NCBI GenBank assembly: GCA_021851405.1
Contig: JAJZDW010000020.1
Span: 1 to 64,000, forward strand
Direction of reading: 5' to 3'
DNA length: 64,000 nt
DNA from: Pseudomonadota bacterium
GTDB lineage: Bacteria > Pseudomonadota > Gammaproteobacteria > Steroidobacterales > Steroidobacteraceae
In this document: positions 1 to 64,000 of the stretch, piece after piece
Layout of the letters: each line of letters opens with the position of its first letter
Numbering within the stretch: position 1 is the stretch's first letter
Notes under the pieces: generated by a model
What the model saw: only the letters and a program-made list of their open reading frames with translations
What the model was told of the DNA's origin: nothing
Database searches by the model: none
Made by a program: the position numbers and the translations under genes

Positions 1-70
1 CACAACACCGCGCGCTGCAGCTGCTGCAGCAAATCACCGTGTAGCCACTCAGCCCACAGCCTGCAATGCG

Positions 71-628
71 TCAACTACCTGAGCAGCAACGGATTTTCTC
101 GCGCGCCGAGGGATAACTCCAGGCTAGTACGATGACCGGAAACAACGTCACGGAAAAGACGGTCGGCCAATGGACAACCCCTTCGCCGAAGAGTCCCACG
201 AATAGCCCCGTGTATTGGGGGTGCCGCACCAGACCGTAGAGTCGATCGGATGCGAGCCGGCCCTCCTGGTGCGCGCGATAGAGCTCTCGCCATCCCTCGA
301 TGAAAAGACCAATGCCGAAAAAGAGCAACACATACCCGATCAGCATGGAGATCATCATGCCGGTATCGCCCATGCCGAGCAGCGTCGACCACAAGTTCGC
401 GTTCAAGCCGCGGCGGTCGAGATGGAAGAACCGCACGAGCAGATAGATCGTTAGCGGAAAGCCATACATTTCCGCGTAGAGCGCGATGATGAACGCCTGG
501 ACCAAACCCGCGCCGGCCCACTCGCGCCACCCCTTGGGAGCGAAATATCGATAGAAGACCCAGGAGGCAATCACGATCATCACAATCGCGAGGCCCCACG
601 CACCCGAATGCGCAATGTGCGCGCTCAT
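71..628 (-). CDS. ICMT-like membrane methyltransferase family protein, C-terminus shortened
   Basis: About 185 aa with several hydrophobic segments and the motif RLYGLVRHPQYTGLF, the conserved RHPxYxG signature of isoprenylcysteine carboxyl methyltransferase (ICMT)-like membrane proteins. Such proteins are often encoded in heavy-metal resistance islands; the substrate in bacteria is mostly unknown. The start is the ATG at 626-628, which overlaps the stop of the upstream DUF5676 gene as ATGA, so the two are translationally coupled. Relatives normally continue after the last membrane segment with an REE-type motif and about 35 more residues; here the frame ends soon after AREK, so the C-terminus looks truncated or frameshifted. 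It is last in a three-gene metal-associated operon. Confidence 0.72.
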   Translation of the reverse strand: MSAHIAHSGAWGLAIVMIVIASWVFYRYFAPKGWREWAGAGLVQAFIIALYAEMYGFPLTIYLLVRFFHLDRRGLNANLWSTLLGMGDTGMMISMLIGYVLLFFGIGLFIEGWRELYRAHQEGRLASDRLYGLVRHPQYTGLFVGLFGEGVVHWPTVFSVTLFPVIVLAWSYPSAREKIRCCSGS

Positions 629-891
629 GACTGACGGCGACCAAGCAGAAACGCGTTGTAGAGCGGCACCCAGATGAGCACTATGAACCAGCCGTATGCG
701 AAGCTCTCGATAAGCCCCAGAAGGAAGGACTCCCAAGTTAGACAATGGAATCCAGGCAGGAGTCCGAGCCACGTGTGATACATCGCATAGCGTGGAACAA
801 GAAGGTCAAATGCCACGCACAGTGAGAAGGTGATGGCGAGAAACAGTCCGGTCGCCATCCCCGCCGCTCGGATGGAGATGCCCGTACTCAT
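625..891 (-). CDS. DUF5676-like small membrane protein
   Basis: 88 aa with two or three hydrophobic segments (VALGM-type start replaced by MATGLFLAITFSLCVAF, then a second near FLLGLIESFAYGWFIVLIW). This resembles the DUF5676 family, small inner-membrane proteins found in copper/mercury islands next to YHS-domain proteins and P-type ATPases. No catalytic residues are visible. Its ATG overlaps the stop of the YHS gene upstream (ATGA at 888-891), and its own stop overlaps the start of the ICMT-like gene, so all three genes are read as one coupled unit. The role is unknown; a membrane accessory function in metal handling is inferred only from context. Confidence 0.7.
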   Translation of the reverse strand: MSTGISIRAAGMATGLFLAITFSLCVAFDLLVPRYAMYHTWLGLLPGFHCLTWESFLLGLIESFAYGWFIVLIWVPLYNAFLLGRRQS

Positions 892-1247
892 GGCGCCGAC
901 CTCTTTCCAGGAATCCCGGTCATTGCTTCCGTCATCGCTCCAGCGCCGAGATACTGCTGCGGCTGTGACTCGAATTTATCCAGGCAGTCTCGCGAGCAAA
1001 ACCGCACTGTCTGATTTTGATACACGCTGGCGTAGCCGGTGCCAGGCTCGACCTTCATACCGCAGACGGGATCGACTCCAGAATCGAGAGTGTGGTGCGT
1101 CGGTGGGGTGACTGGCTGGGCATTCTTACCGTTTCGCTGTGGAGAGTGGGCACCGTGGCCGCCGTGACCGACATGCGATCCACAGCCGAATCGCATCATG
1201 ACAAAGAACAGTGCCCCGAAGAGCAAGAACGAAAGAAGGCCGCTCAT
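888..1247 (-). CDS. Membrane-anchored YHS-domain protein
   Basis: 119 aa from the ATG at 1245-1247, preceded by a GAGAGAG ribosome-site-like stretch. A GTG five codons upstream lacks such a site. It starts with one transmembrane helix (LLSFLLFGALFFVMM), followed by a His/Gly-rich stretch (CGSHVGHGGHGAHS) that could bind metal, then a YHS domain with DPVCGMKVEP and a CSRDCLDKF motif. YHS domains occur in metal-resistance proteins, often fused to or next to copper P-type ATPases. It is the first gene of the minus-strand operon and is divergent from the CopA-type ATPase, consistent with copper or related metal handling. Confidence 0.8.
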   Translation of the reverse strand: MSGLLSFLLFGALFFVMMRFGCGSHVGHGGHGAHSPQRNGKNAQPVTPPTHHTLDSGVDPVCGMKVEPGTGYASVYQNQTVRFCSRDCLDKFESQPQQYLGAGAMTEAMTGIPGKRSAP

Positions 1248-1586
1248 GTCGCACTCTCTCACGAACCGTGATTACGGCAAAGTATGCTCCCGCAGGGGCC
1301 GGAATCCATTACGTAGAACTCCTCATGGCCTCACGGCCGTAACCCAATACGATTTGGAGGGAGGGAAAATTACGGCGTTGCGTTGTTACCCACCGCGGTG
1401 GGCGCAAAGATCGTTGGTAAGAAGTAGAAGACAACGCGGAGGACTGACAAGAGGCCAGCAGCAGCGGAACTATCTCTGGCGTCCCAGAGTTGACGCGGAG
1501 ATGCACAGGATCGAAGACGATGAGTGGGGTGTGTTGTGAAGACGAGCGCGCGATCTGTTGCTCAATCTCGTGGAGCGTTGTAAGTC
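1248..1586. other. Intergenic region between divergent metal genes
   Basis: No credible gene. It contains a perfect 14-bp palindrome, CCCACCGCGGTGGG, near 1390. The promoters for the YHS operon (minus) and the ATPase (plus) should lie here, but I see no CueR-type or CsoR-type operator that I would defend. Confidence 0.5.
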
Positions 1587-1781
1587 ATGGTGGGTTATGG
1601 TTTCGAGTTACCCACACAGGGGCAATGCACCCATACGACTATGCCTAAACGGCATACGGATGCCGTGAAGTTATCCGCAGCGAGGCGTGAGCGCGATCTG
1701 ACAGATCCGGTGTGCGGTATGCGAATCTCGGGGCGCATGCACCGCGATTGGGAGTATGAGGGGCGGGATCCGAACCCATGA
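1587..1781 (+). pseudogene. YHS-domain remnant in front of the copper ATPase
   Basis: This 64-codon frame ends in DLTDPVCGMRISGRMHRD then [10 protein letters not shown] and a stop. DPVCGM followed by an HRxxYxGR-like stretch is the first half of a YHS domain; the expected YFCxxxCxxxF second half is absent. CopA/SilP-type ATPases commonly begin with a YHS domain joined to the heavy-metal-binding (YTCPMHP...CPICGM) segment, which is exactly what begins the next gene. The stop overlaps the ATPase ATG (ATGA at 1778-1781) in another frame. The simplest reading is that a deletion and frame change cut the N-terminal YHS domain from the ATPase. It could instead be a small expressed metal-binding peptide. 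Confidence 0.5.
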
Positions 1782-4003
1782 ACGAACCGATGCGCGAAGA
1801 TGGCAGCCAGACACCGGCGAGCCCCTCGAAACAGGCTGGCGAATCCGGGTTCCGAACGATCTACACCTGTCCAATGCATCCGGAGGTTCGCCTGAGCGCG
1901 CCGGGCACCTGCCCGATCTGTGGGATGACGCTCGAACCGGTACGGCCGGCAAGAGAGACTGGTCAAAGCCCTGAGCTGCGCAACATGACGCTGCGCTTCT
2001 GGGTGGGTGCGGCGCTCGCCGCTCCGGTGCTCCTCCTCGACACGGCCGCGGAGATCCCCGGGCTCGCAGCGCATCGATGGATCTCTCCTGTCCTGTCGAT
2101 GTGGATTCAGTTTGCGCTCGGCACCCCCGTCGTGACATGGTCTGGATGGCCGCTGCTTCAGCGCGGGTTGGACTCCGTGCGCCGCCGCTCGCTCAACATG
2201 TTCAGCCTCATCGCCCTCGGTGTCTGCGCCGCATACCTCTACAGCCTTGTGGCGATGTTCGCGCCGGATCTCTTTCCGCAAGGATTGCGTACCGAAAGCG
2301 GTCTCATTCCCGTGTACTTCGAAGCCGCGGCGGTCATCACGGTGCTCGTGCTCCTGGGACAGGTGCTCGAGCTGCGCGCGCGGGAAGCGACCGGTGGTGC
2401 CATTCGCGCTCTGCTTAATCTCGCGCCAAAAATCGCCCGCCGCATTCACGAGGGTGGGACCGATGAGGAGGTTCCCCTGGATGCCGTGCAGGTCGGAGAT
2501 CGATTGCGAGTACGCCCGGGCGAAGCCATTCCGGTGGACGGAGTGGTACTGGAGGGTGTAAGCGCGGTCGATGAATCGATGGTCACCGGCGAGTCCATTC
2601 CGGTGGCCAAGGTCGGGGGCGCGAAGCTCATCGGCGGCACGATCAACGGGACCGGCGCGCTGATCATGCGTGCCGAGCGCGTGGGCGCAGCCACGATGCT
2701 CGCTCGAATCGTGCAGATGGTGGCCGAAGCGCAGCGTAGCCGCGCGCCCATCCAACGGCTCGCCGACCTCGCCTCCTCCTGGTTTGTGCCGGCCGTCATG
2801 TTGATTGCCCTTGCCGCATTCATTGCGTGGATGCTGCTTGGACCGCCGCCTCAATTCGCCTACGCGCTGGTTGCGGCGGTATCCGTACTCATCATTGCCT
2901 GTCCCTGCGCGCTCGGGCTCGCGACCCCCATGTCCGTCATGGTCGGTATCGGCAAGGGTGCCACGGCGGGCGTGCTGATCAAGAACGCCGAAGCCCTGGA
3001 ACGATTTGAGAAGATCGACACCCTCATCGTCGACAAGACCGGGACGCTCACCGAGGGCAAGCCGCGCGTGGTGGCCGTCGTGCCGCAGGAGGGATACGAT
3101 GAGACGGCGGTGCTCACCTTCGCGGCGAGTCTCGAGCGCTTGAGCGAGCATCCTCTCGCTGCAGCCGTCGCTGCATCGGCGGACGAGAGGGGTCTTGCAC
3201 TGCAGAGCGTGACCGGCTTTCGCTCGGAAACGGGCAAGGGCGTCATCGGGACCGTAAACGGACACGCGGTCGCTGTGGGCAACGCCGCACTGCTCGATGC
3301 TCTCGGAGTTTCGCACGCAAGTCTCGAAGCGCCGGCGGAGCGGCTCCGAAATGACGGAGCGACCGCGATGTTCGTGGCCGTCGATGGCCGGTCCGCAGGC
3401 GTCGTCGCCATCGCCGATCCAGTGAAGCCGAGCACGCCTGGTGCTCTCGAGGCGCTCAGGCACGAGGGCATCCGGATCGTAATGGTCACGGGTGATCATC
3501 GCACCACGGCTGAAGCCGTCGCCCGCCGGCTCGGGATCAAGGACATCGAGGCGCAGGTGCTGCCGGAACACAAGAATGCCATCCTGCAACGCCTGCGCGG
3601 CGAAGGACGAGCGGTCGCGATGGCAGGCGACGGCGTGAACGACGCGCCGGCCCTCGCTGCAGCCGAGGTCGGCATTGCGATGGGGACAGGGACCGATGTG
3701 GCGATGCAGAGTGCCGGCGTAACCCTCGTCAAGGGCGACCTGACAGGAATCGTGCGGGCCCGCGTGCTCAGCCGCGCCACCATGCGCAATATCCGCCAGA
3801 ATCTCTTCCTCGCATTCGTCTATAACGTGATCGGAATCCCGATCGCCGCGGGTGCGCTGTATCCGGTATTCGGACTGCTCCTGAGCCCCATGATCGCCGC
3901 GGCCGCCATGAGTCTGAGCTCGGTGTCCGTCATCGGTAATGCGCTGCGGCTGCGCTTGATTCATCTTGACACGACTCAGCAGGTCCTCGCTCCGGTCAGC
4001 TGA
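1778..4003 (+). CDS. copA: Copper-exporting P1B-type ATPase (CopA/SilP type)
   Basis: 741 aa. It pumps Cu(I) (or Ag(I)) out of the cytoplasm using ATP. The N-terminus has a heavy-metal-binding segment at about residues 29-54 (YTCPMHPE and CPICGM). Then come paired membrane helices, the actuator loop (VTGES near residue 271), the membrane metal motif CPC at residues 375-377 ([11 protein letters not shown]), the phosphorylation site [10 protein letters not shown], an [10 protein letters not shown] motif and the hinge [13 protein letters not shown] with YN and MSxSS in the last helices indicates the P1B-1 monovalent copper class. There is no classic ferredoxin-like MXCXXC domain, which is usual for this SilP-like subgroup. 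It starts at the ATG overlapping the YHS remnant and is divergent from the YHS/DUF5676/ICMT operon. Confidence 0.93.
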
Positions 4004-4569
4004 TCCAGAGGTCGCCCGGGGAAAGCACTGTGTCGGTTCATCTGCGTCGCGCCTTCTCGCATGCTCATCGGCGCGGGCGTCACGTCCGGGTCTACGCCGC
4101 CCGGTCTTGCAGCCGGTCAAAGTTGCTTGCAGGTCACTGATCATCCTCCGGCGCCGATTCACACTGATCGACCGACTGGCGATGGCTGTCTCAGGTGATG
4201 ATCGCCGCGTACGACAGCCTGCACGGCGAAAAACGACGCTCCACACCTCGTGACACCTCCGAGCGACGGATCGGGCAGCGCAAGAATACGAGCAAGGGTG
4301 CCGATGGGCAGGTATTTGACCACCCTGCAAATGACAGTGACGGAAGGTCCGGAGGATTCGGCGAGGGTACGCAGCTTACCGGTCGTAGGGATGCGCGCCG
4401 CTTCCCAACCTTATGGTGGCCAACGCCAGAACGAGCAATCTGAGGAGCCTCGACTTGCGACCCGAGCGGAAGACGATTGCAGATACGCGGAGCGAGGTGA
4501 GGAGCACGGATGTGCAGCCGAATTTCACACGGTGTAACCGTATCGGCGAAAAGGTATCGGGTACGGCCC
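4004..4569. other. Gene-free stretch downstream of copA
   Basis: Several open frames cross this stretch but none has a recognisable domain, signal peptide or ribosome site. It lies between copA and a dead gene and is best read as non-coding or decayed sequence. Confidence 0.45.
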
Positions 4570-5265
4570 CTAGGAGGCGCGCCCGGTAGTTGCTCTGGCA
4601 GGCTGGGGAGCGATCTGCTGTGCGTGGCCGCGATCGGCGGAGATTACCGGTCCCGGGATCAATTGCGTCTGCGAATACCCCTGGCAGGAGCTCATGAGCG
4701 CAAGATTCAGCAGCTGCAGACTGCGCCGCGCGGCGGCCATCACCTTCATTCGCTCGCGTTCCGCTCGGGCGTAGCGCGCAACGACCTCCAATGCAATGCG
4801 CGGATGATCATCATCGTACTTCGCATGATCGCGGAATCACTTGGTGGTCTTCGGACTCATGTCCACGTCCTCGCGCGAGCCGTACTCCATGAAGGATTTC
4901 AGCAGCGAGCGTGTCAGGTTTCAGGTCACGCCCTCAATGGCGAAGCGGGTCGCGGCGACTACCTCGGCGAGCGAGCCCTTCGCATTGACGAACCATATCC
5001 AGTCGATGAGCGATTGTACGTCGCGCAGTACCGGCCGCTCGCCCTCGGCAAAGGCAATCACCTCGGCACGCTTCATTCCGAAGCCCTCGCCCATCCAGAT
5101 CCAGTGTTCGGAGTGGGCCTTCTCGACACGCCTGAAACGCGCATTGTGCGACGAATATCAGGGCTTGCTGTTCAGCGCGGCCATTCCAGCGGAGACATTT
5201 TCCAAGAAGCTACCGCGAGCAGCCCAGTCCGAAGCGGAGGAAACACCGTTGACGTTCTGTGCAGT
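4570..5265 (-). pseudogene. Broken TenA/PqqC-like iron-containing redox enzyme family gene
   Basis: Reading the minus strand in one frame from about 5265 gives FLENVSAGMAALNSKP, a TGA, ARFRRVEKAHSEHW, IWMGEGFGMKRAEV, SLIDWIWFVNAKGSLAEV, ATRFAIEGVT, a TGA near 4921, then SFMEYGSRED and DMSPKTTK, another TGA, then FRDHAKYDDDHPRIALEV and a final helix to the stop at 4570. The all-helical pattern with EKAHSEHW, FAIEGVT and HAKYDDDHP is like haem-oxygenase-fold TenA/PqqC/CADD proteins. At least three in-frame stops and no clear N-terminus mean it cannot make a full protein. The stop after EGVT could be a GGA-to-TGA change. The exact family is inferred from motif style. Confidence 0.6.
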
Positions 5266-5395
5266 AGCGGCTCATCCGGTTTCCGCGTAGAGCTCAACGA
5301 TCAGAACGATTGAGACCGCGACCAGAGCGCTCTTGGCGGTCGACACCGTCATGATGGTGTCGACCGAGAGGTGAGTCTGCGCATCAGAGGAATTT

Positions 5396-6922
5396 TCACT
5401 GAGTCAAACTCTTCGCTCGATCACGCCGCGTCGTTTCCGGAGTTCCCTGGATAGGTTTCGATAACCTAAATCGGACCGGCCATTTTTCGCATAGCTCGAC
5501 GGCTTTTCCGTGTCGGTGCGCGGGTGTCCAATATCCGGACGTTGCGCGCACATACCGGAGCGCTGCCGCATCGAGACGAGGAAATCCTGTTGACCGGAGG
5601 ATGGTCGGACGGTGCGCGAGTCGGCCATTTGCGCCTATACACACATGAACGATGGCCGTGCCTTGGTGATCCAGGATTTGCGAAACTTCAGGGTAGAACC
5701 CACAAGGCTGCGGGAAATCGCTCTTGATTCCAGGCGGACTCGTGCCGGCAGGAAGCGTTTTCGCGGATGCCTGGATCGCGTGACGATAGATCTCGACGTA
5801 ATCGGAATGCTGGGCGCTCATGCGACACTGGTTGCGCAGACTCGGAAAAGGGCCGTTGGCTTTTGCTTTTCGCCACCACCACTGTGCCTTGGCGGCGCTC
5901 TTCGGGACGCCCCGCCCCCGGTAATATGCTGCGCCAAGATAGTACTCCGCGAGAGTGACGTTCTGCGCAGCAGCTTTCCGTAGCCAGACATACCCCTTCC
6001 GATAATTCCTCGCCGTACCACGCCCGAGTTCGTAATCGATGCCGACCGCGGCTTCCGCCGGTGGAAATCCGCTCATTGCCGCTTTGCGGAACCAATACTG
6101 ACCTCGTGTTGTATTGTTAGGAACGCCCCGTCCCAAATCATAGTTGATCCCGAGAAGGTACTCCGCAGGCGCCCCGCCTTGCTCCGCGGCTTTACGCAAC
6201 CATCGATTACCTGCTACCGCGTGTCGCGCGCATCCCCTCCCCGCCAGATCATCCATCCCCAGCGCAAATTCTGCCGCCGCAAGTCCTTGGAGGGCGGCCT
6301 TGCGAAACCAGTAGTTGGCGGTCGCGTAGTTCTGCGTGACCCCCAATCCGCGCCCGAAATCATAGCCCAGGGCGTACTGTGCGGTCGCGAACCCCTGGAC
6401 GGCCGCCCCGCGAAGCCAATGAATCGCCTTCACGAAACTCCGTGGAACGCCTCGACCGTATTGATAATCGAGCCCGATGGCATACTCTGCTGCCGTGTAT
6501 CCATGGAGTGCTGCTTTGCGAATCCAATAGAGGGATTTTGCGCGACTTTCTTCCGTTCCACGACCCAGCGCATAGTCCAGGCCCACACGATACTCACCCG
6601 CGGGATCGCTCTGCGCCGCGGCTTGCCGAAACCAGAACTGCGCGTCGGCGAAATGCATGATTTCAATCTCGCGCTGCCCCATGGCGACCTCCGCCACGGG
6701 ACTACCCGACTTCAGTTCGTTGCGAAGCGTCACAGGAGCCTGAGGACATCCGTGGACGCACGGAACGCTGCGAAAGGTAGCGGCCGGGCCGACGGTGGCA
6801 CATCCCACCAGATTCAAGGTCAACAGCGCAAACGCGAGGGCGATGTACGCTCGCCCGGACGGAAAATGGTGTGGCGGGTGATATCCGCTGCCGTCTGCGT
6901 GTGTCGTGATGTCCGTGATCAA
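5396..6922 (-). CDS. Sel1-repeat lipoprotein with a TonB C-terminal domain
   Basis: 508 aa. After a cytoplasmic start there is a hydrophobic segment ending in a lipobox (LNLVGC at about residues 36-41), so it is probably an envelope lipoprotein. Seven Sel1-type repeats of 36 residues follow, each of the form AEYxxGxxYxxGRG...A..W.RKAA (for example AEYAIGLDYQYGRGV and AEYYLGAAYYRGRGV). Sel1 repeats form superhelical scaffolds for protein binding. The C-terminal 100 residues (ILDHQGTAIVHVCIGANGRL ... GFPRLDAAALRYV) match the TonB C-terminal fold, which usually binds receptors or peptidoglycan-proximal partners. It stands alone between a dead gene and a long gene-free stretch. The partner is unknown. 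Confidence 0.82.
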   Translation of the reverse strand: MITDITTHADGSGYHPPHHFPSGRAYIALAFALLTLNLVGCATVGPAATFRSVPCVHGCPQAPVTLRNELKSGSPVAEVAMGQREIEIMHFADAQFWFRQAAAQSDPAGEYRVGLDYALGRGTEESRAKSLYWIRKAALHGYTAAEYAIGLDYQYGRGVPRSFVKAIHWLRGAAVQGFATAQYALGYDFGRGLGVTQNYATANYWFRKAALQGLAAAEFALGMDDLAGRGCARHAVAGNRWLRKAAEQGGAPAEYLLGINYDLGRGVPNNTTRGQYWFRKAAMSGFPPAEAAVGIDYELGRGTARNYRKGYVWLRKAAAQNVTLAEYYLGAAYYRGRGVPKSAAKAQWWWRKAKANGPFPSLRNQCRMSAQHSDYVEIYRHAIQASAKTLPAGTSPPGIKSDFPQPCGFYPEVSQILDHQGTAIVHVCIGANGRLAHRPTILRSTGFPRLDAAALRYVRATSGYWTPAHRHGKAVELCEKWPVRFRLSKPIQGTPETTRRDRAKSLTQ

Positions 6923-7519
6923 GAGGAGTTCTCCCGCCGTTCTACGGATTTCGGGGAGACCGGCGGCCGCCCCGCGCCCGCATGATCCTACCTCAGCGCT
7001 CGAAAAGGCGCACTCGGGAGGATCGGCGCTGCACTATGCGAGGGTTCCACGGATGAGGGAGAACTGCCTGACGGCGTCCCGCCTGCCGGACCGGTGTCAG
7101 ACCGAGCGAACACCAGATGCGGGCTGCGGACGGCCGGATGCACGGGTGAGCTTGTGGATGGGGGCGCCCCCGCTACGCGTGGTGACGAACGGGCGTTGCG
7201 TGAGGCGATCAGAGGTGACGCCCAGCGCATCACCGTAATTTCGCTCGTCGTGCGGCACGACGAGTGTTCGAGCACTCATGTGGTTGTGCGCGGTTCACGG
7301 TAGCAGCGGGCTTGGTCGGCGCAGATCGCACGCGTCTGCTGGTCGGCACCGGTGCGCGGGCCTCGGCTGAAGGCGAACATCTGAGACCATACGATACTCT
7401 CGATCCGGGTGATTTCGGGGACGCGCCAGGAATGCCAGGGGTGCAAGTGCATACGATGGAACTGGCTGTCCCGTGCGGCGATTGATCGACAAGCGTGCTC
7501 CCTGTATCTTAATGAGCAC
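6923..7519. other. Gene-free stretch
   Basis: About 600 bases with only overlapping arginine-rich shadow frames in several directions and no recognisable domain or ribosome site. Nothing defensible is seen here. Promoters for the Sel1 lipoprotein (minus) would lie at its left end. Confidence 0.45.
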
Positions 7520-7665
7520 ATGTCGGACGTGGAGATCCGCCGATCAAATCTATACGACAGCATTTTCGGTTCTGGAGCGCGCTCGCGGTCGGCACTGTTG
7601 GATTCTTCTGTCTTCCGGCTCACTGGACGTTCGTCAGCCGGCTACTGGTCAGTTGGGACGGGGCG

Positions 7666-8178
7666 GTGACGTTCTTTTTGCTCACCATCTATCTGGGGAT
7701 GAGCCGTCTCACCGCAGAGCAGATCCAATCGCGTTACATGGACGAGGACCCCTCTGGGCCCGTCATCCTCGTGATCGTGATCGTTGCCGCCCTTCTGAGC
7801 GTGCTCGCCATCGTGGAGCCTCTGGCAACCCTGAACCAAGTTCCGCACAGTATCCGTATCTGGCGGGTGGCGCTTGCCGCGGTGACGCTCATCGCCTCAT
7901 GGCTGCTGGTGCCGACCATGTTCACGACGCATTATGCGGATCTCTTTTACAGCGCTGCGCCGGAGAATAGGCCGCTCGTATTCCCGAAGACCGAAATGCC
8001 CACGTTCTGGGATTTCGCCTACTTTGCGATCACGATCTCCGCGGCAAATCAAACGGCGGACGTGTCCACCACCCAAACCGAAGTCCGCCGCGTCGTGATC
8101 ATTCACGAAATCATCTCATTCGCGTTCAATGTGGCGATCATTGGCTTCGCGATCAATATCACTGCCGGGCTGATCTAG
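7666..8178 (+). CDS. DUF1345 family membrane protein, 5' end apparently damaged
   Basis: 170 aa from the only standard start in the frame, a GTG at 7666. It has four or more transmembrane helices and motifs typical of DUF1345 (AANQTADVSTTQ, VRRVVIIHEIISFAFN). Family members are about 210 aa, and homologous sequence continues upstream of the GTG in frame (RFWSALAVGTVGFFCLPAHW, then SRLLVSWDGAV), supplying the missing first helix. However, no ATG, GTG or TTG exists in that frame back to the stops at 7510-7515. An ATG at 7520 lies in another frame, and a one-base indel between 7520 and 7560 would join it. The function of DUF1345 is unknown. Confidence 0.68.
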   Translation: MTFFLLTIYLGMSRLTAEQIQSRYMDEDPSGPVILVIVIVAALLSVLAIVEPLATLNQVPHSIRIWRVALAAVTLIASWLLVPTMFTTHYADLFYSAAPENRPLVFPKTEMPTFWDFAYFAITISAANQTADVSTTQTEVRRVVIIHEIISFAFNVAIIGFAINITAGLI

Positions 8179-8350
8179 ACCTGGCGCTGATTGCCAGTTC
8201 TTCCTCGAGGAACGCGCTGTGATGCCCGGCCTGCTCTTGCAGAGCTGCAGACGCGGATGTCGCGAGCGGGCCGCCAGTACGATCCAACGACTCAGCCGCT
8301 CGCGCCGGCCGCTGTGTGAACGCATCAGCGGCCGGCGGGCGGCCTCTAGA

Positions 8351-8689
8351 CTATTTGCCAATGCGTCGGCTAATTCTGGTTTCCCGCCGGTTCAAACGCG
8401 CCTGCTGACGGCGGGTGATGAATCCGCCGTTGCGGCGCGCCGTGCGCCTCTCAGCCATCCGCGTGCGCCAGTCGGCCTGATGCAGCCGAACTGCCTGCGA
8501 TCGGGTCAGTTCCCCTTCGCGCACCTGCTGGTGAATGCGCTGGTTCTGCCGTGCGAGACGATTGTTGACCTGCTCACGGCGAGGATGATGCGTTTGCCAG
8601 GCAGTGTCCGCATGCGCAGGAGCGATGGCGATGACCGCCAGGGCGGCCGATAGCGACGCTGCAACTACACTGGTTCGAAGTGCTTTCAT
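8351..8689 (-). CDS. Small secreted basic helical protein
   Basis: 112 aa from the ATG at 8687-8689, with AAGGG about 7 bases upstream. The first 24 residues form a clear Sec signal peptide ending in APAHA. The mature part is very basic and helical, with two related units: VNNRLARQNQRIHQQ...GELTRSQAVRL and a second in GGFITRRQQARLNRRETRI. Similar short periplasmic proteins with alternating Arg/Gln and xLTxxQAxxL motifs are common in proteobacteria but have no assigned function. It has no operon partner: the neighbours are DUF1345 (convergent) and a gene-free gap before marR. Confidence 0.72.
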   Translation of the reverse strand: MKALRTSVVAASLSAALAVIAIAPAHADTAWQTHHPRREQVNNRLARQNQRIHQQVREGELTRSQAVRLHQADWRTRMAERRTARRNGGFITRRQQARLNRRETRISRRIGK

Positions 8690-9053
8690 ACGAGACCCTT
8701 CTGTGGGGACAGTCTTCCGGGCGCGCAATGCGCCCGGTCCTCCTATCTGGAAACGCCACCGGTGCGATCGGGTTGACCGTTTACCCGGCGCTCGCGTGGG
8801 CCTTGACCAGTACTACCGAAGAGCGACGAGGGGCCGTTTGAAATGTAACCGACTATTTCGGGGACCCAGACGGGCGGCCACGGGCGGGCACAGTACCCGT
8901 AGTGCGCGCACTCCCGATGCGACGGGATCTGCGCCAGTCACCAAGAATTGAGAGAAAATGGCGCTGTTGCGGCCACTGCCCGGTAGAGCATCAACGGTGT
9001 CTCCGAACGGACATGCCGAGGGGGCCGTTGGGCATGCCACCCACCCCGCTCGG
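8690..9053. other. Gene-free stretch
   Basis: About 360 bases holding the upstream region of the small basic protein and the sequence beyond the MarR stop. No domain, RNA or clear hairpin was identified. Confidence 0.45.
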
Positions 9054-9605
9054 TCACGACTTCGTCGTCTTTCTGACCCGTTTGCCGACGGAAGTCCGCT
9101 TGGTGCAGATCGGCTCGTCGCCCGCCGAGACCTCGATTGCGGCGGTAGGTGTGTCGAGGCGGATCGCCTTCTCTTTGATCCGCCGCAAAACATTGATGCA
9201 CGAGCGGAGTTCGTCGGGCGGCACGCCTTCGAGGAGCTCGGCGCTCAGCTGCATTGCCACGGCATTGATCTGCTCGAGCAACGCATAGGACTTGCGACGC
9301 AAATGAACGGTCTTACTACGTCGATCCGCATCTGATTCACGCCTCTCGATCCACCCGTCGGCCGCCATACGATCGAGCAGCCGGGCGAGCGTGGGACCTT
9401 CCACGCAGACGCGTTCAGCCAGCTCCGTCTGAGTCATTCCGTCTTCGACTTTCGAGAGCTTCAGCAGCGTAATCCATTTTGCTTGACTCAAGCCGAGCGG
9501 CTTGAGGCGCTGATCGAGTCGACAACGCCAGGCACGCCCGGTTTCGCCGATGAGGGTGCCGATCCCGGGGTCCTGAGGAGACTTAGGCACCGCTCGCAGC
9601 CTCAC
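9054..9605 (-). CDS. MarR-family transcriptional regulator
   Basis: 183 aa if read from the GTG at 9603-9605; a second GTG at 9588-9590 has GAGG 9 bases upstream and may be the true start. The winged-helix core is clear: LSQAKWITLLKLS, the recognition region TQTELAERVCVEGPTLARLL and the wing WIERRESDADRRSKTVHL. MarR proteins are dimeric repressors that usually respond to phenolic or other small ligands and control efflux pumps. It lies directly downstream of, and on the same strand as, the OMF-MFP-RND operon, so it probably controls that pump, perhaps through the palindrome at 15604-15615. Confidence 0.88.
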   Translation of the reverse strand: MRLRAVPKSPQDPGIGTLIGETGRAWRCRLDQRLKPLGLSQAKWITLLKLSKVEDGMTQTELAERVCVEGPTLARLLDRMAADGWIERRESDADRRSKTVHLRRKSYALLEQINAVAMQLSAELLEGVPPDELRSCINVLRRIKEKAIRLDTPTAAIEVSAGDEPICTKRTSVGKRVRKTTKS

Positions 9606-9722
9606 GCTCGAGGGATGCCCTGCCCCACCGCCTGCAACGCTCTACGCGCTCACGTAGGCTCGCCGGAGCCGCATCCGTGCGGCGTATCGACTCCCGTGAA
9701 TGGGTGCAAACGACGAACGGCC

Positions 9723-12700
9723 TCACGGTTCGGACCTCACAGGGGCACTGCCGCGCCGGTCCCGAGCCAGGTACGTGTAGACGACGGGTACCACATACAG
9801 CGAGAACAGCGCCCCGATGGCGAGCCCTGCGGCGATCACCAACCCCATGTCAAAGCGGCTGACTGCGCCAGGGCCGGTCGCAAAAACGAGCGGCAGCGCG
9901 CCGAACACCATTGCGCCGGTCGTCATCAGAATCGGGCGCAGTCGGATACTCGAGGCCTTCTCGACCGCAGCGTGGCGATCGAGCCCTTCGGTTTCCTGGA
10001 TCACGTTGGCGAACTGCACGATCAGGATGCCCTGCTTCGTGATCAGCCCAATGAGAGTGATGAGTCCCACTTCAGTGTAAATGTTGATCGTGGCTGCGCC
10101 GAGATAGAGGAACACCAGAGCTCCGGTGATCGCCATCGGCAGCGTCACCAGCACGATCAGGGGATCTCGAAAGCTCTCGAACTGTGCCGCGAGCAACAGA
10201 TAGACGAGCAGCACAGAGAGCGCAAAACTGATGATGATCGCGTGGCCCTGCTGAATGTATTGACGTGATTCGCTCGCATAATTGATGCCGAAACCGGGCG
10301 GGAGGATCTTCCTCGCCTCGGTTCGCAGATACGTCAGCGCCTGCCCGAGGGTCACGCCAGGGGCCATGACTCCTTCAATGGTCGCGGAATTCAGCTGCTG
10401 GAACTGCGGCAGGAACTCTGGTTGTACTTCTGTATGCACGCTCATCAAGGTCGACAGCGGAATCAGCGCTCCGGTGCCGCTGTGGATGTAGTAGTCCCGC
10501 AGCATGGACGGATTGGCGCGGAATCGGTCCGATACCTGCGGGATGACCTTGTAGCTATGACCGGACATATCGAATCGGTTGACGTAATTTCCGCCGAGCA
10601 GCGGCTCCAGATTGTCCGCAATCGTGGCCATATTGATGCCGAGGTCGCCGGCGAGATTGCGATTGACGTGCAATACGACTCCGGGGGAGTCGTAGCGCAG
10701 ATCCTTGGTCAGGAACGCGAATCGTCCGCTTTGCATCGCCTTGCCAATGAGCGCGTTGGCGACTTGATCGATTTTGCCGAAATCGCTGCTCGAGGTGATG
10801 ACAAACTGCACCGGGAAGCCGCCGGCAGAGCCCGGCAATGTGGGCCTTGCGAAGGCTGCGGCCTGGACGCCGGTGAGATGATTGAGTTGTTGCTGCACCG
10901 CAGGCATCAGCGCCATCTGTGTCTTGGAGCGATGGCTCCAGGACTTGAGCTTCATCCCACCGATCAGGGCATTATCCGTCGCGCCGCTCAAGGAGATGCC
11001 GTTGATCTGGAAGACCTGCTTGGTTTCTGGAAAGCGCCTGAAAATGTGCGCAATCTGCCGCGAATAATGGTTCAGATAATGCAGAGTCGCCGTCGCCGGG
11101 CCCGTGGCCGAGACGAGGATGAGTCCTTGGTCTTCGGTCGGCGCCAATTCGCTTGGCGTACCGAAAAAGAGCACCGGGATCGCTACGAGCACCGCTGCGG
11201 ACACGACCAGTGCGGCGGTGCGGTACTTCAGTACAGCGGTGAGCGAGCGGTCGTATGCGCGTCGCAGACGCTCATATCCAACATCAAGCGCATGCGCAAA
11301 ACCGTGTGATGCGGACGGCCGCAACACCTTGGCAGAAAGCATCGGCGAGAGCGTCAGCGCGACCACCGCCGAGACTGCGACGGTGAACACGAGTGTGAAG
11401 GCGAATTCAGAGAAGAGGCTACCGGTGAGCCCGCCCGTCAGAGCGATTGGCGCGAACACCGCCGCGAGCGTGGTCGACATCACGATGATCGGGCCGCCGA
11501 GCTCTCGTGCGCCGAGAATGGCGGCGTCAAATCCGCTCATTCCCTCTTCCATGTGACGGTGGATGTTCTCCACGATGATGATGGCATCGTCCACGACCAG
11601 CCCGATAGCAAGCACGACCGCAAGCAGGGTGATCAGATTGATCGTGTAACCGGCGGCCACCATGAAGATACCGCCGCCAACGATCGCCAGTGGAATGGCC
11701 ACGGCCGGAATGAGCAGCGAGCGCAGCGAGCCAAGAAACAGGAAAATCACGATCACGACTACAGCAAGCGTAATCGCGATGGTAGTCATGACCTCGTGGA
11801 TGGACTTCTGGATGAATACGCTTCCGTCGTACGGGATCGCGGCCTCTATGCCCGGCGGGAGTGAGCGTTGCAGCTGCGCAAAGGCCTGGTGAACGCCGTG
11901 CGCGACCGACAGGCTATTGGCATTGGGCGTCGCAAAGACACCAATGAAAACGGCTGGCTTGCCGTTGTAATAGACTGCTTGATTGTAATTTTGGCCGCCG
12001 AGCTCCACTTTGGCGACATCACCCAGGCGCACCAGAGTATTGCCGGAGTGCGCTACGACGAGATTGCGGAACTCACCCGCGTTGTGCAGGATCGTGTCCG
12101 CCCGGATAGGCCGCGCGATATCGGTCGAGCGTGTGCGGCCGACGGCGCTGATGTAATTATTGGATGCAAGCGCAGCGGACACCTCGTCCGGAGTGACGCC
12201 CAAAGCCGCCATCCGGTTCGGATTCAGCCAGACGCGCAGCGCAAAGCTGTCGCCACTTGGACCGGTGCCGGCCGGCACAATCTGCGCCTGACCGACGCCC
12301 TTGACCCCCTGGATCGCCGGCTGCACGACGCGCAAGACGTAGTCATTCACCTGCTGCTGGCTCAGCGTCTTGCTGTAGAACGCCAAGTACATCAGCGCGG
12401 TCTGATTACCGACGGTCTCATTGATCACCGGCGCCTGAGTGCCGGTTGGCAACTGGTTCTGGACCTGTTGCACCTTGGACATGATCTGCGCGACCGCGGC
12501 ATTCGGGTCGTAATTGAGCCGCATGTACACGGTGATCGTCGAGGCGCCCTGGGAGCTCGTCGCCGTCATGTAGTCGATGCCCGGAGCCGAGGCGATCGCC
12601 TGCTCGAGACGCGCGGTCACAAACCCAAGTACGGTGGAGGAACTCGCACCGGGATAGGCGGTGGTCACGGTCACGAGCGTGCTGGTGACCTTTGGGTACT

Positions 12701-12806
12701 GGCGCACCGCCATCTCGCTCCAGGCGCGCAGCCCGAGCAGCAGGATCACCAGGCTCAGGGCGGAGGCGAGCACCGGCCGGCGTACAAAAATGTCCGTAAA
12801 ACGCAT
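9723..12806 (-). CDS. RND-family (HAE1-type) multidrug efflux inner-membrane transporter
   Basis: 1027 aa, the usual size for hydrophobe/amphiphile efflux RND pumps. It begins MRFTDIFVRRPVLA, typical for this family, and has two large periplasmic loops and 12 predicted helices. The proton-relay Asp pair is in GLVVDDAIIIVENIHRH, and ALTLSPMLSAKVL and ATGPGAVSR-type motifs are present. It would be a proton-driven trimer exporting hydrophobic compounds through the MFP and outer-membrane channel encoded just upstream in the same operon (16-base gap to the MFP stop). No heavy-metal RND (CusA-type) Met triplet is evident, so drugs, solvents or phenolics are likelier substrates than copper. Confidence 0.93.
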   Translation of the reverse strand: MRFTDIFVRRPVLASALSLVILLLGLRAWSEMAVRQYPKVTSTLVTVTTAYPGASSSTVLGFVTARLEQAIASAPGIDYMTATSSQGASTITVYMRLNYDPNAAVAQIMSKVQQVQNQLPTGTQAPVINETVGNQTALMYLAFYSKTLSQQQVNDYVLRVVQPAIQGVKGVGQAQIVPAGTGPSGDSFALRVWLNPNRMAALGVTPDEVSAALASNNYISAVGRTRSTDIARPIRADTILHNAGEFRNLVVAHSGNTLVRLGDVAKVELGGQNYNQAVYYNGKPAVFIGVFATPNANSLSVAHGVHQAFAQLQRSLPPGIEAAIPYDGSVFIQKSIHEVMTTIAITLAVVVIVIFLFLGSLRSLLIPAVAIPLAIVGGGIFMVAAGYTINLITLLAVVLAIGLVVDDAIIIVENIHRHMEEGMSGFDAAILGARELGGPIIVMSTTLAAVFAPIALTGGLTGSLFSEFAFTLVFTVAVSAVVALTLSPMLSAKVLRPSASHGFAHALDVGYERLRRAYDRSLTAVLKYRTAALVVSAAVLVAIPVLFFGTPSELAPTEDQGLILVSATGPATATLHYLNHYSRQIAHIFRRFPETKQVFQINGISLSGATDNALIGGMKLKSWSHRSKTQMALMPAVQQQLNHLTGVQAAAFARPTLPGSAGGFPVQFVITSSSDFGKIDQVANALIGKAMQSGRFAFLTKDLRYDSPGVVLHVNRNLAGDLGINMATIADNLEPLLGGNYVNRFDMSGHSYKVIPQVSDRFRANPSMLRDYYIHSGTGALIPLSTLMSVHTEVQPEFLPQFQQLNSATIEGVMAPGVTLGQALTYLRTEARKILPPGFGINYASESRQYIQQGHAIIISFALSVLLVYLLLAAQFESFRDPLIVLVTLPMAITGALVFLYLGAATINIYTEVGLITLIGLITKQGILIVQFANVIQETEGLDRHAAVEKASSIRLRPILMTTGAMVFGALPLVFATGPGAVSRFDMGLVIAAGLAIGALFSLYVVPVVYTYLARDRRGSAPVRSEP

Positions 12807-12822
12807 CGCGCTGTCCTTGTGT

Positions 12823-13926
12823 TCAGTGCGCGCTGCGGCGGTGAATCACGACGGGTGTCCCATTGCGCAGCTTGATCTGGCCGGCTGTCACCACCCGGTC
12901 TCCAGGGTGCAGCCCGGCGAGGACCTCGGTGAGTGAGCCGCGCGAATGTCCTGCCCTGATCGGTGTGGCCACGGCGATTTGTACCTCATGGTCGCCCATC
13001 TTGTGGTTCTTGATGAGATACACGTAATCACCGAAGGTGCTGTAGGTGACCGCCACCGTCGGTACGGCCAAGCGCTTGCGCACGGCTCCGACCAGAATGC
13101 GTGCCTCACCGAACATGCCCGGGCGCAGTTGCATCCGGGGATTTTGGACAACGGCCTCCACGGTGACGTTGCGAGTATTAGGGTTGACTTCGGAATTGAT
13201 CGCCGTGATCCGCCCTTGAAACCGTTTGCCGGGAAAGGCGTCGACCGTGATGTCCACCGTCTGGCCGGAATGGATCAAACCGCTCTGGCCCTGCGGCACG
13301 GTGAACTCGGCCCGCAGGGGATTCCACACATTGAGTGCGGCGATTTCGGTACCGGGCGAGAGATACTCACCGAGGCTGATCTGGCGCACGCCGAGCCATC
13401 CCGAAAACGGCGCGCTGACGGCCAGTTTCGCGAGCGTTGCGCGCACGTTGGCGACGGCTGCCGTCGCACTTTGTTCATCGGCCCGAGCGGTATCCAGTGC
13501 GGCCAGGCTGGTGGCCCGCGCCGCGTACAGGTGCTGGGCCCGTTGGAAATTGATGTGCGCGAGCGCCTCATTGGCGCGATCCTGCGCGAGCGTCGCCACT
13601 TGATTCGAATCATCGAGTTGGACGAGCCGCTGGCCCTTCCTCACGTGCTCCCCGGAGTGAAAAAAGATGCCCGTGACTTGCCCGGAGAGCTGCGGCGTGA
13701 GATGCACGCCGGAGGTGGCCACGAGGCTTGCGATCGTGTGTATCTCCGATCGCCAAGACACCTGGACTACCGTCGCCGCGGCGACGCTCACCTCGTACGG
13801 CCCCTGGTGCGCATGGGCTGCGCGCGCGGCATGCTCACGCCAGAGCTTGATGCCGCCGATCAGCGCAATCGCCACTGCGACGAGGAGTACTGTGCGCCAT
13901 AGGATGCGTCGCTCGGGATTCGCCAT
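12823..13926 (-). CDS. RND efflux periplasmic adaptor (membrane fusion protein)
   Basis: 367 aa. An N-terminal membrane anchor (VLLVAVAIALIGGIKLW) is followed by the order usual in HlyD/MFP adaptors: a barrel-sandwich half (TPQLSGQVTGIFFHSGEHV), an alpha-hairpin with FQRAQHLYAARATS, the second lipoyl half (LAVSAPFSGWLGVRQISLGE) and a beta-barrel (VTVEAVVQNPRMQLRPGMF). It would link the RND pump to the outer-membrane channel. It starts 3 bases after the stop of the channel gene and precedes the RND gene, so the three proteins are made from one transcript. Confidence 0.92.
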   Translation of the reverse strand: MANPERRILWRTVLLVAVAIALIGGIKLWREHAARAAHAHQGPYEVSVAAATVVQVSWRSEIHTIASLVATSGVHLTPQLSGQVTGIFFHSGEHVRKGQRLVQLDDSNQVATLAQDRANEALAHINFQRAQHLYAARATSLAALDTARADEQSATAAVANVRATLAKLAVSAPFSGWLGVRQISLGEYLSPGTEIAALNVWNPLRAEFTVPQGQSGLIHSGQTVDITVDAFPGKRFQGRITAINSEVNPNTRNVTVEAVVQNPRMQLRPGMFGEARILVGAVRKRLAVPTVAVTYSTFGDYVYLIKNHKMGDHEVQIAVATPIRAGHSRGSLTEVLAGLHPGDRVVTAGQIKLRNGTPVVIHRRSAH

Positions 13927-13929
13927 CGA

Positions 13930-15429
13930 TCATTTCTCCTCAGCCATTCTGGATGTTCCTCTGGCGACGGTCGGCTTTTGCGCCGACCAACTCCCACCGA
14001 GTGCGACGAACAGACTCACGGTGTCCAAATACCGTTGCGATTGCGCCTGGATGTAGCTCAGCCGCGCATTGCTGTATTGCACCTCTGCGGTCAACAGCGA
14101 GAGGTAATCGACCGCACCCTCCCGATAACTCGTCTCGGCAACTTGCAGGGCCGCGTGGTTGGCGGCAAGCGCATGCTGTTCGGCGCGCAGAGTCTGCGCG
14201 TCATGCTCGAGCGCCCGCAGGGAGTTGGCGACCTGCTGGAAGGCCCCCAATACCGTCTGCCGGTACGCCGCAAACGTTGCGTCGTAGGAGGCGATCGCCT
14301 CGCGCTTCTGCGCCTCGAGTGTGCCGCCCGCAAAGAGGGGCATGACCAGATCCCCGGCAACGCTCCAGATGTTGCTCGCGGCGTTCACGAAGGCCCCGGG
14401 CGCGCTGCTCTCCTGACCAAACTGTGCGGTCAGCGTCACTGCCGGGTACATCTGCGCCTTCGCGACACCGATCTCGACGTCCGCATAACTTAGTTGCGCC
14501 GCAGCGGCACTGATATCAGGGCGCTGGCGTAGCAGCGTAGACGGCAGACTGACCGGAATCCGTATCGGCAATCGCAATTTGTTCATGCGCGGCGAACGAT
14601 CGCGCCACTGTGCAGGCAATTCGCCGACCAGAATAGCGAGTTCGTGCCGGTAAACTGCCCACTGCTGCTCCAGCGACGGCAGGCTTGCCTCGCTGGTGGC
14701 CACTTGGCTGCGCTGCGTGAGCACACTCAAGTACGGTACTGCGCCGAAGCGATATTGTGTTTCGGTCAGCTTCAACAGGCTCTTTTCATGAGCGATGATC
14801 GAGCGGGTCGCTTCGATCTGCGCACGCACCGACGCCGCACTGATGGCAGCAGAGGCGACATTCCCGATCAGTGTCAGACGCGCCGCTTCGAGCTGATACC
14901 GCTGATTGTCGACCAGTGCCTTCTCACCCTTGAAGACCAAGCGATTGACGCCGAAGAAATCCGGGTAGTAGCTGACCGCGAGCCCGCCGGAATACAGTGA
15001 GTAGATGCGGCCGGGGAATGATCCGCCGGAGCTGGCCGAGGACGTGCGCTGCCGAGCAGCGCTGAGATCGCCGTTGACCTGCGGGTAGAAAATGCCTGCG
15101 GCGGCGGCCATCGCGGCCTGCGCCTCCCGCAATTTGGCCTGCTCCTGCACCAACCCGGGATTGTTCTGCAGCGCCTGGCGAACGAGGGCGTCGAGTTGGG
15201 GCGAATGAAACTGCTGCCACCACCTGGCCGCCGGTGTGGCGCCGTAGTCGAATCGCTGCGCCTCTCCCACCGGCCCGACGGCACTCACGGTCGTCCGCGG
15301 CGATGGCGCATGCGTGTATGACTTCGTGTGCACCTGAGGCAAAGAATACCGGGGCGCGAAGGAACAGCCGGCGAGGCACAGCAGGCTCGCGCAGGCGACT
15401 GCCCGTAACGCTGCGGGGCTTCGTGTCAT
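13930..15429 (-). CDS. NodT-family outer-membrane efflux lipoprotein
   Basis: 499 aa from the ATG at 15427-15429, with GGAG 6 bases upstream; an upstream start in the same frame has no site. The signal peptide ends in the lipobox LAGC (residues 19-22), so it is a lipid-anchored TolC-type channel. Two OEP repeats are visible: PALVRQ-like LDALVRQALQNNPGLVQEQ with IFYPQVNGDLSA, and the repeat with DISAAAAQLSYADVEIGVA, YPAVTLTAQFG and NSLRALEHDAQTL. As first gene of the operon it is followed by the MFP and RND genes, completing a tripartite pump. Confidence 0.92.
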   Translation of the reverse strand: MTRSPAALRAVACASLLCLAGCSFAPRYSLPQVHTKSYTHAPSPRTTVSAVGPVGEAQRFDYGATPAARWWQQFHSPQLDALVRQALQNNPGLVQEQAKLREAQAAMAAAAGIFYPQVNGDLSAARQRTSSASSGGSFPGRIYSLYSGGLAVSYYPDFFGVNRLVFKGEKALVDNQRYQLEAARLTLIGNVASAAISAASVRAQIEATRSIIAHEKSLLKLTETQYRFGAVPYLSVLTQRSQVATSEASLPSLEQQWAVYRHELAILVGELPAQWRDRSPRMNKLRLPIRIPVSLPSTLLRQRPDISAAAAQLSYADVEIGVAKAQMYPAVTLTAQFGQESSAPGAFVNAASNIWSVAGDLVMPLFAGGTLEAQKREAIASYDATFAAYRQTVLGAFQQVANSLRALEHDAQTLRAEQHALAANHAALQVAETSYREGAVDYLSLLTAEVQYSNARLSYIQAQSQRYLDTVSLFVALGGSWSAQKPTVARGTSRMAEEK

Positions 15430-15603
15430 GCATGCTCCAATGGGGCGCTGTCGCACACGGTGCGCGCGAACCACTGTTGATTAACGGAAATGTTGGCTCA
15501 TCCTTAGCACATCGAACACAACTGCCGCGCGTGGGTGGCAAGGTGAACCGTGACGCTCCCTCTTACGGATGCCACTCGTCGTCACCTTGCAGGCGACTAT
15601 TGC

Positions 15604-15615
15604 TTAGCATGCTAA
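15604..15615. promoter_or_regulatory. Perfect 12-bp palindrome, possible MarR operator of the efflux operon
   Basis: TTAGCATGCTAA lies about 175 bases upstream of the efflux operon's first ATG. MarR dimers typically bind AT-ended palindromes of this size, and a MarR gene ends this operon. A related half site (CTTAGCACATCGAAC) lies nearer the gene at about 15502. The regulator assignment is inference. Confidence 0.45.
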
Positions 15616-15629
15616 CGTATCGAACATGA

Positions 15630-16156
15630 GCGCGCAATACTCATCTCGTCCCCATAGCTTGCAGGCGCACGATGCATTTGCAGAATGGACCTACTGCTCT
15701 TCGGCTCATGGCCCAAACGACGGACTCGTCTGACGGCTCACTGACGGGTCAACGGGAGAACGTGAGCTTACTGGCGCAGGACACTGGAATCCCACGCGTG
15801 TCGTCCGTGGTCCACACCAGACCGCGAACGCCGCTCTCAGGACACGAACGAGTTCCACTGTTTTCCACGAATGCTGTGCCGAGGCCGGCACGACGCGAAA
15901 ATGAACATAACGACGGCATTGGCGGTTCCTATGACGACAGTTCGTGCAGTGACTCTGCCTGGGCACATCCGCGTCACCGGGCCCTCGCTGCCTCACCTGC
16001 GTCGCTGGCTTGCGAACCCAGTTTCGGGCGCGTAGTCTCGACCCCCGTGCTCGCTTCGGGATGAGCGGCGCGCATCGCTACCGCTTGTGCTCGAGGGCTC
16101 TGTCCATCGTTGAGCGGGCCACGCCGGGTGCGGGAGACAATCAGAGGGCAGTCGTG
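15630..16156. other. Gene-free stretch between divergent operons
   Basis: About 525 bases with only short shadow frames. No domain, RNA or strong hairpin was seen. It must hold the promoter for the small lipoprotein at 16157. Confidence 0.45.
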
Positions 16157-16525
16157 ATGCGCGTCAACGGATTCCGTCGGGCAATCATCGCCGCCACGGC
16201 CCTGACGGCCGTACTCGCAGGGTGTGCCAGCACCCCGCAACCGAGCAGCACACACTTGAATGGGACGAGCATGGTGATGCCCATGCACGCAACGGCATCG
16301 ACACCCCCGCCGCAGCCATTCAGTTTCGGATCCATGCTACGCCATATGAGTCACGCACTCGTCAGGGGCGTGTCGTGGCTGTTTCAGGCGCCGCCCGGTG
16401 TCTACGGGCCACCGGAGAAGGTGGCCTACAGCAGTGCTCAGACATGGAAGGAAGGCACGAACTCGACGGGCTGTACACTCAAATGCGACCGAGTGCAGCG
16501 CAATAGTGTGAACCCGATCCCCTAG
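16157..16525 (+). CDS. Small lipoprotein of unknown function
   Basis: 122 aa from the ATG at 16157, with GAGGG about 9 bases upstream. The N-terminus (RRAIIAATALTAVLAGCAS) is a lipoprotein signal with lipobox LAGC and Cys at about residue 22. The mature part is short, with Pro/Met-rich linkers (MVMPMHATASTPPPQPF), an amphipathic stretch (MLRHMSHALVRGVSWLF) and two cysteines near the end (GCTLKCDR). No family is recognised. It stands alone between the efflux operon and an AraC gene and is followed by a strong hairpin. Confidence 0.6.
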   Translation: MRVNGFRRAIIAATALTAVLAGCASTPQPSSTHLNGTSMVMPMHATASTPPPQPFSFGSMLRHMSHALVRGVSWLFQAPPGVYGPPEKVAYSSAQTWKEGTNSTGCTLKCDRVQRNSVNPIP

Positions 16526-16949
16526 CGTTGCGCCCTGACCGCGGCGCCGCTCCCGCTGCACCCCGTGCGTCGCTCCTCGGCCTCTGGCCGGTAGCGGGCC
16601 GAGAGGATGCCGCGAGGTGCCGCATCCTCTCGGCCCGGACATGCTTCGCCGCGTTCTCATCGCAATCATGCGAGGCCCCGCGGGCGAGACACTCCCAACG
16701 GTTCGCGGAACTCAGGAGATCGATCGACCCGGATTCTCTGCTGTCCGACCCCACACGGTCCTTTCCAAACGCCGTTGAACGTCCTGCTGCGCATCCCAAC
16801 ACAACTTATTTACTGACGTTACGCAGGGACGGTGCGTACATGGCTCGAACCGGCAGGGTCGCGAGCTTCGATGCTGAGGAACACCTCAATGAACACCTCC
16901 GGTAGGAGAGGATTGCAGGATCTCCGTCATTGCGCGCAGTATCCGAGGC
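16526..16949. other. Gene-free stretch with one strong hairpin
   Basis: Apart from the hairpin at 16595-16637, nothing is recognisable. A 21-codon frame at 16840 (starting MARTGRVASFDAEEH) has no known relatives that I can name. Confidence 0.4.
16595..16637 (+). terminator. 16-bp perfect stem-loop after the small lipoprotein gene
   Basis: The arm at 16595-16610 (CGGGCCGAGAGGATGC) is exactly complementary to 16622-16637, with an 11-base loop. It lies about 70 bases after the lipoprotein stop. There is no T-tract, so it may be a Rho-assisted terminator or a 3' stabilising structure rather than a classic intrinsic terminator. Confidence 0.45.
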
Positions 16950-17660
16950 ATGGAGCGACCCGAATTTGCACAGGTGTCAAGCGGCCGTGAACGGTGGAGT
17001 CCCGGGCAACGGATAGCGCGCCATCGGCATCGCCAGGCGTACGCCGCGATCGTGCTCTCGGGCAGCTATGAGGAATGCGGCAGTGCCGGGCGCTTTCGGG
17101 TCAGTCCCGGCGATGTACTGATTCACCCGCCCTTCGACGCGCACCTCGACCGCTTCTCGAGTGCCGGGGCGTGCATCCTCAATCTCACGTTGCGTGCGTC
17201 GGCGGGTGTGCCAACGCTCGGGCGGATCGAGGACCCGGATGAAATCGCGCGCGCGGCCGAGCACGATCTGGCGGCAGCACGAGAGAGCCTGCACCGGCAG
17301 ATGCGCAACGTCGAGGCGCTCCCCCTGGATTGGCCGGACGCCCTGGCCTTGCGGCTGCGAACGGATCCGACCTGCCGGCTGGACGCCTGGGCCAGTGAAC
17401 AGGGGCTCTCCAGAGAGACGCTTTCGCGCGGGTTCGGGAGGGTGTTCGGGATCACGCCGACGGCGTTTCGGGCAGAAGCGAAGGTGCACCAGGCATTGGC
17501 GCTGATGTCACAGGGTGAAGAGCCGCTGACGAGCATAGCGCTGGCCGCCGGGTTTGCGGATCAGGCACACATGGCCCGCGCGGTGCGGAGCGTCACGGGC
17601 GAACCGCCCCTCCGCCTGCGCAGGTCAATTGGATTCAAGACGGAACCCCCACGAGGATGA
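16950..17660 (+). CDS. AraC-family transcriptional regulator
   Basis: 236 aa. The N-terminal half is a cupin-like sensor (ERWSPGQRIARHRHRQ, then HPPFDAHLDRF). The C-terminal half carries the two helix-turn-helix units of AraC proteins: RLDAWASEQGLSRETLSRGF with FGITPTAFRAEAKVHQAL, then PLTSIALAAGFADQAHMARA. It would bind DNA as a monomer or dimer and respond to an unknown ligand. A CPBP protease gene follows after 13 bases in the same direction, so the two are probably co-transcribed and the regulator may control that gene. Confidence 0.87.
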   Translation: MERPEFAQVSSGRERWSPGQRIARHRHRQAYAAIVLSGSYEECGSAGRFRVSPGDVLIHPPFDAHLDRFSSAGACILNLTLRASAGVPTLGRIEDPDEIARAAEHDLAAARESLHRQMRNVEALPLDWPDALALRLRTDPTCRLDAWASEQGLSRETLSRGFGRVFGITPTAFRAEAKVHQALALMSQGEEPLTSIALAAGFADQAHMARAVRSVTGEPPLRLRRSIGFKTEPPRG

Positions 17661-17673
17661 TCGAATTCGGGGC

Positions 17674-18432
17674 ATGCTCACCGTTGCTGCAGAGCCCCCG
17701 TTCCGGCTGAAATTCCGCCCCCTGCTGGTGACCGTACTGCTCGGGATCGCCATCACCATGGGTTCGGCCCTCGTTGCCGCGTTGCTGTTCCGAGCGCTGC
17801 ATTTGCCCTCCCCCCAGAAGTCGCTGCTCCCGTTCGTGTATGTGCAGCATGGCTTACAGCTGCTGTTCGCGCTCCTGGGCATCGCCATTCTCAAGCGGCG
17901 GTTCGCGCCGGCGGACTACGGTCTGCACCGGCCGCACGGCAAGCGCTACTTCCTGGCCGCAATCCTATGGGGACTTCTGCTGGCGATCGCGGTCAATGCC
18001 GCGAGCTCGTGGCTGGATGTCTATCTGCACCTGAAACACACGAGTGGCGAAATCGTATACACGCACCGGAATATCTGGGGCTGGGCGCTCTTCGATTGGA
18101 TTTACGTCGGCCCCACAGAGGAAATCCCATTCCGGGCGCTGCTCGTGACCTACCTGGCCACGGCCATGCCCGGCAAACTGCGCCTCGGACGCTTCAGCAT
18201 CAATGGGGCCGGCGTCGTCGTCGCACTGCTCTTTGCGCTGGCTCACCTGCAAACCTTTTGGGTCGAAAATCCCATAGATGCCCTGATCCAGCAGGGTTAC
18301 GCATTCACACTGGGGGTCCTGTACGCCTATTGGCTGGAAAAGTCGCGAAGCATCGTCGCACCAATCCTCGCCCACAATGTCAGCGACGGAATCACCACGG
18401 TCTTTTGGGCGCTCGGCATCTTCCAGCATTGA
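17674..18432 (+). CDS. CPBP-family intramembrane glutamic endopeptidase
   Basis: 252 aa from the ATG at 17674; the open frame extends upstream into the AraC gene but lacks family similarity there. It has about eight transmembrane helices. The Abi/CPBP motifs are present: EEIPFRALL (motif 1, the Glu pair), FALAHLQTF (motif 2) and APILAHNVSDG (motif 3). These proteins are membrane proteases related to Rce1; bacterial members serve in bacteriocin self-immunity, protein secretion or stress, and the substrate here is unknown. It lies 13 bases after the AraC-type regulator. Confidence 0.85.
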   Translation: MLTVAAEPPFRLKFRPLLVTVLLGIAITMGSALVAALLFRALHLPSPQKSLLPFVYVQHGLQLLFALLGIAILKRRFAPADYGLHRPHGKRYFLAAILWGLLLAIAVNAASSWLDVYLHLKHTSGEIVYTHRNIWGWALFDWIYVGPTEEIPFRALLVTYLATAMPGKLRLGRFSINGAGVVVALLFALAHLQTFWVENPIDALIQQGYAFTLGVLYAYWLEKSRSIVAPILAHNVSDGITTVFWALGIFQH

Positions 18433-19129
18433 GCAATGTTCGCCGGCCCAGTGCACCGAACCATCATGCAGTCTCGTACGAATATCGCGTAATGCTTTGA
18501 TTTAAGAGAAGTATTCCAAGCGCCCGCACGCGATGCATCGCCGCAGCATCCAGCCTTGCGCCACGTCCGTGCGGCCCTGGCGGGTGAATTATCCCCCGGT
18601 AGGGAACACCGTCCCCTGCAACCGGTCTGTAAGATCGGCCCCGGCTCTCACGGCCGGGGGTAGAACGAACAACGCTTCTTGCGGTCATGACGCCGGGATT
18701 TCTCGTCAGGGTCGGTCATGGTCGCACGGTCGGGGGCGCGGTATCCGTCTCTCGCGCAACATGCTAGGGTCGGCCCGCGTGACCGGGGGATCAGGTCAAT
18801 GCCACCATTCGAACGTCGGTCGGGGGCGTCGGTGCAGTCGCCACGAAGCTCAGTCGTCATCGGCAGGGCCTCTCCACGCGACCGATCCCTCATTGAAACT
18901 CACCGCGCAGCGCGAGCCGACGGCACGGAACGGTGCCGAGCGACACGATCACTCAAACGGAATTCGACATGATCGGGAGGCGTGAGTCCATCCCATCGCC
19001 AGAGGGTTCCTCAGCCAATTCGAGCCCCAGAATCGTCACCCAGCGGCGGCGAACGCCGCCGCTGGGTGCGTGGATTTTTTGCGCCGCCCTGGCGCGCAGC
19101 AACACGCATTTTCCACGACGGACCTCAAT
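18433..19129. other. Gene-free stretch upstream of the tandem DoxX-like gene
   Basis: About 700 bases without a supported gene. It contains one strong hairpin with a T-tract at 19037-19080. Near 18770 a CATGCTAGGGT sequence resembles a -10 region, but no matching gene begins there. Confidence 0.45.
19037..19080 (+). terminator. Stem-loop with downstream T6, terminator or attenuator
   Basis: A 15-bp perfect stem (19037-19051 CACCCAGCGGCGGCG with 19054-19068) has a 2-base loop and is followed 6 bases later by TTTTTT at 19075-19080. It sits 50-90 bases before the start of the membrane gene at 19130, so it could act as an attenuator in that gene's leader or end an unseen upstream transcript. Confidence 0.55.
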
Positions 19130-20068
19130 ATGAACAACGATCACTTTGATGACACGCAACGCAAGGCGCTGCGCCTGCTGACCCGGGTATTCGGCCTGGT
19201 CTGGCTGGTGAACGCAGGCTTTCAGGCAATGGCCTGGCTGGTCGTCGCGAACGCGCACGGGAACTTCCTGCACGTGCTCGCAAAGCCCGCCTCGAAAGTC
19301 CCCGCGGCCGTGCGTCCGCTGCTCCTGGCCGCACTGCACGGAGCCCAGGCGGTCGGCCCGAAGCCCGTGGCACTGGTGATGGTCGCCATTGCGGTTCTAC
19401 TCGCCGCGGCGCTGCTGAGCGGGCGGAAAGTCGCATGGGCGGCACGCATCGGCGTGTGCTACAGCGTCCTCTGCTGGGTCTTCCTGAACGGCTTTGGCTA
19501 CCCCTATAGCGGCGGGCAGACCGATCCCGGCGTATTCGTGGCGTACGCGATCGCATTCCTGTTCGTATGGTCGGTCGCGCCGCTGCTCGAGGGACGCGGC
19601 CCCGATGAGCCGAAGAGCGCGAACCGCCTGTGGGAGGTGGCGCGCCTGAGCTTCGCAGTGCTGTGGCTGTTCGATGCCTTCCTGAAGTGGCTGCCGGCGT
19701 TCCTGCTGCATTTCACCAGCCAGATCACCGGGGTGATTCCCGGTCAGCCGCACTGGATCGCCGTATGGCTCGGGTTCGTTGCCGCCCTCGTCCATGCGGT
19801 CGGTCCCATCCCGGTCGCCGTTCTGGTCGCACTGTCCGAAACGGCGATTGCGGTGGCGCTGCTGAGCGGGAAATGGCTCCGGCTCGCGATTCCCTTCGGC
19901 ATGGCCTACTCGCTGTCGGTCTGGATGACCGCGGAGGCCTTCGGCGGTCCTTATTCGAGCGCCGGCACCGGAGTTCGGGGCAACGTGCTCGGCAACGTGC
20001 TCATTTATCTGATCCCCTTCCTGTTCCTGTGGATTGCCGAGTCGCGCCGGCGCGCGGCACAGGCCTAG
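19130..20068 (+). CDS. Membrane protein with two DoxX-like halves
   Basis: 312 aa from the ATG at 19130. It has about eight transmembrane helices, and two halves resemble each other: first half LLTRVFGLVWLVNAGFQAMAW ... LLSGRKVAWAARIGVCYS ... GYPYSGGQTDPG; second half RLSFAVLWLFDAFLKWLPAF ... LLSGKWLRLAIPFGMAYS ... GGPYSSAGTGVR. Each half looks like a four-helix DoxX/DoxD-type unit, suggesting an internal duplication. DoxX-like proteins are quinone-linked or accessory membrane proteins; no redox residues are obvious here. It is solitary, with two hairpins between it and the convergent receptor gene. Confidence 0.68.
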   Translation: MNNDHFDDTQRKALRLLTRVFGLVWLVNAGFQAMAWLVVANAHGNFLHVLAKPASKVPAAVRPLLLAALHGAQAVGPKPVALVMVAIAVLLAAALLSGRKVAWAARIGVCYSVLCWVFLNGFGYPYSGGQTDPGVFVAYAIAFLFVWSVAPLLEGRGPDEPKSANRLWEVARLSFAVLWLFDAFLKWLPAFLLHFTSQITGVIPGQPHWIAVWLGFVAALVHAVGPIPVAVLVALSETAIAVALLSGKWLRLAIPFGMAYSLSVWMTAEAFGGPYSSAGTGVRGNVLGNVLIYLIPFLFLWIAESRRRAAQA

Positions 20069-20079
20069 TCGATGCGACA

Positions 20080-20115
20080 CCGATGGGTGCAGCGCGATGA
20101 CGCTGCGCCCATCGG
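20080..20115. terminator. 15-bp stem-loop between convergent genes
   Basis: CCGATGGGTGCAGCG at 20080-20094 pairs with 20101-20115 with one G-T wobble and a 6-base loop. It lies 12 bases after the stop of the DoxX-like gene, facing the receptor gene, and is likely a bidirectional terminator. Confidence 0.6.
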
Positions 20116-20170
20116 TCTGCGCCCTCTTCGCACTGCGCACGGTCCATCCGAGTCAATCCGGACCGACCTC

Positions 20171-20206
20171 TCGCCGGTAGCGCCAGGGGGTTCGGCGCTA
20201 CCGGCG
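20171..20206. terminator. 14-bp stem-loop between convergent genes
   Basis: TCGCCGGTAGCGCC at 20171-20184 pairs perfectly with GGCGCTACCGGCGA at 20193-20206 across an 8-base loop. It lies 35 bases past the receptor stop on the minus strand; no T-run follows. Confidence 0.6.
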
Positions 20207-20240
20207 AGTCCCCTTCGAGGCCGGGAGCGCCCTTCTCGCC

Positions 20241-23200
20241 TCAGCGCAGGTGATACCGCACCGTCGCATACACGTAGCGGCCGCGCGGATCGCCGTAGGT
20301 CAGGTCATACCCGCCCACGAAATTGTTCGCAATCGACCCGTAGTTCGTGTAAGGCGGGTCCTGATTGAACAGGTTAATCACCCCGACCGTGAAATCGAAG
20401 TGACGCAGACCGGCATAGGACACCTGCGTATTGATCGTGTCATACGCGGCGACGTCACGCGCAACCCGTGTGATCGTCGAGGGGGTATCCATATAGGCCT
20501 CTTGGTAATTCTGGGTCGCCGAGAACTCCCAGGACGCCGTCCTATACCCCACGGTCAGGGTGTGCCGCCAGCGGATGACGGCGCCTCCCGTCTCACCCAC
20601 CGACGAGAGACCCTGGTTCACAACGTCGGTCCAGGTGCCGTTGTAGTTCTGCACTGCGTACTTGTAGAAATACGCACCATTGGCCCGCACAAAGACATCT
20701 CCGGGCCCCAAACGCTTGTCATAGCTGAGCGTGACGTCAAGGCCACTGAGGTAGGTCTTGAAGAGATTCGCGGCCGTCTGGCTGATCGAGACGATGTTGC
20801 CCGATGAGTCGCGAGTGACGAAGCGGGAGAATTCCGCGGCCGTCTGGGTATTTTGCAGAATGACTGAATACGGCAGGCCGCCGCTTGCAATCTCATTGCG
20901 CATGTAAATCCAGAACGAATCCAGATCCAGGCGCAGGCCATGCGTCGGTTCGAGGACCATGCCCAGGGTATAGTTGATCGACTTCTCCGGCTTGAGGTTC
21001 GGGTTGCCGCCCGTGACCGTCGTGAACTGCTCGCTGCAGGCCGGATTGTTCGGGTTGAACACCGGACACTGCACCGGATCTCGCGTTCCGTTCGACGTGA
21101 CACTGAACGTCTCTGGAGCATACAGATCGAGGAGTGATGGCGCGCGGAAGCCCGTTCCGGCAGATCCGCGCAACTGCAACCACCGCAGCGCCTTCCAATG
21201 CAGCCAGAGTTGTGGATTGACAGTGCTGCCTACCGTTTGGTAGTGATCCCAGCGGACCGCAATGTCTCCCTGCAGCGAATGCACGATGTAGCCGTTCAAC
21301 TCAAAGTACGCGGCCTGAGCGGTTCGTGAGGCGGATTCGGGCAGCGAATTGCCCCCGAGACCACCGACATTGCCCTGCTGCAGCACCGTCGCAGGCGAAA
21401 AGTCGTACGTCTCACGACGCAGCTCTGCTCCCACGGCGAGTCGCAGCGCCCCGGCCGACAGCTGCGCGATCTTGCGGCTGGCGCTCGCATCGACACTGGT
21501 CAGTGTGGTCTTGGTCGAATAGTCCTGGCCGATGAATTGGTCCGCTTGCGCTTGCGCGAGTGCGCTTGCGTCCTGGGTCGGTCCGAACGGATTGATGACG
21601 CCGGAGTCGAGCAGCGGCATGATCGTTGAATACAAGGGCCAGCCATGCTCCAGATTGTCGGACAAGGCCGTTTGGCCGAACAACAGCGAGCCGTTGTAGT
21701 GCCAGCCAATGGCGTTTCCCTTGATCCCAGCCACCGCTCGCGTCGTGTTCGTGCGGTCGTAGGTCGCTCGGATGCCATTGGCGAAATCACGATAGATGAG
21801 GTTCAGGGGCTGCCCGGCGAGTCCATGGGACGCCGCCCAGGCCGTCGGATAATAGGGACTCGAGGGCGGCAACAGAAATGCGCCTTGTCCCGGTTTGGCA
21901 TTTGGATTGTTGTAGCCCGGATACTGCGTCGCGAGCAGGTTGGACAGATAGGAAATATACGGGTTTCCCGGCAACAGCGGATTGAGGAATGCAAGCGGCA
22001 CCGGTTGCGTATAGGTGGTCTGGCGCACCTGTGAGAACAGCACATTGCCGTAGAACTCGGTGGAGTGAGTCAGGCGATAGGTGCCGTTGAGAATGAGACT
22101 GTAGCGGGATCGCTTCGGCTGGAGCGAATCGTAGGGCGAATTATCGAATCGGCACTGAGTCGGGTAATTGGCGTCGTTGAGGGACGTGGGGGCGCAATTC
22201 CCGACCTGCGGGCTGTAGACGCCGCCGTGCGGCAGGACTGCGTTGGGCGGAATGAGCACGTTCGCCGGGAAGGCGAAAAATGACGTCACGTCATTGCCAT
22301 AACCCGGGCTGTACCGACTGGCGTAGGAACGCGAAGAGCCCATGATGGGCGATTTGTGGTCGTACTCGAGTCCAATGCCAATGTTGTACCGATCTCGTTC
22401 GAGTGATCCGGTGCCCGCGTAGACCGAGATATCCTCGGCGGTGCCGCCGCCCGCCTGAGTCGGGGCCCCGATCGTCGCGCTCGCATCCAGTCCCTGGAAG
22501 TCCGATTTCAGAATGAAGTTCACCACCCCCGCGATCGCATCACTGCCGTACACGGCAGACGCACCGTTCTCGAGGACTTCTACGCGCTGCACCGCAGCGA
22601 GCGGAATGGAGCCGACGTCGACTGTATCGCCCGCCGTACTGACCGGCATCCGCAGTCCATTGACGAGCACGAGCGTACGGGCCGCGCCGAGCCCATGCAG
22701 TGAGACCGTCTCGATTCCACCGGTGGTGAAGCCGGTCGCCTGCGCCGACGTGACGCTTCCGACGCTGCTGGTCGAGGTCACCTGCTGCAGCAGTTGCGGG
22801 ACGCTGGTCGCACCCGAAAGCCGGATATCTCGCCGGCTCAGCATCTGCACGGGCAGTGCATTGAGGGTATCGACGCCGCGGATGCGTGTACCCGTGACCA
22901 CGATGGCGTGCAACGTGGCGAGGCTGCCATCCGAGCCGCCTCGGGCCGGCGGTGGATCGGCTGCCGCGCGGGCAGCGGCGCCGTCGAAGGTGGTGCTCGG
23001 GACCTGCCGAGCGCCGCCCGCGTTCAACGCCTCGGGATCGCCGACCTTGGGGTCGGACCCTGCGGCCACACCGCTCGCAGGTGGGTCGGCCGCCGTTTGG
23101 CCCGCGAGAGGCACGATCGTGATCGTATGCACGTCGATGTACCGGAACGTCAAGCCGGTGCCGGCGAGCGCGTGCTGGAGGGCTTCAGAGAGCGTGAAGC

Positions 23201-23414
23201 TTCCGATCACCCCGGGACTGCGGCGGCTCGCCACCTCTGTCGAGGGGTAGACGATCTGGAAGCCAAATTCCTGCGCGAGGCTGCGCAGCGCGGGGCGCAG
23301 GGGCTCCGGCGGAATATCGGTACTGATCCGGGTGGTCGCGGTTTGCGCCACCGCACCGGCTGGTACTCCGGCCACGGCCATACCCAACGCCACAGCGATG
23401 ACTTCGGCCCGCAT
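20241..23414 (-). CDS. TonB-dependent receptor with N-terminal signalling (STN) domain
   Basis: 1057 aa. A signal peptide (residues 1-23, ending GAVAQ) is followed by an STN domain at about 30-105 (IPPEPLRPALRSLAQEFGF, VIGSFTLSEALQHALAGTGL), a Pro/Ala-rich linker, the TonB box LHAIVVTGTR, a plug (VLVNGLRMPVST, VEVLENGASAVYGSDAIAGV) and a barrel ending YVYATVRYHLR. STN domains pass ligand binding to a FecR-type anti-sigma factor, and the FecR and ECF sigma genes lie directly upstream on the same strand. The ligand is unknown; the plug style (SVGSVTSAQATGFTTGG) is that of proteobacterial receptors of the 1,000-residue size class, often for oligosaccharide or siderophore-like substrates. GGGGAG precedes the ATG. 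Confidence 0.9.
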   Translation of the reverse strand: MRAEVIAVALGMAVAGVPAGAVAQTATTRISTDIPPEPLRPALRSLAQEFGFQIVYPSTEVASRRSPGVIGSFTLSEALQHALAGTGLTFRYIDVHTITIVPLAGQTAADPPASGVAAGSDPKVGDPEALNAGGARQVPSTTFDGAAARAAADPPPARGGSDGSLATLHAIVVTGTRIRGVDTLNALPVQMLSRRDIRLSGATSVPQLLQQVTSTSSVGSVTSAQATGFTTGGIETVSLHGLGAARTLVLVNGLRMPVSTAGDTVDVGSIPLAAVQRVEVLENGASAVYGSDAIAGVVNFILKSDFQGLDASATIGAPTQAGGGTAEDISVYAGTGSLERDRYNIGIGLEYDHKSPIMGSSRSYASRYSPGYGNDVTSFFAFPANVLIPPNAVLPHGGVYSPQVGNCAPTSLNDANYPTQCRFDNSPYDSLQPKRSRYSLILNGTYRLTHSTEFYGNVLFSQVRQTTYTQPVPLAFLNPLLPGNPYISYLSNLLATQYPGYNNPNAKPGQGAFLLPPSSPYYPTAWAASHGLAGQPLNLIYRDFANGIRATYDRTNTTRAVAGIKGNAIGWHYNGSLLFGQTALSDNLEHGWPLYSTIMPLLDSGVINPFGPTQDASALAQAQADQFIGQDYSTKTTLTSVDASASRKIAQLSAGALRLAVGAELRRETYDFSPATVLQQGNVGGLGGNSLPESASRTAQAAYFELNGYIVHSLQGDIAVRWDHYQTVGSTVNPQLWLHWKALRWLQLRGSAGTGFRAPSLLDLYAPETFSVTSNGTRDPVQCPVFNPNNPACSEQFTTVTGGNPNLKPEKSINYTLGMVLEPTHGLRLDLDSFWIYMRNEIASGGLPYSVILQNTQTAAEFSRFVTRDSSGNIVSISQTAANLFKTYLSGLDVTLSYDKRLGPGDVFVRANGAYFYKYAVQNYNGTWTDVVNQGLSSVGETGGAVIRWRHTLTVGYRTASWEFSATQNYQEAYMDTPSTITRVARDVAAYDTINTQVSYAGLRHFDFTVGVINLFNQDPPYTNYGSIANNFVGGYDLTYGDPRGRYVYATVRYHLR

Positions 23415-23542
23415 AACCTGTCTCCCCGAATTGTTTTAATCGATTCTGAGCGGCCCGCGTCACGCGCAAGGTCGCAACGCCGGCTCTCTGCGCAATATGA
23501 GCGTGGATGGGGCGGTTTTATACCCCCCCGGGAGGCGAAAAC

Positions 23543-24652
23543 TTATTGGACCGCTTGACGGGTGATCAGCACCCGTCTGCCGACCTCCGTCACCTTGATG
23601 CCGGGGTACTGCCGGAGGAAGGCGATCAGAGAGTCCGGATTGGTCGAGACGAACACCCCATCAATCCTGAAGGTCTCGAGCGAAGGCGACGCGATGACCA
23701 GGTGCTGCGCGTTGTAGCGGTTGAACTCTTGCACCACGTTGCGCAGATCAGTGGAGGCAAAGATGAGCTTGCGGTGGACCCAGGCGATGGCATCCCGCGT
23801 GTTCGCCGGTACCGGTCGCAGGCGGCGCGTCGGGGAGACGGTCACTTGCTGACCGGCGGTCAGGTAAACCGTGGACCGACCCGCCGTGCGGAGCATGGCC
23901 AATGGCCTGAGCCGGTTGGAGGCTGGCGCCTCGGGCGGACGGGGACGCGCAACGACGACTTTGCCCTCGATCACGGTGACGATCGCCTCGGCGTGAAGCA
24001 AATTCACATCGAACTGCGTGCCGATCGCGCGCACGACGGTTGCGCGGCTGCGCACGATGAACGGTCGATCGGCTTCGTACGTATCGGCGAAGAGTGCCTG
24101 GCCGCGCACCAGGTCGATCTCCCGCTCGTGCTCGGTGTAGCGCACGATAATCCGCGAGCGCGCGTTTAGATCGACCACCGAGCCATCCGCAAGCGTGATG
24201 CTGCGCTTCTGGCCGACGCCAGTGGCATACGAGGTCGTACCGGCGCGGACCCAGAGCGTGATCAGCCCTGCCCCGATGAGCGCGAGCGCTCCGGCAGCCC
24301 AGGACAGGCGGGCCAGCGTCAACCCCAGGGGCCGGTGCCGGTCCGACGCGGGAGGCGGGGGAGCGCCCGGAAACGGGACGAGGTTGTCCGCGTCCGTAGC
24401 TTCGGCGATGAGCGCCTCTTTGGAGAATCGTGCGCCGACGTCCAGAGCGCCGGCGTGGTTCCAGCGCGAAGCCACCTCGAGGTACGCCGTCATGTGCGCC
24501 GGGGCTTGCTGCAACCAGGCGTAGAACCCCTGGCGCGTCCTCTCGTCCGCCGGGGCGGCGCGGAATTCCACGAACCACACGCAGGCCTGCTCGTAGACCT
24601 CTTGTGAATACCGCTTGCCGATACGTGCGCTCACGGTCTGCCTACTGTGCAT
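23543..24652 (-). CDS. FecR-family anti-sigma / signal-transfer protein
   Basis: 369 aa. The cytoplasmic N-terminus has the DUF4880 pattern (EQACVWFVEFRAAPADERT, FYAWLQQAPAHMTAYLEV). One transmembrane helix follows at about residues 110-132, then a periplasmic FecR domain (ITLADGSVVDLNARSRI, REIDLVRGQALFADT, VVRAIGTQFDV) and a C-terminal STN-interacting part (FNRYNAQHLVIASPSLETF). In the Fec model it binds the receptor's STN domain outside and the sigma factor inside. Its start overlaps the sigma gene by 11 bases, so the two are coupled; the receptor gene follows after 128 bases. Confidence 0.92.
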   Translation of the reverse strand: MHSRQTVSARIGKRYSQEVYEQACVWFVEFRAAPADERTRQGFYAWLQQAPAHMTAYLEVASRWNHAGALDVGARFSKEALIAEATDADNLVPFPGAPPPPASDRHRPLGLTLARLSWAAGALALIGAGLITLWVRAGTTSYATGVGQKRSITLADGSVVDLNARSRIIVRYTEHEREIDLVRGQALFADTYEADRPFIVRSRATVVRAIGTQFDVNLLHAEAIVTVIEGKVVVARPRPPEAPASNRLRPLAMLRTAGRSTVYLTAGQQVTVSPTRRLRPVPANTRDAIAWVHRKLIFASTDLRNVVQEFNRYNAQHLVIASPSLETFRIDGVFVSTNPDSLIAFLRQYPGIKVTEVGRRVLITRQAVQ

Positions 24653-25157
24653 CCAGATGCTGGTGAAGCTGCTGAAGCGCCTTGGCGAGGTACTTCTTGG
24701 CCATCGGAAAGGAAATGCGCAGCTCGCGGCTGATTTCCTTCAGGGTCATGCCGTATTGGCGGTGCAGCACGAACGTGGCGCGCGCCTTCGGGGAGAGCCG
24801 CTCCAGCGCGTGCGTGAAGGCTTCCAGGCATTGCTGACCGTGGGCTTGCAGGAGCGGGTCAGCATCCGGCGAGGCCGGCAGCTGCGCCAGCAGTTCCTCG
24901 GCCTGCACCGACGGCGGGATGGCGGAATGCTGCAGCGCATGCTGCTGCGCGACATGCAAGGCGACGGTAAAAAGGTAGGCCTCCGGGGAGCGAATCGCGT
25001 CGCCATCGGGAACGCGCAGCATCCGCAGAAATACCTCCTGAGTCAGGTCCGGGATGTCCGCAGGGTTACGGACGCGGAAGGAGAAGAAACGCCGCAATCG
25101 CTCGCCCTGAGAGTGTGCGAGCGCCGCGGCGAGGCTCGGGGACTTATCCGGTGGCAT
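24642..25157 (-). CDS. ECF RNA polymerase sigma factor (FecI-like)
   Basis: 171 aa. Region 2 is visible as RRFFSFRVRNPADIPDLTQEVFLRML and region 4 as FTHALERLSPKARATFVLHR with YGMTLKEISRELRISFPMAKKYL. Length and context place it in the FecI-like (iron/TonB) ECF group. It starts a sigma-fecR-receptor set, so it probably directs transcription of the receptor gene, and FecR controls its activity. A TATAAA on the minus strand at 25217-25222 is a candidate -10 for this gene. Confidence 0.92.
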   Translation of the reverse strand: MPPDKSPSLAAALAHSQGERLRRFFSFRVRNPADIPDLTQEVFLRMLRVPDGDAIRSPEAYLFTVALHVAQQHALQHSAIPPSVQAEELLAQLPASPDADPLLQAHGQQCLEAFTHALERLSPKARATFVLHRQYGMTLKEISRELRISFPMAKKYLAKALQQLHQHLDAQ

Positions 25158-25216
25158 GGGCGATCGGCGCTAGAGACCTGTGCATTCGTTGTTCAAAGAT
25201 CGCACTCAGTGCCCAA

Positions 25217-25222
25217 TTTATA
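25217..25222 (-). promoter_or_regulatory. Candidate -10 box of the ECF sigma gene
   Basis: The minus strand reads TATAAA here, about 60 bases before the sigma gene start. A -35 match is poor (GACTTT at 16-base spacing), so this is a weak call. Confidence 0.3.
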
Positions 25223-25460
25223 CCCTGTTCCCGAAAAAAAAGTCCCGTTTCAACGCGCCGGCGCCCGTCCGAGTCCTCGGCACAGACCGCGCATCGGCGC
25301 GAGCGACGGTCAATTGCCGGTCCGAGCTCCTACGCTGCGACGACCCTCGGCACCGGACCTGATGCGTTGAAAAACCCTTTTAGATTCAATGCCATCGGGT
25401 TTTAATTGACGGTCATTTCTCGCGGCGCGTGACCGCATCCCGATGAGCGGATCCAGCCCC

Positions 25461-25482
25461 CGTCCCGAGAGACTCCGGGACG
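25461..25482 (-). terminator. Short hairpin behind the peroxidase gene
   Basis: CGTCCCG pairs with CGGGACG over an 8-base loop, 12 bases after the stop on the minus strand. No T-run follows, so the terminator call is weak. Confidence 0.35.
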
Positions 25483-25494
25483 TCCCCGGTTCGC

Positions 25495-26541
25495 TCAGCG
25501 ACTGAGAAGATCCCCGGGCGTCGGCGGCAGGCGCGGCATGGTCTGTACCGGGAACGGTCCGGTCAGGGCGGTGAGGAACGTCACGATGTCGCGGACCTGC
25601 GCATCGGTCAGCGTGCGGTTCAGCTGGGTCGCGCCCATCACCCGCACGGCCTCGGGCAAGGTCTTCACCGAACCGTTATGGAAATACGGCGCGGTGTACA
25701 CCAAATTGCGCAGCCCCGGGACACGCCAGACGTTCTTGTCAGCGTCGCGATGCGTCACGTCGTAGCGTCCCAGATCGCTCATCAGATCGTACTTTTGGAC
25801 ATAGGGGTTATCGGTATAGATCGGGAATTTCATGTAGAACCCCGTCCCCATCGGCAGCGCAGGGCCGCTGAAATTCGCTCCCTGGTGACACCCGGTGCAG
25901 CCGACCGCCGCAAACGTCTGCATCCCGCGCACTTGTTCGGGCGACAGGGCATTGTGGTCGCCCAACACGTACCGGTCGTAAGCGCTGCCCGGCGTAATCA
26001 AGGTGCGTTCGTATGCGGCAATTGCCTTGGCGGCATTGTCCATGGTGATGACCTGGCCCGGCCCGAACGCCTCATGGAAGTACGGCTCATAGCCGGGAAT
26101 CCTGTCGATTCGGGTGACTTCCTCCGTGAGATTCTTCATACCCATCTCGACGGGGTTGGCCGGCGGACCCTTGGCCTGCTCCTCGAGCGTGGCGGCCCGA
26201 CCGTCCCAGAACTGCACGGACAGGAACGCCGCGTTCCACACCGTGGGTGCGTTCCGGACGCCTCGCTGTGCTTCGACACCGATGGAGACTGGCCGATGAT
26301 CATCGCCGCCTTCCATGATGTTGTGGCAGGAGAAACACGAGACCGTTCCGGTCGATGAAAGACGTGGATCGAAGAAGAGCATCTTGCCGAGCCGAATCTT
26401 GGCGGCCGTGGTCGGATTGTCCGCGGGCGCAGGCGCCGCCGTCGGGAGCGCCTGCCAGCGCACGGCAGTCTGCGCAGCGGCCGTCCCGCCGATCAGCACG
26501 CCCACGATCACGACCAGAGTGCGATAGATGCGAATATTCAT
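25495..26541 (-). CDS. Di-haem cytochrome c peroxidase family protein
   Basis: 348 aa from the ATG at 26539-26541, preceded by GGTGAGGG. The signal peptide (about residues 1-23, ending GTAAAQ) exports it to the periplasm. It has two CXXCH haem motifs, CFSCH and CTGCH, plus the family strings LGKMLFFDPRLSSTGTVSC, RNAPTVWNAAF, QFWDGRAATLEEQ and TAPYFHNGSVKTL. Such enzymes reduce hydrogen peroxide with electrons from small cytochromes or cupredoxins; MauG-like relatives instead oxidise protein side chains, and I cannot separate the two from motifs alone. It is monocistronic. Confidence 0.9.
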   Translation of the reverse strand: MNIRIYRTLVVIVGVLIGGTAAAQTAVRWQALPTAAPAPADNPTTAAKIRLGKMLFFDPRLSSTGTVSCFSCHNIMEGGDDHRPVSIGVEAQRGVRNAPTVWNAAFLSVQFWDGRAATLEEQAKGPPANPVEMGMKNLTEEVTRIDRIPGYEPYFHEAFGPGQVITMDNAAKAIAAYERTLITPGSAYDRYVLGDHNALSPEQVRGMQTFAAVGCTGCHQGANFSGPALPMGTGFYMKFPIYTDNPYVQKYDLMSDLGRYDVTHRDADKNVWRVPGLRNLVYTAPYFHNGSVKTLPEAVRVMGATQLNRTLTDAQVRDIVTFLTALTGPFPVQTMPRLPPTPGDLLSR

Positions 26542-27447
26542 GGCTTTGCCCTCACCCGGCACGAGCACCTGCGCGAGCGCCGCGATGCCCGGCACTCCTC
26601 CGACCCGCCCGGGCGGAGAGCCGAGCATCTGCGCCCATGGACGAGGCCTGACTTGCTTGTACGCCGCTGCCGCCCGTGTTTCGATTCGGGCAGATACCTA
26701 CGGGACGACCGCACGGCGCTGGATCCATGGCGTTCCCCGGGGTGCACAGTGCGAACCGCGACCTCAACCACGCGTTGGGCACAGCCATTTGGACTACGAC
26801 ACTTGAATCGCCTTTTCCAACCATATGATGTACTGCGGTGGCCTACCGATGCGCAAACCGCGTACCGTCAGGTGCAGAACACACGAGCATGGTGCGGTCT
26901 TCCCCGCTCAGCAGCCCACGCACTTCGACTCCTACGACGACAACGGCGAGACCTACGCCTACCGGCACGGGCAGTACTTCCTGCAGCGCATCGGCACCGA
27001 ACGGCGCGCCGCCGTCGTGCAGCTGACGCTCGGTGTCGTGCGCAGCCGCTGCACACCGGCGCGGTGCCGCTCCCTGTTCGTCCTGCACCGATCGGTTCGG
27101 TCCTGTCACTTCCGTCGAACTGCCCTTCGAACACCGCGCGCAGATCCGTGTCGTGCCGCACATGCGGTGATCGCCTCGAGGATCCTGTCCGAGTGCCCGC
27201 CGGACCCGCAGCCCGGGCGAACCGGGGGGCGTCCCAGTTTGGAACAGTCCCCGCGCCGCTCGTCACCGACGGCGTGAGGGCCGGCCGTCGGGCGTCGGCT
27301 GTGCTATATGCAAACGGGGCCCCTCTGCGGCGCGTCCGGTCGGTGCCGATCTGGCCCGATCCGGCGGCCTTGAGCGTGGACCGCCCGCGCGCACGGGCAT
27401 CGTTGCGCGGGGTCCACGGTTCGCCATCGTTGACCTGCGAGCACCGC
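26542..27447. other. Decayed stretch between the peroxidase and GNAT genes
   Basis: About 900 bases without an intact gene. Its middle part holds a glycoside-hydrolase-like fragment (26882-27100). The rest gives only arginine-rich shadow frames. The peroxidase promoter (minus) lies at the left end. Confidence 0.5.
26882..27100 (+). pseudogene. Fragment resembling the C-terminal domain of a GH31-type glycosidase
   Basis: In one frame this reads AVFPAQQPTHFDSYDDNGET, then YAYRHGQYFLQRIG and later RSLFVLHRS. The string FxxYDDxGxTYAYxxGxY is typical of the C-terminal beta domain (DUF5110-like) of family-31 glycosidases. No catalytic domain is present on either side, and the frame breaks up after about 70 codons. 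This is a gene relic; the family assignment rests on one short motif. Confidence 0.45.
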
Positions 27448-27888
27448 GTGAACGTCACTCTGCGCGAGATCACCGCCAACGACCCGTCCCTGGAAGCGGA
27501 CCTGTATCCGCTGCTGGCGGCGTTGCGGCCTGGGCTCAGCGTCAATACCTTCGATACGCTGCTAAGTGAAGGCCGCGAACAAGGTCTGCGCGTGCTGGTG
27601 GCCGACCAGGGTGCTGAGCGGTGCATCGGTGCGGCGCTGTACCGGATCGTGGCGACGAGCCGGGGTCGGGTCACGTTCCTCGACGATCTGGTCACCAATC
27701 CGGCACGCCGGTCCAAAGGCGTGGGCGCCGCGCTGCTCGCAGAAGTCGAACGGCGCGGATGCGCCGCAGGCTGCGAGCGGCTCGAACTCGATTCCGGGGT
27801 GAATAATCAGGGTTCGCACCGCTTCTATCATCGACACGGTCTGCACATCCTCGCGTTGCACTTCGCCAAGGAGCTGGAGTCTGCGTAA
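27448..27888 (+). CDS. GNAT-family N-acetyltransferase
   Basis: 146 aa from a GTG at 27448; the frame is open further upstream but without family similarity. The GNAT order is visible: RVTFLDDLVTNPARR (beta4), the acetyl-CoA loop RRSKGVGAALLAEVERR (Q/RxxGxG/A type) and SGVNNQGSHRFYHRHGL (motif B, common to small-molecule GNATs). The substrate is unknown. No ribosome site stands out. It faces a TehA-like gene convergently. Confidence 0.85.
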   Translation: MNVTLREITANDPSLEADLYPLLAALRPGLSVNTFDTLLSEGREQGLRVLVADQGAERCIGAALYRIVATSRGRVTFLDDLVTNPARRSKGVGAALLAEVERRGCAAGCERLELDSGVNNQGSHRFYHRHGLHILALHFAKELESA

Positions 27889-27926
27889 CCCCCGAGGCGC
27901 GTGCGGCGCACCGCCGCCCGGTGAGA

Positions 27927-29075
27927 CTATGACCGACGCGCACCGGTGGCCCGCGCGCGGTACGCACACCTCAGGTTCCACCCGGCCGTCACGCTCCAGA
28001 AGAGCAGCGTCGCGTCGGCAGCGCCGAGTCCGAGAGTACCGAGGGCGGGCACGTGCAGAACGCCGCCGGCCTGAAATGCGCCGAATGCCAACACGGCTGT
28101 GGAGAATGTTGGCGGCCAGGACGCCGTGGCCCGAAATCGGCACTGACGCAGCACAAAGCGCGCACTGAGCAGCAGCACCGGCACGCTCAGAAGCATCGCG
28201 ACACCCATGGACAACGCGGTCGCATCGAGCAGCCACTGCGCGGGCACCGCTCGCGGGCGCTGTTGCAGGACCTGTCCGAGCGCCGCAGCACCCAGCCCTG
28301 CGCAGCCCATGGCGATCCACCAGGACACACGCGGCGGGCTACCGAGCCCATAGCGCCGAATCCGCAGTCCCGCCAGGACAATGAGCACCCAGTAGCCGAA
28401 CGCGCCGATGACGATGCTCCCGGCCGCGAGTTCGCGCAGCGCGTCGGGCCAGTGTCCGGCGAGCTGCGCCGCTACGCGATCGGTCGCGATGCCTGCGCCG
28501 AACAGCGCCGCGGGAACCAGAAACCAGGCGCCGTCGAGCCGGTGCAAATCGAAACCCCGCGCGGCCAGTGACCAGGCGAATCGACCGATCGCCATCACCG
28601 AGGTCGCCCACGCCATCACCAGACAAATCGCCGCGAACCACAATGGTCCGCGACTCGCCGTCGTGCCCAGCGCCAATACATCGCTGGCGATCACGGTCAG
28701 ACCCAGCGGCACCGTATGCCCTCCACAACACTCATGCGCCGGACCGACGGTCCGCCACGCTCGCCAATCGATGCGCCATCCCGCGCAGTGAGGTCCGAGG
28801 GCCCGGACACTGATCCACACCGCCTGCAGAACGGCGAGGCCGAGCAGTGGCCGCATGAGTGGCGCTAGGCCGCACCGCCCCGCCAGCGCTGAGGCACCCG
28901 CGGTCGCCATGACGGCACCGAACCGCAATCCGCCGTGTGGCGAGCGGGTGGGGATCCTCGGCCCGCTCGCCGCGGACGTCGGTGCGGTTGTGCCGTGCGC
29001 CGGCACGCTCTGTCTGCTCAGGGCTGTCATCGAGCGCTGAGGGTACACCCTGGATCGGACTTTAGAGTCCATCAA
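27927..29075 (-). CDS. TehA/SLAC1-type (TDT family) membrane carrier
   Basis: 382 aa from an ATG-proximal start at 29075; an internal ATG (MTALSRQ, about 29030) would give 367 aa and is equally plausible. It has about ten hydrophobic helices in the arrangement of tellurite-resistance/dicarboxylate transporters. The family includes TehA and plant SLAC1 anion channels. Helix content such as LWFAAICLVMAWATSVMAIG and WVLIVLAGLRIRRYG supports this, but no residue signature proves the substrate. It lies 27 bases before the ClC gene on the same strand order (ClC first), so they may share a transcript as two anion-handling proteins. Confidence 0.55.
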   Translation of the reverse strand: MMDSKVRSRVYPQRSMTALSRQSVPAHGTTAPTSAASGPRIPTRSPHGGLRFGAVMATAGASALAGRCGLAPLMRPLLGLAVLQAVWISVRALGPHCAGWRIDWRAWRTVGPAHECCGGHTVPLGLTVIASDVLALGTTASRGPLWFAAICLVMAWATSVMAIGRFAWSLAARGFDLHRLDGAWFLVPAALFGAGIATDRVAAQLAGHWPDALRELAAGSIVIGAFGYWVLIVLAGLRIRRYGLGSPPRVSWWIAMGCAGLGAAALGQVLQQRPRAVPAQWLLDATALSMGVAMLLSVPVLLLSARFVLRQCRFRATASWPPTFSTAVLAFGAFQAGGVLHVPALGTLGLGAADATLLFWSVTAGWNLRCAYRARATGARRS

Positions 29076-29102
29076 AGGGCGCGAACCGGATGCGCTGCGC
29101 CG

Positions 29103-30881
29103 TCAGTAGAGGCTCATCAGCTGTGCACGTTCGCGTTCGAGTTGGCCCGCAAGCGCCCGCACCCGCAGCAGGTCGCGCCGGGCCACCAGGCCGACCAGCA
29201 CGCCGGAGGTCCGCTCCACGATCGGCACGCGACCGACATCGGCCGCAATCATCCGGTCGGCCAGATCGCCCACACGGTCCTCAGGATGGCCGACGAGCAC
29301 CTCGGGGGAACCCAGCCGCTCGCCCAAGGTCTCCACATCCCGCCATCCCTCCCGCGACCAGCGCAGCATGTCGGCACGCGACACCATGCCCGCGACACGC
29401 CCGGCATCATCGACCACCGGATAGCTCCTGTGACGCGGCACGCCTGAGCCGGTCTCAAAGAATGCCCGCGCGCCCGTCATCGACAGACTCGCCACCAAGG
29501 TGTGCACGGGATGCGCCATGATGTCGCGGACACGCATCACCTCGAAGGGATCGACGGTGTACTCGTACGTCAGATGCCGACCGCGGCGGGCCAGGCGCTC
29601 GGTGAGGATGGAGCGGCGCATCAACAGCACCGTCACTGCAAAGGACGCCGCGCACGCGATGATGACTGCGGGCATGATCCGCAAATCGCCGGTGAGCTCG
29701 ACGGCGAATACCGTGGCGGTCAATGGGCAGCGCAGCGTGCCGCCGAGCACGGCGGCCATGGCGATGAGCGCCCAGAACCCCGAGCCGCCGAACGGCAGCA
29801 CATGTGCCTCGAGCACCCCGACCGCCCCGCCCATCATCAGCAGCGGCGCGAGCGTACCGCCCGACGTCCCTGAAGCCAGCGAGACGACCCAGATGATCGA
29901 CTTCACGATCAGCAGCGCAATCGCAGCATGCATCAGCACATTGCCGCTGATCAGGGCCTGGATGTTGTCGTACCCGACGCCAAGCGCAGCAGGATCGATG
30001 AGGCCGCCGACCCCGACCACGAGGCCCGCGAGCGCGGGCCACCACATCCAGTGCAGGGGCAGTTTCTCGTACTGCTCCTCGACCCAGTAGAGCGCCCCGG
30101 TGGTGAGCGCGGACTGCAGTCCGGCGATGACCCCGACCAGCGCGCACACCAGCAGGCCCCACCAGGGCAGGACCGGCGCACCGCGGTGTGCAAAGAGCGG
30201 CCATGCGCCGACCAGCCAGGGCCGCCAGGCGATAGCCACGACGGCCGAAACGACCACGGGCACGAAACTGCGCGGCTTCCACTCGAACAGCATGATCTCG
30301 ATCGCCAGCAACACCGCCGCCACGGGCGTGCCGAAGATGGCCGTCATGCCGGCCGCGGCACCTGCGGCGAGCAGCGTCTTGCGCTCCGCGGCGCTCAACC
30401 TGAAGAACTGGGCAAACAGCGAACCGAGCGCCCCGCCGGTCATGATGATCGGTCCCTCGGCGCCGAACGGGCCGCCGGTGCCGATGGCAATGGCCGAGGA
30501 CAGGGGCTTCCACAACGCGACTTTCGGCTCAATGCGGCTCTGTCCGATGAGGATCGCCTCGAGCGCCTCGGGAATGCCGTGGCCGCGGATTTTGTTCGAG
30601 CCGTAGCGCCCGATCAGACCGACGATGAGCCCGCCGATGACCGGAATCATGATCGAGCTGGGTGCCAGGTGTGCGTGGCTGAGAGATGCCGTGTGCGGGG
30701 AGAGGACATGGTAGTAGGCGAGATTCGTCACGAGTGCGATCAGCGTCAGCAGCGCCCATGCCGCCCATGCGCCGAAGGTCCCGGTCACAAGCGCCAGGGC
30801 CGAGAGCACCAGCAGCCGGCGGTCGGCGGTGAAGTCACGCAGCGTGTCGTTCGAGCCGTGAGTGGAGGCAGAAGACTTCAT
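29103..30881 (-). CDS. ClC-family chloride channel/antiporter with C-terminal CBS domains
   Basis: 592 aa. It has the ClC selectivity-filter motifs: GTGGPFGAEGPIIM (GxFxxEGP region), GTSGGTLAPLL and, near helix N, a typical hydrophobic stretch; helix pairs span residues 25-430. The cytoplasmic end carries two CBS modules (MRVRDIMAHPVHTLVAS and GDLADRMIAADVGRVPIVE), which often bind adenine nucleotides. The outer-gate Glu of the GAEGP motif is retained, as expected for a proton-coupled exchanger. GGGAG precedes the ATG, and a palindrome overlaps the probable promoter. No fluoride riboswitch was recognised upstream. Confidence 0.92.
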   Translation of the reverse strand: MKSSASTHGSNDTLRDFTADRRLLVLSALALVTGTFGAWAAWALLTLIALVTNLAYYHVLSPHTASLSHAHLAPSSIMIPVIGGLIVGLIGRYGSNKIRGHGIPEALEAILIGQSRIEPKVALWKPLSSAIAIGTGGPFGAEGPIIMTGGALGSLFAQFFRLSAAERKTLLAAGAAAGMTAIFGTPVAAVLLAIEIMLFEWKPRSFVPVVVSAVVAIAWRPWLVGAWPLFAHRGAPVLPWWGLLVCALVGVIAGLQSALTTGALYWVEEQYEKLPLHWMWWPALAGLVVGVGGLIDPAALGVGYDNIQALISGNVLMHAAIALLIVKSIIWVVSLASGTSGGTLAPLLMMGGAVGVLEAHVLPFGGSGFWALIAMAAVLGGTLRCPLTATVFAVELTGDLRIMPAVIIACAASFAVTVLLMRRSILTERLARRGRHLTYEYTVDPFEVMRVRDIMAHPVHTLVASLSMTGARAFFETGSGVPRHRSYPVVDDAGRVAGMVSRADMLRWSREGWRDVETLGERLGSPEVLVGHPEDRVGDLADRMIAADVGRVPIVERTSGVLVGLVARRDLLRVRALAGQLERERAQLMSLY

Positions 30882-30922
30882 GATGCTCCCGAGAACAGGC
30901 GGTGAGGACCTCTAGGGCATTT

Positions 30923-30941
30923 TATATCGTCTCCCGATATA
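30923..30941. promoter_or_regulatory. Perfect inverted repeat over the ClC promoter
   Basis: TATATCG at 30923-30929 pairs with CGATATA at 30935-30941 across 5 bases. On the minus strand the right part runs into TATAAAAT, a likely -10 box, about 40 bases before the ClC ATG. A repressor bound here would block the promoter. The protein is unknown. Confidence 0.5.
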
Positions 30942-31482
30942 TGTGGTCGTCAGCGTTCAAAAACGGTCGCACGTGGCGCACGGACTGAGACGGGTGCCGA
31001 TCACACGGCGGGCGCGCCGGGCCTTCGCGGGCAGCCGCCCTCTACGGGACGCGCATGTCGAGCCACCCCGCCCGATGACGCGACGGCGGACGGTGCACGG
31101 CATGCACCGCGCTCGCCTCTTCGTCGGCGCCCCCGAGCCCGAATGCATCCGAGGCACCCTCGTGCAACACGCACGCGGGGGACGCGAACTGTCCGGCCGG
31201 GACTGGATCGTTGGGGCTCGCGATGCGCTGAGGCGCACACCGGCTGCGCATCTTCGAGTGCAAATGCCTCACCTCCCCGCCTTCGCCTGCAGAGCGCCCG
31301 GCGCCGCGCGGGGGTGCCAGAGGTTGCGGATCATGCCGATCAGGATGCGTCCGCGCTTCGCGTGGTGTCACTGGGGAGGCCTTCGCGAAGGCGGAAGATC
31401 GCGAGTCACGCTTAATTGATCATGAGATGACTCACTGTTCGCACCTCGTTCCGCAGTGCTCGGCACCATTCTCTCGTGATCC
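30942..31482. other. Gene-free stretch
   Basis: About 540 bases between the ClC promoter and a broken ferritin-like gene. Only shadow frames are seen; no RNA or repeat was recognised. Confidence 0.45.
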
Positions 31483-32323
31483 TCAGCGCAGCAGCATCCA
31501 GGTCGCCGCCGACACTGAACCCAGAATCACGCGCCCCATGACCGGCGGCAGGTCGAGTGGCTTCAGGAACATCTTCAGCGCCATCCGGTACGGGAAATGG
31601 GCCCGCAACCATCCCGCGGATACTGCGCAGGAACTCCTCATACTGCCCGCGTTCGACGGGGCGCTCGGGATGGCTGACCCGCAGGACGTGCTTGAACGCG
31701 ATGTAGCCGGCTTCGGCATCGATCTCGTTGGCGCGGTTCCACAGCGTGCACATCCCTGCGGTGCGCCCCGGGTGTTCGCGTTAGCGGTAGCGGCGGAAGA
31801 AGTGATAGAAATTCTTGTAGTGCCGGACTTCATCCGCGGCGATCCGCCCGGCGATGTCCTTCAGCACCGGTTCCGGGGCACTCTCGGCCAGGAATCGATA
31901 GAAGCTCGACGTCCCGCTCTCGATCACACAGCGCGCCACCATCTCGAGCGAGCGGCTCGGCGCCAGTCGCTCGAGTTGGCAGCACCGGGAATACTCCGCG
32001 TAGAACCCCTGATAGGCCCGCTCCCAGGCGAACTGCGGCCACGCCGTCTGCACGTACCGGCGCAAGGCGGCGCCGTGTTGCCGTTCCTCCGGCTCCCAAT
32101 GATGCCGCAGCCAGTCGACCACTGCTGGGTCGTCACGGGAATACTCGACGAGATTTGCCGTGTACCGATCAGAGATGATCTCGATGAAGGAAGCGCAGGC
32201 CACGAGGCGCAGCAGCGTCTCCTCCCCCGCCGACCTGTGCGGATCGATCCGATCGTACCGGATGCTCTCCATGGACCACGGCAGCGGCGGGGCGTCATCG
32301 GCAGCGGGCGTGTTCATCGGCAC
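31483..32323 (-). pseudogene. Ferritin-like domain protein, broken by a stop and a frameshift
   Basis: From 32323 the frame reads PWSMESIRYDRIDPHRSAG, WEPEERQHGAALRRYVQT, ARCVIESGTSSFYRFL and IAADEVRHYKNFYHFFRRYR, then a TAA at 31781. The same frame continues with the expected family sequence (NEIDAEAGYIAFKHVLRVSH, EEFLRSIRG). One extra G in a GGG run near 31612 then shifts frame, and RAHFPYRMALKMFLKPLDLP continues to a stop at 31483. The E...EExxH and DExxH motifs are ferritin-like di-iron signatures. Intact relatives of about 280 aa carry both parts joined. A 180-aa product could still be made. Confidence 0.7.
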
Positions 32324-32423
32324 CTGCTGGCGGATTGCGGCGGACTCTCTCCTCTGTCCCCGGTGCGATGCTCGCGTTCGAAGTGAACTTCGGTCCTACT
32401 GCGCCGACCCTAGTGTGCGGCCC

Positions 32424-33260
32424 TCACCAGCCGAACCCGAAGGCGATCGCGGACAAACCGCCCGCGACCAGGCAATACCACGCGAACGGCGAGAGCGCCC
32501 AGACGTCGTGCTTGCGAAAATAGCGCATGAGGAAGGCAGTGCTCGCGTAGGCCACGATGCCGGCGGCCACTGCCGCCAGCAACGCTGGACCGAACAACGC
32601 GTGCAGCAAATGACCGTGCACGAGCTTCGGCACCTCGAGGACGGCCGCGGCGAAGATCACCGGCGTACCCATGAGAAAGGTAAAGCGCGCGGCCGACTCA
32701 TGACTGATGCCGCGGCTCAGGCCGCCGACGATCGTCGCTCCGGAGCGCGAGATGCCCGGCAGAAAGGCCATGCATTGATACAGTCCGATCACGAGCGCAT
32801 CGAGATACGACAGCTGCTCGGCGCGTCGTGTGGCCGCGCGCCGCAGCGCCTCACCGAGCCACAGCAAGCCGGCGTTCGCCGCCAGGAACAACGAGGCTGC
32901 GAGCGGGTTGGCGAACAGATGCGCCAACGGCTTCTTCAGCGTGAAACCGACGATGACCGCCGGGATCGTGGCCACGATCAGACGCGCGATCAAGCCCCGT
33001 TGCACGGCGTTCTCAGCGGCGCCGCCGCGCCCGAAGAACCCCGCGAGCATGGCCAGCCAGTCGGCGCGAAAGTAGATGAGCAACGCCGTTGCGGTCCCGA
33101 CGTGCAGCATGACCAGAAATGGCAGGAAGCCAGGCGCCGCCAAATTGATCGGCCAATGCAGCAGTGCGGGCACGATGACCGCATGGCCAAGGGAGCTCAC
33201 GGGGAACAGCTCGGTGGCGCCCTGAAGAATGGCGAACAGCAGCGCGTGCAGCGTATCCAA
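32424..33260 (-). CDS. uppP: Undecaprenyl-diphosphate phosphatase (BacA/UppP)
   Basis: 278 aa from a TTG at 33258-33260, with GAGG 8 bases upstream; a longer TTG start at 33350 adds a Cys-rich tail not seen in the family. It has about eight transmembrane helices. The active-site motifs are GATELFPVSSLGH (usually TEFLPISSSGH, so a mild variant) and FLPGISRSGATIVGGL with the catalytic Ser-Arg. It hydrolyses undecaprenyl diphosphate to the monophosphate for cell-wall lipid-carrier recycling and contributes to bacitracin resistance. The neighbours are unrelated. Confidence 0.9.
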   Translation of the reverse strand: MDTLHALLFAILQGATELFPVSSLGHAVIVPALLHWPINLAAPGFLPFLVMLHVGTATALLIYFRADWLAMLAGFFGRGGAAENAVQRGLIARLIVATIPAVIVGFTLKKPLAHLFANPLAASLFLAANAGLLWLGEALRRAATRRAEQLSYLDALVIGLYQCMAFLPGISRSGATIVGGLSRGISHESAARFTFLMGTPVIFAAAVLEVPKLVHGHLLHALFGPALLAAVAAGIVAYASTAFLMRYFRKHDVWALSPFAWYCLVAGGLSAIAFGFGW

Positions 33261-33431
33261 GTCTCTGACCTCGACGGCGGCGCCGCAGGCGCACGACCCA
33301 ATGAAAAATGATGTGCTATCGAGACTACGGGGGCCCTGCTGCAATTGCAAGATGACCGCCGTGAGGTCAGTCGCCTCGCCCGCAGCGCAACGAGGTGCGC
33401 ACGCGGCGGCGGATGCGAGTCCCTGCGCCGC

Positions 33432-34682
33432 TCAGGGGCGCAGCGCCGCCTCGAGCGCCTCGAGGAGGCCCTCGAGTTCCCTCGCGGTGGTGTAGTGCAC
33501 GAACGACAGGCGCACCACGCCGCGATCGGGATCAATCTTGAGCGCTTGGAGCAACCGCACGGCGTAAAACCCGCCGCAGCCGATCATGTAGCCCTGGGCG
33601 GCGAGCCGCTCCGCCACCACCGTCGGCTCGACCCGGTGTGGCACGAATGAAACGGTCGCGACCCGCTGCTCGGCCCGAGTCGGGCCGAGCAGCCGCAGAT
33701 CGCTGCGCTCGCGCAAAAAGCCGAGCAATCTCTCCAGCAGCGGCAGCTCGGCAGCTCGCAGCGCCTCGCGCACGCGCTGCGCCCGCTGTGCACTCGATGC
33801 GCCGGGATGCTGGTGTTGGTCGAGCACATCGAAATATTCGGCGACTCCCCGCGCGGCGGCCACCTGCGCGTGATCCGGGCCTGCCGGCGTCAGGCGCTTG
33901 GACGGATGCGCGGCGTTAAAGACGTGCCCCTCGTTGGCCAGCGCCTCGAGCAGTTGCGCACCCACGACCATCACCCCCTGATGCGGGCCATAGGTCTTGT
34001 ACAAGGAGAGCAGGTAAATATCCGCCCCGAGCATGCGCACGTCGGGCAGGCCATGGGGCGCCCAGGACACCCCGTCGACGACGACGTACGCGCCGGCGTG
34101 ATGGGCTCGTGCGACGATCTCGGCGACGGGATTGATGTCACCGATGATGTTGGAAGCGTGCGGGAAAACGACCAGACGCGTGCGCCGCGAGAGTAATGCC
34201 TCAAGAGCGCGCAGGTCCAGACGTCCGCTCACCGGATCCACCGCCCATTCACGGATCACCACGCCGCGCTCGGCCATCCGGCGCCATACGCCGCTGTTGG
34301 CCTCGTGGTCCTGGTTGGTGACGATGACTTCCTCGCCGGCGCGCACCACGGTGCGAAAGGCCTGCGCCAGGACGTAGGTATTCTGTGACGTCGAGGGCCC
34401 GAAATGGACCTCCGCGACCGTGACGCCCAGGTATTCGGCCAACCGCGCGCGCGCGCCATCCATCCACTCGCCGGCTTCGGCCGAGGCTGCGAACGGGTAA
34501 TACGGCTGCACCTTCAGGCGCCGATAGTACTCATGCAGATGCTCGATGACCGGGCCGCAGGCGTAGGAACCGCCGGCGTTTTCAAAAAACGCCTGGCCGT
34601 GCAACGTCGGCTCACGGAATGCCGGAAATTGCGCCCGGGCGAACTCGACGTCCAGAGGCGATGTGATCTCAGCCAATCTCAT
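33432..34682 (-). CDS. Cysteine-desulfurase-like class V aminotransferase
   Basis: 416 aa from the ATG at 34680-34682, preceded by GGGGGA. It is a PLP enzyme of the SufS/CsdA-like class V group. Visible features are FFENAGGSYACGPVI near the start, GPSTSQNTYVLAQ, NQDHEANSGVWRRMAERG, YVVVDGVSWAPHGLPD and SLYKTYGPHQGVM, where the Lys should bind PLP. The active-site Cys loop of true NifS/SufS is not obvious, so this may be a desulfurase-like or kynureninase-like enzyme of the EgtE/VioD-type subgroup; the substrate is unknown. It stands alone upstream (in transcription) of the uppP gene. Confidence 0.78.
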   Translation of the reverse strand: MRLAEITSPLDVEFARAQFPAFREPTLHGQAFFENAGGSYACGPVIEHLHEYYRRLKVQPYYPFAASAEAGEWMDGARARLAEYLGVTVAEVHFGPSTSQNTYVLAQAFRTVVRAGEEVIVTNQDHEANSGVWRRMAERGVVIREWAVDPVSGRLDLRALEALLSRRTRLVVFPHASNIIGDINPVAEIVARAHHAGAYVVVDGVSWAPHGLPDVRMLGADIYLLSLYKTYGPHQGVMVVGAQLLEALANEGHVFNAAHPSKRLTPAGPDHAQVAAARGVAEYFDVLDQHQHPGASSAQRAQRVREALRAAELPLLERLLGFLRERSDLRLLGPTRAEQRVATVSFVPHRVEPTVVAERLAAQGYMIGCGGFYAVRLLQALKIDPDRGVVRLSFVHYTTARELEGLLEALEAALRP

Positions 34683-34751
34683 AGGCGATCCCCCTACCGA
34701 TGGGTCCACTCAACCGTGACGGGGTGTGTACGACCGTCACCGCATGCATTG

Positions 34752-36770
34752 TCACCGACCCTGCACTGCGACGGTCGATTCGAGCGAGCGCGCCGCGGAC
34801 TGGCGGGGCGGTACCAACCGAGCGGAGTTGCCGATGAAGGTCAGCTCGGAGGCGACGTGAATGAATGCCGCGAGCAGCGGGTTCAGCAGACCGAAGCCCG
34901 CGAGCGCGATGCCAACGATATCGACGCCGAGGGTGCCGATGAAGTTCGCCCAGATGATTCGCCGGGTGCGCCGCGCGATGGCCAGGGTCTCGGCGAACTT
35001 CACCAGATCGTTGCCAAGGAGCACGACGTCCGCGCTCTCGCGCGCCACGTCGGTGCCCGAGCCCATCGCAACCCCGACCTGCGCCGCCACGAGCGCCGGC
35101 GCGTCGTTGACGCCATCACCGATCATCGCGACGATGCGGCCCTCGCCGGTGAGTGCCTGGATATAGCGGCGCTTGTCCTCGGGCATCAGTTCGGCGGCGA
35201 CCTCACCGATACCCAACTGATCGGCGAGCGCATCGGCCACGGCCTGGGCGTCCCCGGTCAACAGCACGATGCGCGCGCCGAGGGCGCGGATTTGATCGAC
35301 GGCGCGGCGCGCCTCGGGACGGACTCGATCGGCGATCTCGATGGCGCCGAGAAACTGCCCGTTGCGCGCGACATAGACCTGCGCGGCGCCGCGTGATGCG
35401 CGCGCCACGGCCTGCGGTGCGACCGCGACATCCTGTGCCGAGAGCCAGGCGAGGTTTCCGACCAGCACGCGCTCGGCGCCGAGCGCGGCATCGATCCCGC
35501 GTCCGGGCTGGTAGGCGAAGCGCTCGGGTTCGCCGATCGTGCGGCCCATCGCCTGAGCGTAGGCGACGATGGTTTTGCCCAAGGGATGTTCAGAGCGCAT
35601 CTCGGCGGCCGCCGCGACGTCGATCAGCTCCTGCGCATCGATGCCGTCGGCCGGATGCACGGCCCGCACCTCGGGCTGACCGAAGGTGAGCGTGCCGGTC
35701 TTGTCGAGTACGACGGTGTCGACGCGGCCGAGCTGCTCGAGATAGAGGCCGCCCTTGATGATCGCGCCGCCGCGGGCCGCCCGGCCAATGGCCCCGAGAA
35801 TCGCGAGCGGCGTCCCGGCCGCGATGCCGCAGGCACCGGCGACGATGATCACTGAGATCGTCGAGCGCAGGTCACGCGTCAGCAGATAGGTGAATGCCGC
35901 GGCCGCCAGAGCGAAGTAGACCAGATAGCCGGCGAGCCGGTCGGCCAGGCGCTGCACCGGGGCGCGTGAGCGCTCGGCCTGCTCGACCGCTTCGATGATC
36001 TTCCCGTAGCTGGTGTCGCGGCCGATTCGCTCGGCCCGGATCTCGAGCGCGCCGGATTGGTTGATGGAGCCGGCAAAGACCGCCGCGCCGGAGAGCTTTT
36101 CCACGGGCAGCGACTCTCCCGTGATGCGCGACTCATCGACGAACGAATGGCCGGCGATCACCGTGCCGTCGACCGGAATCCGCCCGCCCGGATTGACCAG
36201 CACCGCCTCGCCGGGCTGAAGAGCATCGGCATCCACCTCGGTCACAGTGCCTGCGCGGCGGACCGCGATCGCCCTCGGCAGAAACTCGAGCAGATCGTGG
36301 ATGGCACGGCGCCCGCGCGAGACGGTCAAGCCCTCAAGCACTTCGGCGATGAGCACGAACAGCGTAATGACGAGCGCGGTGAAGAATTGCGCGATCGCAG
36401 CGGCGGCGAGAATGGCGATGGACATCGACAGTTCCATGGTCATGCGCCGCGCCAGGAGATTTTCGAACGCCTCGCGATAGATCGGCCAGCCGCCGATCAG
36501 CAGTCCTGCCGCGCCGAGCACGCTGATCGAGGACAGCGGCTCCCAGACGTGCAACCACACGGCGATCGCCGCCAGGGCGACGATGGCAATCCGTGCGCCC
36601 TCGGTCCACGAGAAGCCATGCTCATGGTCATGCTCGTGGTCGTGGTGGTGGTGGTGATGCGACCGCGGGTTTACCGCGGCGCAGGCGCTGCCGTCCGATG
36701 CGGCGGAGATCGGTTCTTGCGGCATCTCGTTCGCGGCGTCGCTTCTACTTGAAATACGTCCGGACGACAT
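34752..36770 (-). CDS. Heavy-metal P1B-type ATPase with His-rich N-terminus and altered CPC motif
   Basis: 672 aa. The start ATG at 36770 has GAGGAA 8 bases upstream and overlaps the repressor gene by 26 bases. The N-terminus has SHHHHHHDHEHDHEHGF, a metal-binding tail. P-type motifs are complete: RITGESLPVEK, DKTGTLTFGQ, SEHPLGK and [14 protein letters not shown]. The intramembrane metal motif, normally CPC or SPC, reads GACGIAAGTPLA here, with Cys at residue 314 and no Pro, so the substrate site is unlike copper or zinc pumps. Coupling to an RcnR-type repressor suggests nickel/cobalt export, but this is inference. Confidence 0.85.
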   Translation of the reverse strand: MSSGRISSRSDAANEMPQEPISAASDGSACAAVNPRSHHHHHHDHEHDHEHGFSWTEGARIAIVALAAIAVWLHVWEPLSSISVLGAAGLLIGGWPIYREAFENLLARRMTMELSMSIAILAAAAIAQFFTALVITLFVLIAEVLEGLTVSRGRRAIHDLLEFLPRAIAVRRAGTVTEVDADALQPGEAVLVNPGGRIPVDGTVIAGHSFVDESRITGESLPVEKLSGAAVFAGSINQSGALEIRAERIGRDTSYGKIIEAVEQAERSRAPVQRLADRLAGYLVYFALAAAAFTYLLTRDLRSTISVIIVAGACGIAAGTPLAILGAIGRAARGGAIIKGGLYLEQLGRVDTVVLDKTGTLTFGQPEVRAVHPADGIDAQELIDVAAAAEMRSEHPLGKTIVAYAQAMGRTIGEPERFAYQPGRGIDAALGAERVLVGNLAWLSAQDVAVAPQAVARASRGAAQVYVARNGQFLGAIEIADRVRPEARRAVDQIRALGARIVLLTGDAQAVADALADQLGIGEVAAELMPEDKRRYIQALTGEGRIVAMIGDGVNDAPALVAAQVGVAMGSGTDVARESADVVLLGNDLVKFAETLAIARRTRRIIWANFIGTLGVDIVGIALAGFGLLNPLLAAFIHVASELTFIGNSARLVPPRQSAARSLESTVAVQGR

Positions 36771-37023
36771 CGATGAGTTCCTCGGCCCCTTCGCGGTGCT
36801 CGCCAGGGGGGCCCGCCGCGGACGCCGCCCAGTGTGTCTTGATGTGATCTTCCAGAACTTCTGCCATCAGGCCGCTGATCGCGCCGCGTACCGCGGCGAT
36901 CTGTTGCAGGACGGCCGTACAGCCCTGCTCGGCTTCCAGGGCGCGCTCCAGCGCCTCGACCTGCCCGCGAATGCGGCGGACCCGAGCCAGGAGCTTCGTC
37001 TTCTCGCGTGCCGTGTGTGTCAT
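36745..37023 (-). CDS. RcnR/FrmR-family metal-sensing repressor
   Basis: 92 aa of the DUF156 (CsoR/RcnR/FrmR) all-helical repressor family. Putative ligands are His3, Cys35, His60 and His64 (MTH, EQGC, EDHIKTH). This H-C-H-H pattern is the nickel/cobalt-binding fingerprint of E. coli RcnR; CsoR would have Cys-His-Cys and FrmR has Pro2 and Glu64. The family binds G-tract operators and releases DNA on metal binding. A fitting site lies at 37034-37052, just upstream of the ATG. It is co-transcribed with the P-type ATPase, with which it overlaps. Confidence 0.88.
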   Translation of the reverse strand: MTHTAREKTKLLARVRRIRGQVEALERALEAEQGCTAVLQQIAAVRGAISGLMAEVLEDHIKTHWAASAAGPPGEHREGAEELIDVVRTYFK

Positions 37024-37033
37024 GGAGGATCGT

Positions 37034-37052
37034 AATACTCTAGGGGGGTATT
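37034..37052. promoter_or_regulatory. RcnR-type G-tract operator upstream of the repressor gene
   Basis: The plus strand reads AATACTCTAGGGGGGTATT: AATAC/GTATT arms flank a six-G run. RcnR and relatives bind TACT-G6-N-AGTA-like sites. It overlaps a likely -10 box for the repressor operon (minus strand TACAAT at 37050-37055) and is about 20 bases from the ATG, so binding would block transcription. Confidence 0.65.
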
Positions 37053-37154
37053 GTATCGCAGCAGGGTCTAGAGCACACGGCGCATCCCGTGCGGGGTCCC
37101 TCTGTGCGCCGCGATGAGACCTGCTCTACGGCCCCCGACCGTCCGTCTGCGTCC

Positions 37155-37601
37155 TCAGCGCCGCGCGTCGGTCTCGTGACGTTCCTCGGCACACAGCCCG
37201 TGGTCGGCGAGCGTCGCGATCACCCGGCAATCGCGAACCCGGCGACCGTGCCGATGCTCAAGCATTCGCTCGAGCTCCGCACGCCGACTCTCCAGCAGAG
37301 CAATGCGCCGGCGCACCGCCTCGAGCTGGTGGCGGGCAATAGAGTCCGCCCGACTGCACACCGAATCACTGTGCTCGGCCAACGCCAGCAGTTCCCGGAT
37401 CGCCGGTAACGAAAATCCCAGCTCGCGCGCATGTCGGATGAAGCTCAGCTTCTGGCGGTGGACCTGCGCATAGCGACGCTGCGCACCCGCCGTGCGGGTG
37501 GCCGGGGGCAACAGGCCGACCTGCTCGTAATACCGGATGGTCTGCACGTTGCACCCGACGCTGCGGGCGAGAGCACCGATCGGCAGGGACGGCTCGGACA
37601 T
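37155..37601 (-). CDS. MerR-family metal-responsive regulator
   Basis: 148 aa from the ATG at 37599-37601. The N-terminal winged helix has LPIGALARSVGCNVQTIRYY and YEQVGLLPPATRT, then a long dimer helix. Cysteines at about residues 82 and 125 with His77 are the likely metal ligands, as in the CadR/ZntR-like group. MerR proteins bind between a -35 and -10 box spaced 19-20 bases and twist the DNA when metal is bound. Exactly such a promoter lies next to its start, driving the divergent CDF exporter gene. Confidence 0.9.
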   Translation of the reverse strand: MSEPSLPIGALARSVGCNVQTIRYYEQVGLLPPATRTAGAQRRYAQVHRQKLSFIRHARELGFSLPAIRELLALAEHSDSVCSRADSIARHQLEAVRRRIALLESRRAELERMLEHRHGRRVRDCRVIATLADHGLCAEERHETDARR

Positions 37602-37603
37602 GC

Positions 37604-37634
37604 TTGAAGCTCCAGTGACTGCAGGTTTTAAGAT
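37604..37634 (+). promoter_or_regulatory. MerR-type promoter of the CDF exporter
   Basis: -35 TTGAAG at 37604-37609 and -10 TAAGAT at 37629-37634 are spaced by 19 bases, the overlong spacing of MerR-activated promoters. The spacer holds a near-palindrome, CTCCAGTGACTGCAG. It lies between the divergent regulator start and the exporter start. Confidence 0.6.
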
Positions 37635-37686
37635 ACGAGCCGATGACGCTCGCTTCAACCGAGGCCCCCCCACGCCGAGATGTCCG

Positions 37687-38628
37687 GTGACCCACGCGCA
37701 CGCACACCCCGCTGATCATGATCATGGCCCTCGTTCTGGCCCCGAGCATGACGCCGGACACGGCGCGAGCGCCCGAGGGCTGCGGACGGCCTTCGGCATT
37801 CTGCTCACCTTCACCGTCATCGAGGCGCTCGGCGGCGGGATCGCCAATTCCATTGCCCTGCTGGCCGAAGCCGCCCACATGCTCGCCGATTGCGGCTCGC
37901 TCCTGCTCGCGGTGCTCGCGGTGCGCGCGAGCCGAAGGCCGCCCGATGCGCGCCACACCTACGGCTCCAGCCGCTACCAGACTCTCGCGGCGTATACGAA
38001 CGGCCTGATCCTGCTCGGACTCACCGTCGCCGTGACCGCCGAGGCGATTCGCCGCCTCATCGCGCCGCCGCCGGTCGATGGCGGACTGATGCTGCTCGTC
38101 GCTCTGCTCGGCGGTGCGGCCAACTTCGGTGCCTTCCTCGCACTCTCTGGCGCCCGATCCCTCAATGAGCGCAGCGCCCGCGCCCATGTGCTCAGCGACC
38201 TGCTGGGATCGGCGGCGGCCGCGGGTGCTGCGCTGCTGATCTTCGAATTCGGCTGGCGTCTCGCCGATCCGCTGTTCTCACTGCTGGTCTCGGGGCTGAT
38301 CCTGCGCTCGGGCTGGCAGCTGACGCGCGAGGCCGGTCACGTGCTGCTGCAGGGCGCACCGCACGAGATCGATCCAGAGGACATCGCGCACGACTTGGAA
38401 CACCTCCCGGGCGTGCGCAACATCCATCACCTGCACGTCTGGTCGATGACCGGGGATGCGCCGGTCGTGACGCTGCATGCTCTGCTCGAGCCGACCGACG
38501 ACCCCCAATCGGTGCTGAAACTCATCCTCGAACGCTTGCGCGACCGGCACGCCATCACGCACGCCACCGTACAACTCGAAGGCGGCGCCTGTCCCGATCC
38601 CGGCGAACACCACTGCCACCGCGCATGA
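37687..38628 (+). CDS. Cation diffusion facilitator (CDF) heavy-metal exporter
   Basis: 313 aa from a GTG at 37687, about 50 bases after the predicted transcript start; the frame is open upstream, but that part overlaps the promoter. A His-rich head (THAHAHPADHDHG) is followed by six transmembrane helices. CDF metal-site motifs are present: AEAAHMLADCGSL in helix 2 (HxxxD) and RAHVLSDLLGS in helix 5 (HxxxD). The C-terminal cytoplasmic domain (HHLHVWSMTGDAPVVT) ends with a Cys/His tail (CPDPGEHHCH). It likely exports Zn, Cd, Co or Ni in exchange for protons, controlled by the divergent MerR protein. Confidence 0.9.
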   Translation: MTHAHAHPADHDHGPRSGPEHDAGHGASARGLRTAFGILLTFTVIEALGGGIANSIALLAEAAHMLADCGSLLLAVLAVRASRRPPDARHTYGSSRYQTLAAYTNGLILLGLTVAVTAEAIRRLIAPPPVDGGLMLLVALLGGAANFGAFLALSGARSLNERSARAHVLSDLLGSAAAAGAALLIFEFGWRLADPLFSLLVSGLILRSGWQLTREAGHVLLQGAPHEIDPEDIAHDLEHLPGVRNIHHLHVWSMTGDAPVVTLHALLEPTDDPQSVLKLILERLRDRHAITHATVQLEGGACPDPGEHHCHRA

Positions 38629-38659
38629 GCGGCGCCACGCCGCCCATGTGCTGCCGCCG

Positions 38660-40909
<2,250 letters not shown>

Positions 40910-40920
40910 TCACTCGCCCG

Positions 40921-41400
40921 TTACGAATGGGTCTCCTCGAGCAGGCTGCGCAGCATCCACGCGGTCTTCTCATGAATCTCCAGACGCTGCGTCACCAGAT
41001 CCGCCGTCGGCTGATCATTCGCCGTCTCGGCGACCGGGAACAGCTTGCGCGCGGTCGTGGCGACCTGCTCGTGTCCCTTGACGAGATTCTTGATCATGTC
41101 CTTCGCCGCCGGGATCGACTCATCCTCGGCGATGCTGCTCAGAGCGCCGAGCGCCTTGTACGTCCCGGGCGCGAAGTGGCCGAGCGCACGGATTCGCTCG
41201 GCGATCACATCCACCGCGGTCCACAGTTCGTTGTACTCCTGCTCGAACATCAGATGCAGCGTCTGGAACATCGGGCCCGTCACGTTCCAGTGATAGTTGT
41301 GTGTCTTGAGGTACAAGGAGTAGGTGTCGGCCATGACACGCGCCAGACCGTCCGCGATCGCCTTGCGATCCTTGTCGCTGATACCGATATTGATTTCCAT
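40921..41400 (-). CDS. dps: Dps-family ferritin-like DNA-protecting protein
   Basis: 159 aa; AAGGAGCC precedes the ATG at 41398-41400. The ferroxidase region [20 protein letters not shown] is typical of Dps (inter-subunit di-iron site), and later helices read [18 protein letters not shown] and [18 protein letters not shown]. Dps forms a 12-mer that oxidises iron(II) with peroxide, stores it and can cover DNA. It is first of a dps-katG pair and divergent from mbfA. A dyad over its -10 box (41473-41487) suggests repressor control. Confidence 0.95.
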
Positions 41401-41472
41401 GGGGGCTCCTTATGCTGCCGGGCAGTGGCGCATGGCGGATTTCACCAGCGCGAACCGCCGTTCTGGAGAGTT

Positions 41473-41487
41473 CTGATTCTATATCAG
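41473..41487. promoter_or_regulatory. Inverted repeat over the probable dps -10 box
   Basis: CTGAT (41473-41477) and ATCAG (41483-41487) flank TCTAT. The minus strand reads TATAGA at 41478-41483, a good -10 box about 75 bases from the dps start. It does not match the OxyR consensus, so the regulator is unknown. Confidence 0.4.
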
Positions 41488-41739
41488 ATCGATCACCTGC
41501 GGGTCGCGCAGCGCGGCGGTGCGCACGGATATCCCTACCTTGCGCTATGCCCGTGCGACCCGCCGCCCGGCACGAAGTGGCGTGCTCGCCCGCGCATGAT
41601 GGTGAATAATTTCCCTCCCCTGTATCATGTTTGACACACTTCCCTGTGCGCACGGAGCGCACCCCGGCGCACCCCGGCGGTTGCCGCGCGCACCCGATCA
41701 CGGCGACCTATTCAAGGCGCGCGACATGTTGGGGACTTT

Positions 41740-42870
41740 ATGCCTGTGACGACCGATCGCACCCAATCGGATACCACCCGATACGCGCAGAACCTGCGCG
41801 ATGAGCTCGACGGCGCGGCACTCTATGCGGCGCTGGCGGAGGCCGAACGTGATCCGCTGCGGCGCGATCTGTTCAAGCAACTCGCGCAAGCCGAGTCGAA
41901 TCACGCCCAGGTGTGGCGCCAGAAACTCCTCGACGCCGGCCTTGAACCGAAGCGGTTCGCGCCGAGTCTGCGCACGCGGATCCTCTCCCGCCTGGCCCGG
42001 CGCTTCGGGACGGCGTTCGTGCTGCCCTCGATCGCGGCGGCGGAGTTTGCCGACCGCAACAAGTATGCCACACAGAAGGATGCCGCCGCGCTCGCCGCCG
42101 AGGAACGCGGCCATGCCGCAGTGATCGCGGCCGCCGCGGGGTCGAGCTGGCAGCCCGGAATGGCGATCGGGCAGGCCGAGCCGTGGCATCGCGGCGTCTC
42201 GGGCAACAACCTGCGGGCCGCGGTGCTCGGGGCGAACGACGGACTGGTGTCGAACTTCTGTCTGATGATGGGCATCGCGGGGGCGCGGACCTCGACCCAC
42301 ACCGTGCTGCTCTCGGGGCTCGCCGGACTGATTGCCGGTGCGTGCTCGATGGCGCTCGGGGAGTGGCTCTCGGTGAGCAACGCGCGCGACCTGGCGAAAA
42401 CCCAGCTCGCGCGCGAGCGCGAGGAGATCGAACAGACGCCGCAGGCCGAGCAGCACGAGCTGGCCCTGATCTATCAGGCCAAGGGGCTGCCCAAGGCGGA
42501 TGCCCAACGGGTCGCGGCCCAGATCATGGCGAGCGGCACCGCGGCGCTGGACACCCTCGCACGCGAGGAACTCGGCATCGATCCGCGCGAGCTCGGCGGC
42601 AGTCCGTGGGGCGCGGCAGGAACGTCGTTCGCACTGTTCGCCATCGGCGCGCTGGTGCCGGTGTTGCCGCTGTTCATTCTCACCGGCAGTCGCGCGGTGC
42701 TCGCCTGCGCGGCGGCGAGCGCAGCGGCACTGGCGGCAATGGGCGCCCTCACGGCGCTGTTCAACGGACGCACGGTGGCATTCTCGGCGGCTCGCCAGCT
42801 GCTGCTCGGTGCGCTCGCCGCGACGGTCACGTACGGGATCGGTACGTTGCTCGGCGCTTCCTTGGCCTGA
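41740..42870 (+). CDS. mbfA: MbfA-like membrane ferritin / VIT1-type iron exporter
   Basis: 376 aa. The N-terminal half is an erythrin (rubrerythrin-like) di-iron domain with LRDELDGAALYAALAEAE, QLAQAESNHAQVW and AALAAEERGHAAVIA, giving ExxH ligands. The C-terminal half is a VIT1/CCC1 membrane domain with LRAAVLGANDGLVSN, GACSMALGEWLSVSNA and several helices. MbfA proteins export iron and aid peroxide and low-pH survival in alphaproteobacteria. The context fits: dps and katG lie divergently upstream. It is slightly longer than the typical MbfA of about 330 aa. The ATG at 41740 has no strong ribosome site. Confidence 0.88.
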   Translation: MPVTTDRTQSDTTRYAQNLRDELDGAALYAALAEAERDPLRRDLFKQLAQAESNHAQVWRQKLLDAGLEPKRFAPSLRTRILSRLARRFGTAFVLPSIAAAEFADRNKYATQKDAAALAAEERGHAAVIAAAAGSSWQPGMAIGQAEPWHRGVSGNNLRAAVLGANDGLVSNFCLMMGIAGARTSTHTVLLSGLAGLIAGACSMALGEWLSVSNARDLAKTQLAREREEIEQTPQAEQHELALIYQAKGLPKADAQRVAAQIMASGTAALDTLAREELGIDPRELGGSPWGAAGTSFALFAIGALVPVLPLFILTGSRAVLACAAASAAALAAMGALTALFNGRTVAFSAARQLLLGALAATVTYGIGTLLGASLA

Positions 42871-43129
42871 CTCGCCGAAACGTCGCTCGGGCCGTCGTGG
42901 CGTTCCGTCAACACACGGCGCAGCGTCTTGCGGTCGAATGAAGCGTCTTAAGTACTCACCATCATGCCGCGACACTCTCCCCCCGTCGCATCGCATCTGC
43001 GCGAGTTCGGCGTCACCGACCCCTGCTTTTCGGTGCACGCCAGCGCCCTGCGCCGCGCCGCGCCGGTGCACCCGCGCCTGATCTGCTCCTGTCCTCACTG
43101 GCACCACGGGTGCTGGTGGACTGCCCGCG

Positions 43130-43465
43130 GTGCGCGCCCGACTGCGCATGCTGCTCGACACTGGCGCCAACGCGACGCTCTTTGCGCACAACGTCGTTCA
43201 AGCCGATCCGCAATTGCTGCGGCATGCCGCGACGCGTCGTCTGCGCCTCGGTGGCGCGGGAGGCGCGAAGAGCGACCCGCATGCCTTGAGCCTGCCGGAG
43301 GTGACGCTCCTCATTGGCACCGAGCGTTTCGTTCTTCGGCACGTCGCGGTACGCTCCGGCGATCACAAGAGCGCGGACGGGACCCTCGGCGAGGACGTGC
43401 TGCGCCAGGGCGAGCGAGTCATCCTCAACTTCCGGACCCTGCAGATGCGCATCCTGAAGCCCTGA
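43130..43465 (+). CDS. Retropepsin-like aspartyl protease family protein, possibly 5'-truncated
   Basis: 111 aa from a GTG at 43130. The active-site motif RMLLDTGANATLF (DTGA) and the second family region LGEDVLRQGERVILNF are those of small bacterial aspartyl proteases (TIGR02281-like). Family members normally have a signal peptide or another N-terminal part; here the frame opens at a TGA at 43079-43081 and begins about 22 residues before DTGA. The 5' part may therefore be lost or lie in another frame. It precedes a TonB receptor gene by 229 bases. Confidence 0.6.
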   Translation: MRARLRMLLDTGANATLFAHNVVQADPQLLRHAATRRLRLGGAGGAKSDPHALSLPEVTLLIGTERFVLRHVAVRSGDHKSADGTLGEDVLRQGERVILNFRTLQMRILKP

Positions 43466-43694
43466 GGTGCACACCGGAATGCGGTCGCGATCCCTCGGCG
43501 TTCGTCCCGTGCGTACGGCACAATGTGCTCAGGTCATTCGCATGCACCACACCGTCACACCCGCCATCGCCGATCGGAACGCCGCCGCACGGGCTGTGCG
43601 CCTCGCGGTTGCACCGCGTGTCACCGGTCCAATCGGCCGCGGCCGCACCCTCGCGCCCGCCCGTGCGGGGAGCCTCCCGAATCCCTCGGCCGCG

Positions 43695-46028
43695 ATGGGT
43701 GCCGCAATCCGCCGCACGGGCACGTGGGTGCGCTACGGGATTGCGGCCGTGGCGGGGGCGTCGCTCCTCGGCGGTGCGGCGCGGGCGCACGCCGGGCGCG
43801 CGCATTCGGCGCTGCGCGCCGTGATCGTCACCGCGCAGGGCGAGCGACAGCCGCTCACTGCGGTCCCTGAGAGCATCACGGTGTTCTCTGCGCGCACGCT
43901 GCGCGCGCTCGGGATCCACTCGTTTGACGATTACGCCAGCAAAACCCCGAACCTCTCGTTCGTCTACGGCGCGGGCTCGACCGGGATCTCCAACGCGCGC
44001 ACGGTCGCGATCCGGGGCATCGGCGGCCAGAACCTCTTCGGCACCTCAGGGGCCACCGGCTTTTACATCGACGACACGCCGCTGCCGGAATCGCTCAACC
44101 CGCGCATCATCGACGTGCGCCGGATCGAAGTGCTCAAGGGGCCCCAGGGCACGTTGTTCGGCGAGAGCTCCCTCGGCGGCACCGTGCGCATCATCTCCCG
44201 GCGCCCCGATCTGCACCGCGAATCTCTGCGCTACCGCGCCGATGCCGGGTTCACGGCCGGCGGCGGCAGCGCCGACGGCGGCGCGAGCGTGATTGCCAAC
44301 CTCGTGCTCGCGCCGGGCCGAATCGCCACGCGCATCGTGCTGTTCGGCAATCACGCGGCGGGATACCTCACCCGAACGTATCCGGCGCCATCGAGCCCCG
44401 GCACGACCGATCCGTACCTGCCGGTGCCGCGCACCCGCGTCGGCGATCAGGGCGCGAGGAGCATCTACGGCGGCTCGATGACCGCACGCATTCACCTGAG
44501 CGGCACGCTCGGCCTGCAGTTGCGGGTCATGGCGCAGGACACGCACTGGAAGGGCTTCCCGGCCGCCTTCGCGCCCCTGCCGGCCTTCACGCCGCGCTAC
44601 ACGCTCGATCGGGCGTTCAACGTCGAGTCCGGCGCCACCGATGCCTGGGTGCTGCCCTCGCTCGAGATCCACTGGCGAGCGGGCAAGGTGCGCCTGGTGA
44701 GCGCCACCAGCTACTTCTACCGACACAACCGCGACATCGAGGACTCGACCTACGGGACGCAGCAGATCCTCACGAGCTACTACGGCGTCACCGGGCTGCC
44801 CGCACAGCCGTTTCTCTGGGACCAGGAGCACTACGAGAACCAGTTCACCGAGGAGGTTCGCCTCGCCTTCAAACACGTGTGGGGCCTCAGCGGCACGTTC
44901 GGCGCGTTCTATGCGCGCACCCGCTCGGTGCTGGCGATTCCGCCGACCTACGCGCAGGGCCTCGTCAATGCCACGCGCACCAACACGGTGGTCGGCCCGT
45001 GGCCGAACGATTTGCTCTGGACCGATTACAATCCCGCCCTGCAGCGCGACATCGCGCTGTTTGGACAGTTGTACGTGCCGCTCGGGCACAACGTGACTCT
45101 CACGCTCGGTGCGCGCCAGTATTGGCTGCACCAGCGCTCCGACTTCACCGCCAATGGCTTCAATAATTTCGGTCCCACGCCGAGCGCCCCGCAGTCGAGC
45201 CGCCAGTCCGGCGTCAATCCGAAGCTCGCCCTGTCCTATCGGCTCGCACGCCACGCCCTGGTGTACGCCTCGGCGGCCGAGGGGTTTCGCGCCGGCGCGG
45301 CCCAAACCTACCTGCCGTTTTGCGCGCTGCCGACGCTGCCGATCGCTGACATCACCCACCTGAAATCCGACACGCTGTGGAGCTACGAGGTCGGCGGCAA
45401 GACACCCGTAGCCGACACCGGCCTGCTGCTGTCGGCGGCGGCCTTTCACATCGATTGGCGCAACCCCCAGCAACAGGTCGCCCTGCCCTGCGAGGCGATT
45501 TTTGACATCAACGGACGGCGCGCACTCATCAATGGCGGGGAACTCGAGCTCGAGGGGCACGTGAGCCCGCCGCTGCAGCTGCGCGCCGGCATCGGCTACG
45601 AGCACAGCGATATCAGCGAGCCCGGTCCGCTCGCCATCGTCGGGATCGAACCCGGATCGAGCGTGCTCGGCACCCCGGCCTGGACTGGCACGCTCTCGGG
45701 CGTCTACACCCGCTCCCTCGGCGCGCGGCTAGAGGGGTTTGTCGAAGCGGATGCCAGTTACACCGGTCACAGCCGTGCGCTGCTCAACGGCGGCAACGGC
45801 ACGTTCGCGATCCGCGGCTCGTACGTGCTGGTCGATTTTCGCCTCGGGGTGCGCCGCGCGCACAGTGCGGTGTCGATCAACGTGCGCAACGCCACCAACG
45901 CTCGCCCCAATCTCGGCGACATCGGGTACATCGGCTACGCGCAATACACGCCCGGGGGGACCGTGATCCCGCAGGTCGCCACGCTGGAGCCGCTGACGGT
46001 GCTGCTCGAGTACCGGCATCGGTTCTGA
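43695..46028 (+). CDS. TonB-dependent receptor
   Basis: 777 aa from the ATG at 43695, which gives a normal signal peptide (VRYGIAAVAGASLLGGAARA). A longer start at 43542 would add about 50 unusual residues. The TonB box is LRAVIVTAQG; plug motifs are AVPESITVFSARTLRALGI, YIDDTPLPESL and VLKGPQGTLFGESSLGGTV. The barrel ends with LLEYRHRF, ending in the aromatic residue needed for BAM insertion. No STN domain is present. The substrate is unknown. It is convergent with the glycosyltransferase end of the YnjBCD operon. Confidence 0.9.
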   Translation: MGAAIRRTGTWVRYGIAAVAGASLLGGAARAHAGRAHSALRAVIVTAQGERQPLTAVPESITVFSARTLRALGIHSFDDYASKTPNLSFVYGAGSTGISNARTVAIRGIGGQNLFGTSGATGFYIDDTPLPESLNPRIIDVRRIEVLKGPQGTLFGESSLGGTVRIISRRPDLHRESLRYRADAGFTAGGGSADGGASVIANLVLAPGRIATRIVLFGNHAAGYLTRTYPAPSSPGTTDPYLPVPRTRVGDQGARSIYGGSMTARIHLSGTLGLQLRVMAQDTHWKGFPAAFAPLPAFTPRYTLDRAFNVESGATDAWVLPSLEIHWRAGKVRLVSATSYFYRHNRDIEDSTYGTQQILTSYYGVTGLPAQPFLWDQEHYENQFTEEVRLAFKHVWGLSGTFGAFYARTRSVLAIPPTYAQGLVNATRTNTVVGPWPNDLLWTDYNPALQRDIALFGQLYVPLGHNVTLTLGARQYWLHQRSDFTANGFNNFGPTPSAPQSSRQSGVNPKLALSYRLARHALVYASAAEGFRAGAAQTYLPFCALPTLPIADITHLKSDTLWSYEVGGKTPVADTGLLLSAAAFHIDWRNPQQQVALPCEAIFDINGRRALINGGELELEGHVSPPLQLRAGIGYEHSDISEPGPLAIVGIEPGSSVLGTPAWTGTLSGVYTRSLGARLEGFVEADASYTGHSRALLNGGNGTFAIRGSYVLVDFRLGVRRAHSAVSINVRNATNARPNLGDIGYIGYAQYTPGGTVIPQVATLEPLTVLLEYRHRF

Positions 46029-46057
46029 ACCCTCGGACCGTGCCCGGCCGGTGCGCC

Positions 46058-46759
46058 TCAGCGGCCGTAGAGCTTCGCCAGCACCCGCGGCGACACTCCG
46101 AGGAAATAAAGCGTGAGACAGCCGAGATTGCGCCCACTGCGGCGGTACCAGCCGTCCCGCTGCCACCGTTCGGCGGAGGTGCGTGCCGATGCCGGCAGGA
46201 CCGACAGACGCCGCCGGCCGATGCGCCGCACCAGCTCGACGTCTTCCATCAGAGGGAAGGTCTGATAGCCGCCGAGGCCATGGTAGAACGCCCGGTGCAC
46301 GAGCAGACCTTGATCGCCGTAAGCGAGCCCCAAGGTGCGCACCCGCCAGGCGACGGCACGCTCCAGACGACGCGCCCGCGCACTGGGATCATCGAGTGCG
46401 AAGCGAAAGGTCGCCGCACGGTCGTGACTCGGCGCCCGCGCGATGAACGCCCGCACCGCCGCACGCCACTCTTCGCTCAGCACCGTATCGGCGTGCAGAA
46501 ACAGCAGCCACTGCCCGCGGGCCTGCAGCGCACCCTGGTGCAGCTGGATGCCGCGCCCCCGTGGAGCGACCACGACGCGCGCGCCGCTCTGGGTGGCGGT
46601 CGCGACGGTCCCATCGGCCGACCCGCCGTCCGCGACGATGATTTCGAGCGCACCGGCGCAGGCCGCGAGTGTCGCAGGCAAGTCACGTGCAGCATTCAGT
46701 GTCGGGATGATGACCGACACGTCGAGGAGAGGGCCAGCGGACTCATTCACGGCGGGCAC
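46058..46759 (-). CDS. TIGR04283-type family 2 glycosyltransferase
   Basis: 233 aa from a GTG at 46759. GT-A fold motifs are visible: VSVIIPTLNAARDLPATL, EIIVADGGSADGT, GRGIQLHQGA, the DxD-like LFLHADT and FPLMEDVELVRR. This matches the 'rSAM/selenodomain-associated transferase 2' family, named because it co-occurs with radical SAM proteins. It is the last gene of the rSAM-YnjBCD-flavoprotein operon, 16 bases after the flavoprotein gene. Donor and acceptor are unknown. Confidence 0.84.
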   Translation of the reverse strand: MPAVNESAGPLLDVSVIIPTLNAARDLPATLAACAGALEIIVADGGSADGTVATATQSGARVVVAPRGRGIQLHQGALQARGQWLLFLHADTVLSEEWRAAVRAFIARAPSHDRAATFRFALDDPSARARRLERAVAWRVRTLGLAYGDQGLLVHRAFYHGLGGYQTFPLMEDVELVRRIGRRRLSVLPASARTSAERWQRDGWYRRSGRNLGCLTLYFLGVSPRVLAKLYGR

Positions 46760-46775
46760 GGCCGGTCACGGCCGG

Positions 46776-48194
46776 TCACGGCAAGCGCAACAGCAGACGC
46801 ACCAGCCGCCGCGGCCCGGGACTGAAGAGCTTCGGGGCCAGGAGCGCGCTGGCGCTCGCCTTGGCAATCTCCCCCAGCGTCGGGTACGGGAAGATCACCC
46901 CGCTGAGCGCGCCGAGGCGCAGCCGGCGGGTGATGGCAAGCCCCCACAGTCCGATCAGTTCCCCGGCGTGCGCCCCGAGCAGATCGGCACCCAGCACCCG
47001 GCCGCGCCGATCCGTGATCACCTTGATGCCGCCGCGGGCCACGCCTTCGGCGCGCGCGCGGTCGTTCGCGGCGAAATCCGCCCGCACCACCTGGACGCCC
47101 GATCCGTGGCGCTCACGGGCCTCGCGTTCCGTCATCCCGACGTGTGCCAGCTCCGGATCGGTGTAGGTCACCCACGGCAGCGCCCGGTAGTCGACCCGGG
47201 CGGGCAGACGAAACAGTGCATTGCGGATCACGATACCCGCCTGATAGCCCGCCACGTGCGTGAACTGTGGCGGCCCGAGGACATCCCCGAGCGCGTAAAT
47301 GCGCCGATTCGTGGTGCGCAGCCGAGCGTCGACGGTGATGCCGTCAGGTCCGTACGCGACCCCCGCGCGCTCGAGCCCGAGTCCGTCGATCCGCGGCGCG
47401 CGGCCCGCGGCCACGAGCAGGTGCGAGCCGTGCACCTCGGACCCGTCGGCGCAGCGAACCTGCAGGGACGCGCCGGTGCGGGCGAGCGCACTCACCGCGG
47501 TCTGTTCGCAGACCCTGACTCCCTCGCTGCGCAACTGCTCGCGCAGGAGGGCGGCGAACTGCGGATCATCGCGCGGCAGCAGCGTGGCGCGCTCGAAGAG
47601 CGTGACGCGGCTCCCGAGACGCACGAACGCCTGCGCCATTTCGACCCCGATCGGACCGCCGCCGAGGATCAAGAGATGCTCCGGGCGCTCGGTCAATTCG
47701 AACAGTGTCTCGTTGGTGAGGGCCCCGAGCCCCTCGAGACCGGCGATCGGCGGCTGTACCGCGGAGGATCCGGTCGCGATCACGCAGCGCCGGGCGCGCA
47801 CCGTGACGCCCCCGCCGCTGATCTCGTCGCGTCCGGTAAAAGTCGCGCTGGCGCGGATCACCCGCACGCCCAGACCCTCCAGGCGCTCGACTGAATCATG
47901 CGGCGCAATCTGGGCAATCACGCCGTGCACATGACGCATGATGGCCGCAAAGTCGACGGCCCCGGTCGTGGCCGCGACGCCGAGGTGCGTCGAGTGCCTA
48001 CTGGTGTGGGCCGCGTGCGCCGCCGCGAGCAGCGCCTTGGAGGGCACGCAGCCGTAGTTCAGGCAGTCCCCGCCCATCGCGCCGCGCTCGAAGAGCACGG
48101 TGCGCGCACCGAGCTGTACCGCGCCCACCGCGACCGACAATCCGCCGGCACCGGCACCGATCACGCACAGATCGCATTCGAGTACCGCAGTCAT
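46776..48194 (-). CDS. Mercuric-reductase-like flavoprotein disulfide oxidoreductase
   Basis: 472 aa, class I pyridine nucleotide-disulfide oxidoreductase. FAD site: DLCVIGAGAGGLSVAVGA. Redox-active pair: GGDCLNYGCVPSK. NAD(P)H site: HLLILGGGPIGVEMAQAF. Second FAD motif: RIYALGDVLGPP. The dimer interface reads FPYPTLGEIAKASA near the end, where mercuric reductase and lipoamide dehydrogenase have an essential His; here a Tyr-Pro-Thr is present instead. There is no N-terminal HMA domain and no C-terminal vicinal Cys pair as in MerA. The substrate is unknown. Its ATG overlaps the ynjD stop. Confidence 0.88.
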   Translation of the reverse strand: MTAVLECDLCVIGAGAGGLSVAVGAVQLGARTVLFERGAMGGDCLNYGCVPSKALLAAAHAAHTSRHSTHLGVAATTGAVDFAAIMRHVHGVIAQIAPHDSVERLEGLGVRVIRASATFTGRDEISGGGVTVRARRCVIATGSSAVQPPIAGLEGLGALTNETLFELTERPEHLLILGGGPIGVEMAQAFVRLGSRVTLFERATLLPRDDPQFAALLREQLRSEGVRVCEQTAVSALARTGASLQVRCADGSEVHGSHLLVAAGRAPRIDGLGLERAGVAYGPDGITVDARLRTTNRRIYALGDVLGPPQFTHVAGYQAGIVIRNALFRLPARVDYRALPWVTYTDPELAHVGMTEREARERHGSGVQVVRADFAANDRARAEGVARGGIKVITDRRGRVLGADLLGAHAGELIGLWGLAITRRLRLGALSGVIFPYPTLGEIAKASASALLAPKLFSPGPRRLVRLLLRLP

Positions 48195-48937
48195 CGCCCA
48201 CCCCCTTTGGTCTCTAGCTCCGCTTGCGCCATGGCGCGATCGCCCGTGCGCCCCTCGGCGCCCACCCGTTCGATGAACGTCGTGGCGGACGCATCGGTCC
48301 GCAGCGCCAGCACCGTTCCGCCCGCGGCCTCGGCATCGGCCACATCGTGGGTCACGAGCAGGACCGGTAAGGCGGCCGCGGCCGCGTGCGCGAACACGAA
48401 TCGCCGAAACTCCGCCCGCAAGGCCGCATCGAGCCTGTTGAACGGCTCATCGAGCAGCAACACTTGCGGCTCGGCGAGCAACAGTCGCAGCAGCGCCACA
48501 CGCGCGCGCTGCCCTCCGGAGAGCGTGGCCGGATCGCGCGGCGCGAAGCCCTCGAGCCCGGCTTGCGCCAGGACTGCTGCGATGCGGGCCGTGCGTGCGC
48601 GGCGGCCGCGCACCGTGCGCGCCAGAGCGAACGCCAGGTTCTCACCCACGGTCAGATGAGGAAAGAGCAGATCATCCTGGAACAGCGTCCCAATCCGGCG
48701 CCGCTCGGCCGGGAGCGTCGTGACCTCGCGCGCGCCCACCCAGATCCGCCCGCACGCGCGGAACGGGCCGGCGAGCGTGCCACCTAAGAAACTCAGCACG
48801 GTCGATTTGCCCGCGCCGCTCGGCCCCATCAACGTCAGCACCGTCCCGGGCGGCACCTGCTCGGTCAGCGGCGGAATGAGCACGCGCCCGTCCAGGACGA
48901 TCGAGACCTGCTCCAGACGCAACGCCGCGTCGCTCAC
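48191..48937 (-). CDS. ynjD: ABC transporter ATP-binding protein, YnjD-like
   Basis: 248 aa from the GTG at 48935-48937, overlapping the permease stop as GTGA. It is a complete nucleotide-binding domain: Walker A GPSGAGKST, Q-loop TLFQDDLLFPHLTVGEN, signature LSGGQRARVALLRLLL, Walker B VLLLDEPFNRLD and switch His VTHDVADAE. It pairs with the YnjC-like permease and YnjB-like binding protein upstream. The E. coli YnjBCD importer's substrate is not known; its operon includes a sulfurtransferase gene (ynjE). Its stop overlaps the flavoprotein start (ATGA). Confidence 0.88.
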   Translation of the reverse strand: MSDAALRLEQVSIVLDGRVLIPPLTEQVPPGTVLTLMGPSGAGKSTVLSFLGGTLAGPFRACGRIWVGAREVTTLPAERRRIGTLFQDDLLFPHLTVGENLAFALARTVRGRRARTARIAAVLAQAGLEGFAPRDPATLSGGQRARVALLRLLLAEPQVLLLDEPFNRLDAALRAEFRRFVFAHAAAAALPVLLVTHDVADAEAAGGTVLALRTDASATTFIERVGAEGRTGDRAMAQAELETKGGGR

Positions 48938-50679
48938 GAGATACTCCCCGCCCGCCACGGGCCGCGCTTCAGTCGTGGCACCAGAACCGCGAGCCCATAC
49001 CCGGCGAGCGGGAGGACGGATTGCAGCACGGCGAACACTCCGGTGACGCGCCGATCACCACCGCTTGCGAGCGTCACCGCTTCGCTCGTCAGCGTCACGA
49101 CCCGTCCGGCGCCGGCAAAGATCGTGGGCAGGTACTGATCGATGCTGACAGCGACACCCACGGCGGCGGCCACCAGCACGGGCCGCAGCAGCAGCGGCAG
49201 TTTGATGCGCAGAAATACGCGTGCAGGGGAGCTGCCGAGCGCAAGCGCCGTGCGCGCGTAACGCGGATCGAGCGCCCGCCACGGATCGGACAGCGACAGA
49301 AACACGTACGGCAGCACGAACAGCAGGTGCGACCAGATCACGGCCAGCAGCGTCCCGTCGAGACGCAGGACCGTGAACAACACCTGCGTGCCGAACAGGA
49401 ACGCGATCTGCGGCACGAGCAGCGGCACATAGAGCAGCCACAACATGCGCGAGCGCACCGGCGCACCGCACCGCTGCTCCTGCTCGAGACAGGCCAGCAC
49501 GAGCAGCAGCGCCGCGGCACTGGCGGCGGCGGCCACCAGGAGCGTCGTGCCGAGCGGCCAGAGGATCGTCCCGGCCTGCTGGTGCCACACCGCACCGCTC
49601 CAGCGCTGCGGCAGAAGGTCCGGGAAGCGCCACACGGCCGCCACAGACCACACCGCCAGCGCGAGCAGCGAGGACGCCCCGAGCAGCATGAGCCCGCCGA
49701 CGACACCGCGCGCGAGTGCCGCAAGGGGCTCCAGCACACTGTGGCGCGCGCCCCGCGCGATCCACCGGCGAGCGAGACTCGCGATCAGCACTTCCCCGGC
49801 GCGCCACGCGGCAATGCTGGCCGCGACGATACCGAGCTGCAGCAGCGCGGCGGCCGCCGCTGGAAAATACATCTGCACGTGCGGCGAACTGAACCAACGC
49901 AGCGCCAGTACGCTCAGCGTCGGGGGGTTGCTCGGACCGAGGATCAGCGCCATGTCGACGACCGAGAGCGCATACGCGAGCACCGCGTAGATCGGCAGGC
50001 GCAGCTGTGCATAGAGTTGCGGCAGCACGAGTTTCAGCCACGCGCTGGTGCGTCCGTAGCCGAGCGCCGCGGCGACCTCAAGCTGACGGCGCGCCGGGAC
50101 TTGGCCGAGGGCACTGAGACTCATCAGCAGCAGGTAGGGAATTTCCTTCACCAGCAATCCCACGGTGAGCGCGATGCCGTAGGGATCCTGGACGGTGGCG
50201 ATGTCCGGCGGCTGATGCCAGCCGGTGAGCCACGGAGAGAGCAGGCGCACGATCCAGCCGCTCGGCGCGAGCAGAAATCCGACACCGATCGCCATCGCCG
50301 CGTGCGGCGCGGCGAGGATCGGCCCCATGAGCCCGCGAACGAGGCGTCCGGGCGGCCGGTGCGACAGATGCGCACAGCAACCGAACGTCAGAACGACGGC
50401 CAGAATCGTCGCACTCAGGCCGCTCATCAGCGTCAGACCGACGGCGGTGCCGAAACCCGGCGCGGCCCAAAGCGCGCGCCACGGGGAGAGCGTCCAGTGC
50501 CGCGGGTGAAGTCCCGGCAACCACCCGAACGCCGGCAGCGCCGTGCCGAGCAGCCCCGCGCCGATTGGCACGAGAAACAACGCCACGGTGATTCGCGGCG
50601 CATGTCGCAGCCAGGCGCGCGGACGCCTGCCGTCATCGGCCCGCTGCGCTCGCGCTGCAAGTGTCACGCCGCCCGTCAC
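48934..50679 (-). CDS. ynjC: ABC transporter permease with two fused domains, YnjC-like
   Basis: 581 aa from the GTG at 50677-50679, which overlaps the binding-protein stop (TGA in GTGA). The open frame is longer upstream but runs inside ynjB. It has about 12 transmembrane helices and two BPD-type permease halves in one chain, like ThiP and YnjC. EAA-type loops appear around EVAAALGYGRTSAWLKLVLP and ARTALALGSSPARVFLRIKL. E. coli YnjC is about 70 residues shorter. It would form the channel for the YnjB substrate. Confidence 0.86.
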   Translation of the reverse strand: MTGGVTLAARAQRADDGRRPRAWLRHAPRITVALFLVPIGAGLLGTALPAFGWLPGLHPRHWTLSPWRALWAAPGFGTAVGLTLMSGLSATILAVVLTFGCCAHLSHRPPGRLVRGLMGPILAAPHAAMAIGVGFLLAPSGWIVRLLSPWLTGWHQPPDIATVQDPYGIALTVGLLVKEIPYLLLMSLSALGQVPARRQLEVAAALGYGRTSAWLKLVLPQLYAQLRLPIYAVLAYALSVVDMALILGPSNPPTLSVLALRWFSSPHVQMYFPAAAAALLQLGIVAASIAAWRAGEVLIASLARRWIARGARHSVLEPLAALARGVVGGLMLLGASSLLALAVWSVAAVWRFPDLLPQRWSGAVWHQQAGTILWPLGTTLLVAAAASAAALLLVLACLEQEQRCGAPVRSRMLWLLYVPLLVPQIAFLFGTQVLFTVLRLDGTLLAVIWSHLLFVLPYVFLSLSDPWRALDPRYARTALALGSSPARVFLRIKLPLLLRPVLVAAAVGVAVSIDQYLPTIFAGAGRVVTLTSEAVTLASGGDRRVTGVFAVLQSVLPLAGYGLAVLVPRLKRGPWRAGSIS

Positions 50680-51881
50680 GGGGTGTAGCGCCGCTCCCAG
50701 GCGGCTGCGAGCCGCACGGCCCACGAGGGATGCGGCTCGGGCAGCACGTGGCGCAGTGCCGCCGGCGGCGGCATCCACGGATCCTTCGCCTGCGCCTGAA
50801 ACCGGGCGCGTTGCGCATCGGTGAGCGCCTTCAGATCGAGCACCGTGGGTCCGCCGAGGGCGCGAATCTCCCCCGCCCGGGCCTGGGCGGCGGGCGAGAG
50901 CAGAAAATTGGCCACCACCATCGCCCCGGCCTTGTGCCGGGCGTTGTAGGGAATCGCCACGAAGCTCGCGTTGCCGAGCGTGCCGCCGCGCAGCACCACG
51001 GTGCGCACGCTCTTGGGCAGCCGTCCGGCGAGCACCGCGGCCGCCGCCGATGCCGGATCGAACGAGGGCATCAGGTCGATCTCCCCATCCTCGAGCAGCT
51101 GCCGTTCGGCCGGACCGCTCGCCGGATACTCCCGGCCGTGGCGCCACAGATAGGGCCGCAGTTGCGCGAACCACGCCCACAGCGGCGCGCTCGCCTGCGC
51201 GAAGGCGGCCGGGGTCACCGGCCGCAGCAGGACCGCCGGATTGGGCGCAAGCGCATAGAGCGCCTGCTCGAGAAACGCCACACCGAGGAAATTCTGCACC
51301 TGCGGAAACGTGAACCGCCCGGGATGACGGCGCGCCCAGGCCGGAAACGCGCGAATATCGAGCGGCACGTGTTTGACGTACGCAGAGTCATAAACAAACA
51401 CCAACTGCGCGGTGCGCCAGGGCGACTCGTAACCGTCGACCGGCACGGTGAAGTCGTAGCGGATCTCGGGATCGGAGCGGCGCACCAGCCGATCGTTTGG
51501 CAGCCGCTGGGCGAACGGACCGTAGAGCAGACCCCGGCGCTTCAGCGCATCGAAATTCGGACCGTTGATCCAGATCAGATCGATGGTTCCGGCGTGGTTC
51601 TGGCCGGCCGCCTTCTCGGCGATGACCTGGGTCACGGCCTGCGCGGTGTCCTCGAGCGGCACCTCACGCAGCGTCACGTCACAGCAGGCCGCGACCTGAC
51701 GTGAGACCCACGCGATGTAGGCATTGACGCGCTCACTGCCGCCCCAGGCGTCGAAGTAGACGTGCTGGCCGCGTGCCCGCGCCAGGACGCTCGGCCAGTT
51801 CGAGGCGGCCGCAGGGCGCATCGCGAGCAGCCCGAGCAGCGCACCGACCGCCACCGCTCGCCTCGCCACCGGCGCTCTCAT
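50676..51881 (-). CDS. ynjB: ABC transporter substrate-binding protein, YnjB-like
   Basis: 401 aa from the ATG at 51879-51881 (ATGA with the radical SAM stop). A Sec signal peptide (ARRAVAVGALLGLLAMRPAAA) is followed by a type 2 periplasmic binding-protein fold: HVYFDAWGGSERVNAYIAWV, IDLIWINGPNFDALKRRGLL, FTVPVDGYESPW and FPQVQNFLGVAFLEQAL. These strings match the YnjB group rather than iron or thiamine binding proteins. The ligand is unknown. It is followed by the permease with a 4-base overlap. Confidence 0.86.
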   Translation of the reverse strand: MRAPVARRAVAVGALLGLLAMRPAAASNWPSVLARARGQHVYFDAWGGSERVNAYIAWVSRQVAACCDVTLREVPLEDTAQAVTQVIAEKAAGQNHAGTIDLIWINGPNFDALKRRGLLYGPFAQRLPNDRLVRRSDPEIRYDFTVPVDGYESPWRTAQLVFVYDSAYVKHVPLDIRAFPAWARRHPGRFTFPQVQNFLGVAFLEQALYALAPNPAVLLRPVTPAAFAQASAPLWAWFAQLRPYLWRHGREYPASGPAERQLLEDGEIDLMPSFDPASAAAAVLAGRLPKSVRTVVLRGGTLGNASFVAIPYNARHKAGAMVVANFLLSPAAQARAGEIRALGGPTVLDLKALTDAQRARFQAQAKDPWMPPPAALRHVLPEPHPSWAVRLAAAWERRYTP

Positions 51882-52945
51882 CGCGACGCGCCCCGTGCGG
51901 CGGCACGACGGGCCCGGGCGGCTTCGATCACCGGGGCGAGCACGTCCTGATGAAATCGGTCGCAGCCGATGCACAGGTTCGCGTACGGTTGGCCTTGGGG
52001 GGTGAGTGTGCGCGAGGCCTCGATGAACCGCTCTTCGCTCCAACCATAGGCGAGCCCCATGCGCTGCGGCTGTCCGGAGGAGATCGCCGCATACGCCGGC
52101 TCCTGCGTCAGGGAGTCGAGGATGCCGAGCAGATCCTCCTCCAGCAGATTGCCAATCGGCAGGCGCGTTTTGATGCAGCACGGAAACACGTTGCCGGCCG
52201 GATCAATGGACACCTCCGAGCCGCTGTAGCGGTGCTCGAGGAACTTCAGCCCCCCCGACCAGCGGTTGCAGAAATTATCCGCAAGCGTCGCCGTCGAGAG
52301 GCCGTTGTCCCACGCCCGACCCCGCGGCCACAGCCGCCCGATCCAGGTATCCGGCGTCGCGCCGAAGAAATTGTAGGTCGGGCCGGCCGGTCGTGGTGCC
52401 GGGTCCGTGGCGGACACCGGAGCCCTCGCGCTGCGCAGTCCGTGGGCCTCGAGCAAACGCGCGAGGCGCTCCTTGAAGGCGCGCTGGCGCGACTCGCCCT
52501 GCATGCCGGTGTGGAAATCATCCACCCCGGAGACCGAAAGCGTCGTCAGGCCGCGGGCGAGCAACTCGTCCACGATGGTCCCGGTGAGCAGATCCCCGGT
52601 GGTCTGCACGATCAGTTCCACGCCCGGTTGCCGTCGATATCGCTCCTGGAGGCGCTGCATCGCCGGATACAGCACGCGCTCGCGCAGCGCATCGAGCAGC
52701 ACCTCCCCGCCGGCGAGAATGATCCGACCGGGACGCTCCACCAGGCTGCCGTCGGGCGCCGGATGTTCCCGGTCGAGATAACTCAGGCGCGGCGGAAGAT
52801 GATCGATGACGCGCGGGACATTCTCTTCAGCCTCGGCCACCACCGCCTCGAGTGCCGAGCGCACGTAGGGGCGAAACCGAGGCTCGTAGCAGTGCCGGCA
52901 CTTGCGATGGCACGCCCAGGACACCACGTAATAAATCGATTCCAC
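51878..52945 (-). CDS. Radical SAM protein leading the YnjBCD operon
   Basis: 355 aa from a GTG at 52943-52945. The frame is open further upstream, but that part is antisense to bufA and lacks similarity. The SAM-cluster motif CHRKCRHC gives Cys12, Cys16 and Cys19. A GGE-like AGGEVLL, a long middle domain ([18 protein letters not shown]) and a Cys-rich end ([24 protein letters not shown]) suggest an auxiliary [4Fe-4S] cluster of SPASM/twitch type. The substrate is unknown. No precursor peptide is obvious next to it apart from divergent bufA. The tight coupling to an importer, a flavoprotein and a GT2 suggests a small-molecule pathway. Confidence 0.82.
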
Positions 52946-53096
52946 TTCAGTCGCACCACATCCGCTTGATCCGTTCCCGACGCGCCGATCCCACCGCGGG
53001 CCGCACAGCGCAACGAGCCGGCACATATTGCACGCTTGCCGCGCCGTACACGAGAGGCCCGGCGGTGCGCCCGTCTCGCGAGCGCCTCCCGGGTCC

Positions 53097-53122
53097 GTAA
53101 CCTTTGGGCGCCCCGGCTCGAA
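53097..53122 (+). promoter_or_regulatory. SigF (ECF16)-type promoter of the bufferin operon
   Basis: GTAACC at 53097-53102 and CGAA at 53119-53122 are separated by 16 bases. This is the consensus known for the Caulobacter copper- and oxidant-responsive ECF sigma factor SigF, which controls bufferin operons. It lies about 77 bases before the bufA ATG. Confidence 0.75.
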
Positions 53123-53198
53123 TATAGCAACAGTACCTGTGCGCCACCCCAGCCGGCGACGTACGGGTCGATCGATCCACCCATTGGGAGACCTCTTC

Positions 53199-53549
53199 AT
53201 GACCACCCGTACCGCATCGCTGGCCGTCGCCGGCGCACTCGCCACCGCCGTCACCGCCCTTGCCGCGCCGCTCGCCAGCGCCGGCGGCATGTCGATGACG
53301 CCACGCCAGCACACCATGGCCGAGCTGCACACCGGAAAATTCGTGCGCTGCTTCGGGGTCGCGCTCGCCGGGCACAACGACTGCTACGCCGGACCCGGCA
53401 CCACCTGCGCCGGCACGGCGAGCCGCAACTACCAGGGCAACGCGTTCAAACTGGTGCCGACGGGAACCTGCACGGCGATCACCACCCCGTACGTCACGAT
53501 CGTCCAGGGCCACGGCAGTCTCAGCAAGATCACCGAGGCCGGCCGCTGA
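53199..53549 (+). CDS. bufA: Bufferin precursor peptide BufA (DUF2282)
   Basis: 116 aa from the ATG at 53199, with GGGAG 9 bases upstream. An N-terminal signal peptide (about residues 1-28, ending LASA) is followed by a Cys-containing core with Cys51, Cys62, Cys70 and Cys91, in [27 protein letters not shown] and VPTGTCTAI. This matches DUF2282 bufferin peptides, whose core cysteines are turned into thiooxazoles by a DUF692 enzyme to give a copper-binding, exported peptide. The bufB and bufC genes follow. The tail after Cys91 ([17 protein letters not shown]) is longer than in typical members. Confidence 0.87.
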
Positions 53550-53575
53550 GCGGCACAGTCTGAGCCGTCCGCCCG

Positions 53576-54487
53576 GTGAGCACCGTCATGTCCGTGTCCC
53601 ATACCGCGCCCCGGGGCCCAAGCCCCGACGCCGTCCCCGCGCGGGCCGGCGTCGGGCTGAAGGCCGCCCATTACCGCGTGATCCTCGAATCCCGCCCGCC
53701 GCTCGGGTTCTTCGAGGTGCATGCCGAGAACTACATGGGAGCCGGCGGTCCGCCGCATCGCTACCTGACGGAGATTCGCACCCACTACCGGCTCTCCGTG
53801 CACGGCGTGGGACTGTCGATCGGCTCGGCGGGACCGCTCGACGAGCCACACCTGCGCCGCCTGGCGGCACTCGTGCACCGTTATGAGCCGGAACTCGTCT
53901 CCGAACACCTCGCGTGGTCGTCACACGGCGGCGCGTTCTTCAACGATCTGCTGCCGCTGCCGTACACCGCCGAGACGCTCAGGCGCGTATGCGAGCACCT
54001 CGAGCAGGTGCAGGAGCACCTCGGCCGCCAGATCCTCCTCGAGAACCCCTCGACCTATGTCGCCTTCGCCTCCAGCAGTTACGCCGAAGCGGACTTCATG
54101 GCCGAAGTGGCGCGCCGCAGCGGCTGTGCGCTGTTGCTCGACATCAACAACGTCTACGTCGCCTGCACCAACCAGCAGTGCGATCCTCTGCAGTACCTCG
54201 CGCAGTTTCCCCTCGCCGCGGTGCGCCAGATCCACCTCGCCGGGTGTGCCACCGACGCCGACGAACAGGGCCGAGCGCTCCTGATCGACAGCCACGATCG
54301 GGAAGTCGCCGATCGCGTCTGGTTCCTCTACGAGCACGTGCTCGCCCGCCGCGGAGCGGTGCCGACGTTGATCGAATGGGACCAGAACGTACCGGCGTGG
54401 GATCCGCTCGCCGCGCAGGCCGCGCGTGCCGATCGGGCGCTACACGCCTGCACTCTGCAGGATCGCCGCCATGTTGCCCTGGGCTGA
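53576..54487 (+). CDS. bufB: Multinuclear iron oxidase BufB (DUF692/MNIO)
   Basis: 303 aa from a GTG at 53576; an ATG 12 bases on (53588) is also possible. MNIO metal-ligand motifs are complete: VHGVGLSIGS, VSEHLAWS, ILLENPSTY, LLLDINNVYV, QIHLAGC, DSHDREV and TLIEWDQNVP, on a TIM barrel. Enzymes of this family oxidise Cys in RiPP precursors; in bufferin systems BufB makes thiooxazoles in BufA. It follows bufA by 26 bases and overlaps bufC by 17 bases, so all are co-expressed. Confidence 0.93.
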   Translation: MSTVMSVSHTAPRGPSPDAVPARAGVGLKAAHYRVILESRPPLGFFEVHAENYMGAGGPPHRYLTEIRTHYRLSVHGVGLSIGSAGPLDEPHLRRLAALVHRYEPELVSEHLAWSSHGGAFFNDLLPLPYTAETLRRVCEHLEQVQEHLGRQILLENPSTYVAFASSSYAEADFMAEVARRSGCALLLDINNVYVACTNQQCDPLQYLAQFPLAAVRQIHLAGCATDADEQGRALLIDSHDREVADRVWFLYEHVLARRGAVPTLIEWDQNVPAWDPLAAQAARADRALHACTLQDRRHVALG

Positions 54488-55262
54488 GCTGCAGGAGCAG
54501 CTCGCCGCGGCGCTGCGCGATCCTGAGCGTGCGCCGCCCGCCGAGTGCATCGGTCCGGACGGGGCTCGCGCCACGAAGCGCTTCGCCGTGTACCGCAACA
54601 ACGTGTTCGCCGGGCTGATCGACGCCCTCGCCGAGAGCTATCCGGCGGTGCACCGACTCCTCGGCGTGGAGTGTTTCGAGGAGACTGCGCGGCGCTATGT
54701 CTCGCAGCACCTGCCCCGCTCCCCGGTGCTGCTCGAGTATGGCGAGCGGTTCTCTGAGTTCCTCGAACAGCTCGAGCCGCTCGCGGCGCTGCCTTACCTC
54801 GCGGACGTGGCACGCATCGAGCGCGCCTGGCTCGAGGCCTATCACGCACCCGAGGCACCGGCACTCGACCCCGGTGCCCTGGCAGGAATTCCCGCACACC
54901 GCGCCGCGGACCTGTGCTTCACGCTGCATCCATCGGTCCGCCTGGTGCGCTCGCGCAGTGCGGCCGTGACGATCTGGGGGCTGAACGTTGCGCCGCCTCC
55001 CTGGGCGAGTCTGCCGCCCGATCCGATCGCCGAGAGTGCGCTCCTGGCGCGTCCGGCGGCCGAGGTCGAGGTCGTATGCCTCACGCCCGGCGCGGCGGAG
55101 TTCTTAGCCGCGCTGGCCGGCGGCCTTACGCTCGGGGAGGCCTCAGAGCGCGCACGGAGCGTTCACGACACCTTCCATCTCACCGAACACTGCACCGCTC
55201 TGCTCGGGGGCGGCTGGGTCACGGCCGCGCATCTGAGGCGGCGCCGCACACGAGGTCATTGA
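54471..55262 (+). CDS. bufC: BufC, DUF2063 DNA-binding-domain-type partner of BufB
   Basis: 263 aa from the ATG at 54471. It begins LPWAELQEQLAAALRDPERA, with FAVYRNNVFAGLIDALAESY (the DUF2063 core), then YLADVARIERAWLEAYHAPE and a C-terminal winged part. In known systems DUF2063 proteins bind the precursor and deliver it to the DUF692 enzyme, despite the family's DNA-binding label. The gene starts inside the end of bufB and is followed after 3 bases by doxX. Confidence 0.92.
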   Translation: MLPWAELQEQLAAALRDPERAPPAECIGPDGARATKRFAVYRNNVFAGLIDALAESYPAVHRLLGVECFEETARRYVSQHLPRSPVLLEYGERFSEFLEQLEPLAALPYLADVARIERAWLEAYHAPEAPALDPGALAGIPAHRAADLCFTLHPSVRLVRSRSAAVTIWGLNVAPPPWASLPPDPIAESALLARPAAEVEVVCLTPGAAEFLAALAGGLTLGEASERARSVHDTFHLTEHCTALLGGGWVTAAHLRRRRTRGH

Positions 55263-55265
55263 GTC

Positions 55266-55781
55266 ATGTCCACCCGCACCCTGCCCCGGCCGTATGGCCT
55301 TGTTCCGCTCGTGCAGCACCGCGTCTCGGCGGCGCTCGAGCGGCTTCAGCTCGGCGCACTCGCGCTCGCACCGCCGCTGGTGCGCCTGGCGCTGGCGATC
55401 CCGTTCCTGAAGTCCGGCCTGACCAAGTGGAGCGGCGGGTGGCACGTCTCCCCGGTGACGGATTTTCTCTTCGAGTCGATGTTCCGCCTGCACGTGCTCG
55501 GGCACCGCTATCCGTTCCCCGCGCCCGATGCGCTGGCGCACCTCGACGCGGTGGCGGAAGTTCTCTTGCCGGTGCTCCTCATCGTGGGCCTTGGCACACG
55601 CCTCAGCGCCCTCGCGCTGCTGGTCATGACCGGCATCATTCAGCTCACCGATCCGACCGGGTGGGCCAATTTTCACCTGCCCTGGGCCGCCCTCGCCCTC
55701 GCCCTCCTCGCGCTCGGCCCCGGCAAGGCCTCGCTCGATTTCGCCCTCGCGCGCGTGCTGCGAGCGCGCGCGGCGCGGTAA
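55266..55781 (+). CDS. DoxX-family membrane protein of the bufferin operon
   Basis: 171 aa with four transmembrane helices. Family strings are LALAIPFLKSGLTKWSGGW, VAEVLLPVLLIVGLGTRL and IIQLTDPTGWANFHLPWA. DoxX genes are a regular fourth member of bufA-bufB-bufC operons; the role is not settled, possibly quinone- or oxygen-linked support of maturation or copper handling in the membrane. It starts 3 bases after bufC. Confidence 0.88.
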   Translation: MSTRTLPRPYGLVPLVQHRVSAALERLQLGALALAPPLVRLALAIPFLKSGLTKWSGGWHVSPVTDFLFESMFRLHVLGHRYPFPAPDALAHLDAVAEVLLPVLLIVGLGTRLSALALLVMTGIIQLTDPTGWANFHLPWAALALALLALGPGKASLDFALARVLRARAAR

Positions 55782-55811
55782 GCTCGGCCTCGCCCCGATG
55801 GAGGTGCCCGC

Positions 55812-56096
55812 ATGAAAGCGATCTGGAACGAGGCGGTGCTCGCCTCGAGTGACGACACGGTCCTCGTGGAAGGCAACCCGTACTTTCCGCGCGAGAGTCT
55901 CGACCTGCGCTACTTCGAGCCGAGCGAACGGCGCAGCGTCTGCCCGTGGAAGGGCACGGCCCACTATTTCACGGTGACCGTCGGCGAGAGGCGCAACGTC
56001 GATGCCGCCTGGTACTACCCCGATCCGAAGGCGGCCGCGGAGGCGATCCGAGGCCGCGTGGCGTTCTGGCGCGGCGTGCAGATCCGCCCGGACTGA
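55812..56096 (+). CDS. DUF427 domain protein
   Basis: 94 aa. The sequence follows the DUF427 pattern: MKAIWNEAVLASSDDTVLVE, PYFPRESLDLRYFEPSER, SVCPWKGTAHYFTVTVGER and AAWYYPDPKAAAEAIRGRV. The CPWKG(T/E)A motif is diagnostic. The fold is a small beta barrel of unknown function. It lies 30 bases after doxX in the same direction and may be part of the bufferin transcript, though it is also common elsewhere. Confidence 0.9.
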   Translation: MKAIWNEAVLASSDDTVLVEGNPYFPRESLDLRYFEPSERRSVCPWKGTAHYFTVTVGERRNVDAAWYYPDPKAAAEAIRGRVAFWRGVQIRPD

Positions 56097-56101
56097 TCGG
56101 C

Positions 56102-56120
56102 ACCCGTGGCGCCCACGGGT
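56102..56120. terminator. 8-bp hairpin between DUF427 and the convergent rSAM gene
   Basis: ACCCGTGG and CCACGGGT flank a 3-base loop six bases after the DUF427 stop. It is a candidate Rho-independent-like stem without T-run. Confidence 0.4.
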
Positions 56121-56173
56121 TCGCCCGGCGAGCGGGCTGCGCGACGCGCGCGTGCGCCGCGGGGTACGGGCGC

Positions 56174-57361
56174 TCAGCGCCGCCCGTAGAAGCCCGGCCG
56201 CGATGCTGCGCGCGCCTCGGCCCCCGCCGGCGGCCGATAGACCCCCGCGGCGCGCGCCATGAGCAGGTACTCTCGAAACACCGCATTGGTCTGCGCTTCG
56301 TGCTCGCTCACGGTCGAGCGGTCGAGCGGATCGAAGAAGCAGGTCGGATCCTCGCCCATGACATCGCCGCTGTGGAAATAGGCCATCGCCCGGCAGCCGC
56401 CGCAGGTGTACTGATACCGGCAGCGGCCGCAGCGACCCTTCAGGCCCGAGCGATCCGTGATCGTGGCGAATAGCGTACTGTCCGCCACCAGCTCATCGAG
56501 CGGCTGGCGACGCACGTTGCCGGCACTCAGCGCATCGAGCAAGACCGGACAGATCGACACCTCGCCCTCGGCGTTGATCGTGAGCCAGGTACCCGCCCAG
56601 CACCCGATGGCCGGATTCTGCGGCACGGTGCGGTTGCAGGCCCCGCCGGACACCTGCGCGTGCAGTTCCGGGGAGAGAAAAAATGGTGTGTAACTGACGT
56701 AGCCGTGCGGACTGCGCCGCAGCGCGGGGTGAAAATGATCGCGCAGATCGTCCCGGTCGAAGCCCAGGTGCGCAAAGCATTGCGCGCCCGAGCCGCGCGG
56801 CACCAAGGGCGAGCGGTTGTACGCAATGTTGTGCTTGACGATGAACTCGATGGTTTTATCAAAGCTCTCGGTATTGTATTTGCCGATCGTGACGACGACG
56901 TGCTGGCCGATGCCAAGCTCCATGCAGTCGCGCAGCACCGCGAGGGTACGGCCGGATTCGCTGTCGCGGCTCCATTGATTCTCCTCGTCGACTGAGTTCA
57001 GTCCGACGACGATGCGGGCCTGCCCCCCGGTGACTTCGCGGATGCGCTCGAGGCGCTCTCGGGTGAGCTTCGCGCAGTTGCTGAGCACCGAGCAGCGATA
57101 GCCCAGATCCGCCGTCAGGCGCAGCAGCTCGAAGGCATCCTTGCGCAGCAGAAATTCCCCGCCGCTCCAGCCGATGGTGTGCACGCCGAGTCGGCGCGCC
57201 GGCAGCAGGATGCGCGCACGGATCTCCTCGAGCGTCAGCTCATTCAGAACGCTCGCGCGCAGCTGTTTGGGCTTGTTGCTGCCGGTCATGCAGAACCGGC
57301 AACGCAGATTGCAGCGGCGCGTCGCCTCGAAGTACACGACCTGAAACTGGTACGGCGCCAT
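56174..57361 (-). CDS. Radical SAM/SPASM-domain protein
   Basis: 395 aa from the ATG at 57359-57361, with GGGAGGGA 6 bases upstream; longer frames upstream lack similarity. The SAM-cluster motif is CNLRCRFC (Cys17, Cys21, Cys24), with WSGGEFLL next. The C-terminus holds a full SPASM set: CNRTVPQNPAIGCWAG, ISICPVLL, CGRCRYQYTCGGCRAMAYF and PTCFF, ligands for two extra [4Fe-4S] clusters. Such enzymes usually modify peptides. No obvious small precursor lies beside it; the nearest peptide genes belong to the bufferin operon 2 kb away. The target is unknown. Confidence 0.87.
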   Translation of the reverse strand: MAPYQFQVVYFEATRRCNLRCRFCMTGSNKPKQLRASVLNELTLEEIRARILLPARRLGVHTIGWSGGEFLLRKDAFELLRLTADLGYRCSVLSNCAKLTRERLERIREVTGGQARIVVGLNSVDEENQWSRDSESGRTLAVLRDCMELGIGQHVVVTIGKYNTESFDKTIEFIVKHNIAYNRSPLVPRGSGAQCFAHLGFDRDDLRDHFHPALRRSPHGYVSYTPFFLSPELHAQVSGGACNRTVPQNPAIGCWAGTWLTINAEGEVSICPVLLDALSAGNVRRQPLDELVADSTLFATITDRSGLKGRCGRCRYQYTCGGCRAMAYFHSGDVMGEDPTCFFDPLDRSTVSEHEAQTNAVFREYLLMARAAGVYRPPAGAEARAASRPGFYGRR

Positions 57362-57645
57362 GGAAATCCCTCCCGAGGGCTCCCGATGTTGATAATGCGG
57401 ACCGCCTCCAGGTGTCAACGCCGAAGTACGTCGAAGGCGAGGAATGTCAGTGTGCGCCGCCGCCCGCGGGTGCAGCGCCTGCGCTCTTGATAGAGCGCCG
57501 CGCGCCGATCGGGTGGTGCGTGCCTGAACCTCATCGACCCACTCGGCGCCCCGGGCGCGCACCGGGGGAGCGCCCGGCGGTTCACCGGGACCTGCCGTTG
57601 GTGCTCGCAGGGGGTGTGCTAGGCTCCTCGGGCGCATCCTGACGC

Positions 57646-58398
57646 ATGCCCCGGCGCCCCCTCCCCCGCATGAGCCGCAACACGGATCTCGATCGAGGCG
57701 ACCCGGCCCTGGCCCCGAGGGGCGTGCGCGGCGATCGAACGCGCCTGAAGGCGGCCCGCGCTGTGCTGCGAATCGCAGTGCTCCTCACGGTGAGCGGGAC
57801 ACCGGCGTTCGCGCACGCCCGCGCCCGTCTCACCGGCGTCCAGGTGGTGCGCCGCGGTTCTCGCTTTTCCATCGCGATGCGCATGACCTTGCCCGAATCC
57901 CCGCGGGCGGTGTTCGCAGCCCTGCAGGACTACCGCGCCATGCCCCGGTTTAACCCGGATCTGCGCCAGGTCCGGGTGGAGCGGACCGCACACGCCGATC
58001 AGGTTCGGCTCTTCACCGCCGTGCATGCCTGTGTTCTCTGGTTCTGCCGCACGCTGCGTCAGAGGCAACTCGTCACCGCATCGGCCGATGCGCACGGCGG
58101 GACTCTGCGCTCGCGATTCCTGCCCGGCGGCTCATTTCGATCGGGCCACGCGCACTGGACCGTGCGGCCCTGTGTGCAGGTCCCCACCCGAACCTGTCTC
58201 GAGGTGCACATCGCGCTCACGCCGGCGTTCTGGGTGCCCCCCGTGATCGGCCCCTGGATCGTGCGCATCAAACTGGAGCAGGAGGCCCGACGCTCCGCCA
58301 TCGGGCTCGCTCACGTCGCGGCATGCCTCCCGGAGGCGCCACCGGTTCATCCCGCGAGCGTCCGGTCCGCGGCGCCCGGCTCGCCGGACCGGATCTGA
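57646..58398 (+). CDS. SRPBCC (START-like) family exported protein
   Basis: 250 aa from the ATG at 57646; an ATG at 57670 is also possible. A signal peptide (AARAVLRIAVLLTVSGTPAFA) is followed by SRPBCC-type strands and helices: MTLPESPRAVFAALQDYRAM, FNPDLRQVRVER, then RSAIGLAHVAACL in the C-terminal helix. This is a periplasmic lipid- or ligand-binding fold with no catalytic residues assigned. It is divergent from the rSAM/SPASM gene. Confidence 0.65.
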   Translation: MPRRPLPRMSRNTDLDRGDPALAPRGVRGDRTRLKAARAVLRIAVLLTVSGTPAFAHARARLTGVQVVRRGSRFSIAMRMTLPESPRAVFAALQDYRAMPRFNPDLRQVRVERTAHADQVRLFTAVHACVLWFCRTLRQRQLVTASADAHGGTLRSRFLPGGSFRSGHAHWTVRPCVQVPTRTCLEVHIALTPAFWVPPVIGPWIVRIKLEQEARRSAIGLAHVAACLPEAPPVHPASVRSAAPGSPDRI

Positions 58399-58445
58399 CC
58401 GCGGCGTGCGCCGCGGGGGGGCGGGAGCGCGCATCGTCCGGCGAT

Positions 58446-58507
58446 CCGCGCCGATCGGCGCGGCGTCGAATCCGGGTCGGGACTGGCTGACCGCGAACGC
58501 GTTCGCG
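58446..58507. repeat. Two perfect palindromes in a convergent gap
   Basis: An 18-bp palindrome (CCGCGCCGATCGGCGCGG, 58446-58463) and a 16-bp palindrome (CGCGAACGCGTTCGCG, 58492-58507) lie between the SRPBCC gene and the convergent lipoprotein gene. They may act as terminators or protein-binding sites; their role is unknown. Confidence 0.45.
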
Positions 58508-58627
58508 CGACGGCAGGCCATCGCGGGGCTCGGCAGGGGTGATCGAGGCCCGCGAGTGCCCCTCAGGCGCAGCCCGCCTGCCACCGCTCCGGTCGGGCCG
58601 GCGGTGCGCAGGCGTGTGGCCGTCTGC

Positions 58628-59023
58628 TCAGCCCGCCGTGGCCGGCGCGCTCGGCGGGAGTGGTTTCGGCACGGGTTTGTGGGGCGCGATCGGACCGCAA
58701 CCCTTGGTCCAGGTGACTTCGCGAATCACCTCCCTGCGGTCGGTATGGACCGTGACGCTGCAGCCCGCATAATTGTATTGATCGAACCGCCAGGTGGCGA
58801 TGCGCCGCCCGTGCACGACATGCAGCCGCGCCGGGGTGCTCCAGCGCATCTCCAGGCTGAACAGCGACTTGCCGAGGTGCGCCTCGGCCGTGGCCGACGG
58901 GTAATGGGCCGGAATCGTGGCACAGCCGGCCACGAGCGCAAGAGCGCCGAGCACCCCGAGCCTGCCGAGCAGACGGTGCGTGAGGCACGAGCCGAACCGT
59001 CGAGATCGCGCTGTATCGTTCAC
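58628..59023 (-). CDS. Small lipoprotein of unknown function
   Basis: 131 aa from a GTG at 59021-59023, with AAGGAG about 10 bases upstream. A lipoprotein signal (LLGRLGVLGALALVAGC) gives a lipidated Cys. The mature domain (LGKSLFSLEMRWSTPARLHV, TWRFDQYNYAGCSVTVHTD, EVTWTKGCGP) resembles the small beta-rich OmlA/SmpA-like layout with a conserved Cys pair, but the family is not certain. It has no partner gene in the same direction. Confidence 0.6.
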   Translation of the reverse strand: MNDTARSRRFGSCLTHRLLGRLGVLGALALVAGCATIPAHYPSATAEAHLGKSLFSLEMRWSTPARLHVVHGRRIATWRFDQYNYAGCSVTVHTDRREVIREVTWTKGCGPIAPHKPVPKPLPPSAPATAG

Positions 59024-59592
59024 CCGGACATACTCCTTGAGACCGCCACGCGCGGTTCACCGCACGTCCTGCACGGCATTGTAAGCCCCCGGTGCACCCA
59101 CTGCCCGCCGCGGCCCGCCGCGGCCCGCCGCGCTGCGCAGGGCGAGGGAACCCGCCGCAGAGCCGCACCCACCGAGTCACGGCGATGCAGGAATAACTCC
59201 CGGCATGACGGGTGGCCACGGGTCCCGTCCCCAGAGCACCGATCTCCTCTCGGTGTGCGGGCCCCTCGAGGCCCGCAGCTCGCAGGCTCGCCCTCACGGC
59301 CGGTGGACCGGACCGCCGGGACCCCCGGGGGGGCTGCGCATGTGTCGTTCTTGCCACATCAAAGTCCGGCCGCAGCGGATGTCGCAGCCGATGCGCCACA
59401 GTGATCCGCGCCCGGGGCCTCACGGCCCCGCGCTGCGCGGCGCTGACGGCTCTCTCCCTCTAAAGAATGACCGCTGCAACATTACTGCAATAAAACCGCA
59501 ACGGTAATGTCATTCTAAACCCCTACTGTGCGAGCCCTCGGTGCGCGGTCGCATCCGCGCCACGCTAATAAAACGTCACGAGGATTCGCACC
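59024..59592. other. Upstream region of the third TonB receptor
   Basis: About 570 bases without a gene. It holds a tandem CCGCCGCGG-type short repeat near 59105-59130 and the nested inverted repeats at 59464-59516 close to the receptor gene. Confidence 0.5.
59464..59516 (+). promoter_or_regulatory. Nested inverted repeats upstream of the Met-rich receptor gene
   Basis: AGAATGAC (59464-59471) pairs with GTCATTCT (59509-59516), and CATTAC (59480-59485) pairs with GTAATG (59504-59509). The sequence is much AT-richer than its surroundings and lies about 80 bases before the receptor ATG. It may be a regulator site or a leader hairpin. Confidence 0.5.
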
Positions 59593-62067
59593 ATGACTCG
59601 TCTTCACTCCCGCCGCGCCGCACCCCGTTCGAGCGTCGCTCTGGCCGTTGCCGCGGCCCTTTCCGCCGCGGCGGCACATGCCGCGCTGAGCCCGATGCCC
59701 AGCCCGATGCCCGGCCCGATGTCTGGGAGCGACATGCTGCAGGAAATCGTCGTCACCGGTAAGAAGCAGCAGCTGAAGAGTCTCGAGCAGCGCTCGATCT
59801 ATCAGTCCGCCTATGGCGACAAGGCCCTCGACCGCCAGCAGCTGAAGTCGGCCGGCGTGGTCGGCGGTGCCGCCCAGGCGCTCTCGTTCGCCCCCGGTAT
59901 CAGCGTCTCCGGCTACGGCCAGACCGGCGGCACCAAGGCGTCGATCAGCATCAACGGCATCAGCCAGGGGTGGGCCGGCGCCTCCCCGGGCGTGGTCGAC
60001 AACGGCGGTTTCGCCGTCAGCTTCGATGGCATACCGATGTCCAACCCCATGACCGGCCTGTGGGAGACCCCGGAGATTCCGCAGACCGCGCTCCTGCAGG
60101 GCGCGCGCATCACCTACGGTCCCGGTGACCCGGAGAACCGCTGGTACAACAACATCGGCGGTGGCATCAACTTCGTGCCCGTCGAACCGTCGAACCAGGC
60201 GGGCGGCAAAGTGCAGCTCACCGGCGGCAGCTTCGGCACCGAGAACGCCGATGTGATTCTGCAGACCGGCAAGATCGACGGCTGGGAAACGGTGTTCGCC
60301 GGCGGCGCCGGTCGCTCCAACGGCTTTCGCAGCTCCCCGGACGGCTTCAACTGGCCGACCCGCAACTACTCGGCGTTCTTCAAGACCCGTAAAGTCTTCG
60401 CCACCGGCAATGCGAGCTTCGGGGCCTACCTCGGCGATGGTCACGGCTGGCGTCCGACGCTGATTCCGACCACTCCGGTGGCGGGCCTGACCGTCAACGG
60501 TCTCGGCCAGCCCGGCCAGCTCTTCAGCGAGCAGACTTCCGGGTACTACAGCGCCGTCAACGAGAACGTCTGGGCGAAGAACGACTTCAACCGCGTCTGG
60601 ATCGTCTATGCGCGCCAGAACCTCAAACTCGACGAGAACGTCACGCTGCACAACCAGCTGTGGTACCGGCAGGGCAACCGCCTGCACCTGCACTACAATG
60701 ACTACACCGCCTCGCTCGGGGTGCCGAACAACCTGTATGAGTGGAACAATCCGTCCTCGCACGACTACGGCGACAAGCTCTGGAGCGACATCTACCTGCC
60801 GCACAACCAGATCGGCGTCGGTGGATACTTCACCAATACCGAATACAACACGCTGCAGCATTTCTATAATCCGGCGGACTGCTACACGTACAACGGCACC
60901 ACCACGCTGAGCGGCTACGGCGTCACCATTCAGCCCGGCAACCAGTTCTGCGGCTCGACCTCGTTCCCGGACGGTGGTTATCGCAACAACTTCTGGTACC
61001 TGACGGATCTGGCCGCCTTCGTGCAGGATGCCATCACGCCGATTTCGAGCCTGACGATCACCCCGGGCATCCGCGCGGTCGCCTTCGACACCAATTACTA
61101 CCCCGAGGGATCGGTCGAGGCGCCCTATGCGGCGCTGCTCGCCACCGCGCCGGCCGGCACGGTCTCCCCCGGGTTCAGCAGTCAGGATCACGGCGTGCTG
61201 CCGGCGACCACCACCCACTTCAACAAGCTCGAGCCCTCGGTGAGCATCCGCTACCAGCCGCTGCACTGGCTGGCGCTCTACGGCAACTGGGCGACCACCT
61301 ATCGCCTGCCCCCGGTGGGCGGCGGCGGCGGTCTGTACCAGAAGCAGCTGCCGGCGGGTGATTTGCTCGAGAAGGGCTTGGAGTGGCAGGTCGGCGGCAA
61401 GATGTTCTGGCCGCAAGTGGGCGAGTTCAGCAAGGTGCTGATCAACGTCAACTACTACAACCTGCACTTCAGCAATCAGTTCATCAGCAGCTGCACCACC
61501 TCGAGCGCGGCGAACTGCACGCTCGCCACGGGCGATTCGATCTACCACGGCGTCAATCTCTCTGCCGAGGCGAACCTCGGCACGCTGAAGATGTTCACCA
61601 ACCTGAACGTCGAGAGCGCGTACTTCAACAATTACAACAATGGCGTCTCATACAACAACTTGCCAGTGTCGGATGTGCCCAAGAGCACGTTCAACATCGG
61701 CGCGTACTGGACGCACACCCTGCCGGGCGACATGGTGATCAAGCCGCGCGCGTGGTACCAGTACGTCGGCAAGCAGGCGATGTGGGACAACAACGTCGGC
61801 GCCCCGAGCGGCCAGTACCTGCCCTCCTACGGCGTGCTGAACCTCGCGCTCGCCGCGACGCTGCCCTCCTCCTGGTACGGCAACACCGTCAAGAGCGTCA
61901 AGCTCAAACTCGAGGTGATGAACGCGCTCGACCGGCGCTACAACACCTTCGGGTACCTCGCGGCGGCCGGCGGCAACGACATCTACGGCACGACGGCCGG
62001 CGGCTACGTGCTCGCCTACCCGGGCGCGCCGCGCGCGATCTACGGCACGATCTCGATGAGCTTCTGA
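59593..62067 (+). CDS. TonB-dependent receptor with Met-Pro-rich N-terminus
   Basis: 824 aa. The signal peptide (about residues 1-30, ending AAAAHA) is followed by LSPMPSPMPGPMSGSDM, a repeated Met-x-x-x-Met pattern, and the TonB box LQEIVVTGKK. The plug has AQALSFAPGISVSGYGQTGG and a YGPGDPENRWYNNIGGGINF motif, and the barrel ends YGTISMSF with a C-terminal Phe. There is no STN domain. Met-rich stretches suggest a copper or other soft-metal ligand, but no receptor family is proven. AACGTCACGAGGAT stands before the ATG. A long stem-loop terminates it. Confidence 0.9.
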   Translation: MTRLHSRRAAPRSSVALAVAAALSAAAAHAALSPMPSPMPGPMSGSDMLQEIVVTGKKQQLKSLEQRSIYQSAYGDKALDRQQLKSAGVVGGAAQALSFAPGISVSGYGQTGGTKASISINGISQGWAGASPGVVDNGGFAVSFDGIPMSNPMTGLWETPEIPQTALLQGARITYGPGDPENRWYNNIGGGINFVPVEPSNQAGGKVQLTGGSFGTENADVILQTGKIDGWETVFAGGAGRSNGFRSSPDGFNWPTRNYSAFFKTRKVFATGNASFGAYLGDGHGWRPTLIPTTPVAGLTVNGLGQPGQLFSEQTSGYYSAVNENVWAKNDFNRVWIVYARQNLKLDENVTLHNQLWYRQGNRLHLHYNDYTASLGVPNNLYEWNNPSSHDYGDKLWSDIYLPHNQIGVGGYFTNTEYNTLQHFYNPADCYTYNGTTTLSGYGVTIQPGNQFCGSTSFPDGGYRNNFWYLTDLAAFVQDAITPISSLTITPGIRAVAFDTNYYPEGSVEAPYAALLATAPAGTVSPGFSSQDHGVLPATTTHFNKLEPSVSIRYQPLHWLALYGNWATTYRLPPVGGGGGLYQKQLPAGDLLEKGLEWQVGGKMFWPQVGEFSKVLINVNYYNLHFSNQFISSCTTSSAANCTLATGDSIYHGVNLSAEANLGTLKMFTNLNVESAYFNNYNNGVSYNNLPVSDVPKSTFNIGAYWTHTLPGDMVIKPRAWYQYVGKQAMWDNNVGAPSGQYLPSYGVLNLALAATLPSSWYGNTVKSVKLKLEVMNALDRRYNTFGYLAAAGGNDIYGTTAGGYVLAYPGAPRAIYGTISMSF

Positions 62068-62095
62068 GGATCCCCGCCCCCCCCGGGGAGGCTTT

Positions 62096-62130
62096 CCCCC
62101 GTGCCGCGCGCATCGCGCGCGGCACGGGGG
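62096..62130. terminator. 16-bp stem-loop between convergent genes
   Basis: CCCCCGTGCCGCGCGC at 62096-62111 pairs perfectly with 62115-62130 around a 3-base loop. It lies 28 bases after the receptor stop and just before the end of the convergent TIR-like gene. It is likely a bidirectional terminator. Confidence 0.7.
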
Positions 62131-62137
62131 GGTGAGC

Positions 62138-62590
62138 TCACTCGAGCTTGAACTCGATGGTGTCCCAGCGCGTGGTGTCCTCGTGCCGGGCCTGGCGCCG
62201 GATGGCATCGATCAGGGCCCGCTCGTCCCAGTCGATGAGTTCATCGGCGAGCTCGGTCAGCCCCTTCGGCACCGCCTGGCTCGAACCGAACGGACGCAGC
62301 AGGATGACCGGTTTCTGGCAGGCCTGGGCGTAGAGCAGCTGGAAGGTGACGAGGTCCTGATCCTGCTCGAAGAGGCTCGAGAGCCCGATCAGCACCTCGA
62401 CGGGGCTGATCTGGGTGCGCAGCGCCTGTTTCAGCGCCTCCCGATCGCCGCTCGGGCGATGCTCCGGGTCGCCGAAGTTCTGGTAGAAGAAGTTCCGCGA
62501 GCTCTCCAGGTACTCAAAGACCCGCAGATAATCATCGGCGGGCGCCCACAGGTGGGTCACGAACAGGCGAATGGGATTGGCCTGCGACAT
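62138..62590 (-). CDS. TIR-like (MTH538/DUF1863-type) domain protein
   Basis: 150 aa. The alternating strand-helix order and strings IRLFVTHLWAPADDYLRVFE, NFGDPEHRP, QISPVEVLIGLSSLFEQDQD and QKPVILLRPFGSSQAVP fit the TIR-like fold of the MTH538/DUF1863 group, also used by Thoeris-type effector-signal proteins. There is no partner NADase or effector gene beside it. Its role, defence or otherwise, is unknown. The start ATG is at 62588-62590. Confidence 0.65.
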   Translation of the reverse strand: MSQANPIRLFVTHLWAPADDYLRVFEYLESSRNFFYQNFGDPEHRPSGDREALKQALRTQISPVEVLIGLSSLFEQDQDLVTFQLLYAQACQKPVILLRPFGSSQAVPKGLTELADELIDWDERALIDAIRRQARHEDTTRWDTIEFKLE

Positions 62591-62725
62591 GCGCTATGGT
62601 TCTCCGTGAACCGCGGCAGTGTCGCACAAGCGGCCGCCGCTGCGAAGTGCGGTGATCCGGTGGCTGCGGCCGGCGGCGCAATTGCATAAAATGCCACTTT
62701 TGCGCGCAGGTCGGACAGTCTCACG

Positions 62726-63499
62726 GTGCGTCTGGTCGTCTACAACATTCGCTACGCCACCGGCACCGGTCCGGCGTTCCACCTGCCCCTGCCGGGGGCG
62801 GGCTACCTGCGCAGCAATCCTCGGGTGCTCGCCGGGATCACCGAATTCCTGCGCGATGAGCGCGCCGATGTGGTCGGCCTGATCGAGGTCGACAGCGGCT
62901 CGGTGCGCACCGGCATGCTCAATCAGGCCGAGCACATCGCCGCACAGCTCGGGCACTACTCGACGTTTCAGTGCAAATACGGCACCTCCTCGCTCAATAC
63001 GCTCGTGCCCATCGTGCGCAAGCAGGGCAATGCACTGCTCTCGGCACCGCACGTGCACGGGGAGCGATTCCATTACTTCGATACCGGCATCAAGCGACTG
63101 ATCATCGAGCTCGAGCTCGAGGACGTGTGCGTGTTCCTGGTGCACCTGTCGCTGAAGTTTCGCCATCGCCAATACCAGTTGCGCTCCCTGCACGACCTGG
63201 TGATCCAGGCGCGCAAACCCGTGGTCGTGGCCGGGGACTTCAACACCTTCTGGGGCACGCACGAGATCTACCTGTTCATGCGCGCCGCGGGACTGCGCAG
63301 CGCGAACTCCGCCGGCCTGCCGTCCTATCCGGCCCGCGCCCCGCGCGTCGAACTCGATTTCATTCTGCTCAGCGAGGGCCTCGAAATACGCGATTTCCGC
63401 GTGCCGGACGTGCGCTTCTCCGATCACCGGCCGCTGGTGTGCGACTTCGAGGTGCGCCCGGGGCACGCCACGCCGGTAACACCGAACGCAGGGGGATGA
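62726..63499 (+). CDS. Endonuclease/exonuclease/phosphatase (EEP) family protein
   Basis: 257 aa from a GTG at 62726. EEP motifs are present: RLVVYNIRYATG (Asn), VVGLIEVDSGS (catalytic Glu), FLVHLSLKFRHRQ (His-type), VVVAGDFNTFWG (GDFN) and DFILLSEG plus FSDHRPLVCDF (the SDH motif). It could act on nucleic acids, phospholipids or inositol phosphates. It is divergent from the TIR-like gene and 4 bases upstream of the FadJ-type gene, so these last two are probably one operon. Confidence 0.88.
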   Translation: MRLVVYNIRYATGTGPAFHLPLPGAGYLRSNPRVLAGITEFLRDERADVVGLIEVDSGSVRTGMLNQAEHIAAQLGHYSTFQCKYGTSSLNTLVPIVRKQGNALLSAPHVHGERFHYFDTGIKRLIIELELEDVCVFLVHLSLKFRHRQYQLRSLHDLVIQARKPVVVAGDFNTFWGTHEIYLFMRAAGLRSANSAGLPSYPARAPRVELDFILLSEGLEIRDFRVPDVRFSDHRPLVCDFEVRPGHATPVTPNAGG

Positions 63500-63503
63500 A
63501 CCG

Positions 63504-64000
63504 ATGAGCACGGCAGACCGAGGGCACTGGCGCATCGAGCGGGATTCCGATCAGATCCTCTGGCTGTGGGCGGATAAGGCCGATGCCTCGGCCAATGTGC
63601 TCTCGAGCGAGGTGCTGCGCGAGCTCGACGGACACCTGACGAGGATTCGGGCCGAGGCCCCACGCGGCCTGGTCGTGCTCTCGGGGAAGAAAAGCGGCTT
63701 CATCGCCGGTGCGGACATCAAGGAATTCACCCGCATCCAGGGCGAGGACAGCGGCTACCGGCTGATCCATGCTGGTCAGGCGGTGCTCGATCGTCTCGCC
63801 GCGCTGCCCTTTCCGACGGTCGCGGCGCTGCACGGCTTCGCCCTCGGCGGCGGCCTGGAGCTCGCCCTCGCCTGCCGCTACCGCATCGCCGTCGGTGATG
63901 AGCGCCTGACGCTCGGCCTGCCCGAGGTGCAGCTCGGCATCCATCCGGGTTTCGGCGGCACGGTGCGCAGCGTGCAGCTGATCGGCGTCAAAGCGGCGAT
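63504..64000 (+). CDS. fadJ: FadJ-type enoyl-CoA hydratase/3-hydroxyacyl-CoA dehydrogenase, 3' end outside the window
   Basis: The first 166 residues are visible, from the ATG at 63504. The crotonase motifs are clear: GLVVLSGKKSGFIAGADIKE, the oxyanion-hole region FALGGGLELALACRYRI and LGLPEVQLGIHPGFGGTVR with the two catalytic Glu residues. The IAGADI and FGGTVR strings match the alpha subunit of the fatty-acid oxidation complex (FadB/FadJ). A single-domain enoyl-CoA hydratase cannot be excluded because the dehydrogenase half lies beyond the edge. It begins 4 bases after the EEP gene stop. Confidence 0.88.
   Translation, partial: MSTADRGHWRIERDSDQILWLWADKADASANVLSSEVLRELDGHLTRIRAEAPRGLVVLSGKKSGFIAGADIKEFTRIQGEDSGYRLIHAGQAVLDRLAALPFPTVAALHGFALGGGLELALACRYRIAVGDERLTLGLPEVQLGIHPGFGGTVRSVQLIGVKAA

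Follow-up and report, generated by a model that had tools for sequence, protein, structure and literature searches.

Six closely packed genes in a Steroidobacteraceae contig (JAJZDW010000020.1, assembly GCA_021851405.1; we call the 64,000 nucleotides analyzed the window) form a real bacterial unit whose most likely role is to take up a small molecule and alter it by means of a radical enzyme and sugar-transfer proteins. The succession of a radical SAM gene (rSAM) and ynjBCD is a recurrent unit, not a product of chance, and most genomes that have this rSAM also have the TIGR04283/TIGR04282 glycosyltransferase pair but lack ArsS, the radical enzyme for arsenosugars. Our leading interpretation, to which we give a little under an even chance, takes the operon for an import-fed form of the TIGR04282/TIGR04283 cassette, which is best known around ArsS. 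The operon and its surroundings are as follows:

51878..52945, minus strand: radical SAM protein (rSAM), 355 aa, CX3CX2C at C12/C16/C19
50676..51881, minus strand: YnjB, periplasmic solute-binding protein (NF008633/PRK11622 profile)
48934..50679, minus strand: YnjC, ABC permease, 581 aa (BPD_transp_1 just below cut-off)
48191..48937, minus strand: YnjD, ABC transporter ATPase
46776..48194, minus strand: FAD/pyridine nucleotide-disulfide oxidoreductase, CX4C redox motif (GGDCLNYGCVPSK)
46058..46759, minus strand: GT2 glycosyltransferase (TIGR04283 profile)
43467..46028, plus strand: TonB-dependent receptor, convergent to the operon and linked to it in the home genus
52946..53198: intergenic region common to the rSAM operon and a divergent bufferin operon

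All six minus-strand ORFs are present in the window between 52945 and 46058, and the four 4-nt start/stop overlaps and single 16-nt gap of the original prediction were recovered at every junction: ATGA at 51878-51881, GTGA at 50676-50679, GTGA at 48934-48937, ATGA at 48191-48194, and the gap at 46760-46775 between the FAD and GT2 genes. The rSAM gene starts with GTG at 52945 (MESIYYV), and five homologues from the same genus share this start and the length of 355 aa. A GTAACC-N16-CGAA site upstream (53097-53122, plus strand) faces bufA and not the rSAM operon. Bufferins are linked to metals, and bufB was found near rSAM in 7 of 12 home-genus loci versus 1 of 68 others; we treat bufferins as a side note and not as part of the mechanism.

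Our scan covered the best 80 of the 87 rSAM loci, 12 from the home genus and 68 from elsewhere. Among the 57 loci outside the home genus that offer 4 kb or more downstream, 46 have ynjB-ynjC-ynjD in this order after rSAM, and 2 more have ynjB and ynjC only; the titles of the records with the full order name Alpha-, Beta- and Gammaproteobacteria and Bacteroidota. Of the 11 home-genus loci scored, 10 share the 4-nt rSAM/ynjB overlap (in L019 the start could not be made out clearly), and so do 8 of 17 more distant loci picked by us. The full six-gene order was seen in 9 of 10 home-genus loci with enough contig (L027 has neither the FAD nor the GT2 gene) and, among the best 80 of the 87 rSAM loci, nowhere outside that genus. 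The earlier expectation that these genes travel together is thus borne out for rSAM-ynjBCD, but the complete order was seen only in the home genus among these 80 loci, and GT2 lay within the fetched stretch around rSAM (up to 10 kb on each side) in 7 of 68 loci elsewhere. A close YnjB was detected in 4 of 18 other same-genus genomes searched, several of them incomplete. In the literature searched we found no pathway with these genes, in agreement with the prediction that no known pathway covers the full set.

The importer and the enzyme can evidently work apart, since YnjBCD is common and usually without rSAM (rSAM was in 1 of 50 YnjB genomes) and rSAM occurred without ynjBCD in 9 of the 57 loci with room (L031, L033, L060, L080, L082, L085, L086, L092 and L096). 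On the YnjB tree the link to rSAM requires six changes, at least four of them forced. The rSAM family is rare, as it was found in one of 369 genomes of an evenly drawn class sample, the source genome itself; it had no match on plasmids. Other arrangements include GT2-DUF2064-rSAM-APH-ynjB-ynjC (L081, L083), GT2/DUF2064/rSAM/APH/FAD/VTT (L092), APH-ynjBCD-GT2-DUF2064-TVP38/FAD (L131) and, in an acidobacterial locus (L060), rSAM between a PhnT2/PotA-like ABC importer on its upstream side and DUF2064 plus an outer-membrane barrel protein on its downstream side. An amidohydrolase neighbor in L081, L083 and L087 weakly resembles 5'-deoxyadenosine deaminase; it exceeds a cut-off only as PRK08204, and that weak resemblance was given no weight.

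The transporter, originally described as YnjBCD-like, is by family a binding-protein-dependent ABC transporter. YnjB scored 466 bits against NF008633/PRK11622 (curated cut-off 203), YnjC just missed the Pfam cut-off for BPD_transp_1 (24.3 versus 26.4 bits, residues 408-536), and both halves of YnjC gave weak matches to phosphonate and polyamine permeases. The fold of YnjB did not tell sugar binders from polyamine or metal binders, and a ligand assignment from it was dropped. All 1000 chains scored in the structure search had Z of 8 or more, and the 50 matches listed included, within 2 Z units, binders of maltose, cellobiose, glycerophosphocholine, a dinucleotide and sulfoquinovosyl-glycerol; the first ranks from Foldseek were a Salmonella solute-binding protein and metal-citrate, polyamine, sugar-phosphate, ferric and thiamine binders. 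The TonB-dependent receptor converges on the operon in every one of the 10 home-genus loci with a contig long enough to include it, and it is possibly the outer-membrane part of the import route. The six genes named originally hold, but the linked set is larger, with this receptor and, in some relatives, TIGR04282.

The radical SAM Pfam score of rSAM was below cut-off (25.4 versus 29.5), and its superfamily is assigned by motif and fold. The CX3CX2C cysteines C12, C16 and C19 are kept in all 58 aligned members, and the predicted model (pLDDT 89.5) matches radical SAM folds. SPASM (PF13186) passed its gathering cut-off narrowly (22.3 versus 21.5 bits, residues 243-278). The SPASM seven-cysteine motif provides for two auxiliary clusters, and it was not found among the invariant cysteines of the 58-member alignment; because C226, C256, C257, C325 and C328 are the only other invariant cysteines, one auxiliary cluster fits better. 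By sequence, solved relatives were not convincing (best E 0.37). By predicted structure, the closest solved folds are EpeE (Z 16.6, rmsd 3.8, 261 aligned), whose substrate is a peptide, and BtrN (Z 14.9, rmsd 3.2, 215 aligned), at 11–18% identity in the aligned part and in a different genetic context. With EpeE in mind, a peptide was also weighed as a candidate substrate of rSAM.

The FAD protein was originally described as mercuric-reductase-like, which our results do not support. It scored 372.5 bits against MerA (TIGR02053), short of the curated cut-off of 454.45, and the vicinal cysteine pair at the C-terminus of MerA is absent from it (it ends LVRLLLRLP); on these two observations we reject mercury reduction as a theme. 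In other loci its homologues are fused to, or lie beside, TVP38/VTT. The GT2 scored 214.8 bits against TIGR04283 (cut-off 182) over the whole profile (1-221 of 221). The prediction placed it in the 'rSAM/selenodomain-associated' group; NCBIfam now labels the family 'arsenosugar biosynthesis', and this name leads to a known cassette not mentioned in the prediction. The partner family, TIGR04282/DUF2064, has no gene in the window and is encoded elsewhere in the home genome. Three of the nine home-genus scan loci with GT2 have it (L020, L024 and L084), directly 3' of GT2 in L024 and L084 and, by coordinates, in L020; L012 also has such a gene. TIGR04283 was over cut-off in 42 of 50 rSAM genomes (37 of 45 when the five home-genus genomes are set aside), although it is common in itself (142 of 398 genomes sampled across the phylum). 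TIGR04282 was matched in 53 of 55 rSAM genome entries, 44 of them over cut-off (one genome was entered twice, G010 = G779).

ArsS is likewise surrounded by TIGR04283, TIGR04282 and an FAD protein that is often fused to TVP38 (e.g., DUF2064-GT2-TVP38/FAD-ArsS in L170, L171 and L173), the same kind of neighbors that the GT2 and FAD protein of the window are to each other. The ArsS cassette (TIGR04167 with TIGR04282, TIGR04283 and TVP38/FAD) and the window system thus have the GT2 family and its partner in common, their FAD oxidoreductases are related, and each has a radical SAM enzyme. Unlike the ArsS cassette, the window operon adds an ABC importer and a TonB receptor and has a different radical SAM protein in the place of ArsS: the two belong to different families, the best BLAST match of rSAM to one ArsS being E 0.024 over 20 residues. 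The consulted part of a review (PMC12159101) describes the adenosylation of arsenic by a radical SAM enzyme in oxo-arsenosugar biosynthesis.

This cassette is a frame that the original prediction overlooked, yet ArsS itself is missing from the home genome (G000, 97.4% complete), which had no TIGR04167 match at E 1e-20 or better. Its best score for ArsM (NF008823) was 55.2 bits versus a cut-off of 263, and no arsenic gene was recognized in the operon. Plain membership in arsenosugar biosynthesis is rejected on the ArsS and ArsM results. ArsS was found in 1 of 50 rSAM genomes and in none of the 44 YnjB genomes searched. Among TIGR04283-positive genomes it occurred in 0 of 8 with YnjB versus 18 of 36 without YnjB over cut-off (Fisher P 0.014, a rough guide given the small sample and that kinship is ignored).

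On the leading, import-fed reading, the TonB receptor and YnjB would capture a scarce small organic ligand, which YnjC/YnjD would carry into the cytosol. There, rSAM, with one likely auxiliary Fe-S cluster, may oxidize or epimerize it via a 5'-deoxyadenosyl radical, or alternatively transfer the deoxyadenosyl group onto it. The role of the FAD enzyme would lie in handling electrons or a thiol, and GT2 with its TIGR04282 partner would form a sugar conjugate, with an APH-type kinase added in some relatives. The substrate of the ArsS version is an arsenical made in the cell, whereas that of the window version would come from outside. The rSAM-ynjBCD synteny, the frequency of TIGR04283 and TIGR04282 in rSAM genomes, the scarcity of ArsS there and the likeness to ArsS loci speak for this reading. 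Against it count the separate occurrence of importer and enzyme, the changes on the YnjB tree, the few loci outside the home genus with GT2 near rSAM, the few same-genus genomes with a close YnjB, the small sample behind the ArsS contrast, the commonness of TIGR04283 and the undiscriminating fold of YnjB. A bolder form of the idea, which we consider unlikely, is that rSAM replaces ArsS as a second radical-SAM route into the TIGR04282/TIGR04283 pathway, deoxyadenosylating or rebuilding an imported organic or metalloid ligand; if true, the product would be a 5-deoxyribosyl or glycosyl natural product of a new class, built on an imported core. There are two hints in this direction: 4 of 40 fetched GT2 loci (L148, L171, L173 and L184) have a homologue of MTA phosphorylase next to the GT pair or ArsS, and in L082 a nucleoside transporter gene overlaps the rSAM gene.

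It is also conceivable, if rather unlikely, that rSAM is an EpeE/BtrN-fold oxidoreductase or epimerase acting on an imported sugar, cyclitol or glycoside in a catabolic or salvage operon to which FAD and GT2 are loosely connected. EpeE and BtrN are its best fold matches, YnjB superimposes well on glycoside-binding proteins (best Z 28.4, rmsd 2.9, 332 aligned), and a single auxiliary cluster would suit the invariant C226, C256, C325 and C328. A fold ranking does not reveal function, however, YnjB matches several ligand classes within 2 Z, and the frequent TIGR04283/TIGR04282 in rSAM genomes would be left unexplained. Scavenging of organo-arsenic or other organo-metalloids, in which the cell would take up an arsenosugar-like or methylarsenical compound that other organisms made and remodel it with the arsenosugar cassette, seems quite improbable to us. 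The NCBIfam names of GT2 and its partner, the resemblance to ArsS loci, the bufferin genes beside the module in those seven home-genus loci and L050, and bufB homologues in fetched stretches L144, L175 and L189 all speak for it, but the negative ArsS and ArsM results for the home genome and the lack of a recognized arsenic gene in the operon count against it, and the names may, in our judgment, rest on association only.

A pathway to a lipid head group or lipid-linked sugar is similarly doubtful. Here an imported alcohol would be phosphorylated (APH), activated (CofC-like DUF2064) and put on lipid (CDP-alcohol phosphatidyltransferase, TVP38, GT2). Such a phosphatidyltransferase cluster (one member Pfam-scored) lies near ynjBCD in 10 of 20 non-rSAM loci, as does ynjF in E. 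coli K-12, APH occurs in 9 of 68 rSAM loci outside the home genus, and VTT/TVP38 accompanies both rSAM and non-rSAM loci. The CDP-alcohol enzyme was, however, found in none of 80 rSAM loci (E 1e-6 or better), the window operon included.

The ydjXYZ-ynjABCD region of E. coli K-12 has the ynjB-C-D order of the window and DedA-family neighbors (ydjX and ydjZ). Unlike the window, it has no rSAM, FAD oxidoreductase or GT2; it has a ferredoxin-type protein, an AhpD-like protein, a sulfurtransferase and a CDP-alcohol phosphatidyltransferase, and includes ynjE and ynjF. Products of this region are named as predicted proteins in the portion consulted of an FNR regulon table (PMC3688515).

The TIGR04282/TIGR04283 pair is named yet little described in the literature searched, and families that NCBIfam calls 'arsenosugar biosynthesis' occur in many genomes without ArsS. 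Our data tie the orphan YnjBCD transporter, also present in E. coli K-12, to a radical enzyme and this named glycosyltransferase pair, and a YnjB from an operon that also encodes likely ligand-using enzymes offers a concrete route to its ligand.

The operon is a real, recurrent unit. Re-checking of the sequence matched exactly the six ORFs and junctions of the original prediction, with start/stop overlaps at 51878-51881 (ATGA), 50676-50679 (GTGA), 48934-48937 (GTGA) and 48191-48194 (ATGA) and a 16-nt gap before the last gene. Family scans assigned the products, in gene order, to a radical SAM protein (rSAM) with a narrow SPASM match, YnjB (NF008633, 466 bits vs. a cut-off of 203), a permease whose BPD match falls below threshold (YnjC), an ABC ATPase (YnjD), a pyridine nucleotide-disulfide oxidoreductase (FAD) and a TIGR04283 glycosyltransferase (GT2, 214.8 bits vs. 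182), the family that NCBIfam names "arsenosugar biosynthesis glycosyltransferase". rSAM had nothing over cut-off in NCBIfam. FAD, described earlier as mercuric-reductase-like, retains its CX4C motif, but the tests made do not class it as a mercuric reductase.

Scanning of GTDB genomes (L- and G-numbers denote loci and genomes) with an rSAM alignment gave 87 loci, the best 80 of which had 51-87% identity and titles from Alpha-, Beta- and Gammaproteobacteria, Acidobacteria and Bacteroidota. Twelve of these 80 (L018-L027, L084, L095) were assigned to the home genus based on at least 70% identity and a shared layout. Among the other 68, 57 had at least 4 kb after rSAM; ynjB, ynjC and ynjD followed in order on the same strand in 46, only ynjB and ynjC in two, and no ynjBCD gene in nine, while all three were present in 11/11 home-genus loci with room. 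This synteny beyond the genus upholds the view that rSAM and ynjBCD form one unit. Among loci scored for the 4-nt rSAM/ynjB overlap, 10/11 from the home genus and 8/17 hand-chosen distant ones keep it. Roseovarius loci and some others from Alphaproteobacteria have an APH-type kinase gene between rSAM and ynjB; such kinases occur at 9 of the 68 non-home loci. Two genes were split over two reading frames by assembly error or decay: YnjB in L083:12581-13320 and rSAM in L092:1747-2848.

As originally claimed, no known pathway for the full set was found: the open-access library searched, which covers few subscription papers and no bioRxiv preprints, yielded neither a YnjBCD-radical SAM pairing nor the name TIGR04283. 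In excerpts of two papers, YnjBCD is listed as enriched in a Marinobacter clade and as a transport system not yet characterised (PMC9207381), and E. coli ydjXYZ-ynjABCD is placed in the FNR regulon, its products given as predicted proteins plus a predicted transporter (PMC3688515).

Within 30 genomes searched for YnjB, 18 of them other home-genus members, close homologues (64-77% identity) were found in G006 (two copies), G010, G011 and G012, and weak matches only, near E 1e-5, in three more. The loci of G006, G011 and G012 retain the TonB receptor, GT2, FAD, YnjD, YnjC, YnjB and rSAM; in that of G010, the TonB receptor, YnjBCD and rSAM are present, and what reads in the sequence as a HAD-like ORF takes the place of FAD and GT2. 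G006 carries two full operon copies on different contigs (L012, L013). A TIGR04282/DUF2064 gene lies between GT2 and the TonB gene at three distinct sister places (L011 = L024, L012, L013 = L084) and, judged by coordinates, after GT2 in L020; it is absent there from L014, L018, L019 and L095 (L014/L026 and L015/L027 are each one place seen by two tools). An earlier form of the operon may thus have comprised seven genes. The sole TIGR04282 match of the window's genome lies elsewhere (C26, 130.7 bits, just below the cut-off of 134).

Other window genes were also noted:

53097-55781, plus strand, divergent bufferin operon (bufA-like, bufB, bufC-like, DoxX/HvfX-like)
56174-57637, minus strand, second radical SAM/SPASM protein, like NirJ2/AhbD but scoring under the cut-offs
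41740-42870, plus strand, VIT1-family protein, weakly ferritin-like at the N-terminus and weakly matching MbfA, an iron exporter

The bufA-like gene is small and has no NCBIfam match, bufB is an MNIO maturase (383.9 bits vs. 310), and the bufC-like and DoxX/HvfX-like genes fall below NCBIfam cut-offs. A GTAACC-N16-CGAA site before bufA, the sole one in the window (0.08 expected), resembles a SigF-type promoter. Outside the home genus, bufB homologues occur near rSAM (L050), ynjBCD (L144, L189) and an ArsS cassette (L175). Homologues of the second radical SAM/SPASM protein lie near the bufferin operon in 4 of 12 home-genus loci.

In the reverse direction, the link from YnjB to rSAM is weak. YnjB was over cut-off in 51 of 398 phylum genomes, and rSAM was within ~1.5 kb of YnjB in none of 30 loci fetched from that sample and anywhere in the genome in one of 50 YnjB genomes (G658, on a different contig). 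Mapping of the rSAM label on an 84-row YnjB tree requires six changes, at least four forced by starred branches. The importer is therefore older, and rSAM is a recurrent addition to it rather than a fixed component. One metagenome bin (L042) is titled Klebsiella pneumoniae, probably wrongly; its YnjB clusters with uncultured Gammaproteobacteria, apart from the enterobacterial YnjB of E. coli.

The steadiest companions of rSAM are the two glycosyltransferase families. TIGR04283 was over cut-off in 42 of 50 rSAM genomes, taken from the best 80 of the 87 loci (37/45 without five home-genus ones), against a background of 142/398 in the phylum sample. TIGR04282 matched in 53 of 55 genome handles and was over cut-off in 44, G010 and G779 being one genome. 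Both genes are often distant from rSAM, with GT2 in the same fetched stretch at 7 of the 68 non-home loci among the best 80 of 87 (L030, L034, L035, L081, L083, L087, L092). Of the GT2 loci retrieved from 20 genomes with rSAM, 16 have DUF2064 next to GT2 or fused with it. YnjB and TIGR04283 were both over cut-off in eight phylum genomes, lying within 5 kb in five (G000, the window's own, G393, G470, G691 and G772; four are one family) and ~10 kb apart in G624. Partial modules occur: L131 (G393) has APH kinase, YnjB, YnjC, YnjD, GT2, DUF2064 and a TVP38/FAD fusion without rSAM, and L092 has GT2, DUF2064, rSAM, APH, FAD and VTT on mixed strands, without ynjBCD on the contig.

The arsenosugar radical enzyme ArsS (TIGR04167) was searched for in 80 chosen genomes, 44 of the 51 with YnjB and 36 of the 134 with TIGR04283 but no YnjB over cut-off. 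It was found in 0/44 and 18/36, respectively; among TIGR04283-positive genomes only, the counts were 0/8 vs. 18/36 (Fisher P 0.014, kinship ignored). ArsS occurred in 1 of 50 rSAM genomes, and rSAM in 2 of 30 genomes with TIGR04283 and no YnjB (G634, G700) but in none of the nine ArsS genomes among those 30. Four of six fetched ArsS-GT2 loci (L170, L171, L173, L175; not L172 or L174) have a TVP38/FAD fusion with GT2 and DUF2064. FAD-GT2-DUF2064 is therefore a frequent surrounding of ArsS, and the same set is found in the fuller sister operons of the window's operon. In oxo-arsenosugar biosynthesis, according to a review, arsenic is adenosylated by a radical SAM enzyme (PMC12159101, in part), and ArsS with ArsM is credited with the initial steps (PMC8552651, in part). 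Neither an ArsS match nor an over-cut-off ArsM was found in the window's genome. Here "arsenosugar" therefore serves as a family name and does not stand for a demonstrated product.

Judging from families and synteny, the TonB receptor and YnjBCD would import a ligand that rSAM would modify, and GT2 with TIGR04282 would provide a conjugation step. rSAM chemistry could be either H-abstraction, favoured by the fold, or adenosylation, favoured by analogy with the cassette. Sequence searches gave no convincing solved relatives, and the rSAM model (58 sequences, pLDDT 89.5) best matched EpeE (Z 16.6, rmsd 3.8, 261 aligned). BtrN came second (Z 14.9, rmsd 3.2, 215 aligned), and viperin-like enzymes and anSME reached Z 13 to 14. 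Cysteines 12, 16, 19, 226, 256, 257, 325 and 328, invariant in 58/58 sequences, would fit a radical cluster and one auxiliary cluster. In L184:3217-10637, a radical SAM protein of a third kind (322 aa) accompanies the TIGR04282/TIGR04283 pair, together with FAD, VTT, an MTA phosphorylase (TIGR01694, 290.6 bits vs. 274.85) and a protein with a below-cut-off match to Nterm_to_SelD. MTA-phosphorylase homologues were found in 4 of 40 fetched loci, beside the glycosyltransferase pair in L148 and L184 and beside ArsS in L171 and L173. MTA phosphorylases cleave 5'-modified adenosines, so such neighbours would be compatible with a deoxyadenosyl intermediate or with removal of 5'-deoxyadenosine.

The YnjB model (pLDDT 92.5) shows the usual two lobes of a binding protein, and comparison with known binding-protein folds made no ligand class prominent. 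An importer of a different kind was found in an acidobacterium:

L060:6597-15343, acidobacterial rSAM region, PhnT2/PotABC-like ABC importer before rSAM; DUF2064 and OMP_b-brl_4 after

Its PhnT2/PotA-like ATPase and PotB-like permease are all below cut-offs, and its OMP_b-brl_4 outer-membrane protein has a TonB plug match just below cut-off. A homologue of this importer's binding protein lies beside rSAM in L067, and in L082:10001-12323 the rSAM gene, without ynjBCD, is overlapped by a concentrative nucleoside transporter gene. These loci suggest that rSAM is associated with uptake of its substrate. Overall, the operon is best read as a TIGR04282/TIGR04283 cassette variant that includes an importer and in which the radical enzyme is a different one.
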